A stretch of 64,000 nucleotides of DNA. Origin: Eutreptiella sp. 'Long Island Sound 2002'. Taxonomy: Eukaryota > Euglenozoa > Euglenophyceae > Eutreptiales > Eutreptiaceae. Where the stretch lies: contig OZ038400.1 in assembly GCA_964036045.1 (NCBI GenBank), positions 12,707,079 through 12,771,078 of the forward strand, read 5' to 3'. The notes below the pieces were generated by a model. The model was given only the letters and a program-made list of their open reading frames with translations, searched no databases and was not told the DNA's origin. Positions 1 through 64,000 of this stretch are shown piece by piece. The position numbers were made by a program, and so were the translations under genes. Numbering within the stretch: position 1 is the stretch's first letter; every line of letters starts with the position of its first letter.

Positions 1-1027
1 CAAGTACTCTGTCGTCAGTAGCCCTGGGCCAAGAACTCTGTCGTCAGTAGCCCTGGGTAAAGAATTCTTTTATCAAAACCCCTTGGCCTGGAACTCTGTC
101 ATCAGTACTCCTGGGTCAAGAACTCTGTCATCAGTACGGCTGGGCCAGGAATTCTCTCATAAGTACCCCTGGGCCAAGAACTCTGTCTTCAGTACCCCTG
201 GGCCAAGAAATCTGTCAGCAGTACCGCCGGGACAAGAACTCTCTCATCAGTACCCCTGGGTCAAGAACTCTCTCATCAGTACCCCTCGGTCAAGAACTCA
301 GTCATCAGTACCCATGGGTCAAGAACTCTCTCATCAGTACCCCTGGGCCAAGTACTCTATCGTCAGTACCCCTGGGTCAAGAATCCTCTGATCAGTACCC
401 CTGGGCCAAGAACTCTGTCATCAGTACCCCTGGGCCAAGAAATCTGTCTTCAGTACCCTTGGGCCAAGTACTCTGTCGTCAGTAGCCCTGGGCCAAGAAC
501 TCTGTTGTCAGTAGCCCTGGGTCAAGTACTCTTTTATCAATATCCCTGGGTCTAGAACTCTGTCATCAGTACCCCTGGGTCAAGAACTCTGTCTTCAATA
601 CCCCTGGGTCAAGAACTCTGTCATCAGTACCCCTGGGCCCGAAATTCTGTCATCAGTAGCCCTGGGCCAACAACTCCGTCTTCAGTACCCCTGGGCCAAG
701 AACTCTGTCATCAGTACCCCTGAGCGAAGAGCTCTGTCATCAGTACCCCTGGGCAAAGAACTCTGTCATCAGTACCCCTGGGTTTAGAACTCTGTCATCA
801 GTACCCCTGGGCCAAGAACTCTGTCATCAGTACCCCTGGGCCAAGAACTCTGTCATCAGTACCCCTGGGCCAAGCACTCTGTCATCAGTACCCCTGGGCC
901 AAGAACTCTGTCATCAGTACCCCTGGGCCAAGAACTCTGTCATCAGTACCCCTGGGCCAAGAGCTCTGTCATCAATACCCCTGGGCCAAGAACTCTCTCA
1001 TCAGTACCCCTGGGTCAAGAACTCTGT

Positions 1028-4000
1028 CATTAATATCCCTCTGTCTAGAACTCTGTCATCAGTACCCCTGGGCCAAGAACTCCGTCTTGAGTACCCTTGG
1101 GCCAAGTACTCTGTTGTCAGTAGCACTGAGCCAAGGACTCTCTCGTCAGTACCCCTGGGTCAAGAAGTCTTTTATCAATACCCCTGGGTCTAGAACTCTC
1201 TCATCAGTACCCCTGGGTCAAGAACTCTGTCATTAATATCCCTCGGTCTAGAACTCTGTCATCAGTACACCTGGGCCAAAAACTCTGTCATCAGTACCCC
1301 TGGGCCAAGAACTCTGTCATCAGTACCCCTGGGCCAGGAACTCTGTCATCAGTACCCCTGGGCCAAGAACTCTGTCATCAGTACCCCTGGGTCAAGAACT
1401 CTGTCATCAGTACCCCTGGGCCCAGAACTCTGTCATCAGTACCCCTGGGCCAAGAACTCTGTCATCAGTACCCCTGGGCCAAGAACTCTGTCATCAGTAC
1501 CCCTGGGCCAAGAACTCTGTCATCAGTACCCCTGGGCCAAGAACTCTGACATCAGTACCCCTGGGCCAAGAACTCTGTCATCAGTACCCCTGGGCCAAGA
1601 ACTCTGTCATCAGTAGCCCTGGGCCAGGAGCTCTGTCATCAGTACCCCTGGGCCAAGAACTCTGTCATCAGTACCCCTGGGCCAAGAACTCTGTCTTCAG
1701 TACCCCTGGGCCAAGAACTCTGTCATCAGTACCCCTGGGTCAAGAACTCTCTCCTCAGTACCCCCGGGTCAAGAACTCTCTCATCAATACCCCTGGGTCA
1801 AGAACTCTGTCATTAATATCCCTCGGTCCAGAACTCTGTCATCAGTACCCCTGAGCCAAGAACTCTGTTTTCAGTACCCTTGGGCCAAGTACTCTGTCGT
1901 CAGTAGCCCTGGGCCAAGAACCCTGTCGTCAGTAGCCCTTTGTCAAGAACTCTTTTATCAATACCCCTGGGTCTAGAACTCTGTCATCAGTACCCCTGGG
2001 TCAAGAACTCTGTCATCAGTGCCCCTGGGTCAAGAACTCCGTCATCAGTACCCCTGGGCCAAGAACTCTGTCATCAGTACCCCTGGGCCAAGAACTCTGT
2101 CATCAGTACCCCTGGGCCAAGAACTCTGTCATCAGTACCCCTGGGCCACAAACTCTGTCATCAGTAGCCCTGGGCCAAGAATTCTGTCATCAGGAACCCT
2201 TCGCCAAGAACTCTGTCATCAGTACCCCTGGGCCAAGAACTCTGTCATCAGTACCCCTGGGCCAGGAACTCTGTCATCAGTACCCCTGGGCCAATCACTC
2301 TGTCATCGGTACCGCTGGGCCAAGAACTCTGTCATCAGTACCCCTGGGCCAGGAACTCTGTCTTCAGTACCCCTGGGCCAAGAACTCTGTCATCAGTACC
2401 CCTGGGTCAAGAACTCTGTCATGAGTATTCCCGGGTCAAGAACTCTCTCATCAGTACCCCTGGGTCAAGAACTCTGTCATTAATATCCCTGGGTCTAGAA
2501 CTCTGTCATCAGTACCCCTGGGCCAAGAACTCTGTCATCAGTACCCCTGGGCAAACAACTCTGTCTTCAGTACCCCTGGGCCAAGAACTCTGTCATCAGT
2601 ACCCCTGAGCGAAGAGCTCTGTCATCAGTACCCCTGGGCCAAGAACTCTGTCATCAGTACCCCTGGGTTTAGAACTCTGTCATCAGTACCCCTGGGCCAA
2701 GAACTCTGTCATCAGTACCCCTGGGCCAAGAACTCTGTCATCAGTACCCCTGGGCCAAGAACTCTGTCATCAGTACCCCTGGGCCAAGAACTCTGTCATC
2801 AGTACCCCTGGGCCAAGAACTCTGTCATCAGTACCCCTGGGCCAAGAGCTCTGTCATCAATACCCCTGGGCCAAGAACTCTCTCATCAGTACCCCTGGCT
2901 CAAGAACTCTGTCATTAATATCCCTCTGTCTAGAACTCTGTCATCAGTACCCCTGGGCCAAGAACTCCGTCTTGAGTACCCTTGGGCCAAGTACTCTGTT
3001 GTCAGTAGCCCTGAGCGAACGACTCTCTCGTCAGTAGCCCTGGGTCAAGAAGTCTTTTATCAATACCCCTGGGTCTAGAACTCTCTCATCAGTACCCCTG
3101 GGTCAAGAACTCTGTCATTAATATCCCTCGGTCTAGAACTCTGTCATCAGTACCCCTGGGCCCAGAACTCTGTCATCAGTACACCTGGGCCAGGAACCCT
3201 GTCATCAGTACCCCTGGGCCAAGAACTCTGTCATCAGTACCCCTGGGCCAAGAACTCTGTCATCAGTACCCCTGGGCCAAGAACTCTGTCATCAGTACCC
3301 CTGGGTCAAGAACTCTGTCATCAGTACCCCTGGACCCAGAACTCTGTCATCAGTACCCCTGGGCCAAGAACCCTGTCATCAGTACCCCTGGGCCAAAAAC
3401 TCTGTCATCAGTACCCCTGGGCCAAGAACTCTGTCATCAGTACCCCTGGGCCAAGAACTCTGTCATCAGTACCCCTGGGCCAAGAACTCTGTCATCAGTA
3501 CCCCTCGGCCAAGAACTCTGTCATCAGTACCCCTGGGCCAAGAACTCTGTCATCAGTACCCCTGGGCCAGGAGCTCTGTCATCAGTACCCCTGGGCCAAG
3601 AACTCTGTCATCAGTACCCCTGGGCCAAGAACTCTGTCTTCAGTACCCCTGGGCCAAGAACTCTCTCATCAGTACCCCTGGGTCAAGGACTCTCTCCTCA
3701 GTACCCCCGCGTCAAGAACTCTCTCATCAATACCCCTGGGTCAAGAACTCTGTCATTAATATCCCTCGGTCTAGAACTCTGTCATCAGTACCCCTGAGCC
3801 AAGAACTCTGTTTTCAGTACCCTTGGGCCAAGTACTCTGTCGTCAGTAGCCCTGGGCCAAGACCCCTGTCGTCAGTAGCCCTTTGTCAAGAACTCTTTTA
3901 TCAATACCCCTGGGTCTAGAACTCTGTCATCAGTACCCCTGGGTCAAGAACTCTGTCATCAGTGCCCCTGGGTCAGGAACTTCGTCATCAGTACCCCTGG

Positions 4001-7000
4001 GCCCAGAACTCTGTCATCAGTACCCCTGGGCCAAGAACTCTGTCATCACTACCCCTGGGCCAAGAACTCTGTCATCAGTACCCCTAGGCCACAAACTCTG
4101 TCATCAGTACCCCTGGGCCAAGAATTCTGTCATCAGTACCCCTTGGCCAAGAACTCTGTCATCAGTACCCCTGGGCCAAGAACTCTGTCATCAGTACCCC
4201 TGGGCCAAGAACTCTGTCATCAGTACCCCTGGGCCAAGAACTCTGTCATCTGTACCGCTGGGCCAAGAACTCTGTCATCAGTACCCCTGGGCCAGGAACT
4301 CTGTCTTCAGTACCCCTGGGCCAAGAACTCTGTCATCAGTACCCCTGGGTCAAGAACTCTGTCATCAGTATTCCCGGGTCAAGAACTCTCTCATCAGTAC
4401 CTCTAGGCCAAGAACTGTGTCATCAGTACCCCTGGGTCAAGAACTCTGTCATCAGTACTCCTCGGCCAAGGGCTCTGTCATCAGTACCCCTGGGCCAAGA
4501 ACTCTCCCACCAGTACGCCTTGGCCAAGAACTCACTCATCAGTACCTCTAGGCCAAGAACTGTGTCATCAGTACCCCTGGGTCAAGAACTCTGGCAACAG
4601 TACGCCTGGGCCAAGAACTCTGTCTTCAGTACCCCTGGGCCAAGAACTCTGTCATCAGTACTCCGGGGCCAAGAACTCTGTCTTCAGTAGGCCTGTGCCA
4701 AGAACTCTGTCTTCAGTACCCCTGGGCCAAGAACTCTGTCATCAGTACCCCTGGGCCAAGAACTCTGTCTTCAGTACCCCTGGGCCAAGAACTCTGTCAT
4801 CGGTACCCCTGGGCCAAGAACTCGTTCATCAGTACCCCTGGGCCAAGAACTCTGTCATCAGTACCCCTGGGCCAAGAACTCTGTCATCAGTACCCCTGGG
4901 TTTAGAACTCTGTCATCAGTACCCCTGGGCCAAGAACTCTGTCATCAGTACCCCTGGGCCAAGAACTCTGTCATCAGTACCCCTGGGCCAAGAACTCTGT
5001 CATCAGTACCCCTGGGCCAAGAACTCTGTCATCAGTACCCCTGGGCCAAGAACTCTGTCATCAGTACCCCTGGGCCAAGAGCTCTGTCATCAATACCCCT
5101 GGGCCAAGAACTCTCTCATCAGTACCCCTGGCTCAAGAACTCTGTCATTAATATCCCTCTGTCTAGAACTCTGTCATCAGTATCTCTGGGCCAAGAACTC
5201 CGTCTTGAGTACCCTTGGGCCAAGTACTCTGTTGTCAGTAGCCCTGAGCCAAGGACTCTCTCGTCAGTAGCCCTGGGTCAAGAAGTCTTTTATCAATACC
5301 CCTGGGGCTGGAACTCTCTCATCAGTACCCCTGGGTCAAGAACTCTGTCATTAATATCCCTCGGTCTAGAACACTGTCATCAGTACCCCTGGGCCCAGAA
5401 CTCTGTCATCAGTACACCTGGGCCAGGAACCCTGTCATCAGTACCCCTGGGCCAAGAACTCTGTCATCAGTACCCCTGGGCCAAGAACTCTGTCATCAGT
5501 ACCCCTGGGCCAAGAACTCTGTCATCAGTACCCCTGGGTTAAGAACTCTGTCATCAGTACCCCTGGACCCAGAACTCTGTCATCAGTACCCCTGGGCCAA
5601 GAACTCTGTCATCAGTACCCCTGGGCCAAAAACTCTGTCATCAGTACCCCTGGGCCAAGAACTCTGTCATCAGTACCCCTGGGCCAAGAACTCTGTCATC
5701 AGTACCCCTGGGCCAAGAACTCTGTCATCAGTACCCCTCGGCCAAGAACTCTGTCATCAGTACCCCTGGGCCAAGAACTCTGTCATCAGTACCCCTGGGC
5801 CAGGAGCTCTGTCATCAGTACCCCTGGGCCAAGAACTCTGTCATCAGTACCCCTGGGCCAAGAACTCTGTCTTCAGTACCCCTGGGCCAAGAACTCTCTC
5901 ATCAGTACCCCTGGGTCAAGAACTCTCTCCTCAGTACCCCCGGGTCAGGAACTCTCTCATCAATACCCCTGGGTCAAGAACTCTGTCATTAATATCCCTC
6001 GGTCTAGAACTCTGTCATCAGTACCCCTGAGCCAAGAACTCTGTTTTCAGTACCCTTGGGCCAAGTACTCTGTCGTCAGTAGCCCTGGGCCAAGACCCCT
6101 GTCGTCAGTAGCCCTTTGTCAAGAACTCTTTCATCAATACCCCTGGGTCTAGAACTCTGTCATCAGTACCCCTGGGTCAAGAACTCTGTCATCAGTGCCC
6201 CCGGGTCAAGAACTTCGTCATCAGTACCCCTGGGCCCAGAACTCTGTCATCAGTACCCCTGGGCCAAGAACTCTGTCATCAGTACCCCTGGGCCAAGAAC
6301 TCTGTCATCAGTACCCCTAGGCCACAAACTCTGTCATCAGTACCCCTGGGCCAAGAATTCTGTCATCAGTACCCCTTGGCCAAGAACTCTGTCATCAGTC
6401 CCCCTGGGCCAAGAACTCTGTCATCAGTACCCCTGGGCCAAGAACTCTGTCATCAGTACCCCTGGGCCAAGAACTCTGTCATCGGTACCGCTGGGCCAAG
6501 AACTCTGTCATCAGTACCCCTGGGCCAGGAACTCTGTCATCGGTACCCCTGGGCCAAAAACTCTGTCATCAGTACCCCTGGGTCAAGAACTCTGTCATCA
6601 GTATTCCCGGGTCAAGAACTCTCTCATCAGTACCCCTGGGTCAAGAACTCTGTCATTAATATCCCTGGGTCTAGAACTCTGTCATCAGTACCCCTGGGCC
6701 AAGAACTGTGTCATCAGTACCCCTGGGCCAAGAACTCTGTCATCAGTACCCCTGGGCCAAGAACTCTCCCACCAGTACGCCTGGGCCAAGAACTCACTCA
6801 TCAGTACCTCTAGGCCAAGAACTGTGTCATCAGTACCCCTGGGTCAAGAACTCTGGCAACAGTACGCCTGGGCCAAGAACTCTGTCTTCAGTACCCCTGG
6901 GCCAAGAACTCTGTCATCAGTACTCCGGGGCCAAGAACTCTGTCTTCAGTACCCCTGTGCCAAGAACTCTGTCTTCAGTACCCCTGGGCCAAGAACTCTG

Positions 7001-7378
7001 TCATCAGTACCCCTGGGCCAAGAACTCTGTCTTCAGTACCCCTGGGCCAAGAACTCTGTCATCGGTACCCCTGGGCCAAGAACTCGTTCATCAGTACCCC
7101 TGGGCCAAGAACTCTGTCATCAGTACCCCTGGGCCAAGAACTCTGTCTTCAGTACCCCTGGGCCAAGAGCTCTGTCATCAGTACCCCTGGGCAGGAGAAA
7201 TCTATCTTCAGTACCCCTGGGCCAAGAACTCTGTCTTCAGTACCCCTGGGCCAAGAATTCTGTCATCAGTACCCCTTGGCCAAGAACTCTGTCATCAGTA
7301 CCCCTGAGTCTAGAACTCTCTGATCAGTACCCCTGGGCCAGTAGCTCTCTCATCAGTACCCCTGGGCCAAGAACTCTG
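1028..7378. repeat. Higher-order repeats of 1885 and 2233 bp in the 29-bp array
   Basis: The rare variant CATTAATATCCC serves as a marker. Positions 1028 and 1231 recur at 2913 and 3116 (shift 1885 = 65 units). Positions 2913, 3116 and 3754 recur at 5146, 5349 and 5987 (shift 2233 = 77 units each time). The difference of 348 bp is 12 units, so the second block gained a 12-unit segment. The blocks are close to identical over long stretches, which points to recent unequal exchange. The outer limits are approximate. Confidence 0.85.
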
Positions 7379-9239
7379 TCATCAGTACCCCTGTGCCAAG
7401 AACTCTGTCATCAGTACCACTGGGCCAAGAACCCTGTCATCAGTACCCCCGGGTCAAGAACTCTCTCATCAGTACCCCTGGGTCAAGAACTCTGTCATTA
7501 ATATCCCTCGGTCTAGAACTCTGTCATCAGTACCCTTGAGCCAAGAACTCTGTCTTCAGTACCCTTGGGCCAAGTACTCTGTCGTCAGTAGCCCTGGGTG
7601 AAGAACTCTTTTATCAATACCCCTGGGTCTAGAACTCTGTCATCAGTACCCCTGGGTCAAGAACTCTGTCATCAGTACCCCTGGGCCCAGAACTCTGTCA
7701 TCAGTACCCCTGGGCCAAGAACTCTGTCATCAGTACCCCTGGGCCAAGAACTCCGTCATCAGTACCGGTGGGCCACGAACCCTGTCATCAGTACCCCTGG
7801 GCCAAGAACTCTGTCATCAGTACCCCTGGGCCAAGAACTCTGTCATCAGTACCCCTGGGCCAAGAACTCTGTCATCAGTACCCCTGGGCCAGTAAACTCT
7901 GTCACCAGTACCCCTGGGCCAGGGACTCTGTCTTCAGTACCCCTGGGCCAAGAACTCTGTCATCAGTACCCCTGGGTCAAGAACTCTGTCATCAGTACCC
8001 CCGGGTCAAGAACTCTCTCATCAGTACCCCTCGGCAAGAACTCTGTCATTAATATCCCTGGGTCTAGAACTCTGTCATCAGTACCCCTGGGCCAAGAACT
8101 CTGTCTTCAGTACCCCTGGGTCTAGAACTCTGTCATCAGTACCGCTGGGCCAAGAACTCTCCCACCAGTACCCCTGGGCCAAGAACTCAACCATCAGTAC
8201 CCCTTGGCCAAGAACTGTGTCATCAGTACCCCTGGGTCAAGAACTCTGGCAACAGTATGCCTGGGCCAAGAACTCTGTCATCAGTAACCCTGGGCCAAGA
8301 ACTCTGTCATCAGTACCCCTGGGCCAAGAACTCTGTCATCAGTACCCCTGGGCCAAGAACTCTGTCATCAGTACCCCCGGGTCAAGAACTCTCTCATCAG
8401 TACCCCTGGGCCAAGAACTCTGTCTTCAGTACCCCTGGGCCAAGAACTCTGTCATCAGTACCCCTGGGCCGAGAACTCTCCCACCAGTACGCCTGGGCCA
8501 AGACCTCACTCATCAGTACCCCTTGGCCAAGAACTGTGTCATCAGTACCCCTGGGCCAAGAACTCTGTCATCAGTACCCCTGGGCCAAGAACTCTGTCAT
8601 CAGTACCCCTGGGCCAGGAACTCTGTCTTCAGTACCCCTGGGCCAAGAACTCTGTCATCAGTACCCCTGGGTCAAGAACCCTGTCATCAGTACCCCCGGG
8701 TCAAGAACTCTCTCATCAGTACCCCTTGGCCAAGAACTCTGTCTTCAGTACCCCTGGGCCAAGAACTCTGTCATCAGTACCCCTGGCCCAAGAACTCTGT
8801 CATCAGTACCCCTCGGTCTAGAACTCTCTGATCAGTACCCCTGCGCCAAGAGCTCTCTCATCAGTACCCCTGGGCCAAGAAGTCTGTCATCAGTAACCCT
8901 GTGCCAAGAACTCTGTCATCAGTACCACTTGGCCAAGAACTCTGTCATCAGTACACCTGGGTCAAGAACTCTCTCCTCAGTACCCCCGGGTCAAGAACTC
9001 TCTCATCAGTACCCCTGGGTCAAGAGCTCTGTCATTAATGTCCCTCGGTCTAGAACTCTGTCATCAGTACCCCTGAGCCAAGAACTCTGTCTTCAGTACC
9101 CTTGGGCCAAGTACTCTGTCGTCAGTAGCCCTGAGCCAACAACTCTGTCGTCAGTAGCCGTGGGTCAAGAACTCTTTTATCAATACCCCTGTGTCTAGAA
9201 CTCTGTCATCAGTACCCCTGGGTCAAGAACTCTGTCATC

Positions 9240-11540
9240 GGTGCCCCTGGGTCAAGAACTCTGTCATCAGTACCCCTGGGCCCAGAACTCTGTCATCAGT
9301 ACCCCTGGGCCAAGAACTCTGTCATCAGTACCCCTGGGCCAAGAACTCTGTCATCAGTACCCCTGCGCCACGAACTCTGTCATCAGTACCCCTGGGCCAA
9401 GAACTCTGTCATCAGTACCCCTGGGCCAAGAACTCTGTCATCAGTACCCCTGGGCCAAGAACTCTGTCATCAGTACCCCTGGGCCAAGAACTCTGTCATC
9501 AGTACCCCTGGGCCAGTAAACTCTGTCATCAGTACCCCTGGGCCAGGAACTCTGTCTTCAGTACCCCTGGGCCAAGAACTCTGTCATCAGTACCCCTGGG
9601 TCAAGAACTCTGTCATCAGTACCCCCAGGTCAAGAACTCTCTCATCAGTACCCCTGGGCAAGAACTCTGTCATTAATATCCCTGGGTCTAGAACTCTGTC
9701 ATCAGTACCCCTCGGCCAAGAACTCTGTCTTCAGTACCCCTGGGTCTAGAACTCTGTCATCAGTACCCCTGGGCCAAGTACTCTCCCACCAGTACGCCTG
9801 GGCCAAGAACTCACTCATCAGTACCCCTGGGCCAAGAACTGTGTCATCAGTACCCCTGGGTCAAGAACTCTGGCAACAGTATGCCTAGGCCAAGAACTCT
9901 GTCATCAGTAACCCTGGGCCAAGAACTCTGTCATCAGTACCCCTGGGCCAAGAACTCTGTCATCAGTACCCCTGGGCCAAGAACTCTGTCATCAGTACCC
10001 CTGGGCCACGAACTCTGTCATCAGTACCCCTGGGCCAGAAAATCTGTCATCAGTACCCCTGGGCCACGAACTCTGTCATCAGTACCCCTGGGCCAGGAAC
10101 TCTGTCATCAGTACCCCTGGGTCAAGAACTCTGTCATCAGTACCTCTGGGTCAAGAACTCTGTCATCAGTACCCCCGGGTCAAGAACTCTCTCATCAGTA
10201 CCCCTGGGCAAGAACTCTGTCATTAATATCCCTGGGTCTAGAACTCTGTCATCAGTACCTCTGGGCGAAGAACTCTGTCATCAGTACCCCTGGGCCAAGA
10301 ACTCTGTCATCAGTACCCCTGGGTCAAGAACTCTGTCATCAGTACCCCTGGGCCCAGAACTCTGTCATCAGTACCCCTGGGCCAAGAACTCTGTCATCAG
10401 TACCCCTGGGCCAAGAACTCTGTCATCAGTACCCCTGGGCCACGAACTCTGTCATCAGTACCCCTGGGCCAAGAACTCTGTCATCAGTACCCCTGGGCCA
10501 AGAACTCTGTCATCAGTACCCCTGGGCCAAGAACTCTGTCATCAGTACCCCTGGGCCAAGAACTCTGTCATCAGTACCCCTGGGCCAAGAACTCTGTCAT
10601 CAGTACCCCTGGGCCAGTAAACTCTGTCATCAGTACCCCTGGGCCAGGAACTCTGTCTTCAGTACCCCTGGGCCAAGAACTCTGTCATCAGTACCCCTGG
10701 GTCAAGAACTCTGTCATCAGTACTCCCAGGTCAAGAACTCTCTCATCAGTACCCCTGGGCAAGAACTCTGTCATTAATATCCCTGGGTCTAGAACTCTGT
10801 CATCAGTACCCCTCGGCCAAGAACTCTGTCTTCAGTACCCCTGGGTCTAGAACTCTGTCATCAGTACCCCTGGGCCAAGTACTCTCCCACCAGTACGCCT
10901 GGGCCAAGAACTCACTCATCAGTACCCCTGGGCCAAGAACTGTGTCATCAGTACCCCTGGGTCAAGAACTCTGGCAACAGTATGCCTAGGCGAAGAACTC
11001 TGTCATCAGTAACCCTGGGCCAAGAACTCTGTCATCAGTACCCCTGAGCCAAGAACTCTGTCATCAGTACCCCTGGGCCAAGAACTCTGTCATCAGTACC
11101 CCTGGGCCAGAAACTCTGTCATCAGTACCCCTGGGCCAAGAACTCTGTCATCAGTACCCCTGGGCCACGAACTCTGTCATCAGTACCCCTGGGCCAGGAA
11201 CTCTGTCTTCAGTACCCCTGGGCCAAGAACTCTGTCATCAGTACCCCTGGGTCAAGAACTCTGTCATCAGTACCCCCAGGTCAAGAACTCTCTCATCAGT
11301 ACCCCTGGGCAAGAACTCTGTCATTAATATCCCTGGGTCTAGTACTCTGTCATCAGTACCCCTGGGCCAAGAACTCTGTCTACAGTACCCCTGGGTCTAC
11401 AACTCTGTCATCAGTACCCCTGGGCCAAGAACCCTCCCACCAGTACGCCTGGGCCAAGAACTCACTCATCAGTACCCCTGGGCCAAGAACTGTGTCATCA
11501 GTACCCCTGGGTCAAGAACTCTGGCAACAGTACGCCTGGG
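9240..11540. repeat. ~550-bp higher-order repeat (19 units of 29 bp)
   Basis: The marker CATTAATATCCC lies at 9671, 10221, 10772 and 11322, giving spacings of 550, 551 and 550 bp. Each period is 19 units less one base lost in the shared variant CCCTGGGCAAGAAC. The accompanying variants (GGCCAGTAAACTC, GGCAACAGTATGCC, CACCAGTACGCC) recur in the same order, so the block itself was amplified. The limits are approximate. Confidence 0.85.
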
Positions 11541-12278
11541 CCAAGAACTCTGTCTTCAGTACCCCTGGGCCAAGAACTCTGTCATCAGTACCTCCGGGCC
11601 AAGAACTCTGTCTTCAGTACCCCTGGGCCAAGAACTCTGTCTTCAGTACCCCTGGGCCAAGAACTCTCTCATCAGTACCCCTGGGCCAAGAACTCTGTCT
11701 TCAGTACCCCTGGGCCAAGAACTCTGTCATCGGTACCCCTGGGCCAAGAACTCGGTCATCAGTACCCCTGGGCCAAGAACTCTGTCATCAGTACCCCTGG
11801 GCCAAGAACTCTGTCTTCAGTACCCCTGGGCCAAGAACTCTGTCATCAGTACCCCTGGGCCAGAGAAATATATCTTCAGTACCCCTGGGCCAAGAACTCT
11901 GTCTTCAGTACCCCTGGGCGAAGAACTCTGTCATCAGTACCCCCTCGGCCAAGAACTCTGTCATCAGTACCCCTGGGTCTAGAACTCTCTGATCAGTACC
12001 CCAGGGCCAAGAGCTCTCTCATCAGTACCCCTGGGCGAGAAACTCTGTCATCACTAACCCTGGGCCAAGAACTCTGTCTTCAGTACCCCTGGGCCAAGAC
12101 CTCTGTCTTCAGTACCCCTGGGCCAAGAACTCTGTCTTCAGTACCCCTGGGCCAAGAACTGTGTCATCAGTACCCGTGGGTCATAAAGTCTCTCATCAGT
12201 ACCCCTGGGCCAAGAACTCTGTCTTCAGTACCCCTGGGCCAAGAACTCTGTCATCAATACCCCTGGGCCAAGAACTTT

Positions 12279-12364
12279 GGTTAGGGTTAGGGTTAGGGTT
12301 GGGGTTAGGGTTAGTTTTAGGGTTAGGGTTAGGGTTAGGGTTAGGGTTAGGGTTATGGTTATGG
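12279..12364 (+). repeat. Interstitial telomere-like tract (TTAGGG)n
   Basis: About 14 tandem TTAGGG units, some degenerate (TTGGGG, TTAGTT, TTATGG), follow directly on the last 29-bp unit. The tract is internal and not a chromosome end, because about 51 kb of sequence follows. It separates the minisatellite from unrelated DNA. Confidence 0.95.
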
Positions 12365-13291
12365 GCGGTCTATAGACAACAAAAAAGTACCAGCTTTGAC
12401 GCCACGAAACGGCATGGTGCTTGCACTGTCAGAGGCAGCCCCAAATTTCTTTGGGCCCGAGGAAACGTGGACTTCAAAAGCGAGGTAGAAGCCCTTTCTT
12501 CCTTTACCTGGTGGATAGAGCGCGGGCTGAGACGTTAGCACCGATAGTGAGTCCATATGAACGAGTATGAAGGGGCCATACAACTGGATAATGAACACGC
12601 AGCATGAGGTGCTTTGAACATTCGCGGGAGCAGAGCCCAGCTTATTTGAGGCTCTGCAAGCAAGGAGATACGAGGGTGCCGACCCCCCTTGGGATAAGGA
12701 AATATTTGTGTGGCGTTTGGCAACTACCAACCCCGAATTTGTCACGTTCATGTCCCCTAAGATGAGGAGCCCGGGTGTTTCAAGCTCCCCTCTTGTAGTA
12801 TGGAAGGGTCAAAGTGCCCTCTTGAAAAGGATCATCAATGTGAAGAACGGCCCTCGTGGCAAAGGGCCGTGGGTTCCTGACAGTAGCGCCGACCTGGGTA
12901 ATTTTGGCATCCTGAGGCCACCTGGGGACCCCATGGCTCCAAGACACCAGCGAATCAGGGGACGCCAGATTGCATAAAATGTCCGAGGGCTTCATAGGCG
13001 AAGGCTGTAGTTTTTTTGCCTCGCATTTACCCCGGTGGCCCCCCACAAGGGGTCATGTATGGACATTTTCAGCCAAAGCAATTCTGGGCTGAAAACACCT
13101 CTTTCGAGGCATTTGGGGCAAGGCTCGGCCCTTTCAAACACTTCCATGCACTCGAAGTATATTAATGTCATCGATTTGATGTCTCGTCCAGCTGCGAACC
13201 TTCGCATGCGATATCTACCTACTGCCCTCCTTATCCAAAACGCTGGCCCAATCGTCATGCTGGGCGCAGTTTGCAATCCCTTGGTTAGTAG
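12365..13291. other. Single-copy stretch, no gene recognised
   Basis: The stretch starts with one GGTCTATAGAC motif and then carries no repeat seen elsewhere in the window. Several ORFs of 60-130 codons exist on both strands, overlap one another and show no recognisable domain. I cannot support a gene here. Confidence 0.5.
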
Positions 13292-14127
13292 ACAGTGATG
13301 AAGCTCATCAATCAACGCACCACACTGCCTCCGTGATGACTGTACAAACTGAGTATGTACTCGGTTGGTCGGAGCCTTGGGTGGCCTAGGTCTCTAGAGC
13401 CATCGAGCATCCCGGGACGAAAAGCGGATTATCCACCGTGGGCCTGCTACGTAGACAGAGTCCACGCTCACGGGTGATTCTGTGGCACTAAGCTGTAGAG
13501 ATGGACACGCGTGGAGTTTTTGCCCTGGCGATTGCACCAAAAGCCACCACACATTGTCATTCAAAACGCCATGCACCCCAACGGACCTCATAGCACAACT
13601 ATGGTAGCGGTTGTCAAAAGTGAAGGAAAAATCTGCTCGTGGAGTCTAGAGCCCCAGAGCATCCCGCAGTGCAATGTGGATTATGCACAGTGGACCTGCT
13701 ACCTAGACATCCTCCAACCTCACGGGCAACTCTCTGGCACTAAGATGCAAAGATGGTCATTGCCTCATGGTTTGCCTTGGCCATTGGACCAAACGTGGTG
13801 AGGTCCACAGGATGATGGTATGGGCATGTGAGTTCACTTTACGAGACCGGAATGCTGACCAGCCGCGGCGGCTCCATTAAGGTCTGCCGCTCACCAGTAA
13901 AATGGGGCCAAAAGTCAGGTATGTTTTTCGCCACACATAGGGGGCTGCTGTTTGTACTTTGCAGTGCGCCATAGCCTCTTTCGCCTCCGTGATGCATTCC
14001 ACTCAACAATTCCTTCCTCTGCATCATTACATGACATTCGAACCCATAGTCGCTCACCTGGGATGCTCCCCTTGCAGGGCTCTCCGCTGTTTACCATGAA
14101 CCATACATACAAAACGCGCATGTTTCT
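13292..14127 (+). repeat. Outer block of inverted repeat, left arm
   Basis: This block matches 23590-24368 in reverse complement with few differences, including the outer edge GATGAAGCTCATCA. It is the outermost part of the left arm of a large inverted repeat. A diverged relative (TTTACCA..AACCATACATACAAAA, CGCAGCTCCATTAA) lies at 63000-64000. ORFs of 70-130 codons occur on both strands but are not recognisable. Confidence 0.85.
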
Positions 14128-15765
14128 GGGTACTGTTTTCAGTGATAGTCGGCAACCCAAGGCACCCCCCCAGGGCAACAGAGATGCATTGTCATGGAGC
14201 CTGACAGCATGAGTGTGACCTCCTAGGTGTCCTCTGGAGGTTCAGAAACCTCAAGCTGAAAAGATGGCCCACAAACCGCTTTTTTGTACAAATTTCACCG
14301 TTCCACTACGTAACTTTTATGCTTTTTTAAGGTTGGCTGTTTTCAGTGATAGTCGGCAACCCAAGGGACCCCCCCAGGGCAACGTGGATGCGTTATCATG
14401 GAGCCTGACAGCATGAGTGTGACCCCCTAGGTGTCCTCTAGAGGTTCATAAACCTCAAGCTGAGAAGATGGCCCACAAACCGTTTTCTTGTACAAATTTC
14501 ACCTTTCCACTACGCAACTATTAGGCTTTTTCAGGATGGCTGTTTTCAGTGATAGTCGGCAACCCAAGGCACCCCCCCAGGGCAACGTGGATGCATTGTC
14601 ATGGAGCCTGACAGCATGAGTGTGACCCCCTAGGTGTCCTCTAGAGGCTTCCGAACCTCAAGCTGAAGAGATGGCCCACAAATCGTTTTTTTGTACAAAT
14701 TTCACCGTTCCACTACGTAACTTTTAGGCTTTTTCAGGATGGTTGTTTTCAGTGATAGTCGGCAACCCAAGGCACCCCCCCAGGGCAATGTGGAGGCATT
14801 GTCATGGAGCCTGACAGCATGAGTGTGACCTCCTAGGTGTCCTCTAGAGGTTCATAAACCTCAAGCTGAAGAGAGGGCCCACAAACCTTTTTTTTGTACC
14901 AATTTCACCGTTCCACTACGTAACTTTTAGGGTTTTCAGGATGGTTGTTTTCAGTGATAGTTGGCAACCCAAGGCACCCCCCCAGGGCAATGTGGATGCA
15001 TTGTCATGGAGCCTGACAGCATGAGTGTGACCTCCTAGGTGTCCTCTAGAGGTTCATAAACCTCAAGCTGAAGAGATGGCCCACAAACCGGTTTTTTGTA
15101 CAAACTTTACCGTTCCACTACGTAACTTTTAGGCTTTTTCAGGATGGCTGTTTTCAGTGATAGTCGGCAACCCAAGGCACCCCCCCAGGGCAATGTGGAG
15201 GCATTGTCATGGAGCCTGACAGCATGAGTGTGACCTCCTAGGTGTCCTCTAGAGGTTCATAAACCTCAAGCTGAAGAGATGGCCCACAAACTTTTTTTTT
15301 GTACCAATTTCACCGTTCCACTACGTAACTTTTAGGGTTTTCAGGATGGTTGTTTTCAGTGATAGTCGGCAACCCAAGGCACCCCCCCAGGGCAATGTGG
15401 ATGCATTGTCATGGAGCCTGACAGCATGAGTGTGACCTCCTAGGTGTCCTCTAGAGGCTTCCGAACCCTCAAGCTGAAGAGATGGCCCACAAACCGTTTT
15501 TTTGTACAAACTTTACCGTTCCACTACGTAACTTTTAGGCTTTTTCAGGATGGCTGTTTTCAGTGATAGTCGGCAACCCAAGGCACCCCCCCAGGGCAAC
15601 GTGGATGCATTATCATGGAGCCTGACAGCATGAGTGTGACCTCCTAGGTGTCCTCTAGAGGTTCATAAACCTCAAGCTGAAGAGATGGCCCACAAACCGT
15701 TTTTTTGTACACATTTCACCGTTCCACTACGCAACTTTTAGGCTTTTTCAGGATGGCTGGTTCCT
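14128..15765 (+). repeat. ~203-bp satellite, left arm, 8 units
   Basis: The core AGTGATAGTCGGCAACCC recurs at 14141, 14345, 14548, 14751, 14953, 15156, 15358 and 15562, a period of 202-204 bp. Each unit also holds GCATGAGTGTGACC, a CCTCTAGAGG palindrome and TTTTTTGTACAAATTTCACC. The same satellite appears inverted at 22151-23590 and in part at 24416-24752. Confidence 0.95.
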
Positions 15766-17301
15766 TGGTCTATAGACCTGGTCTATAGACAGTACCATGG
15801 TCTTTAGACCTGGTCTATAGACGGTACCATGGTCTATAGACCTGGTCTATAGACGTGGTTTATAGACGTGGTCTATAGACGGTCCACCGTCCATAGACTT
15901 GGTGCAAAGACCATATTCTATTGGATCTATAGACGAGCTGGATGCATAGTGTGGATCCTTTCCAATGAGCGTTCCATTGTCTATGAACCTGGTCTATAGA
16001 CGGTTGTATGATCTATAGACGTGGTCTACAGACCGTTTCACTGGTCTCTAGCCCTGAAGTATAGACCGCCTACTGTGTTTCGAGCTGGTCCAAAACGAAA
16101 AGGATACTTGTTTGTACACCCAATGTTGGGGGCCGGACATGGCCAAAGTAAGTTTGTAGCGCTAGGGGTTAATCCTGTGCTGGTTTGGATATGATGGTTC
16201 CATGGTCTATAGACCTGGTCTATAGACGGTACCATGGTCTATAGACCTGGTCTATAGACCTGGTTTATAGACCTGGTCTATAGACCGTCCACCGTCCATA
16301 GACTTGTTCCAAAGACCAGATTCTATTGGATCTATAGACGAGCTGGATGCATAGTGTGGATCCTTTCCAAAAAGAGCGTTCCACGTTCTATGGACTGGTC
16401 TATAGACGGTTGTATGATCTATAGACGTGGTCTATAGACCGTTTCATTGGTCTATAGCCCTAGTTTATAGACCGCCTACTGTCTTTCAACCTGGTCCGAA
16501 ACCAATACGATACTAGTTTGTACACCCAATGCCATGGGCCGGACATGGCCCAAGCAAGGTTGCAGCGCTAGGGTCAGTCCTGTGATGGTTTCGATTGATG
16601 GTTCCATGGTCTTCAGACCTGGTCTATAGACGGTATCATGGTCTATAGACCTGGTCTATGGATGTGGTTTATAGACCTGGTCTATAGACCATCCACCGTC
16701 CATAGACTTGGTGCAAAGACCAGATTTTATTGGATCTATAGACGAGCTGGATGCATCTTGTGGATCATTTCCAATGAGCGTTCCATTGTCCACGAACCTG
16801 GTCTATAGACGGTCGTATGATCTATAGACCTGGTCTATAGACCGTTTCATTGGTCCATACCCCTAGTGTTTAGACCGCCTACTTTTTTTCCACCTGGTCC
16901 AAAACCAATACGTTACTTTTTTGTACACCCAATGTCACGGGCCGGACATGGCCCAAGCAAGGTTGCAGCGCTAGGGGTGAATCCTGAGATGGTCTCGATT
17001 GATGGTTCCATGATCCATAGACCTGGTCTATAGACGATTCCATGGTCCACCTGGTCCAAAACCAAAAGGATACTTGTTTGTACACCCAATGTCGGGGGCC
17101 GGACATGGCCAAAGTAAGGTTGTAGCGCTAGGGGTTAATCCTGTGCTGATTTGGATTGATGGTTCCATGGTCTATAGACCTGGTCTGTAGACGGGACCTG
17201 GTCTATAGACCTGGTCTATAGACCTGGTTTATAGACCTGGTCTATAGACCGTCCACCGTCCATAGACTTGGTCCAAAGACCAGATTCTATTGGATCTATA
17301 G
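15766..17301 (+). repeat. ~404-bp satellite rich in GGTCTATAGACC, left arm
   Basis: Tandem units of about 404-406 bp (TACACCCAATG at 16115, 16521 and 16924, then a shortened unit at 17081). Each contains many copies of the perfect 12-bp palindrome GGTCTATAGACC or one-base variants, a TAGCGCTA palindrome and GGATGCATAGTGTGGATCC. There is no coding potential beyond short chance ORFs. Confidence 0.95.
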
Positions 17302-17467
17302 ACCATGGTACCGTCTATAGACCAGGTCTATAGACCAAGGAACCATCAATCCAAACCAGCACAGGATTAACCCCTAGCGCTACAACCTTACTTTGTCCAT
17401 GTCCGGCCCCCGACATTGGGTGTACAAACAAGTATCCTTTTCGGTTTTAGACCAGGTCGAAACACAG
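17302..17467 (-). repeat. Orientation switch in the ~404-bp satellite
   Basis: At about 17302 the satellite reverses direction. The forward text GGATCTATAGACC runs into ATGGTACCGTCTATAGACC, which is the reverse complement of the usual unit. This is the fold-back point of the inverted repeat. The reversed unit is broken at about 17467, after GAAACACAGTA, by unrelated DNA and resumes at about 19472. Confidence 0.85.
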
Positions 17468-19471
17468 TACTCTCCTGCACCAAAAAGAAAACCCCTGCTC
17501 ACAAGTTTGGTTGCATAAAAAAAAACAACACAACACAAACAGACATAGCAGCAAATTGACAATAAAACTGCATGTGGACTGACCCACAGGGTACAAACCC
17601 TTACGCTAATGAACAAAGCTGCTGGTCCTCCAAGGGACTTAAGCCCCATATATCAGACTTATCTTAAAGCTTGTGCGCCAACTTAACCTCTGAGCATCTC
17701 GAAGGGGTATGGTGCTTGGCTGGGTCTTGAGGGGGGGATTGGCCTGCCTTGATGGCTTGATGGCCCCCCAAATCTGATCTGCTGATCTGCAGAGAAAGAC
17801 AACACACAGAAGAACAGCGACAAATATTATAAACAACGTGCGCATTATGCAACATGTGCAACAGCAAACTGCAGAGTACACACACGTAACACACTACTAG
17901 CGAGCGTTGCAAAGTAAACCGCTAAACCAGGCCACACAAGTGCAATCAGACCGAAAAACGCGAGGCAACAGCATTACTGCACAGTAAACCTCCAGGGCGC
18001 TGCCCCCAGTGCCTGTTTGCACGCATAAAGACCAAATAGAACTAGCAGACAGCATGACTCACCATGCGCATATCAGTACCTGCACAGTACAACCTCTGAG
18101 CTGGGCGAATCCTGCACCACACTCACAGCTGTCACTGCACAAGTTCACCACGCCTGTTCAGGGCTGCAACACAAAAGGATAGGAACCAGTAAGGGACTCA
18201 ATGCTCACCTCACCGCACCAGCAAACGGTGGAGGATCTGAAACTGCGCACTGAGATGCAAGGGTCAAAAACCAAAACAAAGGTGTGTCTCAGTATGAGCC
18301 CTGGAGCACAGAAACACTGCGTTTCGTGGGCTAAAAGCCCGTGGCAGTAAACTCATTTTGGACATGCAGCTCATTTTGAGCTGGATCTGTCCCAAAACAG
18401 CAAAAGTCCAAGGGAGGGGAAAACAAAACTATTAACCGGGCCTCCTACTGACAGTGACTGCTGTGGAGTGCCACATCCACTGCATATCTGCAAGCGCGCT
18501 GACACACGCAAACACACACAACCTTTAAGTTCTGTGGCAGCGCCGTGGTTTACCAGCACTGCTTCATTTCGGCGAACCTGCACGGCGTCGTCGCTGATCC
18601 TGGCGAAGCTCACATGCACCACCGGTCGCCCTGGTCACAAAGTCGTCGACACTGAACTTGGTTGGCGCCACTTCTTGCCACCACGAACGCGGCGTTTCAC
18701 CAAAACATCCTGCACAGGCACTGCGTGAGGCAAAGGCGAGCTCGAGCAGCCCCTTGAACTCGGCGGCTGCAGAGTCGTAGCTATAGAAATTAGCGGTGGT
18801 GTTACGCATAATGCTGCCCGTGCCGTAACGCTGTCAGAATCTTGCGTGCAGAACTCAGCCAAACCCTCCTGCAAGAGGTTGTCAAGGTCTTCCAGCAGCG
18901 CTCCAGACTCTGCCTGTCTCACCCCGTGTGCCGCACCATCAATGATACCAGCAGGAAGACAAAACTCACCGCAAACAAGCCCATACACATCGCCATCGAC
19001 GCAGCCGTCTTGCATACTCCTGGCATGGAAGGTCCCACTGCGCCGCACGCCGAAGAACCTCACGAAGCGCTTCCTCACGTCGCTCGGGCACTGACGAACT
19101 GCACAGCCGGCGCACACTGGAACTGTCCAAGCCCTTGATCTCGTCAACCGACTTGATCTTACAGCGGCGGCGCGGCATTTCCGTCCCGTGTCTCAATGCA
19201 GCCTAACGAAATCGTTCTGGTCAAGTTTGTTAAATTGTAACGTACTACGACTTGACGTTAACCCTGAGATCCCAAATCCCTCAGGCGGCACCATGCAGAA
19301 CAACTCCGTAATCACAGCTGATTTAACAAACAGGACATTTGGTGCCTAAAACAAGCGATAATGTTTTATAATAAAACATGCGCTATTTACAACACAGTGC
19401 GATCTCGATTCATCTACAATGCGCATGCGCGACCTGCGATGCGGGCAGTGCACTGGTCTGCTGCACTATAC
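17468..19471. other. ~2-kb single-copy insert near the axis of the inverted repeat
   Basis: The stretch shares nothing with the rest of the window. It sits inside one reversed satellite unit, between GAAACACAGTA on the left and CTATACACTAGGG on the right, where an intact unit has only about six intervening bases. I see no terminal inverted repeats and no target duplication, so it is not an obvious transposon. A gene-like region lies at about 18520-19174 on the minus strand. 17468-18519 and 19175-19471 show nothing I can name. Confidence 0.8.
18520..19174 (-). pseudogene. Gene-like relic or poorly resolved multi-exon gene, product unknown
   Basis: On the minus strand an ATG at 19174 opens a 64-codon-plus basic frame (MPRRRCKIKSVDEIKG...) that reaches a consensus GTGAGT donor (GT at 18969-18968). 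About 100 bp on, CTCTTGCAG ends at 18869, a good acceptor. Further on, protein-like stretches appear in different frames: one including ANFYSYDSAAAEFKGLLELA, then FSVDDFVTR, then, after a one-base slip near 18625, VVHVSFARISDDAVQVRR. The predicted splice does not give one continuous frame to the end. It is therefore a decayed gene, a gene with more introns than I can place, or one with sequence errors. I do not recognise the product. Its GC-rich composition differs from the satellites around it. Confidence 0.35.
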
Positions 19472-22150
19472 ACTAGGGGTATGAACCAAGGAACGGTCTA
19501 TAGACCAGGTCTACAGATCATACGACCGTCTATAGACCAGGTTCGTAGACAATGGAACGCTCATTGTAAATGATCCACACGATGCATCCAGCTCGTCTAT
19601 AGATCCAATGAAATCTGGTCTTTGCACCTAGTCTATGGACGGTGGATGGTCTATAGACCAGGTCTATAAACCACATCTATGGACCAGGTCTATAGACCAT
19701 GGTACCGTCTATAGACCAGGTCTATAGATCATGGAACCATCAATCGAAACCATCACAGGACTGACCCCTAGCGCTGCAACCTTGCTTGGGCCATGTCCGG
19801 CCCATGGCATTTGGTGTACAAACTAGTATCGTATTGGTTTCGGACCAGGTTGAAAGACAGTAGGCGGTCTATAAACTAGGGCTATAGACCAATGAAACGG
19901 TCTATAGACCACGTCTATAGATCATAAAACCGTCTATAGACCAGGTCCATAGACAATGGAACGAGCATTGGAAAGGATCCACACTATGCATCCAGCTCGT
20001 TCATAGATCCAATAGAATCTGGTCTTCCGACCAAGTCTATGGACAGTGGACTGTCCCTGAACTAGGTCTATAAAGCAGGTCTATAGACCAGGTCTATAGA
20101 CCATTGAATCGTCTATAGACCAGGTCTATGGATCTTGGAACCATCAATCCAAACCAGCACAGGATTAACCCCTAGCGCTACAACCTTACTTTGGCCATGT
20201 CCGGCCCCCGACATTGGGTGTACAAACAAGTATCCTTTCGGTTTTGGACCAGGTCGAAACACAGTAGGCGGTCTATACACTAGGGCTATACACCAATGAA
20301 ACGGTCTATAGACCACGTCTATAGATCATAAAACCGTCTATAGACCAGGTCCATAGACAATGGAACGCGCATTGGAAAGGATCCACACTATGCATCCAGC
20401 TCGTCTATAGATCCAATAGAATCTGGTCTTTGCACCAAGTCTATGGACCCTGGACCGTCTATAGACCACTTCTATAAACCAGGTCTATAGACCAGGTCTA
20501 TAGAGCATGGAATCGTCTATAGACCAGGTCTATGGATCATGGAACCATCAATCGAGACCATCTCAGGATTAACCCCTAGCGCTGCAACCTTGCTTGGGCC
20601 ATGTCCGGCCCGTGACATTGGGTGTACAAAAAAGTATCGTATTGGTTTTGGACCAGGTCGAAAGACAGTAGGCGGTCTATAGACTAGGGCTATAGACCAA
20701 TGAAACGGTCTATAGACCAGGTCTATAGATCATACAACCGTCTATAGACCAGGTTCATAGACAATGGAAGGCTCAACGAAAAGGATCCACACGATGCATC
20801 CAGCTCGTATATAGATCCAATAGAATCGGGTCTTTGGACCAAGTCTATGGACGGTGGATGGTCTCTAGACCAGGTCTATAAACCTCGTCTATAGACCAGG
20901 TCTAGAGACCATGGTACCGTGTATAGACCAGGTCTATAGATCATGGAACCATCAATCGAAACCATCACAGGACTGACCCCTAGCGCTGCAACCTTGCTTG
21001 GGCCATGTCCGGCCCATGGCATTGGGTGTACAAACTAGTATCGTATTGGTTTTGGACCAGGTTGAAAGACAGTAGGCCGTCTATAAACTAGCGCTATAGA
21101 CCAATGAAACGGTCTATAGACCAGGTCTATAGATCATACAACTGTCTATAGACCAGGTCCATAGACAATGGAACGCTCATTGGAAAGGATCCACACTATG
21201 CATCCAGCTCGTCTATAGATCCAATAGAATCTGGTCTTTGGACCAAGTCTATGGACGGTGGACGGTCTATAGACCACGTCTATAGACCAGGTCTATAGAG
21301 GGGGTCTATAGACGATGGAATCGTCTATAGACCAGGTCTATAGACCATGGAACCATGAATCCAAACCAGCACAAGATTAACCCCTAGCGCTACAACCTTA
21401 CTTTGGCCATGTCCAGCCCCCAACATTGGGTGTACAAACAAGTATCCTTTTCGTTTCGGACCAGGTCGAAACACAGTAGGCGGTCTATACACTAGGGCTA
21501 GAGACCAATGAAACGGTCTATAGACCACGTCTATAGATCATACAGCCGTCTATAGACCAGGTTCGTAGACAATGGAATGCTCATTGGAAAGGATCCACAC
21601 TATGCATCCAGCTCGTCTATAGATCCAATAGAATCTGGTCTTTGGACCAAGTCTATGGACGGTGGACGGTCTAAAGAACAGGTCTATAAACCAGGTCTAT
21701 AGACCAGGTCTGTAGACCATGGTACCGTCTATAGACCAGGTCTTTAGACCAAGGAACCATCAATCCAAACCAGCACAGGATTAACCCCTAGCGCTACAAC
21801 CTTACTTTGGCCATGTCCGGCCCCCGGCATTGGGTGTACAAACAAGTATCCTTTTGGTTTTGGACCAGGTGGAAACACAGTAGGCGGTCTATACACTAGG
21901 GCTATAGACCAAGGAACGGTCTATAGCCCAGGTCTATAGATCATACAACCGTCTATAGACCAGGTTCATAGACAATGGAACGCTCATTGGAAATGATCCA
22001 CACTATGCATCCAGCTCGTCTATAGATCCAATAGAATCTGGTCTTTGCACCAAGTCTATGAAGGGTGGACTGTCTATAGACCAGGTGTATGAACCACGTC
22101 TATAGACCAGGTCTATAGAACATGGTACTGTCTATAGACCAGGTCTATAG
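19472..22150 (-). repeat. ~404-bp GGTCTATAGACC satellite, right arm
   Basis: This is the reverse-oriented counterpart of 15766-17301, with GGGTGTACAAA marks at about 404-bp spacing (20221, 20625, 21029, 21433, 21837). It has more units than the left arm, so the arms have changed length since the inversion. The content is the same: palindromic GTCTATAGAC sites, TAGCGCTA and GGATCCACAC. Confidence 0.95.
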
Positions 22151-23589
22151 ACCATGGAACCAGCCATCCTGAAAAAGCCTAAAAGTTGCGTAGTGGAACG
22201 GTGAAATTTGTACAAAAAAACGGTTTGTGGGCCATCCTTTCAGCTGGACGTTTATGAACCTCTGAAGGACACCTAGGAGGTCACACTCATGCTGTCAGGT
22301 TCTATGATAATGCATCCACGTTGCCCTGGGGGGGTGCCTTGGGTTGCCGACTATCACTGAAAACAGCCATCCTGAAAAACCCTCAAAGTTACGTAGTCGA
22401 ACGGTGAAATTTGTACAAGAAAACGGTTTGTGGGCCATCTCTTCAGCTTGAGGTTTATGAACCTCTAGAGAACACCTAGGGGGTCACACTCATGCTGTCA
22501 GGCTCCATGACAATGCATCCACATTGCCCTGGGGGGGCCGCCTTGGGTTGCCGAGTATCACTGAAAACAACCATCCTGAAAAAGCCTAAAAGTTATGGAG
22601 TGGAACGGTGAAATTTGTACAAAAAAACGGTTTGTGGGCCATCTCTTCAGCTTGAGGTGTGTGTACCTCTAGAGAACACCTAGGAGGTCACACGCATGCT
22701 GTCAGGCTCCATGACAATGCCTCCACATTGCCGTGGGGGAGTGCCTTGGGTTGCCGACTATCACTGAAAACAACCATCCTGAAAAAGCCCAAAAGTTACG
22801 TAGTGGAACGGTGAAATTTGTACAAAAAAACGGTTTGTGGGCCATCTCTTCAGCCTGAGGTGTATGAACCTCTAGGGAACACCTAGGAGGTCACACTCAT
22901 GCTGTCAGGCTCCATGACAATGCCTCCACAATGCCCTGGGGGGGTGCCTTGGGTTGCCGACTATCACTGAAAACAACCATCCTGAAAAAGCCTAAAAGTT
23001 ACGTAGTGGAACGGTGAAATTTGTACAAAAAAACAGTTTGTGGGCCATCTCTTCAGCTTGAGGTGTATGAACCTCTAGAGAACACCTAGGAGGTCACACT
23101 CATGCTGTCAGGCTGCATGACAATGCCTTCACATTGCCCTGGGGGGGTGCCTTGGGTTGCCGACTATCACTGAAAACAGCCATCCTGAAAAAGCCTAAAA
23201 GTTGCGTAGTGGAACGGTGAAATTTGTACAAAAAAACGGTTTGTGGGCCCTCTCTTCAGCTTGAGGTTTATGAACCTCTAGAGGACACCTAGGAGGTCAC
23301 ACTCATGCTGTCAGGCTGTCAGGCTGATAATGCATCCACGTTGCCCTGGGGGGATGCCTTCGGTTGCCGACCATCACTGAAAACAGCCATCCTGAAAAAG
23401 CCTAAAAGTTACGTAGTGGAACGGTGAAATTGGTACAAAAAAACAGTTTGTGGGCCATCTCTTCAGCTTGAGGTTTATGAATCTTCAGAGGACACCTAGG
23501 AGGTCACACTCATGCTGCCAGGCTCCATGACAATGCATCCACGTTGCCCTGGGGGGGTGCCTTGGGTTACCGACTATCACTGAAAACAG
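22151..23589 (-). repeat. ~203-bp satellite, right arm, about 7 units
   Basis: Reverse complement of the 14128-15765 satellite: GGGTTGCCGACTATCACT recurs about every 203 bp, ending at the block that mirrors 13292-14127. One unit carries a small local duplication (GCTGTCAGGCTGTCAGGCTG near 23305). Confidence 0.95.
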
Positions 23590-24368
23590 TACCCAGAAAC
23601 ATGCGCGTTTTGTATGTATGGTTCATGGTAAACAGCGGAGAGCCCTGCAAGGGGAGCATCCCAGGTGAGCGACTATGGGTTCGAATGTCATGTAATGATG
23701 CAGAGGAAGGAATTGTGGAGTGGAATGCATCACGGAGGCGAAGGAGGCTATGGCGCACTGCAAAGTACAAACAGCAGCCCCCTATGTGTGGCGAAAAACA
23801 TACCTGACTTTTGGCCCCATTTTACTGGTGAGCGGCGGACCTTAATGGAGCCGCCGCGGCTGGTCAGCAATCCTGTTTCGTAAAGTGAACTCACATGCCC
23901 ATACCATCATCCTGTGGACCTCACCACGTTTGGTCCAATGGCCAAGGCAAACCATGAGGCAATGACCATCTTTGCATCTTAGTGCTAGAGAGTTGCCCGT
24001 GAGGTTGGAGGATGTCTAGGTAGCAGGTCCACTGTGCATAATCCACATTGCACTGCGGGATGCTCTGGGGCTCTAGACTCCACGAGCAGATTTTTCCTTC
24101 ACTTTTGACAACCGCTACCATAGTTGTGCTATGAGGTCCGTTGGGGTGCATGGCGTTTTGAATGACAATGTGTGGTGGCTTTTGGTGCAATCGAGCGTGG
24201 ACTCTGTCTACGTAGCAGGCCCACGGTGGATAATCCGCTTTCCGTCCTGGGATGCTCGATGGCTCTAGAATCCCAGGCCACCCAAGGCTCCGACCAATCG
24301 AGTACATACTCAGTTTGTACAGTCATCACGGAGGCAGTGTGGTGCGTTGTTTGATGAGCTTCATCACT
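23590..24368 (-). repeat. Outer block of inverted repeat, right arm
   Basis: Mirror image of 13292-14127, ending with GATGAGCTTCATCACTGG immediately before a TTAGGG tract. Small indels and substitutions against the left arm show the two copies are old enough to have drifted. Confidence 0.85.
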
Positions 24369-24415
24369 GGTTAGGGTTAGAGTTAGGTTAGGGTTAGGGT
24401 TAGGGTTAGGGTTAG
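24369..24415 (+). repeat. Interstitial telomere-like tract
   Basis: About seven TTAGGG-type units (one TTAGAG, one TTAGG) sit exactly between the end of the right arm and a forward-oriented fragment of the ~203-bp satellite that starts mid-unit at GCATGAGTGTGACC. Confidence 0.95.
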
Positions 24416-24752
24416 CATGAGTGTGACCTCCTAGGTGTCCTCTAGAGGTTCATAAACCTCAAGCTGAAGAGATGGCCCACAAACCGGTTTTTTGTACAAA
24501 TTTCACCGTTCCACTACGTAACATTTAGGCTTTTTCAGGATGGCTGGTTTCAGTGATAGTCGGCAACCCAAGGCACCCCCCCAGGGCAACCTGGATGCAT
24601 TATCATGGAGCCTGACAGCATGAGTGTGACCTCCTAGGTGTCCTCTAGAGGTGCATAAACCTCAAGCTGAGGAGATGGCCCACAAACCGTTTTTTTGTAC
24701 AAATTTCACTGTTCCACTACGCAACTTTTAGGCTTTTTCAGGGTGGCTCTTT
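24416..24752 (+). repeat. ~203-bp satellite, truncated third copy
   Basis: About 1.7 units in forward orientation, cut at the left by the TTAGGG tract and passing at the right into the ~404-bp satellite with the same junction as at 15766. Confidence 0.9.
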
Positions 24753-27700
24753 CCATGGTCTATAGACCTGGTCTATAGACGGTACCATGGTCTATAGACC
24801 TGGTTTATAGACGTGGTTTATAGACCTGGTCTATAGACGGTCCACCGTCCATAGACGTGGTGCAAAGACCAGATTCTATTGGATCTATAGACGAGCTGGA
24901 TGCATAGTGTGGATCATTTCCAATGAGCGTTCCATTGTCTATGAACCTGGTCTATAGACGGTTGTATGATCTATAGACCTGGGCTATAGACCGTTCCTTG
25001 GTCTAGAGCCCTATTGTATAGACCGCCTACTGTGTTTCCACCTGGTCCTAAACCAAAAGGATACTTGTTTGTACACCCAATGTCGGGGGCCGGACATGGC
25101 CAAAGTAAGGTTGTAGCGCTAGGGGTTAATCCTGTGCTGGTTTGGATATGATGGTTCCATGGTCTATAGACCTGGTCTATAGACGGTACCATGGTCTATA
25201 GACCTGGTCTATAGACCTGGTTTATAGACCTGGTCTATAGACCGTCCACCGTCCATAGACTTGGTCCAAAGACCAGATTCTATTGGATCTATAGACGAGC
25301 TGGATGCATAGTGTGGATCCTTTCCAAAGAGCGTTCCACTTTCTATGGACCTGGTCTATAGACGGTTGTATGATCTATAGACGTGGTCTATAGACCGTTT
25401 CATCGGTCTATAGCCCTAGTTTATAGACCGCCTACTGTCTTTCAACCTGGTCCGAAACCAATACGATACTAGTTTGTACACCCAATGCCATGGGCCGGAC
25501 ATGGCCCAAGCAAGGTTGCAGCGCTAGGGTCAGTCCTGTGATGGTTTCGATTGATGGTTCCATGGTCTATAGACCACGTCTATAGACGGTACCATGGTCT
25601 AGAGACCTGGTCTATAGATGTGGTTTATAGACCTGGTCCAAAGACCATCCACCGTCCATAGACTTGGTGCAAAGACCAGATTTTTTTGGATCTATAGACG
25701 AGCTGGATGCATCGTGTGGATCCTTTCCAATGAGCGTTCCATTGTCTACGAACCTGGTCTATGGACGGTCGTATGATCTATAGACGTGGTCTATAGACCG
25801 TTTCATTGGTCTCTAGCCCTAGTGTATAGACCGCCTACTGTGTTTCGACCTGGTCCAAAACCAAAAGGATACTTGTTTGTACACCAAATGTTGGGGGCCC
25901 GACATGGCCAAAGTAAGGCTGTAGCGCTAGAGGTTAATCCTGTGCTGGTTTGGATTAATGGTTCCATGGTCTATAGACCTGGTCTATAGACGATTCCATC
26001 GTCTATAGACCTGGTCTATAGACCTGGTTTATAGACCTGGTCCATAGACCGTCCACCGTCCATAGACTTGGTCCAAAGACCAGATTCTATTGGATCTATG
26101 AACGAGCTGGATGCATAGTGTGGATCCTTTCCAATGAGCGTTCCATTGTCTATGGACCTGGTCTATGGACAGTTGTATGATCTATAGACATGGTCTATAG
26201 ACCGTTTCATTGGTCTATAGCCCTAGTTTATAGACGGCGTACTGTCTTTCAACCTGGTCCGAAACCAATATGATACTAGTTTGTACACCCAATGCCATGG
26301 GCCGGACATGGCCCAAGCAAGGTTGCAGCGCTAGGGGTCAGTCCTGTGATGGTTTCCATTGATGGTTCCATGGTCTCTAGACCTGGTCTATAGACGAGGT
26401 TTATAGACCTGGTCTAGAGACGGTCCACCGTCCATAGACGTGGTCCAAGGACCCGATTCTATTGGATCTATATACGACCTGGATGCATTGTGTGGATCCT
26501 TTCCAATGAGCGTTCCATTGTCTATGAACCTGGTCTATAGACGGTTGTATGATCTTAAGACCTGGTCTATAGACCGTTTGATTGGTCTCTAGCCCTAATC
26601 TATAGACCGCCTACTGTCTTTCGACCTGGTCCGAAACCAATACGATACTTTTTTGTACACCCAATGTCACGGGCCGGACATGGCCCAAGCAAGGTTGCAG
26701 CGCTAGGGGTTAATCCTGTGCTGGTTTGGATTGATGGTTCCATGGTCTATAGACCTGGTCTATAGACGGTACCATGGTCTATAGACCTGGTTTATAGACG
26801 TGGTCTATAGACCGTCCACCGTCCATAGACTTGGTCCAAAGACCAGATTCTATTGGATCTATAGACGAGCTGGATGCATAGTGTGGATCCTTTCCAAAGA
26901 GCGTTCCACTTTCTATGGACCTGGTCTATAGACGGTTGTATGATCTATAGACGTGGTCTATAGACCGTTTCATTGGTCTATAGCCCTAGTTTATGGACCG
27001 CCTACTGTCTTTCAACCTGGTCCGAAACCAATATGATACTAGTTTGTACACCCAATGCCATGGGCCGGACATGGGCCAAGCAAGGTTGCAGCGCTAGGGG
27101 TCAGTCCTGTGATGGTTTCGATTGTTGGTTCCATGGTCTATAGACCTGGTCCATAGACGGTACCATGGTCTATAGACCTGGTCTATAGATGTGGTTTATA
27201 GACCTGGTCTATAGACCATCCACCGTCCATAGACTTGGTGCAAAGACCAGATTTTATTGGATCTATAGACGAGCTGGATGCATCGTGTGGATCATTTCCA
27301 ATGAGCGTTCCATTGTCTACGACCCTGGTCTATGGACGGTCGTATGATCTATAGACCTGGTTCATAGACCGTTCCTTGGTCCATACCCCTAGTGTATAGA
27401 CCGCCTACTGTGTTTCCACCTGGTCCAAAACCAAAAGGATACTTGTTTGTACACCCAATGTCGGGGGCCGGACATGGACAAGGTAAGGTTGTAGCGCTAG
27501 GGGTTAATCATGTGCTGGTTTGGATTGATGGTTCCTTGGTCTATAGACCTGGTCTATAGACGGTACCATGGTCTATAGACCTGGTCTATAGACGTGGTTT
27601 ATAGACCTGCTCTATAGACCGTCCACCGTCCATAGACTTGGTCCAAAGACCAGATTCTATTGGATCTATAGACGAGCTGGATGCATAGTATGGATCCTTT

Positions 27701-27941
27701 CCAATGAGCATTCCATTGTCTACGAACCTGGTCTATAGACGGTTGTATGATCTATAGACGTGGTCTATAGACCGTTTCATTGGTCTCTAGCCCTAGTGTA
27801 TAGACCGCCTACTGTGTCTCAGCCTGTTACAAAACCAAAAGGATACTTGTTTGTACACCCAATGTTGGGGGCCGGACATGGCCAAAGTAAGGTTGTAGCG
27901 CTACGGGTTAATCCTGTGCTGGTTTGGATTGATGGTTCCAT
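24753..27941 (+). repeat. ~404-bp GGTCTATAGACC satellite, third block
   Basis: About eight forward units of roughly 390-406 bp with the same internal order as in the left arm. The last unit is cut by a TTAGGG tract at 27942. Confidence 0.95.
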
Positions 27942-27965
27942 GGTTAGGGTTAGGGTCAGGGTTAG
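27942..27965 (+). repeat. Short interstitial telomere-like tract
   Basis: About four TTAGGG-type units (one TCAGGG) at the exact border between the ~404-bp satellite and the next duplicated module. Confidence 0.85.
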
Positions 27966-30388
27966 CTATATTATCTCTAACCCATCGTGTGAGGGGATAA
28001 TTTTAAATTATCCCCTCGCGCGAGAGGATAATTATGAAAAAGTGTTTGACCCCTTTTGGACCCTTTTGCGATCCTGAAATACCCCAATGTCAAGCCCTCT
28101 TGGAATTTTGGAGGCTTGCGGGGGGGGGACAATGGGTAACCAGAGAGTGTTGGGGGCCTGGGACTGAGTATTTGAAACCGAAATGCAGCACGTGCACCGC
28201 TTTATGATAATTTACTCCAGCCTGAAACCTTGAGCCCGAATAAGTGGACCCCCCCCCGTTTCCTGGGGTTCCATAGTGACAATGAGAGTTGGAGTGTACG
28301 TTGCTGCACCGCTACAATGCCCACCCCCTGCGTGTGAGAGGACACTGTGCGCCACTCAAAGGCTGGGCCTTGCTCCAACGTCCTTTGAAAGGGGTGGGCC
28401 TTTCAGCATTTCAAAGGGGGGGGTGCTTTTACGGCAAGGGGAGTGGGGGGGCTTTTGGGGCGGGATGGCATCCTTTGGCACCGTGTATTTTGAACTGCAG
28501 CTTGGTGCTTTTCTTTTGCTTTGATGTGTACTAGGACGGTGGGCCAAAACCAATGATTCGAGGGTAAAATCCAAGGACCACAAGTTAAAATACAGGGAGT
28601 GAAGGGTAAATGCAAAACGTCTATGGGAAAACCCCTAGGACCGAAAGGTAGAACCCAAGGACCAAAGGGTAACATCCAAAGACAAGAGGGTTTTTTCCCT
28701 TTTGATACAATGCCCAAAGTCACACACTGAAATGGTCCTTTGAAAGGGGTGGGCCTTGGTCCAAAAGCATTCCAAAGGAGCACAATCCTTTCAAACGGGT
28801 GCGGTTTGCTCCAACTACTCTTGAAAAGCGTGGGCCTTGTTCCAAAATTCGGTAAAAAGGGGTTGGTCCTCGCCCCATACCTTTTAAATGGGTGTGGCTT
28901 GTTCCCAACACCTTTTCAAAGGCTGGGCCTTGCTCCAAAGTCCTTTGAAAGGGGTGGGCCCTGGTCCAAAAGCATTTTAAAAGAGTAAAATCCTTTCAAA
29001 CGGGTGCGGTTTGCTCCAACTACTCTTAAAAAGGGTGGGCCTTGCTCCAAAATTCGGTAAAAGGGGTCGGTCTTGGTCCCAGAATGCAACAATATGAGAC
29101 GAAGGCGTCTAAACACAGAAAATGTTGAATATTGAAGCTGGTTTTTTTCTTTCGGGGGGGGGGAAGCCATGCACCAAAGGTGGCAAAGGCATCACAACAT
29201 GAAAAAAAAATGTTGCAAGGAGTTGCAGCCAAATTATGATGTGTGTGGGACATGACGTTCCGAGGGTAGGGATCCGAGGATCTAGTTCAGGTCATCGAGC
29301 CAGAATTGATTTGTGAGTCGCAGTGGAGTCTAAAGAAGTGGGGTTTGCCCTGCATGCTCAAGTGAGGCGAATATGTGCGGGCATTGCGGATCATTTTGGA
29401 GGGGAGGGGGGGGGGTTATGGGGTGGGTGATCCTTGATCTGCGGATGATTTGGTGGGGGCGGGGGTTTGGACCCCCGCGGATCAGTGATCCGCGGACCGC
29501 CTACCACACCTTGCCCAATGATCACAAAGAGCACTCTCCTCTTTATTGCCACTTTACATGACGTTTTTCAAAAGCATGTGTTGCCCCATGTAAGTAGGAG
29601 TGATGGTTGCACTTCTAGTAGTACCCGCTTTGGAGAGACTGTTTTTTTTTTAACAAAGCAACCCCCTCTGAGAGCCGACAAATTGACTGCCTGGGCTGTG
29701 TGAATATTTCCTCTTCGCTTGTTGCGCCTGGGGGGGGAAGGAAATACACTACCATACATACAAGTCAAACTTGCACCATGCACACACACCTTGGCCTATC
29801 AAGTTTGTCTTTCTGTCACTTCCTTTTTCTTTCAGCTGTGTCTGCGTCCTCACCAAAGATGCATCTACATACCTGCGGTTTACATTGCTGGGGACTTCTC
29901 GTTCTAATGGCAACGGCGTCGGCGAATTGATCTACGCACTGTCATCCCTGTTCATCACTGCCAACGCGTACTATGACATTCAGGTCACTTTCCAGACCGT
30001 CTCCATGCAAATATCCGGTGGGCTTGTGGAGCTTTTGTATGGCAGTGTACGGATGGACGGTGACATTCAGTTGAACAGTGGCAAGGTACCACCCCGAGTC
30101 CCTTGCCAAAACCCCCCGTTTTCCAGTCCTTTTTATGGCCAAGCCACTTCCACTGAGTGGGAGTTTGGCATTATTTGCTGCCGCACTGCCTCACGCCTGA
30201 CGACCCTCCAGCGAATGCAGTGCCCCAAGGTCAGCACACAGGCCTGCGCGTGAGTGTTGAGGGCCCCTGTTCTTTGTGCCGAACACAAAATGGTGGTACG
30301 ACAGGGGCCTCTTCTCCGGGGGACGGCCTTCCGCGGCCACGTTTCATTCGCCCTGGGCAATGTGACACAGTTGTGATGTTGTTTCATC
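27966..30388. repeat. Duplicated module B, copy 1
   Basis: The module is shared with 56476-58912. It opens with CTCTAACCCA, a 27-bp palindrome at 27991-28017 (GAGGGGATAATTT, one T, then its complement) and AAAAAGTGTTTGACCCC. It contains about two ~210-bp subrepeats (TTTGAAAGGGGTGGGCC at about 28740 and 28946), a G-rich tract, a 21-bp palindrome CCGCGGATCA-G-TGATCCGCGG at 29475-29495, and the candidate exon at 29836-30085. From about 28574 the module repeats in tandem after about 1817 bp. Confidence 0.85.
29836..30085 (+). other. Candidate repeat-borne exon, copy 1 (frameshifted)
   Basis: A 250-nt segment lies between a pyrimidine-rich TTTCTTTCAG acceptor and a GTACC donor. It matches two other copies of 249 nt in the window. 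This copy has one extra A (TTCTAATGG against TTCTATGG), which breaks the frame seen in the others, so it cannot code for the same 83 residues. The product is unknown. Confidence 0.3.
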
Positions 30389-32207
30389 CAAGGACCACAA
30401 GTTAAAATGCAGGGAGCGAAGGGTAAATGCAAAACGTCTATGGGAAAACCCCTAGGACCGAAAGGTAGAACCCAAGGACCAAAGGGTAACATCCAAAGAC
30501 AAGAGGGTTTTATCCCTTTTGATACAATGCCCAAAGTCACACACTGAAATGGTTCTTTGAAAGGGGTGGGCCTTGGTCCAAAAGCATTCCAAAGGAGCAA
30601 AATACTTTCAAACGGGTGCGGTTTGCTCCAACTACTCTTGAGAAGCGTGGGCCTTGTTCCAAAATTCGGTAAAAAGGGGTTGGTCCTCGTTCCATAGCCT
30701 TTAAATGGGTGTGCCTTGTTCCCAACACCTTTTCAAAGGCTGGGCCTTGCTCCAAAGTCCTTTGAAACGGGTGGGCCTTGGTTCAAAGGCATTTCAAAAG
30801 AGTAAAATCATTTCAAGCGGGTGCGGTTTGCTCCAACTACTCTTGAAGAGGGTGGGCCTTGCTCCAACATTCGGTAAAAGGGGTCGGTCTTGGTCCCAGA
30901 ATGCAAAAATATGAGACCAAGGCGTCTAAACACAGAAAATGTTGAATATTGAAGCTCCTTTTGTTTTTTTTTTGGGGGGGGGGAAAGCCATGCACCAAAG
31001 GTGGCGAAGGCATCACAACATGAAAACAAAATGTTGCAAGGAGTTGCAGCTGAATTATGATGTGCGTGGCACATGACGTTCCGAGGGTTGGGATCCGAGG
31101 ATCTAGTTCAGGTCATCGAGCCAGAATTGGTTTGTGAGTCGCAGTGGAGTCTAAAGAAGTGGGGTTTGCCCTGCATGCTCAAGTGAGGCGAATATGTGCG
31201 GGCATTGCGGATCATTTTGGGGGGGAGGGGCGGGGGGTTATGGGGTGGGTGATCCTTGATCTGCGGATGATTTGGTGGGGGCGGGGGTTTGGACCCCCGC
31301 GGATCAGTGATCCGCGGACCGCCTACCACACCTTGCCCAACGATCACAAAGAGCACTCTCCTCTCTATTGCCACTTTACATGACGTTTTTCAAAAGCATG
31401 TGTTGCCCCATGTAAGTAGGAGTGATGGTTGCACTTCTAGTACTACCCGCTTTGGAGAGACTGTCTTTTTTTGAACAAAGCAACCCCCTCTGAGAGCCGA
31501 CAAATTGACTGCCTGGGCTGTGTGAATATTTCCTCTTCGCTTGTTGCGCCTGGGGGGGGGGGAAATACGCTACCATACATACAAGTCAAACTTGCACCAT
31601 GCACACACACCTTGGCCTATCAAGTTTGTCTTTCTGTCACTTCCTTTTTCTTTCAGCTGTGTCTGCGTCCTCACCAAAGATGCATCTACGTACCTGCGGT
31701 TTACATTGCTGGGTACTTCTCGTTCTATGGCAACGGCGTCGGCGAATTGATCTACGCACTGTCATCCCTGTTCATCACTGCCAACGCGTACTATGACATT
31801 CAGGTCACTTTCCAGACCGTCTCCATGCAAATATCCGGTGGGCTCGTGGAGCTCTTGTATGGCAGTGTATGGATGGACGGTGACATTCAGTTGAACAGTG
31901 GCAAGTTACCACCCCCAGTCCCTTGCCCAAACACCTCTGTTTTCTGGTCTTTTTTATGGCCAAGCCACTTCCACTGAGTGTGAGTTTGGCATTATTTGCT
32001 GCCGCACTGCCTCACGCCTGACGACCCTCCAGCGAATGCAGCGCCCCAAGGTCAGCACACAGGCCTGCGCGTGAATGTGGAGGGCCCCTGTTCTTTGTGC
32101 CGAACACAAAATGGTGGTACGACAGGGGCCTCTTCTCCGGGGGACGGCCTTCCGCAGCCCAGTTTCATTTGTTCTGGGCAATGTGACAAAGTTGTGATGT
32201 TGTTTTG
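30389..32207. repeat. Duplicated module B, copy 2
   Basis: Direct tandem copy of 28574-30388: AGGACCACAAGTTAAAAT at 30391, the subrepeats, the G-rich tract, the 21-bp palindrome (31297-31317) and the candidate exon (31657-31905). At about 32208 it departs from the pattern and enters a CT-rich dimer. Confidence 0.9.
31657..31905 (+). other. Candidate repeat-borne exon, copy 2
   Basis: It is open over its length in the same frame as copy 3 and includes FSFYGNGVGELIYALSS and LVELLYGSVWMDGDIQLN. The donor is altered (GCAAGTTACC in place of GCAAGGTACC), which would move or weaken the splice site. Most differences from copy 3 change the amino acid, which argues against strong selection. Confidence 0.35.
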
Positions 32208-33010
32208 TCCGCTCACGGTTTTCCATCACTTCTGCTTGTTTGGGACTTTTTTGGTTGTGGCTAGCAAAGCAAGAAAAAGGATGCGATGTTTGATAGGCCG
32301 GTGCATACGGTGCCTGTCCATACAACCGATACCATTTCTCTGAATGTATGAGGTGTGACCATTTCAACTTCTGCTTCGCAGTGAGCACGAAAAGTGGTAC
32401 CAGAGCAGGGTTGCGTACTTTGTACTTTTCTACTGGGATTGTACACCTGTCATGGTTGCTCTCTCTGTCTCGCTCTCTCTCTCTCTCTCCCTCTCTCTCC
32501 ATCTGTTTCGAACAAGGAGTTGCTCCCAGACGGATGGCAACAGGAGAGCCGCAATATTGGAGTTTCATTTGCCCTGGGCAATGTGACAAAGTTGTGATGT
32601 TGTTTTGTCCGCTCACGGTTTTCCATCACTTCTGCTTATTTGAGACTTTTTTTTGGTTGTGGCTAGCAAAGCAAAAAAAGGATGCGATGTTTGATAGGCC
32701 GGTGCATATGGTGCCTGTCCATACAGCCGATACCATTTCTCTGAATGTATGAGGTGTGACCATTTCAACTTCTGCTTCGCAGTGAGCACGAAAAGTGGTA
32801 CCAGACCAGGGTTGCGTTCTTTGTACTTTTCTACTGGGATTGTACATCTGTCATGGTTGCTCTCTCTGTCTCTCTCTCTCTCTCTCTCTCCCTCTCTCTC
32901 CATCTGTTTCAAAAGAGGAGTTGCTCCCAGACGGATGGCAACAGGAGAGCCGCAATATTGGAGTTTCATTTGCCCTGGGCAATGTGACAAAATTGTGATG
33001 TTGTTTTGTC
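32208..33010. repeat. ~400-bp tandem dimer with CT microsatellite
   Basis: Two copies begin at about 32195 and 32592 (GTTTTGTCCGCTCACGG) and each contains (CT)n at about 32458-32500 and 32857-32900. The reverse strand of the (CT)n gives an Arg/Glu-rich chance ORF. No gene is supported. Confidence 0.85.
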
Positions 33011-33836
33011 TGGGGCTGGGGTGATCTTGTAGTGGGTAACCCTGGGGCTGCAGCACGGAGATGTAATCCAGCTCATGCTCTACACAAAAATCTGCGTCCC
33101 TTGTGCAGGCACCTTTGCTTTGTTCTGGTATTCTTGACGGAGAAAATTTTCAGTGTTTGCATTCTTCAAGCTCTAAGTAATTTGTGCTGTTACAACACAA
33201 GTGTGTGTGCAAGGGGGGTGTTGATGGGTCAGAAACTCGAATGCAAAACACTGTTACTGGAACGAAATAGAGATAGAAGATTGACTTGATCAGCTGACGT
33301 GCTGACTATGGACCCCAGGGTCAAAGGTCCAATCACTGAAACTCACAAAATGCAGGTTGAGCATGTATGGACAAGTGAGATCTTGAGAATATCTCAAGGA
33401 CTGTGTGAACACAATTTGTTCAGGCCTTGTCTGAGGCAGTGGGCTCAGCCCCAAATAGGTATTTGTCACGAAGTTGAAAGTAAACGGCGCCCCAAATAGG
33501 CATTTGTCATGCAGTTGAAAATAAATGGTGTTCCAAAAAAGTTGTTTTCCCAAAACGTTTGCTGTCCCTGGGCTCTCCCGAAATAGAAATAGAAGATTGA
33601 TTTGATCAGCTGATGTGCTGACTATGGACCCCAGGGTCAAAAGTCCAATCATTGAAACTCACAAAATGCGAGTTGAGCATGTATGGACAAGTGAGATTTT
33701 GAGAATATCTCAAGGACTGTGTGAACACAATTTGTTCAGGCCTTGTCTAAAGCAGTGGGCTCAGCCCCAAATAGGCATTTGTAATGTGGTGCCGCCCCCA
33801 CATCCTGAAGAGCTCGTGTCCCCACAATTTGTTTGA
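33011..33836. repeat. ~316-bp tandem dimer
   Basis: GAAATAGAGATAGAAGATTG at 33264 and GAAATAGAAATAGAAGATTG at 33580 begin two copies that share GGACCCCAGGGTCAA, GAGCATGTATGGACAAGTGA and GGGCTCAGCCCCAAATAGG. 33011-33263 is single-copy. I see no coding signal. Confidence 0.85.
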
Positions 33837-35089
33837 CATTGCGTTACTACATGCCATGCACGATCGACGCATGCAAGAATAAGATCAACATATTTATTTC
33901 GGTGCACGAGCTCTTCCGCACTAAGGGTTTACGGTTCAGTTTTTTTCTAGCATTATGGGTTGCTTCACGGCTAGCTACTGAGGCAATCTACCAATAGTCC
34001 TGCAACATGATGGGTTGGCCGATAAACTAGTACAAGAACACTCCACTCCAGAAAAGAAGTAAGATAGGGCCCAAAAGGAACACTTTTTCCTAAGTCTCCA
34101 GACACATGCCTACAACTGTTTGCATCCCGTGGTATAAGTCGGTCAAACAATTCACCAATCCGATACTGAGCACTTATGTTGCTAGGTTAGCGAGTCATTC
34201 AAGCACGGCGACGGTGTATAAAATATCTTAGCACGTAAGCCCATGTAGTGCTCCATCGGGTTTACCTAGGGCCACCTAGGGCCAGGGTTTGGGCTAGGTA
34301 CTAGTCTCCGTTAAGCCCAATTGTAGAGAGCCAGGGAGGATCCTGCCAGGGGAGACGATATACCACCACCCTAACCAGGAAACACATTTGGCACCCCTCA
34401 CCTAGATGGCAGAGCCTGATCGCGTGACACACCAAGGCCGCAAACACCACCGCTCCACGCAGAACACCCACACACCCCAGGTCCACACAACAGAGCCTGA
34501 TGCAGCAGCGGCCTACGCACTACAACTTTACGTGCCACAGCCTCCATACCACAATCATGCGGCATTGGATCCATGGAACGTGAGCCACTGCTGGTCCTCG
34601 AGAATTGTCGATTTTGGGGTAAAGGCCTCTTAATAGCCAACGTTTCAGAGAAAGATAGTTTTACCCCATGCGTTGTTTTTGCCCATGTTCCAACACTGCC
34701 TCTACACCTACAGCGCGAACAGGGATACCTTGCAGAGTATTTTGAATGACCATGTATGGTGCTTCTTTTAGCCGTAGGTAGGGGGTTCTCTACGGGGATG
34801 CACAATGTGACCGCGGCATGCCATGCCATGCCAGGCTCTTCCACATAGTGCTGATGAACTACCTTTAGAGCAAGGCCAGCGCCTGTTACCGAATGTTGCG
34901 GCAAGGCCTACCCCTTTCAGGCGTACCGTTTTACAGGATCTTCCTCCTGGACCCACCGCTTCCACAGGCATTTGCCACAAGGCATAGCCCTTTGAGATGC
35001 TTTTAGGGCAAGACTTACCCCCTCCATAGTCTCCCGCAGCCGGGCCTACCCCTATCATAGGGCTTTAACCCAAGGCAAACATTACTTTC
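33837..35089. other. Single-copy stretch, nothing recognised
   Basis: No repeat shared with other parts is clear except weak similarity to module B subrepeats near 34900-35060 (AAGGC..GCCCTTT, TACCCC). ORFs of 60-168 codons on both strands overlap and lack domains. Confidence 0.5.
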
Positions 35090-35470
35090 AAAAGAAGCCA
35101 GGCAAAGGCCAAGGACCGCAAGGCAAATCTCAACAACCGAAGGGCAAAATATCAAGCCCAGTTAGTTAGGAGTCCCCAACTCTGCATCTTTGTATCAAAG
35201 GCCTTTGCTGAAGCGGTCACAAAGGCCATCTGAAGGGTTTCCAGCGGGGGGACTTAAGGTTAAAATAGAAGAAGGCAAGGAAACACGGAAGATTAGAAGT
35301 GTGCAATGTAAGCACCGAGCGGCTGAGCCCAGGGACCGAAGGGTAAAATCGTAGCACCAACGGTTGATGTCCATGGACGGAAAGGCAAAATTCAGGGATC
35401 CAAGGGTGAAATCTAAGGACCGCAGGGCAAATACCAAGTATCAAAGCGCAAAATCCAAGGACCGTAGGAT
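35090..35470. repeat. Degenerate ~22-24-bp repeats
   Basis: Loose tandem copies of CCAAGGACCGAAGGGTAAAAT (variants GGGATCCAAGGGTGAAAT, GGACCGCAGGGCAAAT). The same motif occurs in module B at 28550-28690, so the two regions share an older repeat. 35471-35870 holds no recognised feature. Confidence 0.6.
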
Positions 35471-35870
35471 AGCCATCCATTTGGACAAATCCTGTCGTTT
35501 GGGGGCAATTTTTGGGGCGTGGTGTTGCCACTCGTTGCCGACGGCCCCGTCAAGCGCGCCGTCGTGGTTGGAGTTTGCCAGTTTTAGGCCGGCAGTCATG
35601 AAGACTGAGAATGCCGTGGGCGTGGAATGTTGCTTGGGGGCTTTCGTTGGGGAGGGCATGCCACAACACAAATACATACAATCTTTCAATTTCGGTACAT
35701 GAAACTACACAATTTGCCAGCAATGCGTCATTTGAGAGGAAGCAAGATGGGAAGCGAAAGGATGGACGGACCCCCAATTTTCCCGGTGTGCTTTCGCAAA
35801 CATCAAGGAACTAACCCCTGGGAGATGTAGAATGTGTTTGTTGCCTCAACCCCTAGGGTATTTGTGGCTT

Positions 35871-38800
35871 TTTTTTGCACTTCCGGCTTTCATGCCCAAG
35901 ACACCTGTCAATTCTGAGATCTAGAGCCGTTTTGGGCCACCCCCCGCTTGGGTTGGTTTCCCAACGGCTACATTTTCTAGGGTGTTCGTGGGTTTTTTGC
36001 ACTCCCGGGACCTTCCTCTAGAGACTAGTGTCCCTTCCACGCCCAAGACACCTGTCAATTCGGAGATCTAGAGCCGTTTTGGGCCACCCCCCGCTTGGGT
36101 TGGTTTCCCAACGGCTACATTTTCTAGGGTGTTCGTGGGTTTTTTGCACTCCCGGGACCTTCCTCTAGAGACTAGTGTCGCTTCCACGCCCAAGACACCT
36201 GTCAATTCGGAGATCTAGAGCCATTTCAGGCCAGCCCCCGCTTGGGTTGGTTTCTCAATGGCTACGTTTTCTACGGTCTTCCTGGCTTTCTTGCACTCCC
36301 GGGACCTTCCTCTAGAGACTAGTGTCGCTTTCACGCCGAAGACACGTGTCGATTCGGAGAGCTACAGCCGTTTTGGGCCACCCCCCGCTTGGGTTGGTTT
36401 CCCAACGGCTACGTTTTCTACGGTGTTCTTGGCTTTTTCTGCACTCCCGGGACCTTCCTCTAGAGACTAGTGTCGCTTTCACGCCCAAGACACCTGTCAA
36501 TTCGGAGATCTGGAGCCGTTTTGGGCCACCCCCCGCTTGGGTTGGTTTCTCAACGGCTACGTTTTCTACGGTGTTCCTGGCTTTTTTGCACTCCCGGGAC
36601 CTTCCTCTAGAGACTAGTGTTGCTTTCACGCCCAAGACAACTGTAAATTCGGAGATCTAGAGCCATTTTGGGCCACCCCCCGCTTGGGTTGGTTTCCCAA
36701 CGGCTACATTTTCTAGGGTGTTCGTGGGTTTTTTGCACTCCCGGGACCTTCCTCTAGAGACTAGTGTCGCTTTCACGCCCAAGACACCTGTCAATTCGGA
36801 GATCTAGAGCCGTTTTGGGCCACCCCCCGCTTGGGTTGGTTTCCCAACGGCTACGTTTTCTACGGTGTTCCTGGCTTTTTTGCACTCCCGGGACCTTCCT
36901 CTAGAGACTAGTGTCGCTTTCAAGCCCAAGACACCTGTCAATTCGGAGATCTGGAGCCGTTTTGGGCCACCCCCCGCTCGGGTTGGTTTCCCAACGGCTA
37001 CGTTTTCTACGGTGTTCCTGGCTTTTTTGCACTCCCGGGACCTTCCTCTAGAGACTAGTGTCGCTTTCACGCCCAAGACACCTGTCAATTCGAAGATCTA
37101 GAGCCGTTTTGGGCCACCCCCCGCTTGGGTTGGTTTCCCAACGGCTACGTTTTCTACGGTGTTTCTGGCTTTTTTGCACTCCCGGGACCTTCCTCTAGAG
37201 ACTAGTGTTGCTCTCACGCCCAAGACACCTGTCAATTCGGAGATCTAGAGCCTTTTTGGGCCACCCCCCGCTTCGGTTGGTTTCCCAACGGCTACATTTT
37301 CTAGGGTGTTCGTGGCTCTTTTGCACTCCCGGGACCTTCCTCTAGAGACTAGTGTCGCTTTCACGCCCAAGACACCTGTCAATTCGGAGATCTAGAGCTG
37401 TTTTGGGCCACCTCCGCTCGGGTTGGTTTCCCAACGGCTACGTTTTCTACGGTGTTCCTGGCTTTTTTGCACTCCCAGGACCTTCCTCTAGAGACTAGTG
37501 TCGCTTTGACGCCCAAGACACCTGTCAATTCGGAGATCTAGAGCTGTTTTGGGCCACCTCCGCTCGGGTTGGTTTCCCAACGGCTACGTTTTCTACGGTG
37601 TTCCTGGCTTTTTTGCACTCCCGGGACCTTTCTCTAGAGACTAGTGTCGCTTTCACGCCCAAGACATCTGTCAATTCGGAGATCTAGAGCCGTTTTGGGC
37701 CACCCCCCGCTTGGGTTGGTTTCCCAACGGCTACGCTTTGTACGGTGTTCCTGGCTTTTTTGCACTCCCGGGACCTTCCTCTAGAGACTAGTGTCGCTTT
37801 CACGCCCAAGACACCTGTCAATTCGGAGATCTAGAGCCGTTTTGGGCCACCCCCCGCTTGGGTTGGTTTCCCAACGGCTACTTTTTCTACGGTGTTCCTG
37901 GCTTTTTTGCACTCCCGGGACCTTCCTCTAGAGACTAGTGTCGCTTTCACGCCCAAGACACCTGTCAATTCGGAGATCTAGAGCCGTTTTGGGCCACCCC
38001 CCGCTTGGGTTGGTTTCCCAACGGCTACGTTTTCTACGGTGTTCCTGGCTTTTTTGCACTCCCAGGACCTTCCTCTAGGGACTAGTGTCGCTTTCACGCC
38101 AAAGACAACTGTCAATTCGGAGATCTAGAGCCGTTTTGGGCCACCCCCTGCTTGGGTTGGTTTCCCAACAGCTACGTTTTCTACGGTGTTCCTGGCTTTT
38201 TTGCACTCCCGGGATCTTCCTCTAGAGACTAGTGTTGCTTTCACGCCCAAGACACCTGTCAAGTCTCAGAGATCTAGAGCCGTTTTGGGCCACCCCCCTC
38301 TTGGGTTGGTTTCCCAACGGCTACGTTTTCTACGGTGTTCATGGCTTCTTTGCACTCCCGGGACCTTCCTCTAGAGACTAGTGTCGCTTTCACGCCCAAG
38401 ATACCTGTCGATTCGGAGAGCTAGGGCCGTTTTGGGCCACCCCCCGCTTGGGTTGGTTTCCCAACGGCTACGTTTTCTACGGTGTTCCTGGCTTTTTTGC
38501 ACTCCTGGGACCTTCCTCTAGAGACTAGTGTCGCTTTCACGCCCAGGACACCTGTCAATTCGGAGATCTAGAGCCGTTTTGGGCCACCCCCCGCTTGGGT
38601 TGGTTTCCCAACGGCTACGTTTTCTACGGTGTTCCTGGCTTTTTTGCACTCCCGGGACCTTCCTCTAGAGACTAGTGTTGCTTTCACGCCCAAGACACCT
38701 GTCAATTCGGAGATCTAGAGCCTTTTTGGGCCACCCCCCGCTTGGGTTGGTTTCCCAACGGCTACATTTTCTAGGGTGTTCGTGGTTTTTTTGCACTCCC

Positions 38801-41303
38801 GGGACCTTCCTCTAGAGACTAGTGTTGCTTTCACGCCCAAGACACCTGTCCATTCGGAGATCTAGAGCCGTTTTGGGCCACCCCCGCTTGGGTTGGTTTC
38901 CCAACGGCTACATTTTCTACGGTGTTCCTGGCTTTTTTGCACTCCCGGGACCTTCCTCTAGAGACTAGTGTCGCTTTGACACCAAAGATACCTGTCAATT
39001 CGGAGATCTAGAGCCGTTTTGGGCCACCCCCCGCTCGGGTTGGTTTCCCAACGGCTACGTTTTCTACGGTGTTCTTGGCTTTTTTGCACTCCCGGGACCT
39101 TCCTCTAGAGACTAGTGTCGCTTTCACGCCCAAGACACCTGTCAATTCGGAGATCTAGAGCCGTTTTGGGCCACCCCCCGCTCGGGTGGTTTCCCAACGG
39201 CTATGTTTTCTACGGTGTTTCTGGCTTTTTTGCACTCCCAGGACCTTCCTCTAGAGACTAGTGTCGCTTTCACGCCCAAGACACCTGTCAATTCGAAGAT
39301 CTAGAGCCGTTTTGGGCCACCCCCCGCTTGGGTTGGTTTCCCAACGGCTACGTTTTCTACGGTGTTCCTGGCTTTTTTGCACTCCCGGGACCTTCCTCTA
39401 GAGACTAGTGTTGCTCTCACGCCCAAGACACCTGTCAATTCGGAGATCTAGAGCCTTTTTGGGCCACCCCCCGCTTCGGTTGGTTTCCCAACGGCTACAT
39501 TTTCTAGGGTGTCCGTGGCTCTTTTGCACTCCCGGGACCTTCCTCTAGAGACTAGTGTCGCTTTCACGCCCAAGACACCTGTCAATTCGGAGATCTAGAG
39601 CCGTTTTGGGCCACCACCCGCTTGGGTTGGTTTCCCAACGGCTACGTTTTCTACGGTGTTCCTGGCTTTTTTGCACTCCCAGGACCTTCCTCTAGAGAAT
39701 AGTGTCGCTTTGACGCCCAAGACACCTGTCAAGTCGGAGATCTAGAGCCGTTTTGGGCCACCCCCCGCTCGGGTTGGTTTCCAAAAGGCTATGTTTTCTA
39801 CGATGTTCATGGCTTTTTTGCACTCCCAGGACCTTCCTCTAGAGACTAGTGTCGCTTTCACGCCCAAGACACCTGTCAATTCGGAGATCTAGAGCCGTTT
39901 TGGGCCACCCCCCGCTTGGGTTGGTTTCCCAACGGCTACGTTTTCTACGGTGTTCCTGGCTTTTTTGCACTCCCGGGACCTTCCTCTAGAGACTAGTGTC
40001 GCTTTCACGCCCAAGACACCTGTCAATTCGGAGATCTAGAGCCGTTTTGGGCCAGCCCCCGCTTGGGTTGGTTTCCCAACGGCTACGTTTTCTACGGTGT
40101 TCCTGGCTTTTTTGCACTCCCGGGACCTTCCTCTAGAGACTAGTGTCGCTTTCACGCCCAAGACACCTGTCAACACGGAGATCTAGAGCCGTTTTGGGCC
40201 ACCCCCTGCTTGGGTTGGTTTCCCAACAGCTACGTTTTCTACGGTGTTCCTGGCTTTTTTGCACTCCCGGGATCTTCCTCTAGAGACTAGTGTCGCTTTC
40301 ACGCCCAAGACACCTGTCAATTCGGAGATCTGGAGCCGTTTTGGGCCACCCCCCGCTTCGGTTGGTTTCCCAACGGCTACGTTTTCTACGGTGTTCCTGG
40401 CTTTTTTGCACTCCCGGGACCTTCCTCTAAAGACTAGTGTCGCTTTCACGCCAAAGACACCTGTCAATTCGGAGAGCTAGAGCCGTTTTGGGCCACCCCC
40501 CTCTTGGGTTGGTTTCCCAACGGCTACATTTTCTACGGTGTTCCTGGCTTTTTTGCACTCCCGGGACCTTCCTCTAGAGACTAGTGTCGCTTTCACGCCC
40601 AGGACACCTGTCAATTCGGAGATCTAGAGCCGTTTTGGGCCACCCCCCGCTTGGGTTGGTTTCCCAACGGCTACGTTTTCTACGGTGTTCCTGGCTTTTT
40701 TGCACTCCCGGGACCTTCCTCTAGAGACTAATGTTGCTTTCACGCCGAAGACACCTGTCAATTCGGAGATCTAGAGCCTTTTTGGGCCACCCCCCGCTTG
40801 GGTTGGTTTCCCAACGGCTACATTTTCTAGGGTGTTCCTGGCTTTTTTGCACTCCCGGGACCTTCCTCTAGAGACTAGTGTTGCTTTCACGCCCAAGACA
40901 CCTGTCAATTTGCAGATCTACAGCCGTTTTGGGCCACCCCCCGCTTGGGTTGGTTTCCCAACGGCTACGTTTTCTACGGTGTTCATGGCTTTTTTGCACT
41001 CCCAGGACCTTCCTCTAGAGACTAGTGTCGCTTTGACGCCCAAGACACCTGTCAATTCGGAGATCTAGAGCCGTTTTGGGCCACCCCCCGCTCGGGTTGG
41101 TTTCCCAACGGCTACGTTTTCTACGGTGTTCTTGGCTTTTTTGCACTCCCGGGACCTTCCTCTAGAGACTAGTGTCGCTTTGACGCCCAAGACACCTGTC
41201 AAGTCGGAGATCTAGAGCCGTTTAGGGCCACCCCCCGCTTGGGTTGGTTTCCCAACGGCTACGTTTTCTACGGTGTTCCTGGCTTTTTTGCACTCCCGGG
41301 ACC
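35871..41303. repeat. ~147-bp satellite array, left part, about 37 units
   Basis: Successive CCTTCCTCTA cores lie at 36011, 36159, 36305 and 36453 and at 37041, 37189 and 37335, a mean period of 147 bp. Each unit contains AGCCGTT..GGG facing CCC..AACGGCT, an imperfect 10-bp stem, plus CTCTAGAG and AGATCT palindromes. Units of exactly 147 bp keep frame and give short chance ORFs (LHSRDLPLETSVAF...). The array is interrupted at 41304 by the retrotransposon and resumes at 52626. Confidence 0.95.
41299..41303. other. Target-site duplication, left copy
   Basis: GGACC of the satellite unit directly before the element. The same five bases reappear at 52626-52630, after which the satellite unit continues with TTCCTCTAGAG. 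Confidence 0.8.
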
Positions 41304-42088
41304 AGAAAAGTTTATAGTGTTTTCAGCACTGTGTTTTTGCTTCTCCTGCTGGTTGCTGTAGGTGTAGGGTTTCCTGCTGCTTGTTTTGGAAGATGAAAAC
41401 CTTTGTTTTGCAGAGATAGAGTCAATCCAGGATAACCCGAGGCAGAAGTGTGCAAAGAGGAGAAGATCAGGATCAAAGCATGAAGGGCTGCAGTGTAAAC
41501 AGTGAAAGATGATTGGATATTCACAGAAACAGCAACTCAGGTCACAAATGAATGCATATTCACAAAGATAGCTCAAATGGTTTGGAAAAGAGTTAGAAAA
41601 CTGCCTCGTGGTCACTCTCTCTTCATAGTGCCATCTCAGGAGATGTGCACGCTTTGTTTTGGGTCCCATATGTGCTGAGGTGGCAGGGCATGTGGCGATG
41701 AGGTCACTGCCATGTCACATGGGATCTTCCTACTTAGCTAGGCTGACCGGGAATTGAACCCAGGACCTCTCAAAAAGAGGTGCCCAGCCCCCTAGGGTGC
41801 ATACCACTAGGATAGCTAAGAATTCATGGAAAAACATAGATAAATTCATAGGCTCTACCTTAGGCATGTCAGTGCTCAGTCAACTCAGGAAAAGATGAAT
41901 AGCTTCACATTGAAAGGGGATTAAGGGGTCCACTCCATATCCTGATTGGGTGTTTGGTTCCATAGGTCAAAATGTGTTATCACCACTTTTGGTGGGACCA
42001 ATACTAAGATAAAAATGCATGGATGCTCAGTGCATCTCCAATACAACTAGAGTATGCCTCAAAGCAATGGAAAAGCACTTTTTCTTAC
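41304..42088 (-). repeat. 3' LTR
   Basis: About 777 bp match the other LTR from TTATAGTGTTTTCAGCAC (41312) to CTTTTTCTTAC (42088). Eight further bases (AGAAAAGT) lie between the duplicated GGACC and the shared start and are absent next to the 5' LTR, so the exact element end is uncertain by that amount. Confidence 0.92.
41733..41820 (-). other. tRNA-like segment in the 3' LTR
   Basis: Read on the minus strand, 88 nt are closed by CTTAGCTA and TAGCTAAG. Inside are an A-box-like TAGTGGTATGC, an anticodon-type hairpin ACCTC-TTTTTGA-GAGGT whose 7-nt loop would place UUU at the anticodon, and a T-arm CTGGG-TTCAATT-CCCGG containing a full B-box GGTTCAATTCC. The variable region is only one base and the acceptor pairing is not in standard register, so this is a tRNA-derived sequence rather than a proven tRNA gene. 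Confidence 0.5.
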
Positions 42089-42097
42089 CCCCCCCTT
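42088..42097 (-). promoter_or_regulatory. Polypurine tract next to the 3' LTR
   Basis: On the minus strand AAGGGGGGGG directly abuts the LTR start GTAAGAAAAAG. This is the position and composition expected of the plus-strand primer of an LTR retroelement, and it helps fix the LTR edge. Confidence 0.75.
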
Positions 42098-44557
42098 GTG
42101 CTGTGGTGGCCACCACTGTCGCATTTTAGGAAAAAGGGAATTTTTCTTGGCCTTTCCTTGGTTTCCACATCTACTTTAAAATACCTACAGTTTCCCTCAC
42201 ACTGAAAAATGGGCGCTCACCATGGCTGGCGTCCTTTTGCTGCTCTGATTGTATCATTTCCTACAGAGGACTCAGCGCTCATGGCGCTGCCGGGGCTCCT
42301 GTGGCTTGGTTGGGTTAGTATGGGAGCATGACAAGACATGTGCATATGCATCCCTCCCTCCAAGACGCAGCGTCGACACAAACCCAACGCAAGACACATT
42401 ATACACACTCGCATGGGTTCTCGTAAACCTGCTGGCGACCTGTGACCTGTCTTAGGGCGAAGGGAGTCTCGAAAAAATTAAATTGCCCCTTGGTGGGGTC
42501 TTGGGTTCTGCTCAGTCTCTCCATGCACCTGCGTTTCGGCCTGAACACGGCCTACTCAGCGAGGCTGCGCGTGGGTATCTGCAGAGGCAGGAATGGGAGA
42601 ATTATGGACGAATCCCCACAAAAAAACGAAGCGGCGACACCAAAATCCGTCGAATGACGGCGTAGAATTTTTCTGAAACGACACACCTGAGCAGAATCCA
42701 ATTGTGCATCAGAAGCACATTTTTATAGAAATTATAGTCATCTCTGGATTTTTTAAATCCCGAAATTCATACGCATAAAATGGTGGCGCGCAGGAGCGGC
42801 TCCTAGCGAAGCGCCGGAAAATGGAGAAATAATGGAATTATAAACGTATGTCTCACGTAGTCTTGGAAATGACGAGACACACATTAATAAATAAACATAC
42901 AGATTCCACCCACACTAATAGAAGCTTCAAAAATTCAAGAATTCAAAAATGAACGAAAAGACTTCAATGAATCAGGTATAAACTACAGGTATGCTCGTCT
43001 CGTATGCCGCATACACATGGCTCGTCTCGTGTCTCCTTGAACGAGCCTTGTAGCAGCGCTAACAAAGATAGAACGCGATAGAGGGATTGATTAGAAAAAT
43101 TGCAGATAATTAGCGGTCAGATCGGGGTGATTAGACATACACACAAGTGCATAGCAACGGTCTTCGCGTGCGCCTCACTTGCTCTCTCTCTCCAGCGGTA
43201 GGTAAGGTGAGTAAGCCCAGGCGGGGCCACCCCCTGGTAGAGTTCGTGATTGACGCTCAGATGGGCAGGATTGCCCGCGGTACTGTTGCATACTCGCGCA
43301 TTCACACACGCATTCAAGGGTAGGCCACGCGAAGTGCGCACGGTACACCTTGTTTAGGCTACCCAGGGGCTCCTCGGTACGTTCTTTAAGAGAACCTGAG
43401 GAGTCCCTTAACGCTTGCTTGCTTGACAAGGGTAGCTGGTCCTCCAGCGTGTTTGCGGACAGTGTATTATAGGTCACACTGAGAAGGGTATAATACCTGG
43501 AGTGTGGCTTGGTTCCTCCGCCGCAAACGCCCTTTCATTTGCCTTTTTTTTACAGGTGGGCAGGTAGGGTGATTGGTGCAGCAGCAATTTTTTTATGCCC
43601 TGCTAAACAAGGGCGCAGATCACACAAACAAGTAACTCCCCTCTGCCTGTGGCAGAGCAGGGAGTCCGACTCAATCGACATCTGCGCCGTGCACGCAAGA
43701 GCATCTCTTCCCTCCAAGCCCTAGCAGGGGAAACGCGTTGTGGCGTCCCCTGTTAGGCCACAGTTGCTTAGCAGCGCTGTGTTCTCTTGTCATTTCACAG
43801 GAGGGTCGCTAGGACCCACGACACCTTTGCCTTCGCAACGCCCAGTAGAGTGTGTGTGTAGGAGTGGTAGTCCTGTGTGGGGGCTAGAGCCAGTTGCCCA
43901 GTGCTCGCCCACCAGGATGGTGCCACTGTAGGGTGTGTAGGACCTGTGGTGCGTGTGTCACTGTCCCACCCGTTTCCTACAATTTTAGCAGGGTTGGTGG
44001 GCTGTGGCAGTGGTTAGGTCAGTGTTTTGGCCACATAGCAAAACGGCGTTTTCATGCCTTCATAGCTTTTGGCCACCCCTCCCTGTAGTAGACAGATAGG
44101 TAGGGAAAACAATACCTGGATTAGTACGCTGGGTATTCCCCAAAGGTTTTGCGCCAGCACAGAAATTGGGCGCATAGGGGAGGGGAGACCCGGGGCGTAC
44201 CCCGTGGCATCAATAAGCCAACCCTCCAGGTTCAGCAAGGGCGCACACTTGGGTATAATTAGGACACCACTTCTGCGGCTTGCTCTCAGGACCTTAGGAA
44301 TAGCACACTCTCACATACGCTTTGGCAGGTAAGGGTAAGGTTCAGTCCCTAGCTTTAGTCTTGGAGGCAAGCGTCTCAGCGAGCTTCAGCAACTCACCAA
44401 GGTTGTTCTGGGACAAGTAGTCAACCAGAACTGAGTTTAGGCGTCCCTCAGGTAGAACAAATGCAGAGAAGGGCTCCCAGGTGGCCTCTTCGACTCCAAA
44501 CCCTTCCCAGAGGGTGAGGAAGCGCCAACCCTGGCGATAGCGGTGGCGTAGGACAGA
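42098..44557 (-). other. Long 3' interval of the retrotransposon without a recognised gene
   Basis: About 2.5 kb separate the pol stop from the polypurine tract. ORFs are at most about 100 codons and lie on both strands. None has a signal peptide plus transmembrane segment that would suggest an envelope. 43540-44330 is GC-rich with GTGGGC/GTGTGT stretches. This is unusually long for the 3' end of a Ty3-type element. Confidence 0.6.
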
Positions 44558-47500
44558 TTACACCAGGTAGAAGCCTTCCTTAGCCATCTCCTCGGCGTTC
44601 ATGTCAGGGAGTTCACCTTCAACTTCCATAGGGCTGGCAGCCCCTTGTAGGTCCAGAGCGGCGATTTCCTCGTCGTTCAGCTCCCACTCCTCCCCACAGA
44701 GGTCTTCAGGATCATAGTAGCGCTTCAGGTGTTGAGCAGCGCACACCAGGGTCCCCCCTAGACGGGGAGAACACCGCACGGTGATACGGTGTCCATCCAC
44801 TGATAGGATCTTGTACGGCCCGAAGTATGGGTCATCGCTGGTAGAGCGTGGCCAGGCGGGTAGTCGACTGTGGTGCACCAGCACCCAGTCCCCCTCTTGG
44901 TAGGTGGCCGGTACTCGGTGCTTGTTCTTCTTGTTCCACTGACGCTCCCTCACTCTCTGGAGCATAGCCTTGGCCTTGTCCACCTTCGCTTGCTGTTCTT
45001 GGACCCATTCACCCACAGAAGAATGGGTGTCCTCTGGATAGGGGGCATGTAGGAACCACGCCGGGCGCCCCAGGAATAGCTCATGGGCCGAGTAGCCAGT
45101 CGCTGAACTCTCTTGGGAGTTCATCATCAAGGATATGACGGGGAGTAGTCTCACCCAGTCTCTGGTGCGTTCAGTTTTGCACCATATCCTGACGTTCTCC
45201 TTCAGGACACGGATCTGTCGCTCACATAGGGGGTTGCTCGTGTGAGAGTAGGGAATCCCCGTAGACACCTGGACATTGAGGGATCTCAGGACCCTCTTGT
45301 ACCAGCAAGTATCTGAGCGTACTCGCACGTCCTCATCGGAGTTGATCTCCTTGGGCGACCCATAGACACAAAACCACTCCTCCAGGAGTATCTTGATAGT
45401 CTCCCCCCCGGTAATGTGCTTGGTACATGGGAACACCCTGGTAAACCTGGTCAACCCACAGGTTGCCACGAGGGCGAAGTCATAGCCCCCGAACTTCGGC
45501 ATCTCCGTGTAGTCCACGTATAGAACACTGTTAGCACAGTGTGGGATGGGCAGGGTCGAGTAGAGACCTCTGTCCCTGATATCCCCTGGTTTACAGGACC
45601 TGCACGGGCACTTGTCCACGATAGGCTGGAGGGTTCTCCGCAGTTGGTCGTCAGTCCACGTAGTGTGGAACCACTGCTTGAACAGCCTCAGGGTGCAGTC
45701 AGCACCCACATGACCACTGGACTCATGGGTCCACTTCAGCAGCGCTGGGACTCGGTCACTAGGCACCACGATACGGTCCTCGTGCCATAGGTAGCTCTTG
45801 TCCCTCTTCCACTGGTCTTGGTTGACCAGGAGGGGTTCAAGGCGTTTCTCCAGGCGCTTGTAGATATCCCCGAACTCTTTCAGGTACTCCAATTGTTGGA
45901 GTCCATCCAGGGGGCGTATCATAGTCATGTTGAGGTCCAAGTGGACGTCCATACGGCTGAACGACTCCTTAGCCAGCGCTTCAGACCGGGCACCAATCAG
46001 GGCGTCGAAGTTGTTGCGGCTGATGTAGTCGGCACACTCGTTCTTCACTCCCTGGATATGGTGTACCGTCAGCCGTAGTTGACTGAGGTAGGTCCACCAG
46101 CGCCGTAGCTTGGCCTTTTCAGGTGGGGGACCCTTCTGGAAACTGCGGACCGGTTCTTGGTCGCATAGCCAGACCACAGGGTTACTCCCCAACAGTCGTG
46201 CTTGTGAGGATAGCACCAGCATACCCGCGAGCAATTCCTGCTCATAGGTGGAGTAGTTCCCCCTGGCCTGGTTCCACTTCCAGTTCCAGTGGCCCAGAGG
46301 TACTAGGACCCACTTGTCGTCAGGGTAGCTGTGCTTGAGGGTTCCATCTCGGTTGAGACCTTCAGTCCCCCATTGGGAAATGGCTGAGTCGAACTCCTCC
46401 TTCTCTAGTGCTTGCCATTGGAACAACGTTCCACCACCGCCCACATTGCTGGCGTCGGTCACCAGGATAATCTCCCCTTGTGCTCTAGGCACGCCCAAGC
46501 ATTTAGCGTTGGCTACCTTGTCTTTGAGCTCGTCAAACGCTTGTTGCTCTTGTGGGCCCCAGCGCCAAGTAGTACTCTTCTTGATCAAGTCCGTCAGTAC
46601 GGCGCTGGTATAGGTGAAGTTTTTGATGTGGCGGCGATAGAAGTTGCACGCCCCAATGAAACTGCGTACATCATGAAGTCCTTTCTTGGGGTCTTTGTGT
46701 CGTACCTTGGCGTCCATCAGTGGTTTGGCCTTAGAGGCCGCTGGGGTCCACCACCCATAGCCAACGTCAAACCCCAGGTACTGCATGGTCTCCTGCATGA
46801 ACTCACACTTCTCCAGCTTGAGTCGAGTGTGGTTCTCCTGGCAGACCGCAAAGAACTCACCCAAGAGGATTAGGTGATCCTCCTGGGTATTGGTCCCAAG
46901 GCATACATCGTCGATGTGAGCCTCCATCTGGGCACCACGGGATATGAGCTCCTGCACCTTAGGTCTCCTTCGTAGGATGGACAAGATCTTGTTCATCAGC
47001 TCTTGGAATAGAGCGGGCGCGTTAGCCACGCCAAACGGCATGACCTTCCACTTGAACACCCTCCCCTGAGGGGTGATGAAGGCCAGTAGTTCCTGTGCGT
47101 TGGGCGTCAGGTCCACTTGCCAGAATCCGCTTCGCTTGTCCATTTTGGTCTTGTAGCGACAGGAGGCTATCTTCTCCAGGGTAGACTCCATATTGGGGAT
47201 GGACCCTGAGTGGTTCAGCGTCTTCTTGTTCAGCTCTCCATTGTCCACTACCAGCCGTTTGGCTGTAGACCCAGGTTTAGCCACCAGGAAACAGGGGCTG
47301 CAGTGTAGGGGGTAGTCCCCGTCCTTGTACTCCAGGACTAGGCCAGCGTCGATACACTCTTGTATCTGTTGCTCGATCTCGTCGGCCTGTTCTTTAGGAG
47401 CTGGATAGGGTCTCCTCCGGATCTTGTGACCCACGAACTCGGGTTTCAGCTTGAGGTCCATCTGTACCAGCTTGTCACATGAGGTAGGAGGGGGTAGTTC

Positions 47501-49213
47501 TCCGAACACCTCCAGATAGGTCCTTATAAGCTTCTGTACCCTCGGGTCCAATATCTTGATCTTGTCCTCCATGTCCTCGTCAGAGTGTAAGTTGCTTGCC
47601 CCCTGGGAAATAGACGTCGGGAGGTGGTCCTCCACCGACTCTTCGCCCGTGGTAGTATCCTTCAGCCCTTGGTAGGCATATAGAAGGTCTTGTTCAACCA
47701 TCTTCGATGGACGATGGCAACATAGGCACGCTCGAGGGGGTTCACATACACATTCCTCCGAGAGGTTGTCCTCCTCTCGGGTCCTCACATGGGCGCCCCA
47801 CACGTTCTTCATGAGCTTGAGATCTACCTCCCTTTGCCAGGTGGTGATCTTCTGTTCGAGGTCCTCCTTCAATTGGGATAGGTCTCCCATACGTCCTTGC
47901 TTCAGTGGCCATGAGCTGCGGGTAGGCTTCGCGTAGCATAGCTTTTTCGCCACCAACTTCCTCTTGGAATCCACATACTCACTGAGCCTGGATCGAGGGT
48001 CCAGCTCCTCGTCCACGGGGTCTTCCACCCTCATGGAGAGTAGGGGTTTTAGTGGGGCGACGTACTCGGCGTTCCCCACTTCCTCCACACAGGTCTGCAC
48101 GAAGAAGGCGTCGTGCTCAGTTTCGTCTTCTGAGTGGATAGAGCTGGGTAGCTCAGATAGTCCACACTCAGAGACTCCATCAGGAACAGGTACACGGCAG
48201 GGAGAGTTGGGGGTGTTGGTGTCAGTCACGACGTACTCATCTCCTCCGGGTGTAGTCTCAACAGCATCTTGAGGTCGTAGGCGATCCTTCAAGTCACCCA
48301 AGGCGAGTCCATCGCTTTCTCGCTCTATAGCCTGGACCAGAGTCGGGTCCAGTTCCTCCCAGGGAATGGAGGTAAGACCTCCGTGCACCACGCTAAGCAT
48401 GCTCCCCCATCCGGGATTTCCAATGGGCGTCTTGCGCCCCAGAGGCACGTAGATGGCCTCATCAGGCAAACGTACAGAGCTGATAGTCAGCCTGTCCAGG
48501 AAGATTCGCCAGTACTCGTTGCCCCCATGGGCTCCCCAATCGGGGGAACACAGGACCATACGGGAACGTTCCAAGGCCACCTTGGTCAGCACCTTCCCCA
48601 GTTCACTGAATCTGGGGTTCCCGTAGGCCATCCCGAACGAGGGCCAGTAAAATTTGTAGCTGCAGTTCTTCCCCTTGCTGCAGTAAAGGTCCAGTTCATG
48701 TTGCTTTTCGCTGGCGAACAACTCCACACTCAGGTCTTCTCGAGAGTAACCCAACTCCTTCAGACCTTGGTCTAGGACTTCCCCCAATAGTTGATAGTCC
48801 TCAGTTTTGGAGGCCGCCATCATGTTAGAGGGCTCCTCCTTCGATAGCCTCAGGTAACTCCAGGTATGTTCCGACTGCTCCAGTGGGACAGACTCTCTGC
48901 CACTGCCGTGGTCCACGTAGAGGAGGTAGGGCGCTTGCAGCGTCAGGGATTGTATCTGGGAGTGCTGCACGAAGAAGTCAGTCCCCAGCACAAAGTCGAA
49001 GGCATCAGTGTCCATCACATAGAACCGATGGGCGATAGTCCTGGAGCCCATAGGTACCTCCACTTCACAGTCCCGGCAGCTGTGCACCACATGTCCATCC
49101 CCCATGCGTATAGCGGCGGTGGTCATGGTGTTCTTCAGGCTCCCACAAGGTAAAATTTTCTTGGCCACTATAGATATTGTGGCGCCAGTATCCAGTACCC
49201 CCAGGGAATTCAC
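44558..49213 (-). CDS. pol: Pol polyprotein (protease, MT-like domain, RT, RNase H, integrase)
   Basis: An intact 1551-codon frame. Residues count from a GTG at 49213; the first ATG is codon 30, so translation must come from gag. Aspartic protease: DTGA at 8-11 and VLGTD near 75. Residues about 155-260 resemble a Dam-like/DIRS methyltransferase domain (ELFAS 164-168, YGNPRF 197-202, SPDW 223-226). Reverse transcriptase: first Asp D692 (KMDKRSGFW) and HIDD at 766-769 in place of the usual Y-x-D-D. RNase H: D920, E993, D1018, D1062. Integrase: H1163, H1168, C1204, C1207 zinc site, then D1234, D1295 and E1331 with 35 residues between the last two. A GPY/F-like module (YFGPYKIL) lies near 1462, and an acidic tail ends in FYLV. 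The domain order is Ty3/gypsy. All catalytic positions except the RT tyrosine look standard. Confidence 0.95.
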   Translation of the reverse strand: MNSLGVLDTGATISIVAKKILPCGSLKNTMTTAAIRMGDGHVVHSCRDCEVEVPMGSRTIAHRFYVMDTDAFDFVLGTDFFVQHSQIQSLTLQAPYLLYVDHGSGRESVPLEQSEHTWSYLRLSKEEPSNMMAASKTEDYQLLGEVLDQGLKELGYSREDLSVELFASEKQHELDLYCSKGKNCSYKFYWPSFGMAYGNPRFSELGKVLTKVALERSRMVLCSPDWGAHGGNEYWRIFLDRLTISSVRLPDEAIYVPLGRKTPIGNPGWGSMLSVVHGGLTSIPWEELDPTLVQAIERESDGLALGDLKDRLRPQDAVETTPGGDEYVVTDTNTPNSPCRVPVPDGVSECGLSELPSSIHSEDETEHDAFFVQTCVEEVGNAEYVAPLKPLLSMRVEDPVDEELDPRSRLSEYVDSKRKLVAKKLCYAKPTRSSWPLKQGRMGDLSQLKEDLEQKITTWQREVDLKLMKNVWGAHVRTREEDNLSEECVCEPPRACLCCHRPSKMVEQDLLYAYQGLKDTTTGEESVEDHLPTSISQGASNLHSDEDMEDKIKILDPRVQKLIRTYLEVFGELPPPTSCDKLVQMDLKLKPEFVGHKIRRRPYPAPKEQADEIEQQIQECIDAGLVLEYKDGDYPLHCSPCFLVAKPGSTAKRLVVDNGELNKKTLNHSGSIPNMESTLEKIASCRYKTKMDKRSGFWQVDLTPNAQELLAFITPQGRVFKWKVMPFGVANAPALFQELMNKILSILRRRPKVQELISRGAQMEAHIDDVCLGTNTQEDHLILLGEFFAVCQENHTRLKLEKCEFMQETMQYLGFDVGYGWWTPAASKAKPLMDAKVRHKDPKKGLHDVRSFIGACNFYRRHIKNFTYTSAVLTDLIKKSTTWRWGPQEQQAFDELKDKVANAKCLGVPRAQGEIILVTDASNVGGGGTLFQWQALEKEEFDSAISQWGTEGLNRDGTLKHSYPDDKWVLVPLGHWNWKWNQARGNYSTYEQELLAGMLVLSSQARLLGSNPVVWLCDQEPVRSFQKGPPPEKAKLRRWWTYLSQLRLTVHHIQGVKNECADYISRNNFDALIGARSEALAKESFSRMDVHLDLNMTMIRPLDGLQQLEYLKEFGDIYKRLEKRLEPLLVNQDQWKRDKSYLWHEDRIVVPSDRVPALLKWTHESSGHVGADCTLRLFKQWFHTTWTDDQLRRTLQPIVDKCPCRSCKPGDIRDRGLYSTLPIPHCANSVLYVDYTEMPKFGGYDFALVATCGLTRFTRVFPCTKHITGGETIKILLEEWFCVYGSPKEINSDEDVRVRSDTCWYKRVLRSLNVQVSTGIPYSHTSNPLCERQIRVLKENVRIWCKTERTRDWVRLLPVISLMMNSQESSATGYSAHELFLGRPAWFLHAPYPEDTHSSVGEWVQEQQAKVDKAKAMLQRVRERQWNKKNKHRVPATYQEGDWVLVHHSRLPAWPRSTSDDPYFGPYKILSVDGHRITVRCSPRLGGTLVCAAQHLKRYYDPEDLCGEEWELNDEEIAALDLQGAASPMEVEGELPDMNAEEMAKEGFYLV

Positions 49214-49219
49214 GCCCCC

Positions 49220-49222
49220 CTA
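49220..49222 (-). other. In-frame TAG just before the protease
   Basis: In the pol frame, read on the minus strand, TCC-GAC-TAG-GGG-GGC-GTG precedes AATTCC and the protease. Upstream of TAG the pol frame is open back to about 49331 and overlaps the end of gag. A ribosome shifting from gag into pol would meet this stop 18 codons after the gag stop. It is either a point mutation in this copy, a sequence error, or a readthrough site. Confidence 0.8.
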
Positions 49223-49274
49223 GTCGGATACGTACCCAAAACACCAGGTCTTGGGTGCCACCAGAGCGTCCCCG

Positions 49275-49751
49275 TCAGAACTCCGCGGGACAGGTCACCT
49301 CGAACCCCTTGTTCCGCAACTTGCGGGCCATCCTCATGAAACGGCTCCTCTTCTTAGCGTTGCCGTCGTCACCACCTTCATGCTCACGCTTGGCTCCTTG
49401 TTCTTGCTGGGCCTGCGTCTGTGAGCGTGTGGTAGGACCAGTCTGCCCTCCAGAGGGCTCGGAGTTCCCCCCTGGATTAGGGTTGGGGTTGCCTCCGTTC
49501 TTGTCCTTGTTCTTGTTGTCGGGCTTGCGGTTAGCGCCTCCTCCTCGTCCACCTTGACCCTTGTCTTGCCCTTGACCACGTCCTTTCGACTTGCCCTTGC
49601 CGGAGTGGTTGCCTTTGGCCTTGCCTCCACCTTTGCCTGAGCCTTTGCCAGGATCCTCACCCTTAAGCTTCGCCGATAGGTGTTGCTTATGGTAGCACTC
49701 ATCCTCATAGTGCTTCCGCTTACCGCAGAATGCACACGTGATGGTGCACAA
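49275..49751 (-). CDS. gag: Gag, nucleocapsid part with zinc knuckle
   Basis: The carboxy-terminal gag segment is in the same frame as the 50220-51752 segment but is separated from it by a middle part in another frame. It holds a CCHC zinc knuckle, C-x2-C-x4-H-x4-C, at 49695-49736 (CAFCGKRKHYEDEC), as retroelement nucleocapsids use to bind RNA. A long Gly/Lys/Gln/Asn-rich stretch and a basic end (NAKKRSRFMRMARK) follow. It ends at UGA (49277-49275) in the context TTC-TGA-C. The pol frame is +1 relative to it. The first codon of the open stretch is TTG, so it has no start of its own and must be read as a continuation. Confidence 0.8.
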   Translation of the reverse strand: MCTITCAFCGKRKHYEDECYHKQHLSAKLKGEDPGKGSGKGGGKAKGNHSGKGKSKGRGQGQDKGQGGRGGGANRKPDNKNKDKNGGNPNPNPGGNSEPSGGQTGPTTRSQTQAQQEQGAKREHEGGDDGNAKKRSRFMRMARKLRNKGFEVTCPAEF

Positions 49752-50240
49752 GTAATGATCCGCAGCTTCGCTTTGGCGCCGGTGTTCTTTTCCTGCTGCT
49801 TCCCCTGGACTACGAAGCAGTCTCGCTGCTCGCAGTCAGGGGCGTGCTGCAGGTGGCCCTGCTCGTCCCTGGCATCACACCAGAATAGCTCCTGCACGTT
49901 CTCAATCATGCGGCCGTGGGCGTGTTTGGGGGTAGTCCCCTGCCCAGGTCGGGACCCTTGGTACCCTTTGCCTCCAGAACCTCCACCACCAGGACGGTAG
50001 TTGTTCAAATGCTGGTCGCTCTCCTTCTCCAGCGCCATCTCCAGGAGCAGCACGCATAGATCCTCGTAGTGGAGGGATCTAGCCTTGCGCTCAGCCGTCA
50101 AACGGCAATCGTCCCATAGCTCTCGGGGGAGCTTGGCCACCAACCAGAATAGCAGGTCGTCGCTGCTGTAGGAGCCGGGCGTCAGTCGTCCAGCCCACTG
50201 ATCCAGATCAGCCAACAGCTCAGATACCCTGCCAGGCTTG
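49752..50240 (-). CDS. gag: Gag, middle part in a shifted frame
   Basis: The frame is open from about 50326 but looks like gag only from about 50240 down to about 49755. It contains VSELLADLDQWAGRLTPG, DDLLFWLVAKLPRELWDD and LHYEDLCVLLLEMALEKE, helical capsid-like sequence followed by a Gly-rich linker. It lies +1 to the preceding segment, with the switch near the CCCC of CTACCCCAAGCC (about 50242), and returns to the original frame just before the zinc knuckle. Two compensating single-base changes would explain this. They could be mutations or sequence errors. Downstream of 49752 the same frame runs on out of phase and is not meaningful. Confidence 0.65.
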
Positions 50241-51752
50241 GGGTAGGTTCTGGATCTCGACCCTGATGGAGAGGTCGGTCTCGTAGGTCGGGTACTGCCT
50301 CTCCAGGGCAACCAACACATCGGCAAAGGTGGCGGAGTTAGTCACGATCTGCCTGACCTGCTTCTCCAGGTACTTGGTCTTGCAGCACTGCAGGAGCAGA
50401 TCGCACTTCACTCGCCCACTAGCGTGGGTTTGGCCGGTCAATCGTAGGAACCGACCAAAGTTCTCAGCGAACTCGCTGAGGTCCTTGCCTGTGAACTCAG
50501 GCAGGTTCACCACGATCTTGGAGGTGGCTATAGCCTTCGCCCCCAGAGCTCGGCGTCCTTCAGGGCGTCGGGTCTTCTTCTTCTTCTTCTTCTTCTTCTT
50601 ACCCTTGGGATCCTCGGGGTCCTTCGGGTCATCGTCCTCCGAGGGCGAAGAAGAGTCCATCGACGGCGGCTCGTCGTCGGAGGGTTCTCCGCCTAGATCA
50701 CTAGAGCCATAAGGCTCCACGTCCACCATTGCCCTTAGGGCTGTCAGCCCCAGCCGGTCCAGCTCGGCCCTCGTCGAGTTCGTCACGTGGCTGTAGGGCG
50801 GCTGGGCCGTTCTCGGCACGAAGGGACTTCTCGGTACTGCTGCAGGCGTCGGCATCGGTCTGCTCCTCAGGCTCCCCAGGGTATTTGTCAACCCTGCCGT
50901 CAGGTGGTTAGCCTGTACTCGGTGGGGTGACATTCCCACCGAGATAGGTGACGTTTGGGGCGGGATCATCAGGGGCTCCAGCTTCTCTCTGATCTCTTGA
51001 GTGAGATCGCCCACGATTTTTGAAGTGGCTCCTCGGAGCACCTCGTTGATCTCCGACCGCGTCAGGGACCTGTTGGAGGATCCTCCCGATCCTCTACTCC
51101 TGCCACCAAGAGATTCGGGTCCTCTCCTCAACCCACTCAAGGGTGCATACCCAGGTGCATACCCAGGAGCATACCCAGGAACATCCACATAGGTTCCAGT
51201 AGCGTGTAGTGGATGGGGATAATCAGCTGCATACCATCGCGGCGCAGAGCTGGAAGCCACCGGCTCACTGGCAGTAGTTGCCTCATGGAGCGCAGTGGTA
51301 GGTGGGCCCATACCATAGGCGGGGTAGGGAGGTATGCCAGTAAAGCCTGTGCCCTCTGCCATAGGCGGGTTGGTTGTGGAAGTGGATGTTGCAGCGGCTG
51401 GGAGTGTGGTGGTTATAGGAGAGGGTGATGCGTGGAGGCCAGAAGCGCTTGGTGCGCCTTCGAAGGTAGGGTCTTGCGTCAGGTCTTGCGCTTGTTCCTC
51501 TCCTTCGTCTGCTTCTTCTCCAGCATCCTTCTCGCTCTCTCCTCTCTTCCTCTTCACAGGCTGAGAGACCACGACGACCTCCTCGACAGACAGGGCCCCG
51601 AAGGCCGTCTGGAGTCCATCCAGGGAGTCCTCAGCCGCATCCACTGGCCCATGTAAGGGCTCCGCCGAAGGTACAGCGCCAGGTGCCGGCCTTGCCGGTG
51701 CCTCAGGCGCTGGCGCTGTCGTCACGTCAGCGTCCTCCTTTCTTGGATCCAT
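50220..51752 (-). CDS. gag: Gag, amino-terminal part
   Basis: A 510-codon frame starts at ATG 51752, about 96 nt inside the 5' LTR, a normal place for gag. Residues 1-340 are Pro/Ala/Ser-rich and low complexity (including three YAPG repeats); residues about 345-400 hold an acidic patch (SEDDDPKDPEDPKG) followed by a run of nine lysines. Residues about 405-505 are a conserved-looking gag/capsid segment (LPEFTGKDLSEFAENFGRFL, CDLLLQCCKTKYLEKQV, ALERQYPTYETDLSIR). The frame stops shortly after NLPQAW, where the next gag segment continues in the +1 frame. Confidence 0.85.
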   Translation of the reverse strand: MDPRKEDADVTTAPAPEAPARPAPGAVPSAEPLHGPVDAAEDSLDGLQTAFGALSVEEVVVVSQPVKRKRGESEKDAGEEADEGEEQAQDLTQDPTFEGAPSASGLHASPSPITTTLPAAATSTSTTNPPMAEGTGFTGIPPYPAYGMGPPTTALHEATTASEPVASSSAPRWYAADYPHPLHATGTYVDVPGYAPGYAPGYAPLSGLRRGPESLGGRSRGSGGSSNRSLTRSEINEVLRGATSKIVGDLTQEIREKLEPLMIPPQTSPISVGMSPHRVQANHLTAGLTNTLGSLRSRPMPTPAAVPRSPFVPRTAQPPYSHVTNSTRAELDRLGLTALRAMVDVEPYGSSDLGGEPSDDEPPSMDSSSPSEDDDPKDPEDPKGKKKKKKKKKTRRPEGRRALGAKAIATSKIVVNLPEFTGKDLSEFAENFGRFLRLTGQTHASGRVKCDLLLQCCKTKYLEKQVRQIVTNSATFADVLVALERQYPTYETDLSIRVEIQNLPQAWQGI

Positions 51753-51848
51753 CTTCTTTCACCCTTCTGCTTATATTTGCCCGTACTCGGCGCACTGGAT
51801 GTACGGCACGGGTTTGCTGCCGGTGCGCAGAGACAGGCTGCCTCTTGC

Positions 51849-52625
51849 TTATAGTGTTTTCAGCACTGTGTTTTTGCTTCCCCTGCTGCTTGCTGTAGGT
51901 GTAGGGTTTCCTGCTGCTTGTTTTGGAAGATGAAAACCTATGTTTTGCAGAAATAGAGCAATCCAGGATAACCCAAGCCAGAAGTGTGCAAAAAGGAGAA
52001 GATCAGGATCAAAGTATGAAGGGCTGCAGTGTAAACAGTGAAAGATGATTGGATATTCACAGAAACTGCAACTCAGGTCACAAATGAATGCATATTGACA
52101 AAGATAGCTGAAATGCTTTGGAAAAGAGTTAGAAAACTGCCTCATGGTCACCCTCTCTTCATAGTGCCATCTCAGGAGATGTGCACTCTTTGTTGTGGGT
52201 CCCATATGTGCTGAGGTGGCAGGGCATGTGGCGATGAGGTCACTGCCATGTCACATGGGATCTTCCTACTTAGCTAGGCTGACCGGGAATTGAACCCAGG
52301 ACCTCTCAAAAAGAGGTGCCCAGCCCCCTAGGGTGCATACCACTAGGATAGCTAAGAATTCATGGAAAAACATAGATAAATGCATAGGCTCTACCTTAGG
52401 TATGTCAGTGCTCAGTCAACTCAGGAAAAGATGAATAGCTTCACATTGAAAGGGGATTAAGGGGTCCACTCCATATCCTGATTGGGTGTTTGGTTCCATA
52501 GGTCAAAATGTGTTATCACCACTTTTGGTGGGACCAATACTAAGATAAAAATGCATGGATGCTCAGTGCATCTCTAATACAACTAGAGTATGCCTCAAAG
52601 CAATGGAAAAGCACTTTTTCTTACT
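51849..52625 (-). repeat. 5' LTR
   Basis: About 776 bp matching the 3' LTR with scattered single-base differences and small indels. Since gag-pol run on the minus strand, this right-hand copy is the promoter-bearing one. Its outer edge is followed by the duplicated GGACC of the satellite. A single T (52625) lies between the shared end CTTAC and GGACC. Confidence 0.92.
52269..52356 (-). other. tRNA-like segment in the 5' LTR
   Basis: Identical in layout to the copy at 41733-41820: CTTAGCTA/TAGCTAAG ends, A-box-like TAGTGGTATGC, UUU-type anticodon hairpin, and a T-arm with B-box GGTTCAATTCC. Its presence in both LTRs shows it belongs to the element and is copied at each transposition. An internal pol III-type promoter is possible but unproven. 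Confidence 0.5.
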
Positions 52626-53135
52626 GGACCTTCCTCTAGAGACTAGTGTCGCTTTCACGCCCAAGACACCTGTCAATTCGAGATCTAGAGCCGTTTTGGG
52701 CCACCCCCCGCTTGGGTTGGTTTCCCAACGGCTACGTTTTCTACGGTGTTTCTGGCTTTTTTGCACTCCCGGGACCTTCCTCTAGAGACTAGTGTCGCTT
52801 TCACGCCCAAGACACCTGTCAATTCGGAGATCTAGAGCCGCTTTGGGCCACCCCCCGCTTGGGTTGGTTTCCCAACGGCTACGTTTTCTACGGTGTTCCT
52901 GGCTTTTTTGCACTCCCGGGACCTTCCTCTAGAGATTAGTGTCGCTTTCACGCCCAAGACACCTGTCAATTCGGAGATCTAGAGCCGTTGCGGGCCACCC
53001 CCCGCTTGGGTTGGTTTCCCAACGGCTATTTTTTCTACGGTGTTCCTGGCTTTTTTGCACTCCCGGGACCTTCCTCTAGAGACTAGTGTCGCTTTCACGC
53101 CCAGGACACCTGTCAATTCGGAGATCTAGAGCCGT
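52626..53135. repeat. ~147-bp satellite array, right part, about 3.5 units
   Basis: Continuation of the 35871-41303 array after the retrotransposon. It starts with the duplicated GGACC and TTCCTCTAGAG and ends inside a unit at AGCCGTTTTTTGG. Confidence 0.95.
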
Positions 53136-53662
53136 TTTTTGGCTCCCTAGAATGCCTCGCATGCATTGCGTTACAGGACAAAAGCCGCATCACGCTTGAA
53201 CTTATTTCGTCACAATCTCCACCAAGGCTTCTTGAGGGAAATTTGGGTGGGAACAAGCTATTGGATGGGTCCGTTGGCCTTTCACTCCGGTTAGACAACA
53301 TGATTTGTGCATCAAGTTTGCCACCGGCCTCAACGTGGAGGACACCTCACACTCAAAACCGGCGTCCATCGAATTTAGGCTCCGCAAACCCATGCCATAT
53401 GTCGTTGCACTACATTTGGCACCGAATGAAATTAGGTCCCAAATTGATACAGTCCCTACGTCTCAACTCAGGATTGGTCGTAGTGCACTAGCTATGTCGG
53501 GGGTCCATGACAGGCCAATTCAATCAATCCATAACTCTTAGGCCATGTCCTCCCACCACACATTGCCAACTGGGACACACCCGCACATTCAAACACCCAA
53601 CTCCAATCCATATGTCTGCATGGCAGCATTGCATAAGACATGGCTAGACACCCCCCCCCCCT
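53136..53662 (+). other. Single-copy stretch, possible upstream part of a host gene
   Basis: A plus-strand frame at 53305-53541 (MCIKFATGLNVEDTSHSKPA... to a stop) has protein-like composition but no recognised domain. It could be an upstream exon of the gene proposed for 53815-55342, or chance. Confidence 0.25.
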
Positions 53663-53794
<132 letters not shown>

Positions 53795-53814
53795 CTATCT
53801 CTGTCACTTGGGGG

Positions 53815-54264
53815 GCGCAGTTGGGGGATGTGACAACTCAAATGGCAGGGGTCCAATCAATCAATGACAAACTTCCACATTTTAAATGTTTTCGATGCCG
53901 CGGGGCATTCCTCGTTGTTGATGCTCGCCATACCCAATGCCTCTCTGCTATTAATTCTGCTGATGGACCACAATATGTGCACCATGTCGATCGCACATCA
54001 CTGTTGCAGCATTTGTAATACACGATGCCTAATTCCATTGTGCCCCCACGTGTTCGATGCCCCATGGGGAACACACTCCCCCAAGACAAACAGGGGTTTA
54101 GATGCTGCGCGATATGCGGGTGGAAGGTGCACTTGAAGGAACCGTCCAAGCTCACTATTCCAGCCAACGCGTGCCAGTTCCATCATGCCATGAAGGAGGG
54201 CGTGGGAAGGCCAATGCAAAGGACAACGGAAACTTTGCACTCGCCCCATATGGGACAACGATGA
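53815..54264 (+). pseudogene. Cys-rich coding-like segment, frame interrupted
   Basis: One plus-strand frame reads FKCFRCRGAFLVVDARHTQC up to a TAA at 54016-54018. It continues in the same frame from 54025 with RVRCPMGNTLPQDKQGF, CCAICGWKVH and ACQFHHAMKEG, then loses sense near 54200. Paired CxxC motifs with a later C and HH suggest a metal-binding fold, but I recognise no family. The stop and the frame change near 54205 mean this is either decayed or contains introns. It probably belongs with the ORF that follows. Confidence 0.35.
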
Positions 54265-55342
54265 AGAGTACACCGAGTACCCCGATCCGTGGCTGAGCAA
54301 AACTAATGAAGGCCCTGGGCTAACCCCTCCTCAACCCGCTCAGCCAAAGTCTAATGAATACTCTGGGCCAACCCCTCCTAAACCCGCTCACGTCGCCCCC
54401 ATTGATGCACCCTCAACCCCTAACCTTGCACCCGGCGCACCTAGACTACTAGACGAGGCTTTCTGTGCGGAGAAAACCTTAGATTGTGTGCAAGCCCTGC
54501 TGCATGAAAAGGTGGGGAAGGGAGTCAAAGTATGGGAGCTTAGAAAACTCCCTCGAAGTGAAAGTCTTTTTCGTTTGAGGGGTTGGGGCCTCAACGAGTA
54601 TGAGGTCCAAAGAGCACAATGGGCCTTTGACCAACCCCGTCGTTGGCCAGTGGCCAAATTGTTCAAGGAAGCGGGAGGTGCAGAGCACGTCATGGGTCCT
54701 CAATCGATACGTGACCCACCTGCTTCTCCGCCCTTTTCTCCCGACAAATCACCTTCTCCACCCCCTTCCAGAATGCCCTCAAAAAACCAAACCCACGAGG
54801 TGTTGTACAACATCGACCCTAACCGTGGCCCACTTGTCCCGTCCAGCCGATCCAAGGCAACTTGCTCCCAGCAAGCTATTGCAACTACCCTGCAATCTCG
54901 GCCGCTTGACAGCACACCGCCTTGCGTGAATGTGATTGCACGGAAAGTTGGGAACGCGCGAGGGAAAGGGAAGGGGAATGGAAAGGGGAAGGGCCATTCT
55001 TCTGCTCGGCACGTTGGAGAAACACGGAAGGGGAAGGGAAATAGGAAGGAGCATTCTCTTGCTGGGCAAGTCGGAGAGATTGGAAAGGGGAAGGGGAAGG
55101 AAAATGGGAATGGGAATGGGAATGGGAAGGGGAAGGGGAAGGGGAAGGAAAGTGATTTTGGGCAAGGAAAGGGGAATGAGTGCCATCGCTTTGCAGCCTC
55201 CAAACCACGAAACCCAAACTCCAAGCCTGTGCCTGATGCTATTAGCGTTTGCAGTAGTAGGAGTAGTAGTAGCAGTAGCCCTGGTCGTTGCTACTTGACT
55301 GGAAGCGACGGTGAAGCATCCCACATAACAATGGCAAGTTGA
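54212..55342 (+). CDS. Hypothetical protein with Pro-rich, unknown and Gly/Lys-rich parts
   Basis: This is the longest open frame outside repeats and the retroelement. It is open from about 54212, with a first ATG at 54488; the part from 54488 is 284 codons. The upstream part carries two related Pro-rich copies (TNEGPGLTPPQPA and SNEYSGPTPPKPAH). Then comes a compact segment (ALLHEKVGKGVKVWELRKLP, FRLRGWGLNEYEVQRAQWAF), a Pro/Ser linker, a long G-K-G/G-N-G low-complexity stretch, and a Ser run near the end. I do not recognise the compact part. The start is uncertain: in euglenids mRNAs receive the spliced leader, so an upstream acceptor rather than a promoter would define the 5' end. The GK-rich part could also reflect a simple AAGGGG repeat on the plus strand. 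Confidence 0.45.
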   Translation, partial: QCKGQRKLCTRPIWDNDEEYTEYPDPWLSKTNEGPGLTPPQPAQPKSNEYSGPTPPKPAHVAPIDAPSTPNLAPGAPRLLDEAFCAEKTLDCVQALLHEKVGKGVKVWELRKLPRSESLFRLRGWGLNEYEVQRAQWAFDQPRRWPVAKLFKEAGGAEHVMGPQSIRDPPASPPFSPDKSPSPPPSRMPSKNQTHEVLYNIDPNRGPLVPSSRSKATCSQQAIATTLQSRPLDSTPPCVNVIARKVGNARGKGKGNGKGKGHSSARHVGETRKGKGNRKEHSLAGQVGEIGKGKGKENGNGNGNGKGKGKGKESDFGQGKGNECHRFAASKPRNPNSKPVPDAISVCSSRSSSSSSPGRCYLTGSDGEASHITMAS

Positions 55343-55345
55343 TAT

Positions 55346-56463
55346 TTGAGTGAGGCTAGCACACCAGGAGGGACAGTACCCCCCCCTCGACACGTGAGCA
55401 GGGAACGCATCCCTCGTCACACGCCACTTTCCAATCCTGTTGGGAAGCGCACCAGACGTTCCTAACCGTTGAACCCATGTCATATGTCTTTGGTACAGCT
55501 TCATGGCCCCCGAACGATGTTTTCGTTACTTGCACTCATTTACCAAAAGAAAGGATGACACAATTCATGCCCACCACTGTTCCCGATCCTTGACTCCATT
55601 GCAAGGTTCCAGGAACTCTCCCGTATGTGTGACATTCTAGAGTCCCTTGTTTCAGCTTTGAGCAATGTGGACCCACGATTCCTTTTTTTTGTTCCCAATG
55701 TGCTTTGCCACACAAAGGGTACGAAATGGCATGGCAACATGGTTTGAACGAACAGCACGAGCGTCCCCTACTCTTAGCATACATGCCAGTCATGCCAGTG
55801 GGGCAGCCGTGTCAGCGACACAACTCGTCCTGCAGTACTTCAGGGGTGCATTATGCCACCTTGCTATGCATTATGCTGCACAGTGTGTTGTGCTATCTTT
55901 TGTGCCTCATGTGCACAGTGGAGCCGGAACCCTGTGTTTTGCCAATGCATGACCTTGTGGCAGACCCATCTCATCTACACTGCGTGTCATATCTGCTACC
56001 GCAACCATTCGTGGGATCTTTGTAGAACTAGACCCAACACACCTTTCCAACCAGGGATTGGGGTGGGTGCGTGGTTGGGTGGGGGGGGGGGGTGAGCAAA
56101 GGGCCCCGAATGACGTGGAACGAAAAGTTGACCAAAGCAAGGGTCACGGATTTGGAACGCTTTGACATATAAGGAAGGGACCACGCACCTCATGTGGCTC
56201 CTGTTGGTACCTATAAGTGGTTTTAGCCAAATATACCAAGGAGATGTACCACAGGCTCACAACCCATGCACCCTTACCCCAGCCTTCCCCAACCATTCCA
56301 AATAGATGTTTTCTCTTTGTAGGTGCGCAAACCCCAATGAAAGCTTTGGTGTTGAACCACCAATTGATGATATGATGTGCGCTATTGCTACTATTGTTGC
56401 TGCTCGTGCTGTTGCTATTGTTCTTGCTCACGCGATTGCGGGTAATTTGAGGGCGTATTGTGA
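55346..56463. other. Single-copy stretch, no gene recognised
   Basis: It contains short ORFs on both strands, a G run near 56084, and a GCT/ATT-type trinucleotide-like stretch at about 56385-56430. I cannot support a gene. Confidence 0.5.
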
Positions 56464-56475
56464 GGGGTAAAAATA
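56464..56475 (+). other. Remnant at the module B border
   Basis: GGGGTAAAAATAGGGTTAG, starting here, leads into module B and corresponds to the TTAGGG tract before copy 1 at 27942-27965. Only one or two units remain. Confidence 0.4.
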
Positions 56476-58912
56476 GGGTTAGCTATATTATCTCTAACCC
56501 ACAGTGTGCCGGGAAAATTTCCAAATTGTCCCTTGATGCGAGAGGATAATTATGAAAAAGTGTTTGACCCCTTTTGGACCCTTTTGCGATCGTGAAATGC
56601 CCCAATGTCAAGCCCTCTTGGAATTTTTGGAGGCTTGGGGGGGGGGGTCAATGGGTAACTAGAGAGTGTTGGGCGCCTGGGACTGAGTATTTGAAACCGA
56701 AATGCAGCACGTGCACTGCTTTATGATAATTTACTTCAGCCTGAAACCTTGAGCCAGAATAAGTGGACTCACCCCCCGTTTCCTGGGGTTCCATAGTGAC
56801 AATGAGAGTTGGAGTGTCCGGTGCTGCACCGCTACGATGCCCACCCCCTGCGTGTGACAGGACACTGTGCGCCACTCAAAGGCTGGGCCTTGCTCCAACG
56901 TCCTTTGAAAGGGGTGGCCCTTGGTCCAAAAGCATTTCAGCATTTCAAAGGGGGGGGTGCTTTTACGGCAAGGGGGGGGGGGGGCCTTTGGGGCGGGATG
57001 ACATCCTTTGGCACCGTGTATTTCGAACTGCAGCTTGGTGCTTTTGTTTTGCTTTGATGTGTACAAGGGACCCAAGGCCGGTGGGCCAAAACCAATGATT
57101 CGAGGGTAAAATCCAAGGACCACAACTTAAATTGCAGGGAGCGAGGGTTAAATGCAAAACGTCTATGGGAAAAACCCTAGGACCGAAAGGTAGAACCCAA
57201 GGACCAAAGGGCAACATCCAAAGACAAGAGGGTTTTTTCCCTGTTGATACATTGCCCAAAGTCACACACTGAAATGGTCCTTTGAAAGGGGTGGGCCTTG
57301 GTCCAAAAGCATTCCAAAAGAGAAAAATCTTTTCAAACGGGTGCGGTTTGCTCCAACTACTCTTGAGAAGCGTGGGCCTTGCTCCAAAATTCGGTAGAAA
57401 AGGGTTGGTCCTCGCCCCATAGCCTTTAAATGGGTGTGCCTTGTTCCCAACACCTTTCCAAAGGCTGGGCCTTGCTCCAAAGTCCTTTGAAAGGGGTGGG
57501 CCTTGGTCCAAAAGCATTTCAACAAAGTAAAATTCTTTCAAACGGGAAGAAAGAGATGGTCAAAGAGGCAGGAAGGGGGAGGGGGGGGAAGGCACTAAAA
57601 ATAGAATGTCATGGCAAACTGTTAAGACGACGTGGATGGGAGCGCAGTGAATGCAAAAGCTACTTGCCAGAACAAAGTAGGGTAGCCAAAAACAGGGGGG
57701 GGGGGGCAAAAATCATTACCATTAAAAAAAAGTAAAAGAACGCTCATGGAATTGCGAAGCCTTTTTTCGCAACTTGGATGGGCCAATATGGCTCCAGTGC
57801 ACCAGCCTGTTGTATGATGAGAGAATTGGTTTGTGAGTCGCAGTGGAGTCTAAAGAAGTGGGGTTTGCCCTGCATGCTCAAGTGGGGCGAATATGTGCGG
57901 GCATTGCGGATCATCTTGGGGGGGAGGGGGGGGGGGTTATGGGGTGGGTGATCCTTGATCTGCGGATGATTTGGTGGGGGCGGGGGTTTGGACCCCCGCG
58001 GATCAGTGATCCGCGGACCGCCTACCACACCTTGCCCAGTGATCACAAAGAGCACTCTCCTCCTTATTGCCACTTTACATGACGTTTTTCAAAAGCATGT
58101 GTTGCCCCATGTAAGTAGGAGTGATGGTTGAACTTCTAGTACTACTCGCTTCGGGGAGACTGTTTTTTTCTTTTTGAACAAAGCAACCCCCTCTGAGAGC
58201 CGACAAATTGACTGCCTGGGCTGTGTGAATAGTTCCTCTTCGCTTGTTGCGCCTGGGGGGGGAGGGAAATACACTACCATACATACAAGTCAAACTTGCA
58301 CCATGCACACACACCTTGGCCTATCAAGTTTGTCTTTCTGTCACTTCCTTTTGCTTTCAGCTGTGTCTGTGTCCTCACCAAAGATGCATCTACCTACCTG
58401 CGGTTTACATTGCTGGGGACTTCTCGTTCTATGGCAACGGCGTCGGCGAATTGATCTACGCACTGTCCTCCCTGTTCATCACTGCCAACGCGTACTACGA
58501 CATTCAGGTCACTTTCCAGACCGTCTCCGTGCAAATATCCGGTGGGCTCGTGGAGCTTTTGTATGGCAGTGTATGGATGGACGGTGACATTCAGTTGAAC
58601 AGTGGCAAGGTACCACCCCCAGTCCCTTGCCCAAACACCCCGTTTTCTGGTCCTTTTTATGGCCAAGCCACTTCCACTGAGTGTGAGTTTGGCATTATTT
58701 GCTGCCGCACTGCCTCACGCCTGACGACCCTCCAGCGAATGCAGCGCCCCAAGGTCAGCACACAGGCCTGCGCGTGAATGTGGAGGGCCCCTGTTCTTTG
58801 TGCCGAACACAAAATGGTGGTACGACATGGGCCTCTTTTCCGGGGGACGGCCTTCTGCAGCCCAGTTTCATTTGCCCTGGGCAATGTGACAAAGTTGTGA
58901 TGTTGTTTCATC
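56476..58912. repeat. Duplicated module B, copy 3
   Basis: Matches 27966-30388 from GCTATATTATCTCTAACCC onward with small changes. The 27-bp opening palindrome is degraded here (GGGAAAATTTCCAAATTGTCC). About 57545-57800 contains AT/G-rich sequence not found in copies 1 and 2. The 21-bp palindrome lies at 57996-58016 and the candidate exon at 58361-58609. Confidence 0.9.
58361..58609 (+). other. Candidate repeat-borne exon, copy 3 (open frame)
   Basis: 249 nt lie between GCTTTCAG and GTACC, exactly 83 codons in phase 0 at both edges and open throughout (LCLCPHQRCIYLPAVYIAGD... to GDIQLNSGK). The frame also stays open on both sides, so splicing is not required to explain it. Not recognised. 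Because two of three copies carry a frameshift or altered donor, I treat it as a fossil exon or chance frame in a repeat. Confidence 0.35.
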
Positions 58913-59858
58913 CTAGGACCACAAGTTAAAATGCGGGGAGCGAAGGGTAAATGCAAAACGTCTATGGGAAAACCCCTAGGACCGAAAGGTAGAACCCAAG
59001 GACCAAAGGGTAACATCCAAAGACAAGAGGGTTTTTTCCCTTTCGATACAATGCCCAAAGTCACACACTGAAATGGTCCTTTGAAAGGGGTGGGCCTTGG
59101 TCCAAAAGCATTCCAAAAGAGCAAAATCCTTTCAAACGGGTGCGGTTTGCTCCAACTACTCTTGAAAAGCGTGGGCCCTACTCCAAAACTCGGTAAAAAG
59201 GGGTTGGTCCTCGCCCCATAGCCTTTAATTGGGTGTGCCTTGTTCCCAACACCTTTTCATGGGCTGGGCCTTGCTCCAAAGTCCTTTGAAAGGGGTTGGC
59301 CTTGGTCCGAAAGCATTTCAAAAGAGTAAAATCCTTTCAAACGGGTGCGGTTTGCTCCAACTACTCTTGAAAAGGGTGGGCCTTGCTCCAAAATTCGGTA
59401 CAAGGGGTCGGTCTTGGTCCCAGAATGCAAAAATATGAGAAGAAGGCGTCTAAACACAGAAAATGTTGAATATTGAAGCTCATTTTGTTGTTTTTTTTGG
59501 GGGGGGGAAGCCATGCACTAAAGGTGGCGAAGGCATCACAACATGAAAACAAAATGTTGCAAGGAGTTGCAGCCGAATAATGATGTGTGTGGCACATGAC
59601 GTTCCGAGGGTTGGGATCCGAGGATCTAGTTCAGGTCATCGAGCCAGAATTGGTTTGTGAGTCGCAGTGGTGTCTAAAGAAGTGGGGTTTGCCCTGCATG
59701 CTCAAGTGAGGCGAATATGTGCGGGCATTGCGGATCATTTTAGGAGGAAGGGGGGGGGGGTTATGGGGTGGGTGATCCGTGATCTGCGGATGATTTGGTG
59801 GGGGCGGGGGTTTGGACCCCCGCAGATCAGTGATCCGCGGACCGCCTACCACACCTTG
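58913..59858. repeat. Duplicated module B, copy 4 (truncated)
   Basis: A tandem repeat of 57114 onward, shift about 1801 bp (AGGACCACAAGTTAAAAT at 58915). It runs through the subrepeats and G-rich tract and stops at ACCACACCTTGCC (59858), where unrelated sequence leading to the 5S rRNA gene begins. The 21-bp palindrome is mutated in this copy (CGCAGATC). Confidence 0.9.
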
Positions 59859-60096
59859 CCTCGGCTTGGGTTACAGAGGCGGGGTCCCATTGAGGCCACG
59901 GTCACCTTTTTTTTCCCGGCTCGCCTGCGCCCATTTGCTCGTACTTGTCATCACTTGAGCCCGTCTTCCCCGTTTTCGGGGCGTCTGTATCTCATTGTCC
60001 CCCATGCGCGGCCCTTTTCGCTGAATTTTTCAGCGGTCGCCCGTTGGGACGCGGTCCACCCCTCGCCTGCGAACCAAACGTCCGCCCATGGCTGAT
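59859..60096. other. Upstream flank of the 5S rRNA gene
   Basis: 238 bp, GC-rich with a T8 run near 59908. No gene recognised. In eukaryotes 5S transcription depends mainly on an internal control region, so no promoter is called here. Confidence 0.5.
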
Positions 60097-60217
60097 GCAT
60101 ATGGCCATACTACAATGGGAACACACCTGAACCCGTACGATTTCAGAAGTCAAGCCTAGTCAGGCCCAGATAGTACTGAGGTGGGAGACCACTTGGGAAA
60201 ACTGGTTGCTGTACGCC
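60097..60217 (+). rRNA. 5S ribosomal RNA gene, euglenid type
   Basis: About 121 nt with the 5S layout. The 5' GCATATGGCCATAC pairs with 3' GTTGCTGTACGC to form helix I. The loop region has ACACCTGAACCCGTACGAT and TCAGAAGTCAAGCC, and the 3' domain has TAGTACTGAGGTGGGAGACC and ACTTGGGAAAACTGG. From memory it is closest to Euglena gracilis 5S rRNA among eukaryotic 5S sequences. Pairing in helix II (ACAATGGG against CCTAGT) looks imperfect and has extra bases relative to my recollection, so this copy may be diverged. T runs follow directly, as expected for pol III. It makes the 5S RNA of the large ribosomal subunit. The exact ends are uncertain by a few bases. Confidence 0.9.
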
Positions 60218-60222
60218 TCAAA

Positions 60223-60235
60223 TTTTTGCCTTTTT
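60223..60235 (+). terminator. Pol III-type T-run terminator after 5S
   Basis: Two T5 runs (60223-60227 and 60231-60235) begin about 6 bp after the 5S 3' end, in the correct strand orientation. Confidence 0.75.
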
Positions 60236-60390
60236 CCGGGACCTCCCGCGGCGCACCCCCAGACGCCCCCTCCATCCTGATTCCTCCCCTCCTTCCAACG
60301 TGCACACATGGCACATGTGCCACTGCGTACCGCCGGGCTCCCGGCAGCCCCCTTCCACGCCAACCCGCCGTCTGCGACATTTGGAGCGCA

Positions 60391-60478
60391 TTTTAGTACA
60401 TGGGTGACTATTAGCCACTCGGTAGGATCTGCTTGTTCCTAACGAGGCAGATCCTACCGAGTCGCCCATGGACTAAAA
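60391..60478. other. Long imperfect hairpin between 5S and SL RNA genes
   Basis: ACTCGGTAGGATCTGC (60417-60432) faces its perfect reverse complement (60447-60462) across a 14-nt loop. Outside it TTTTAGTACATGGGTGA (60391-60407) pairs with TCGCCCATGGACTAAAA (60462-60478) with two mismatches and a 9-nt bulge. It could be a small foldback element, an RNA, or a cruciform site. Confidence 0.8.
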
Positions 60479-60704
60479 ATGAGCTATTTGTACCAAATGC
60501 ACATGGAAAACACAGTACCCCCCCCCCATTTCGGGGTCGCTGAATCCAAAGCATCACTCATTTTGCCAATCCGAGACAGTGGCGTTGAGTTATGGGGGGT
60601 CCTAATGAGCGGTTGGGGGTCCTAAAAAACCGCGCGATGCACAGTGTGCGTGCCAACATGTGTGCAACAACGCGCTATGACACGCACACTCGCAGCAGGG
60701 GTAC
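60479..60704 (+). other. Upstream flank of the SL RNA gene
   Basis: It contains a C run near 60521, two GGGGGTCCTAA copies (60595 and 60616), and ACGCACACT/GTGTGCGT near 60640-60690. The SL RNA promoter should lie here, but I know of no fixed euglenid motif to point at. Confidence 0.4.
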
Positions 60705-60805
60705 ACTTTCTGAGTGTCTATTTTTTTTCGGTATGAACTTGCTTTGAGAAGCCAACCCGTGTGCTGACGCACCACTTTCTGGAGGCCAATGGGCCATATC
60801 CCTTC
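60705..60805 (+). ncRNA. Spliced leader (SL) RNA gene
   Basis: The first 26 nt (60705-60730) begin ACTTTCTGAGTGTCTA, continue with T8 and end in CG, the same as the Euglena spliced leader as I recall it. They are followed at once by GTATGAAC, a 5' splice donor. Downstream are a small stem GTGTG-CTGA-CGCAC, a CACTTTCTGGA that may serve as the Sm site, and a GGCC-AATG-GGCC hairpin, giving the usual SL RNA plan of leader, donor, stem, Sm site, stem. The SL RNA donates the leader to the 5' end of most nuclear mRNAs by trans-splicing. The 3' end is set at about 101 nt by the usual length and is approximate. It has the same orientation as the 5S gene 488 bp upstream. Confidence 0.95.
60730..60732 (+). 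promoter_or_regulatory. Trans-splicing donor site of the SL RNA
   Basis: The leader ends with G at 60730 and the intron-like part starts with GT at 60731-60732 (CG|GTATGA). Confidence 0.9.
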
Positions 60806-61019
60806 ACATGTCTGGAGTTCAAAACCCCTCCTCATGCAAACATTTGTTGCCTTGGAACTGCCCCGTAACAGTGCATTCCGCATTAAATACATGTCACTCC
60901 CACTGTGTATGTCCCCCCCCTCCCCCCTCAGCTAGGGGTAGGGGTTGTTCGTGTCCCTCCCATTTTGTAAAGACCCCCCCCCAACCCAGCTAGGGGTAGG
61001 GTTTGTCCGTGTCCAAGTT

Positions 61020-62865
61020 TCGCGGGAGGGGATAATTTTAAATTATCCCCTCGCTTTAGGGTAAAGATAGGGTTAGGGTTAGAATTTCTCCCTTGATGCG
61101 AAAGGAGATTATGAAAACATTGTATGATGTGAGGAAATAGTTTTAAATTATCCTCTCACGCGAGGGGATAGTTTTAAATTATCCCCTCGCGCGAGGGGAC
61201 ACTTTTAAATTATCCTCTCGCTTTGGGGTAAAGATAGGGTTACGGTTAGAAATTCTCCCTTGATGCGAAAGGAGATTCTGAAAATGTTGTATGATGTGAG
61301 GGGATAATTTCAAATTATCCCCTCGCTTTACGGTAAAGATAGGGTTAGGGTTAGAATTTCTCCCTTGATGCGAAATGAGATTATGAAAACGTTGTATGAT
61401 GTGAGGGGATAGTTTTGATAGTTTTGAACAATCCCCTCGCGTGAGGGAATAATTTTAAATTAGCCCCTCGCTTTGGGGTAAAGATAGGGTTAGGGTTAGA
61501 AATTCTCCCTTGATGCGAGAGGAGATTATGAGAATGTTGTATCATGTGAGGGGATAATTTGAAATTATCCCCTCGCGCGAGGGGATAATTTCGAATTCTC
61601 CCCTCGCGCGAGGGGATAATTTTAAATTCTCCCCCCGCGTGAGGGGATAATTTTAAATTATCCCCTCGCTTTAGGGTAAAGATAGGGTTAGGGTTAGAAA
61701 TTCTCCCTTGATGCGAAAGGAGATTATGAAAACATTGTATGATGTGAGGGGATAGTTTTAAATTATCCCCTCGCGCGAGGGGATAATTTTGAATTATCCC
61801 CTCGCTTTGGGGTAAAGGGTTAGGGTTAGGTTTGGAAATTCTCCCTTGACGCGAAAGGAGATTATGAAAACGTTGTATGATGTGAGGGGATGGTTTCAAA
61901 TTATCCCCTCGCGCGAGGGGATACTTTTGAATTATCCCCTCGCTTTAGGGTAAAGATAGGGTTACGGTTGGAAATTCCCCCTTGATGCAAAAGGAGATTA
62001 TGAGAACATTGTATGATGTGAGGGGATAGTTTTAGATTATCCCCTCGCGCGAGGGGATAATTTTAAATTATCCCCTCGCTTTGGGGTAAAGGGTTAGGGT
62101 TAGGGTTGGAAATTCTCCCTTGACGCGAAAGGAGATTATGAAAACGTTGTATGATGTGAGGGGATATTTTTAAATTATCCCCTCGCGTGAGGGGATACCT
62201 TTAAATTATCCCCTCGCGCGAGGGGATACTTTTAAATTATTCCCTCGCTTTAGGGTAAAGATAGGGTTAGGGTTAGAAATTCTCCCTTGATGCGAAAGAA
62301 GATGATGAAAACATTGTATGATGTGAGGGGATAGTTCTCAATTATCCCATCACGCGAGGGGATAATTTTAAATTATCCCCTCGCTCTGGGGTAAAGATAG
62401 GGTTAGGGTTGGAAATTCTCCCTTGACGCGAAAGGAGATTATGAAAACGTTGTATGATGTGAGGGGATGGTTTCAAATTATCCCCTCGCGTGAGGGGATA
62501 GTTTGGAATTATCCCCTCGCGCGAGGGGATACTTTTAAATTATCCCCTCGCTTTGGGGTAAAGATAGGGTTACGGTTGGAAATTTTCCCTTGATGCGAAA
62601 CGAGATTATGAAAATGTTGTATGATGTGAGGGGATAATTTTAAATTCTCCCATCACGCGAGGGGATAATTTTAAATTATCCCCTCGCTTTAGGGTAAAGA
62701 TAGGGTTAGGGTTGGAAATTATCCCTTGATGCGAAAGGAGATTATGAAAACGTTGTATGATGTGAGGGGATAGTTTTAAATTCTCCCCTCGCGCGAGGGG
62801 ATAATTTTCAATTATCCCCTCGCGCGAGGGGATACTTTTAAATTATCCCCTCGCTTTGGGGTAAA
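61020..62865. repeat. Array of perfect palindromes with TAGGGTTAGGG motifs
   Basis: Units of about 104-196 bp contain CTCGCTTTAGGGTAAAGAT, AGGGTTAGGGTTAG, AATTCTCCCTTGATGCGAAA and GAGATTATGAAAACGTTG. Between them lie one to three palindromic blocks. Two palindromes alternate: the 27-bp GAGGGGATAATTT-T-AAATTATCCCCTC (first at 61026-61052) and the 20-bp ATCCCCTCGCGCGAGGGGAT. The variable number of blocks causes the variable period. The same 27-bp palindrome opens module B at 27991. ORFs across it are artefacts. Confidence 0.95.
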
Positions 62866-62867
62866 GA

Positions 62868-62962
62868 TAGGGTTAGGGTTAGGGCTAGAGTTAGGGTTAG
62901 GGTTAGGGTTAGGGTTAGGGTTAAGGTTAGGGTTAGGGTTAGGGTTAGGGTTAGGGTTAGGG
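62868..62962 (+). repeat. Interstitial telomere-like tract
   Basis: About 16 TTAGGG-type units with a few variants (CTAGAG, TTAAGG), starting inside the last palindrome-array unit. Unrelated sequence follows (GGGGAATATCC). Confidence 0.95.
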
Positions 62963-62999
62963 GGAATATCCTATTGTCCGTCGGACTTTTTTTTTGGTT

Positions 63000-64000
63000 T
63001 TATTTTTCGCTCCATGGATGCTAGCTATCTGGGTGAACCCTGCTGCCCTGGCGATTTAACCGAACCACACCATGCATTGTCATTCAAAAACTCATGCACT
63101 GCACCCAGGTGGGTAGCACAGCTGTGGCTAGGGTAGTCAACAGTGAAGCAAAAAAATGCACGGCGATTGCAGAGCCTCTGAGCACCCTGCAAGACAACGT
63201 GGATTATCCACGCTGAACGTGCTACCTAGTAAAGGTCCAGCCTCACGGGTGACTCTCTGGCACCAATGTGATGAGATGTTCATTGGTGGATTTGTTCCCG
63301 TAGCACTTGCCCAGAAGGCCAGCATGCATTGTCATTCGAAATGCATGGCACTCCCCTTGCTGGTCTCTCCGATGTTTACCACAAACCATACATACAAAAA
63401 AGGCATGTTTCTGGGTAGTTCTCGATAGGCATAGTCGGCAACCCAAGGGACCCCTTCAGGATGTATCCACGGCTTCTGTGCCCCAAACCAATCACGTTGG
63501 TGAGATCTCTGCGATCAGGGCATGGACATCTGAACTCGCTTTGCCAAACCAAAACATTGTCCAGCCGCCGCAGCTCCATTAAGGTCCACCGCTTACTGGA
63601 AAAATTGGGGTAAAAATTGGGCATGTTCTTCGCCACACAAGGAGGGTGCTGGGTATACTTTGCACTGCACCACGGCCTTCTACCACCTTCAGAATGCATT
63701 CCACTTCACAAATGCCTTCCTCTCCATGATTACATCACATTCCAACCCATAGTTGCTCACCCGGGATGCTCCCCTTGCTGGTCCTCCTGCCATTTACCAC
63801 AAACCATACATACAAAAAAGGCATGTTTCTGGGTAGTTCTCCATAGGTGTAGTCGGCAACCCAAGGGACCCCTTCAGGATGTATCCACGGCTTCTGTGCC
63901 CCAAGCCTATCACGTTGGTGAGGTCTCTGGGATCACGGCATGGACATCTGAACCTGCTTTGCCAAACCAAAACATTGTCCAGCCGCCGCAGCTCCATTAA
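63000..64000 (+). repeat. 419-bp duplicated block related to the inverted-repeat ends
   Basis: ACCACAAACCATACATACAA occurs at about 63378 and 63797, and CATTGTCCAGCCGCCGCAGC at about 63554 and 63973, a shift of 419 bp. The second unit is cut by the window edge. The block is a diverged relative of 13292-14140 (shared AACCATACATACAAAA, GCATGTTTCTGGGTA, AGTCGGCAACCCAAGG). Confidence 0.85.

Follow-up and report, generated by a model that had tools for sequence, protein, structure and literature searches.

A euglenid-type spliced leader RNA gene sequence linked to a 5S rRNA gene copy within a duplicated block of subtelomere-type repeats

Spliced leader (SL) RNA genes and 5S rRNA genes are linked in Euglena gracilis (Keller et al. 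1992, cited in PMC2784804). Most of these 5S-SL genes are described as tandem units of 0.6 kb, present in up to 300 copies, and some SL genes are dispersed (PMC2784804). The E. gracilis leader is printed as the last 26 letters of ACACTTTCTGAGTGTCTATTTTTTTTCG, and E. longa uses the same leader (PMC6242988). For Eutreptiella, the whole 28-mer has been printed and is described as 100% identical to the leader of E. gracilis (PMC3621762). Slight variation of the leader in E. gracilis has also been published (PMC4778363).

We analyzed a window of 64,000 nucleotides (C23:12707079-12771078, from an assembly of 2,280,300,865 bases in 2205 contigs). It contains an SL RNA gene sequence that resembles the 5S-SL genes of E. 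gracilis in its leader (PMC6242988), its GT donor, the 5S gene upstream on the same strand and its many copies. Unlike the 0.6-kb tandem units of E. gracilis, however, the distance from 5S start to SL start is by itself 606 bp, the window holds a single unit, and the closest pair of full-length copies read in the assembly lies 1638 bp apart. No 0.6-kb array (no spacing below 1.6 kb) was found among the full-length copies read, although such arrays may occur in other parts of the assembly, and we therefore class this SL RNA gene as a dispersed one. Its 28 nt are identical to the Eutreptiella leader, which is known from cDNA; the available text of that report mentions neither a gene nor 5S linkage (PMC3621762), whereas here both a gene sequence and 5S linkage are present. 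Kinetoplastid SL RNA genes are likewise multi-copy, short RNA genes that supply a cap and leader to mRNAs, but they have a 39-nt leader, tandem arrays and Pol II promoters shown in that work (PMC1888695).

The features of the unit and its surroundings are as follows.

60703-60730, + strand: spliced leader, an exact match to published leaders; the 26-nt form begins at 60705
60731-60732, + strand: GT splice donor, read from the sequence; G29 and T30 are invariant across 13 distinct SL copies
60731-60805, + strand: remainder of the SL RNA; among 13 distinct copies, column identity averages 98% over 101 columns; the end is inferred from the 101 nt of the original prediction
60097-60217, + strand: probably degraded copy of the 5S rRNA gene, belonging to the linked unit (RF00001, 85.7 bits)
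60414-60465, no strand assigned: inverted repeat between 5S and SL, 19-nt arms, 95%
55808-62577, no strand assigned: duplicated block holding the 5S-SL unit, 96% identical to C23:12.013-12.020 Mb
61020-62882, no strand assigned: GAGGGGATA-type repeat
62868-62962, no strand assigned: TAGGGT tract, telomere-like by its sequence

The leader and the RNA behind it

The original prediction held that a leader-length stretch matches the Euglena SL and is followed by a GT donor, and both points stand. Positions 60705-60730 are identical to the published 26-nt E. gracilis leader (PMC6242988), the preceding AC completes the 28-nt euglenid form without a mismatch, and the donor lies directly 3' of it. This sequence is unique in the window on both strands when up to three mismatches are allowed. 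The same prediction took the leader to identify the organism. The leader does mark euglenids, but not Euglena specifically, because Eutreptiella and E. gracilis have it in common (PMC3621762). A search with a leader-donor pattern that allowed A or G at position 11 gave 0 matches in viral contigs and genome contigs, a set from which the window's own genome or a near one is possibly excluded.

The DNA does not decide between a 26-nt and a 28-nt leader start, and the 28-nt form permits a five-pair leader hairpin. When folding begins at 60703, the pair probabilities of this hairpin (60703-60707 with 60713-60717) are 0.75-0.99, and those of three further proposed hairpins are 0.01-0.36. The 101 nt from 60705 are no more stable than shuffled sequences (z +0.45; 127 of 200 shuffles were at least as stable). 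The SL RNA-like stems of the original prediction are thus weakly supported: the leader hairpin speaks for them, but the 101-nt fold and the further hairpins do not.

Comparison of copies adds little to this picture. Among 13 distinct copies, the four proposed hairpins have 98.7% of cells paired, a value that all 500 shuffles equal, and none of the hairpins shows a two-sided pair change. RNAalifold prefers a different fold behind the leader, also with zero two-sided changes. Three leader changes in stem columns produce G-U pairs (U-A to U-G in two copies and C-G to U-G in one), which are compatible with the leader hairpin and nothing beyond it. Positions 60774-60783 hold a stretch that we take to be Sm-like. 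A literature text search for the SL RNA letters behind the leader found no matching paper.

The linked 5S gene and the inter-gene inverted repeat

The 5S gene copy is the sole match in the window at the Rfam gathering score; two microRNA matches close to the unit score well under the Rfam cut-offs. Its score is similar to those of the two other copies in the interior of contig C23 (84.7 bits), and the 5S genes at loci L004-L008 score 98.7-107.8 bits. Compared with the copy at L006, the 5S gene of the window carries an insertion of two bases and one extra nonstandard pair, in the end helix. A T4 run directly 3' of the 5S gene is present in 11 of 14 aligned copies and is missing in the three interior C23 copies, including that of the window. 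However, a T5 run remains about eight bases further downstream, and a terminator may therefore survive. Judged by these changes, the window 5S gene is probably dead or dying.

The inverted repeat between the two genes is kept in all 30 full-length SL copies compared, including copies that lack a 5S gene, and we therefore consider it an old component of the unit. The same observation rules out a mobile insertion private to the window unit. A fragment elsewhere (L013, 8404-8552) holds the hairpin of the inter-gene region together with some 40 nt of spacer, with no SL gene matched adjoining it.

Related copies and sequence change

When a 131-base SL probe was compared with the assembly, 40 places were scored out of 452 first-look candidates; among those scored, the window has 100% identity, and the others have 95-98%. 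We read 39 of the 40 places, leaving out C2:49732. A partial SL match on C21 (281475), which is without the leader side and reaches the edge of its locus, is also excluded from the count of 39. The exact 28-nt leader and donor occur in 30 of these 39 full-length copies; three of the others have G for A at position 11, and six have other single changes. The copies are spread over several contigs, and 21 of the 39 lie within the initial 1.6 Mb of C2. A 5S gene on the same strand lies within 900 bp upstream in 19 of the 39, and 18 of the 21 C2 copies lack one there. Similarity among copies spans the leader, the part behind it, the spacer and the flanks. The combination of A at 60713 and C at 60738 is private to the window among 30 aligned copies, and the C alone is also found in two others.

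These data bear on what the sequence is. A chance match, which the run of eight T and the partly low complexity of the leader might favor, has a negligible probability: 0 of 100 dinucleotide shuffles contained a leader match at three or fewer mismatches (the chance expectation is none), and these shuffles, the 5S linkage and the relatives in the assembly rule it out. Nor is it credible, except at a very small probability, that the leader was copied back into the genome together with an mRNA. A lone leader of that origin would look identical across the 28 nt, but the similarity passes the donor and continues on both sides into the 5S gene, the spacer and downstream DNA, which rules out this explanation. 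The window copy instead appears, from its alignments, to have arisen by block duplication, not by retroposition of an SL RNA. The stretch almost certainly belongs to the SL RNA gene family, and the gene itself is of a known kind.

A more serious alternative, to which we give somewhat under an even chance, is that the window holds a pseudogene of the SL RNA, carried along with the duplicated block and intact only through youth, and that other copies provide the SL RNA of the cell. The worn 5S gene and the location of the window copy among the three interior C23 copies favor this explanation, but the leader and donor are unchanged. Relative to L006, the window differs at 1 of 101 SL sites, as opposed to 12 of 119 5S sites (plus two gaps) and 21 of 485 spacer sites. 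The difference between SL and 5S has p 0.004, and that between 5S and spacer plus flanks p 0.025; for SL versus spacer plus flanks, p is 0.11. Relative to six other compared copies, 1-3 of the 101 SL sites differ. A count of variable sites over 24 distinct units again fits a pseudogene. (For this count, 32 of the 39 copies were kept, all picked by SL similarity, and those without 200 nt downstream were dropped.) The SL part varies at 18 of 101 sites (leader, 5/28; behind the leader, 13/73), which is about as often as its surroundings, namely the hairpin block (13/105), the spacer (32/160 and 14/42) and downstream DNA (17/97 and 22/100). The intactness of the SL is accordingly weak evidence of use, and conservation does not show that the window copy is used. 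The gene can be called intact, as originally predicted, in the sense of its sequence, but the description extends no further, and the neighboring 5S copy looks degraded.

We therefore return to the reading as an SL RNA gene. The sequence is very probably one copy of a euglenid SL RNA gene that occurs many times in the genome, and its 5S-SL unit lies inside a duplicated block of subtelomere-type repeats. By analogy with published systems, such a gene would yield a capped RNA of about 100 nt, and spliceosomal trans-splicing would use the GT at 60731 to transfer its leader to pre-mRNAs at their AG acceptors. For the window copy, we infer transcription, the cap, the 3' end and use in splicing; on the DNA evidence, it might equally well be expressed or silent.

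Genomic setting and its meaning

Part of the duplicated block (56517-62577) is also 96% identical to C23:29.078-29.084 Mb, and the two other C23 regions align with each other in inverted orientation, at 99.7% identity over 7.3 kb. The window has a repeated module of some 1.8 kb at 28569-32205 and 57822-59860; this module also occurs beside 5S-SL units or their relatives at L027 and L029.

Much of the remaining window consists of other repeats. Positions 1-12361 hold a 29-bp satellite (about 423 copies) with a GGTTAG tract directly after it (12279-12361). Satellites of 203 and 404 bp occupy 13529-27944 in a mirrored arrangement (13529-15562 versus 24193-22155, 94.6%), and such DNA also adjoins an SL copy on C2 (L009). 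An LTR retroelement at 41312-52624, whose LTRs (41312-42088 and 51849-52624) are 97.4% identical, splits a 147-bp satellite array into 35886-41303 and 52626-53138. On the - strand, this element encodes a reverse transcriptase and RNase H above the Pfam cut-off and an integrase core just below it. Long open frames at 54194-55342 (+) and 50220-51758 (-) have no Pfam match at E 0.5 or better.

Position on contigs was analyzed for 37 copies, as two of the 39 lie on contigs under 70 kb. Of these 37, all on long contigs, 34 are no more than 1.6 Mb away from a contig end. C23 holds the three interior exceptions, at 12.02 Mb, 12.77 Mb (the window) and 29.08 Mb. We also read two kilobases at each of six contig ends. 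TTAGGG-type arrays are present at three of the six (C2 start, C8 end and C17 end), and the C21 start carries the GAGGGGATA-type repeat, the same type as beside the window SL. The two kilobases read at the C19 end contain no TTAGGG, and the stretch read at the C23 start has N on both sides. Because this sample comes from the 40 places scored among 452 candidates and was chosen by similarity to the window SL, we treat a subtelomeric location as a lead, not a result.

As such a lead, the clustering of SL copies near contig ends, with no 0.6-kb array seen, is possibly new. Among the literature matches listed, within their available text, "subtelomeric" appears only in a trypanosome review. The copies read seem to have spread together with repeat blocks by segmental duplication, and the window copy would sit in an interior block whose 5S gene has started to decay. 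Extending this, we tentatively propose, as a possibility that we think somewhat doubtful, that many SL RNA genes of this genome, together with the 5S genes linked to them, are carried by subtelomeric repeat blocks that segmental duplication has spread from one chromosome end to another, instead of forming a single compact tandem array. Copies in the interior, including that of the window, would then be moved or former chromosome ends with a decaying 5S partner. The setting of the gene (a duplicated subtelomere-type block, a worn 5S partner and the lack of a 0.6-kb array in the copies read) might interest a specialist.

The exact leader, the linked 5S gene, the relatives on several contigs and the TTAGGG-type arrays support an SL RNA gene sequence of euglenid type and a nuclear genome around it that is euglenid-like, in agreement with the earlier assignment of the window to euglenid nuclear DNA. 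The leader thereby gives a place to a repeat-rich window that would otherwise be anonymous, and an annotator of this DNA should expect trans-spliced mRNAs. If the location at chromosome ends holds genome-wide, it would depart from the tandem-array picture in the available text of the literature, and it would matter for understanding how an essential family of RNA genes stays uniform.
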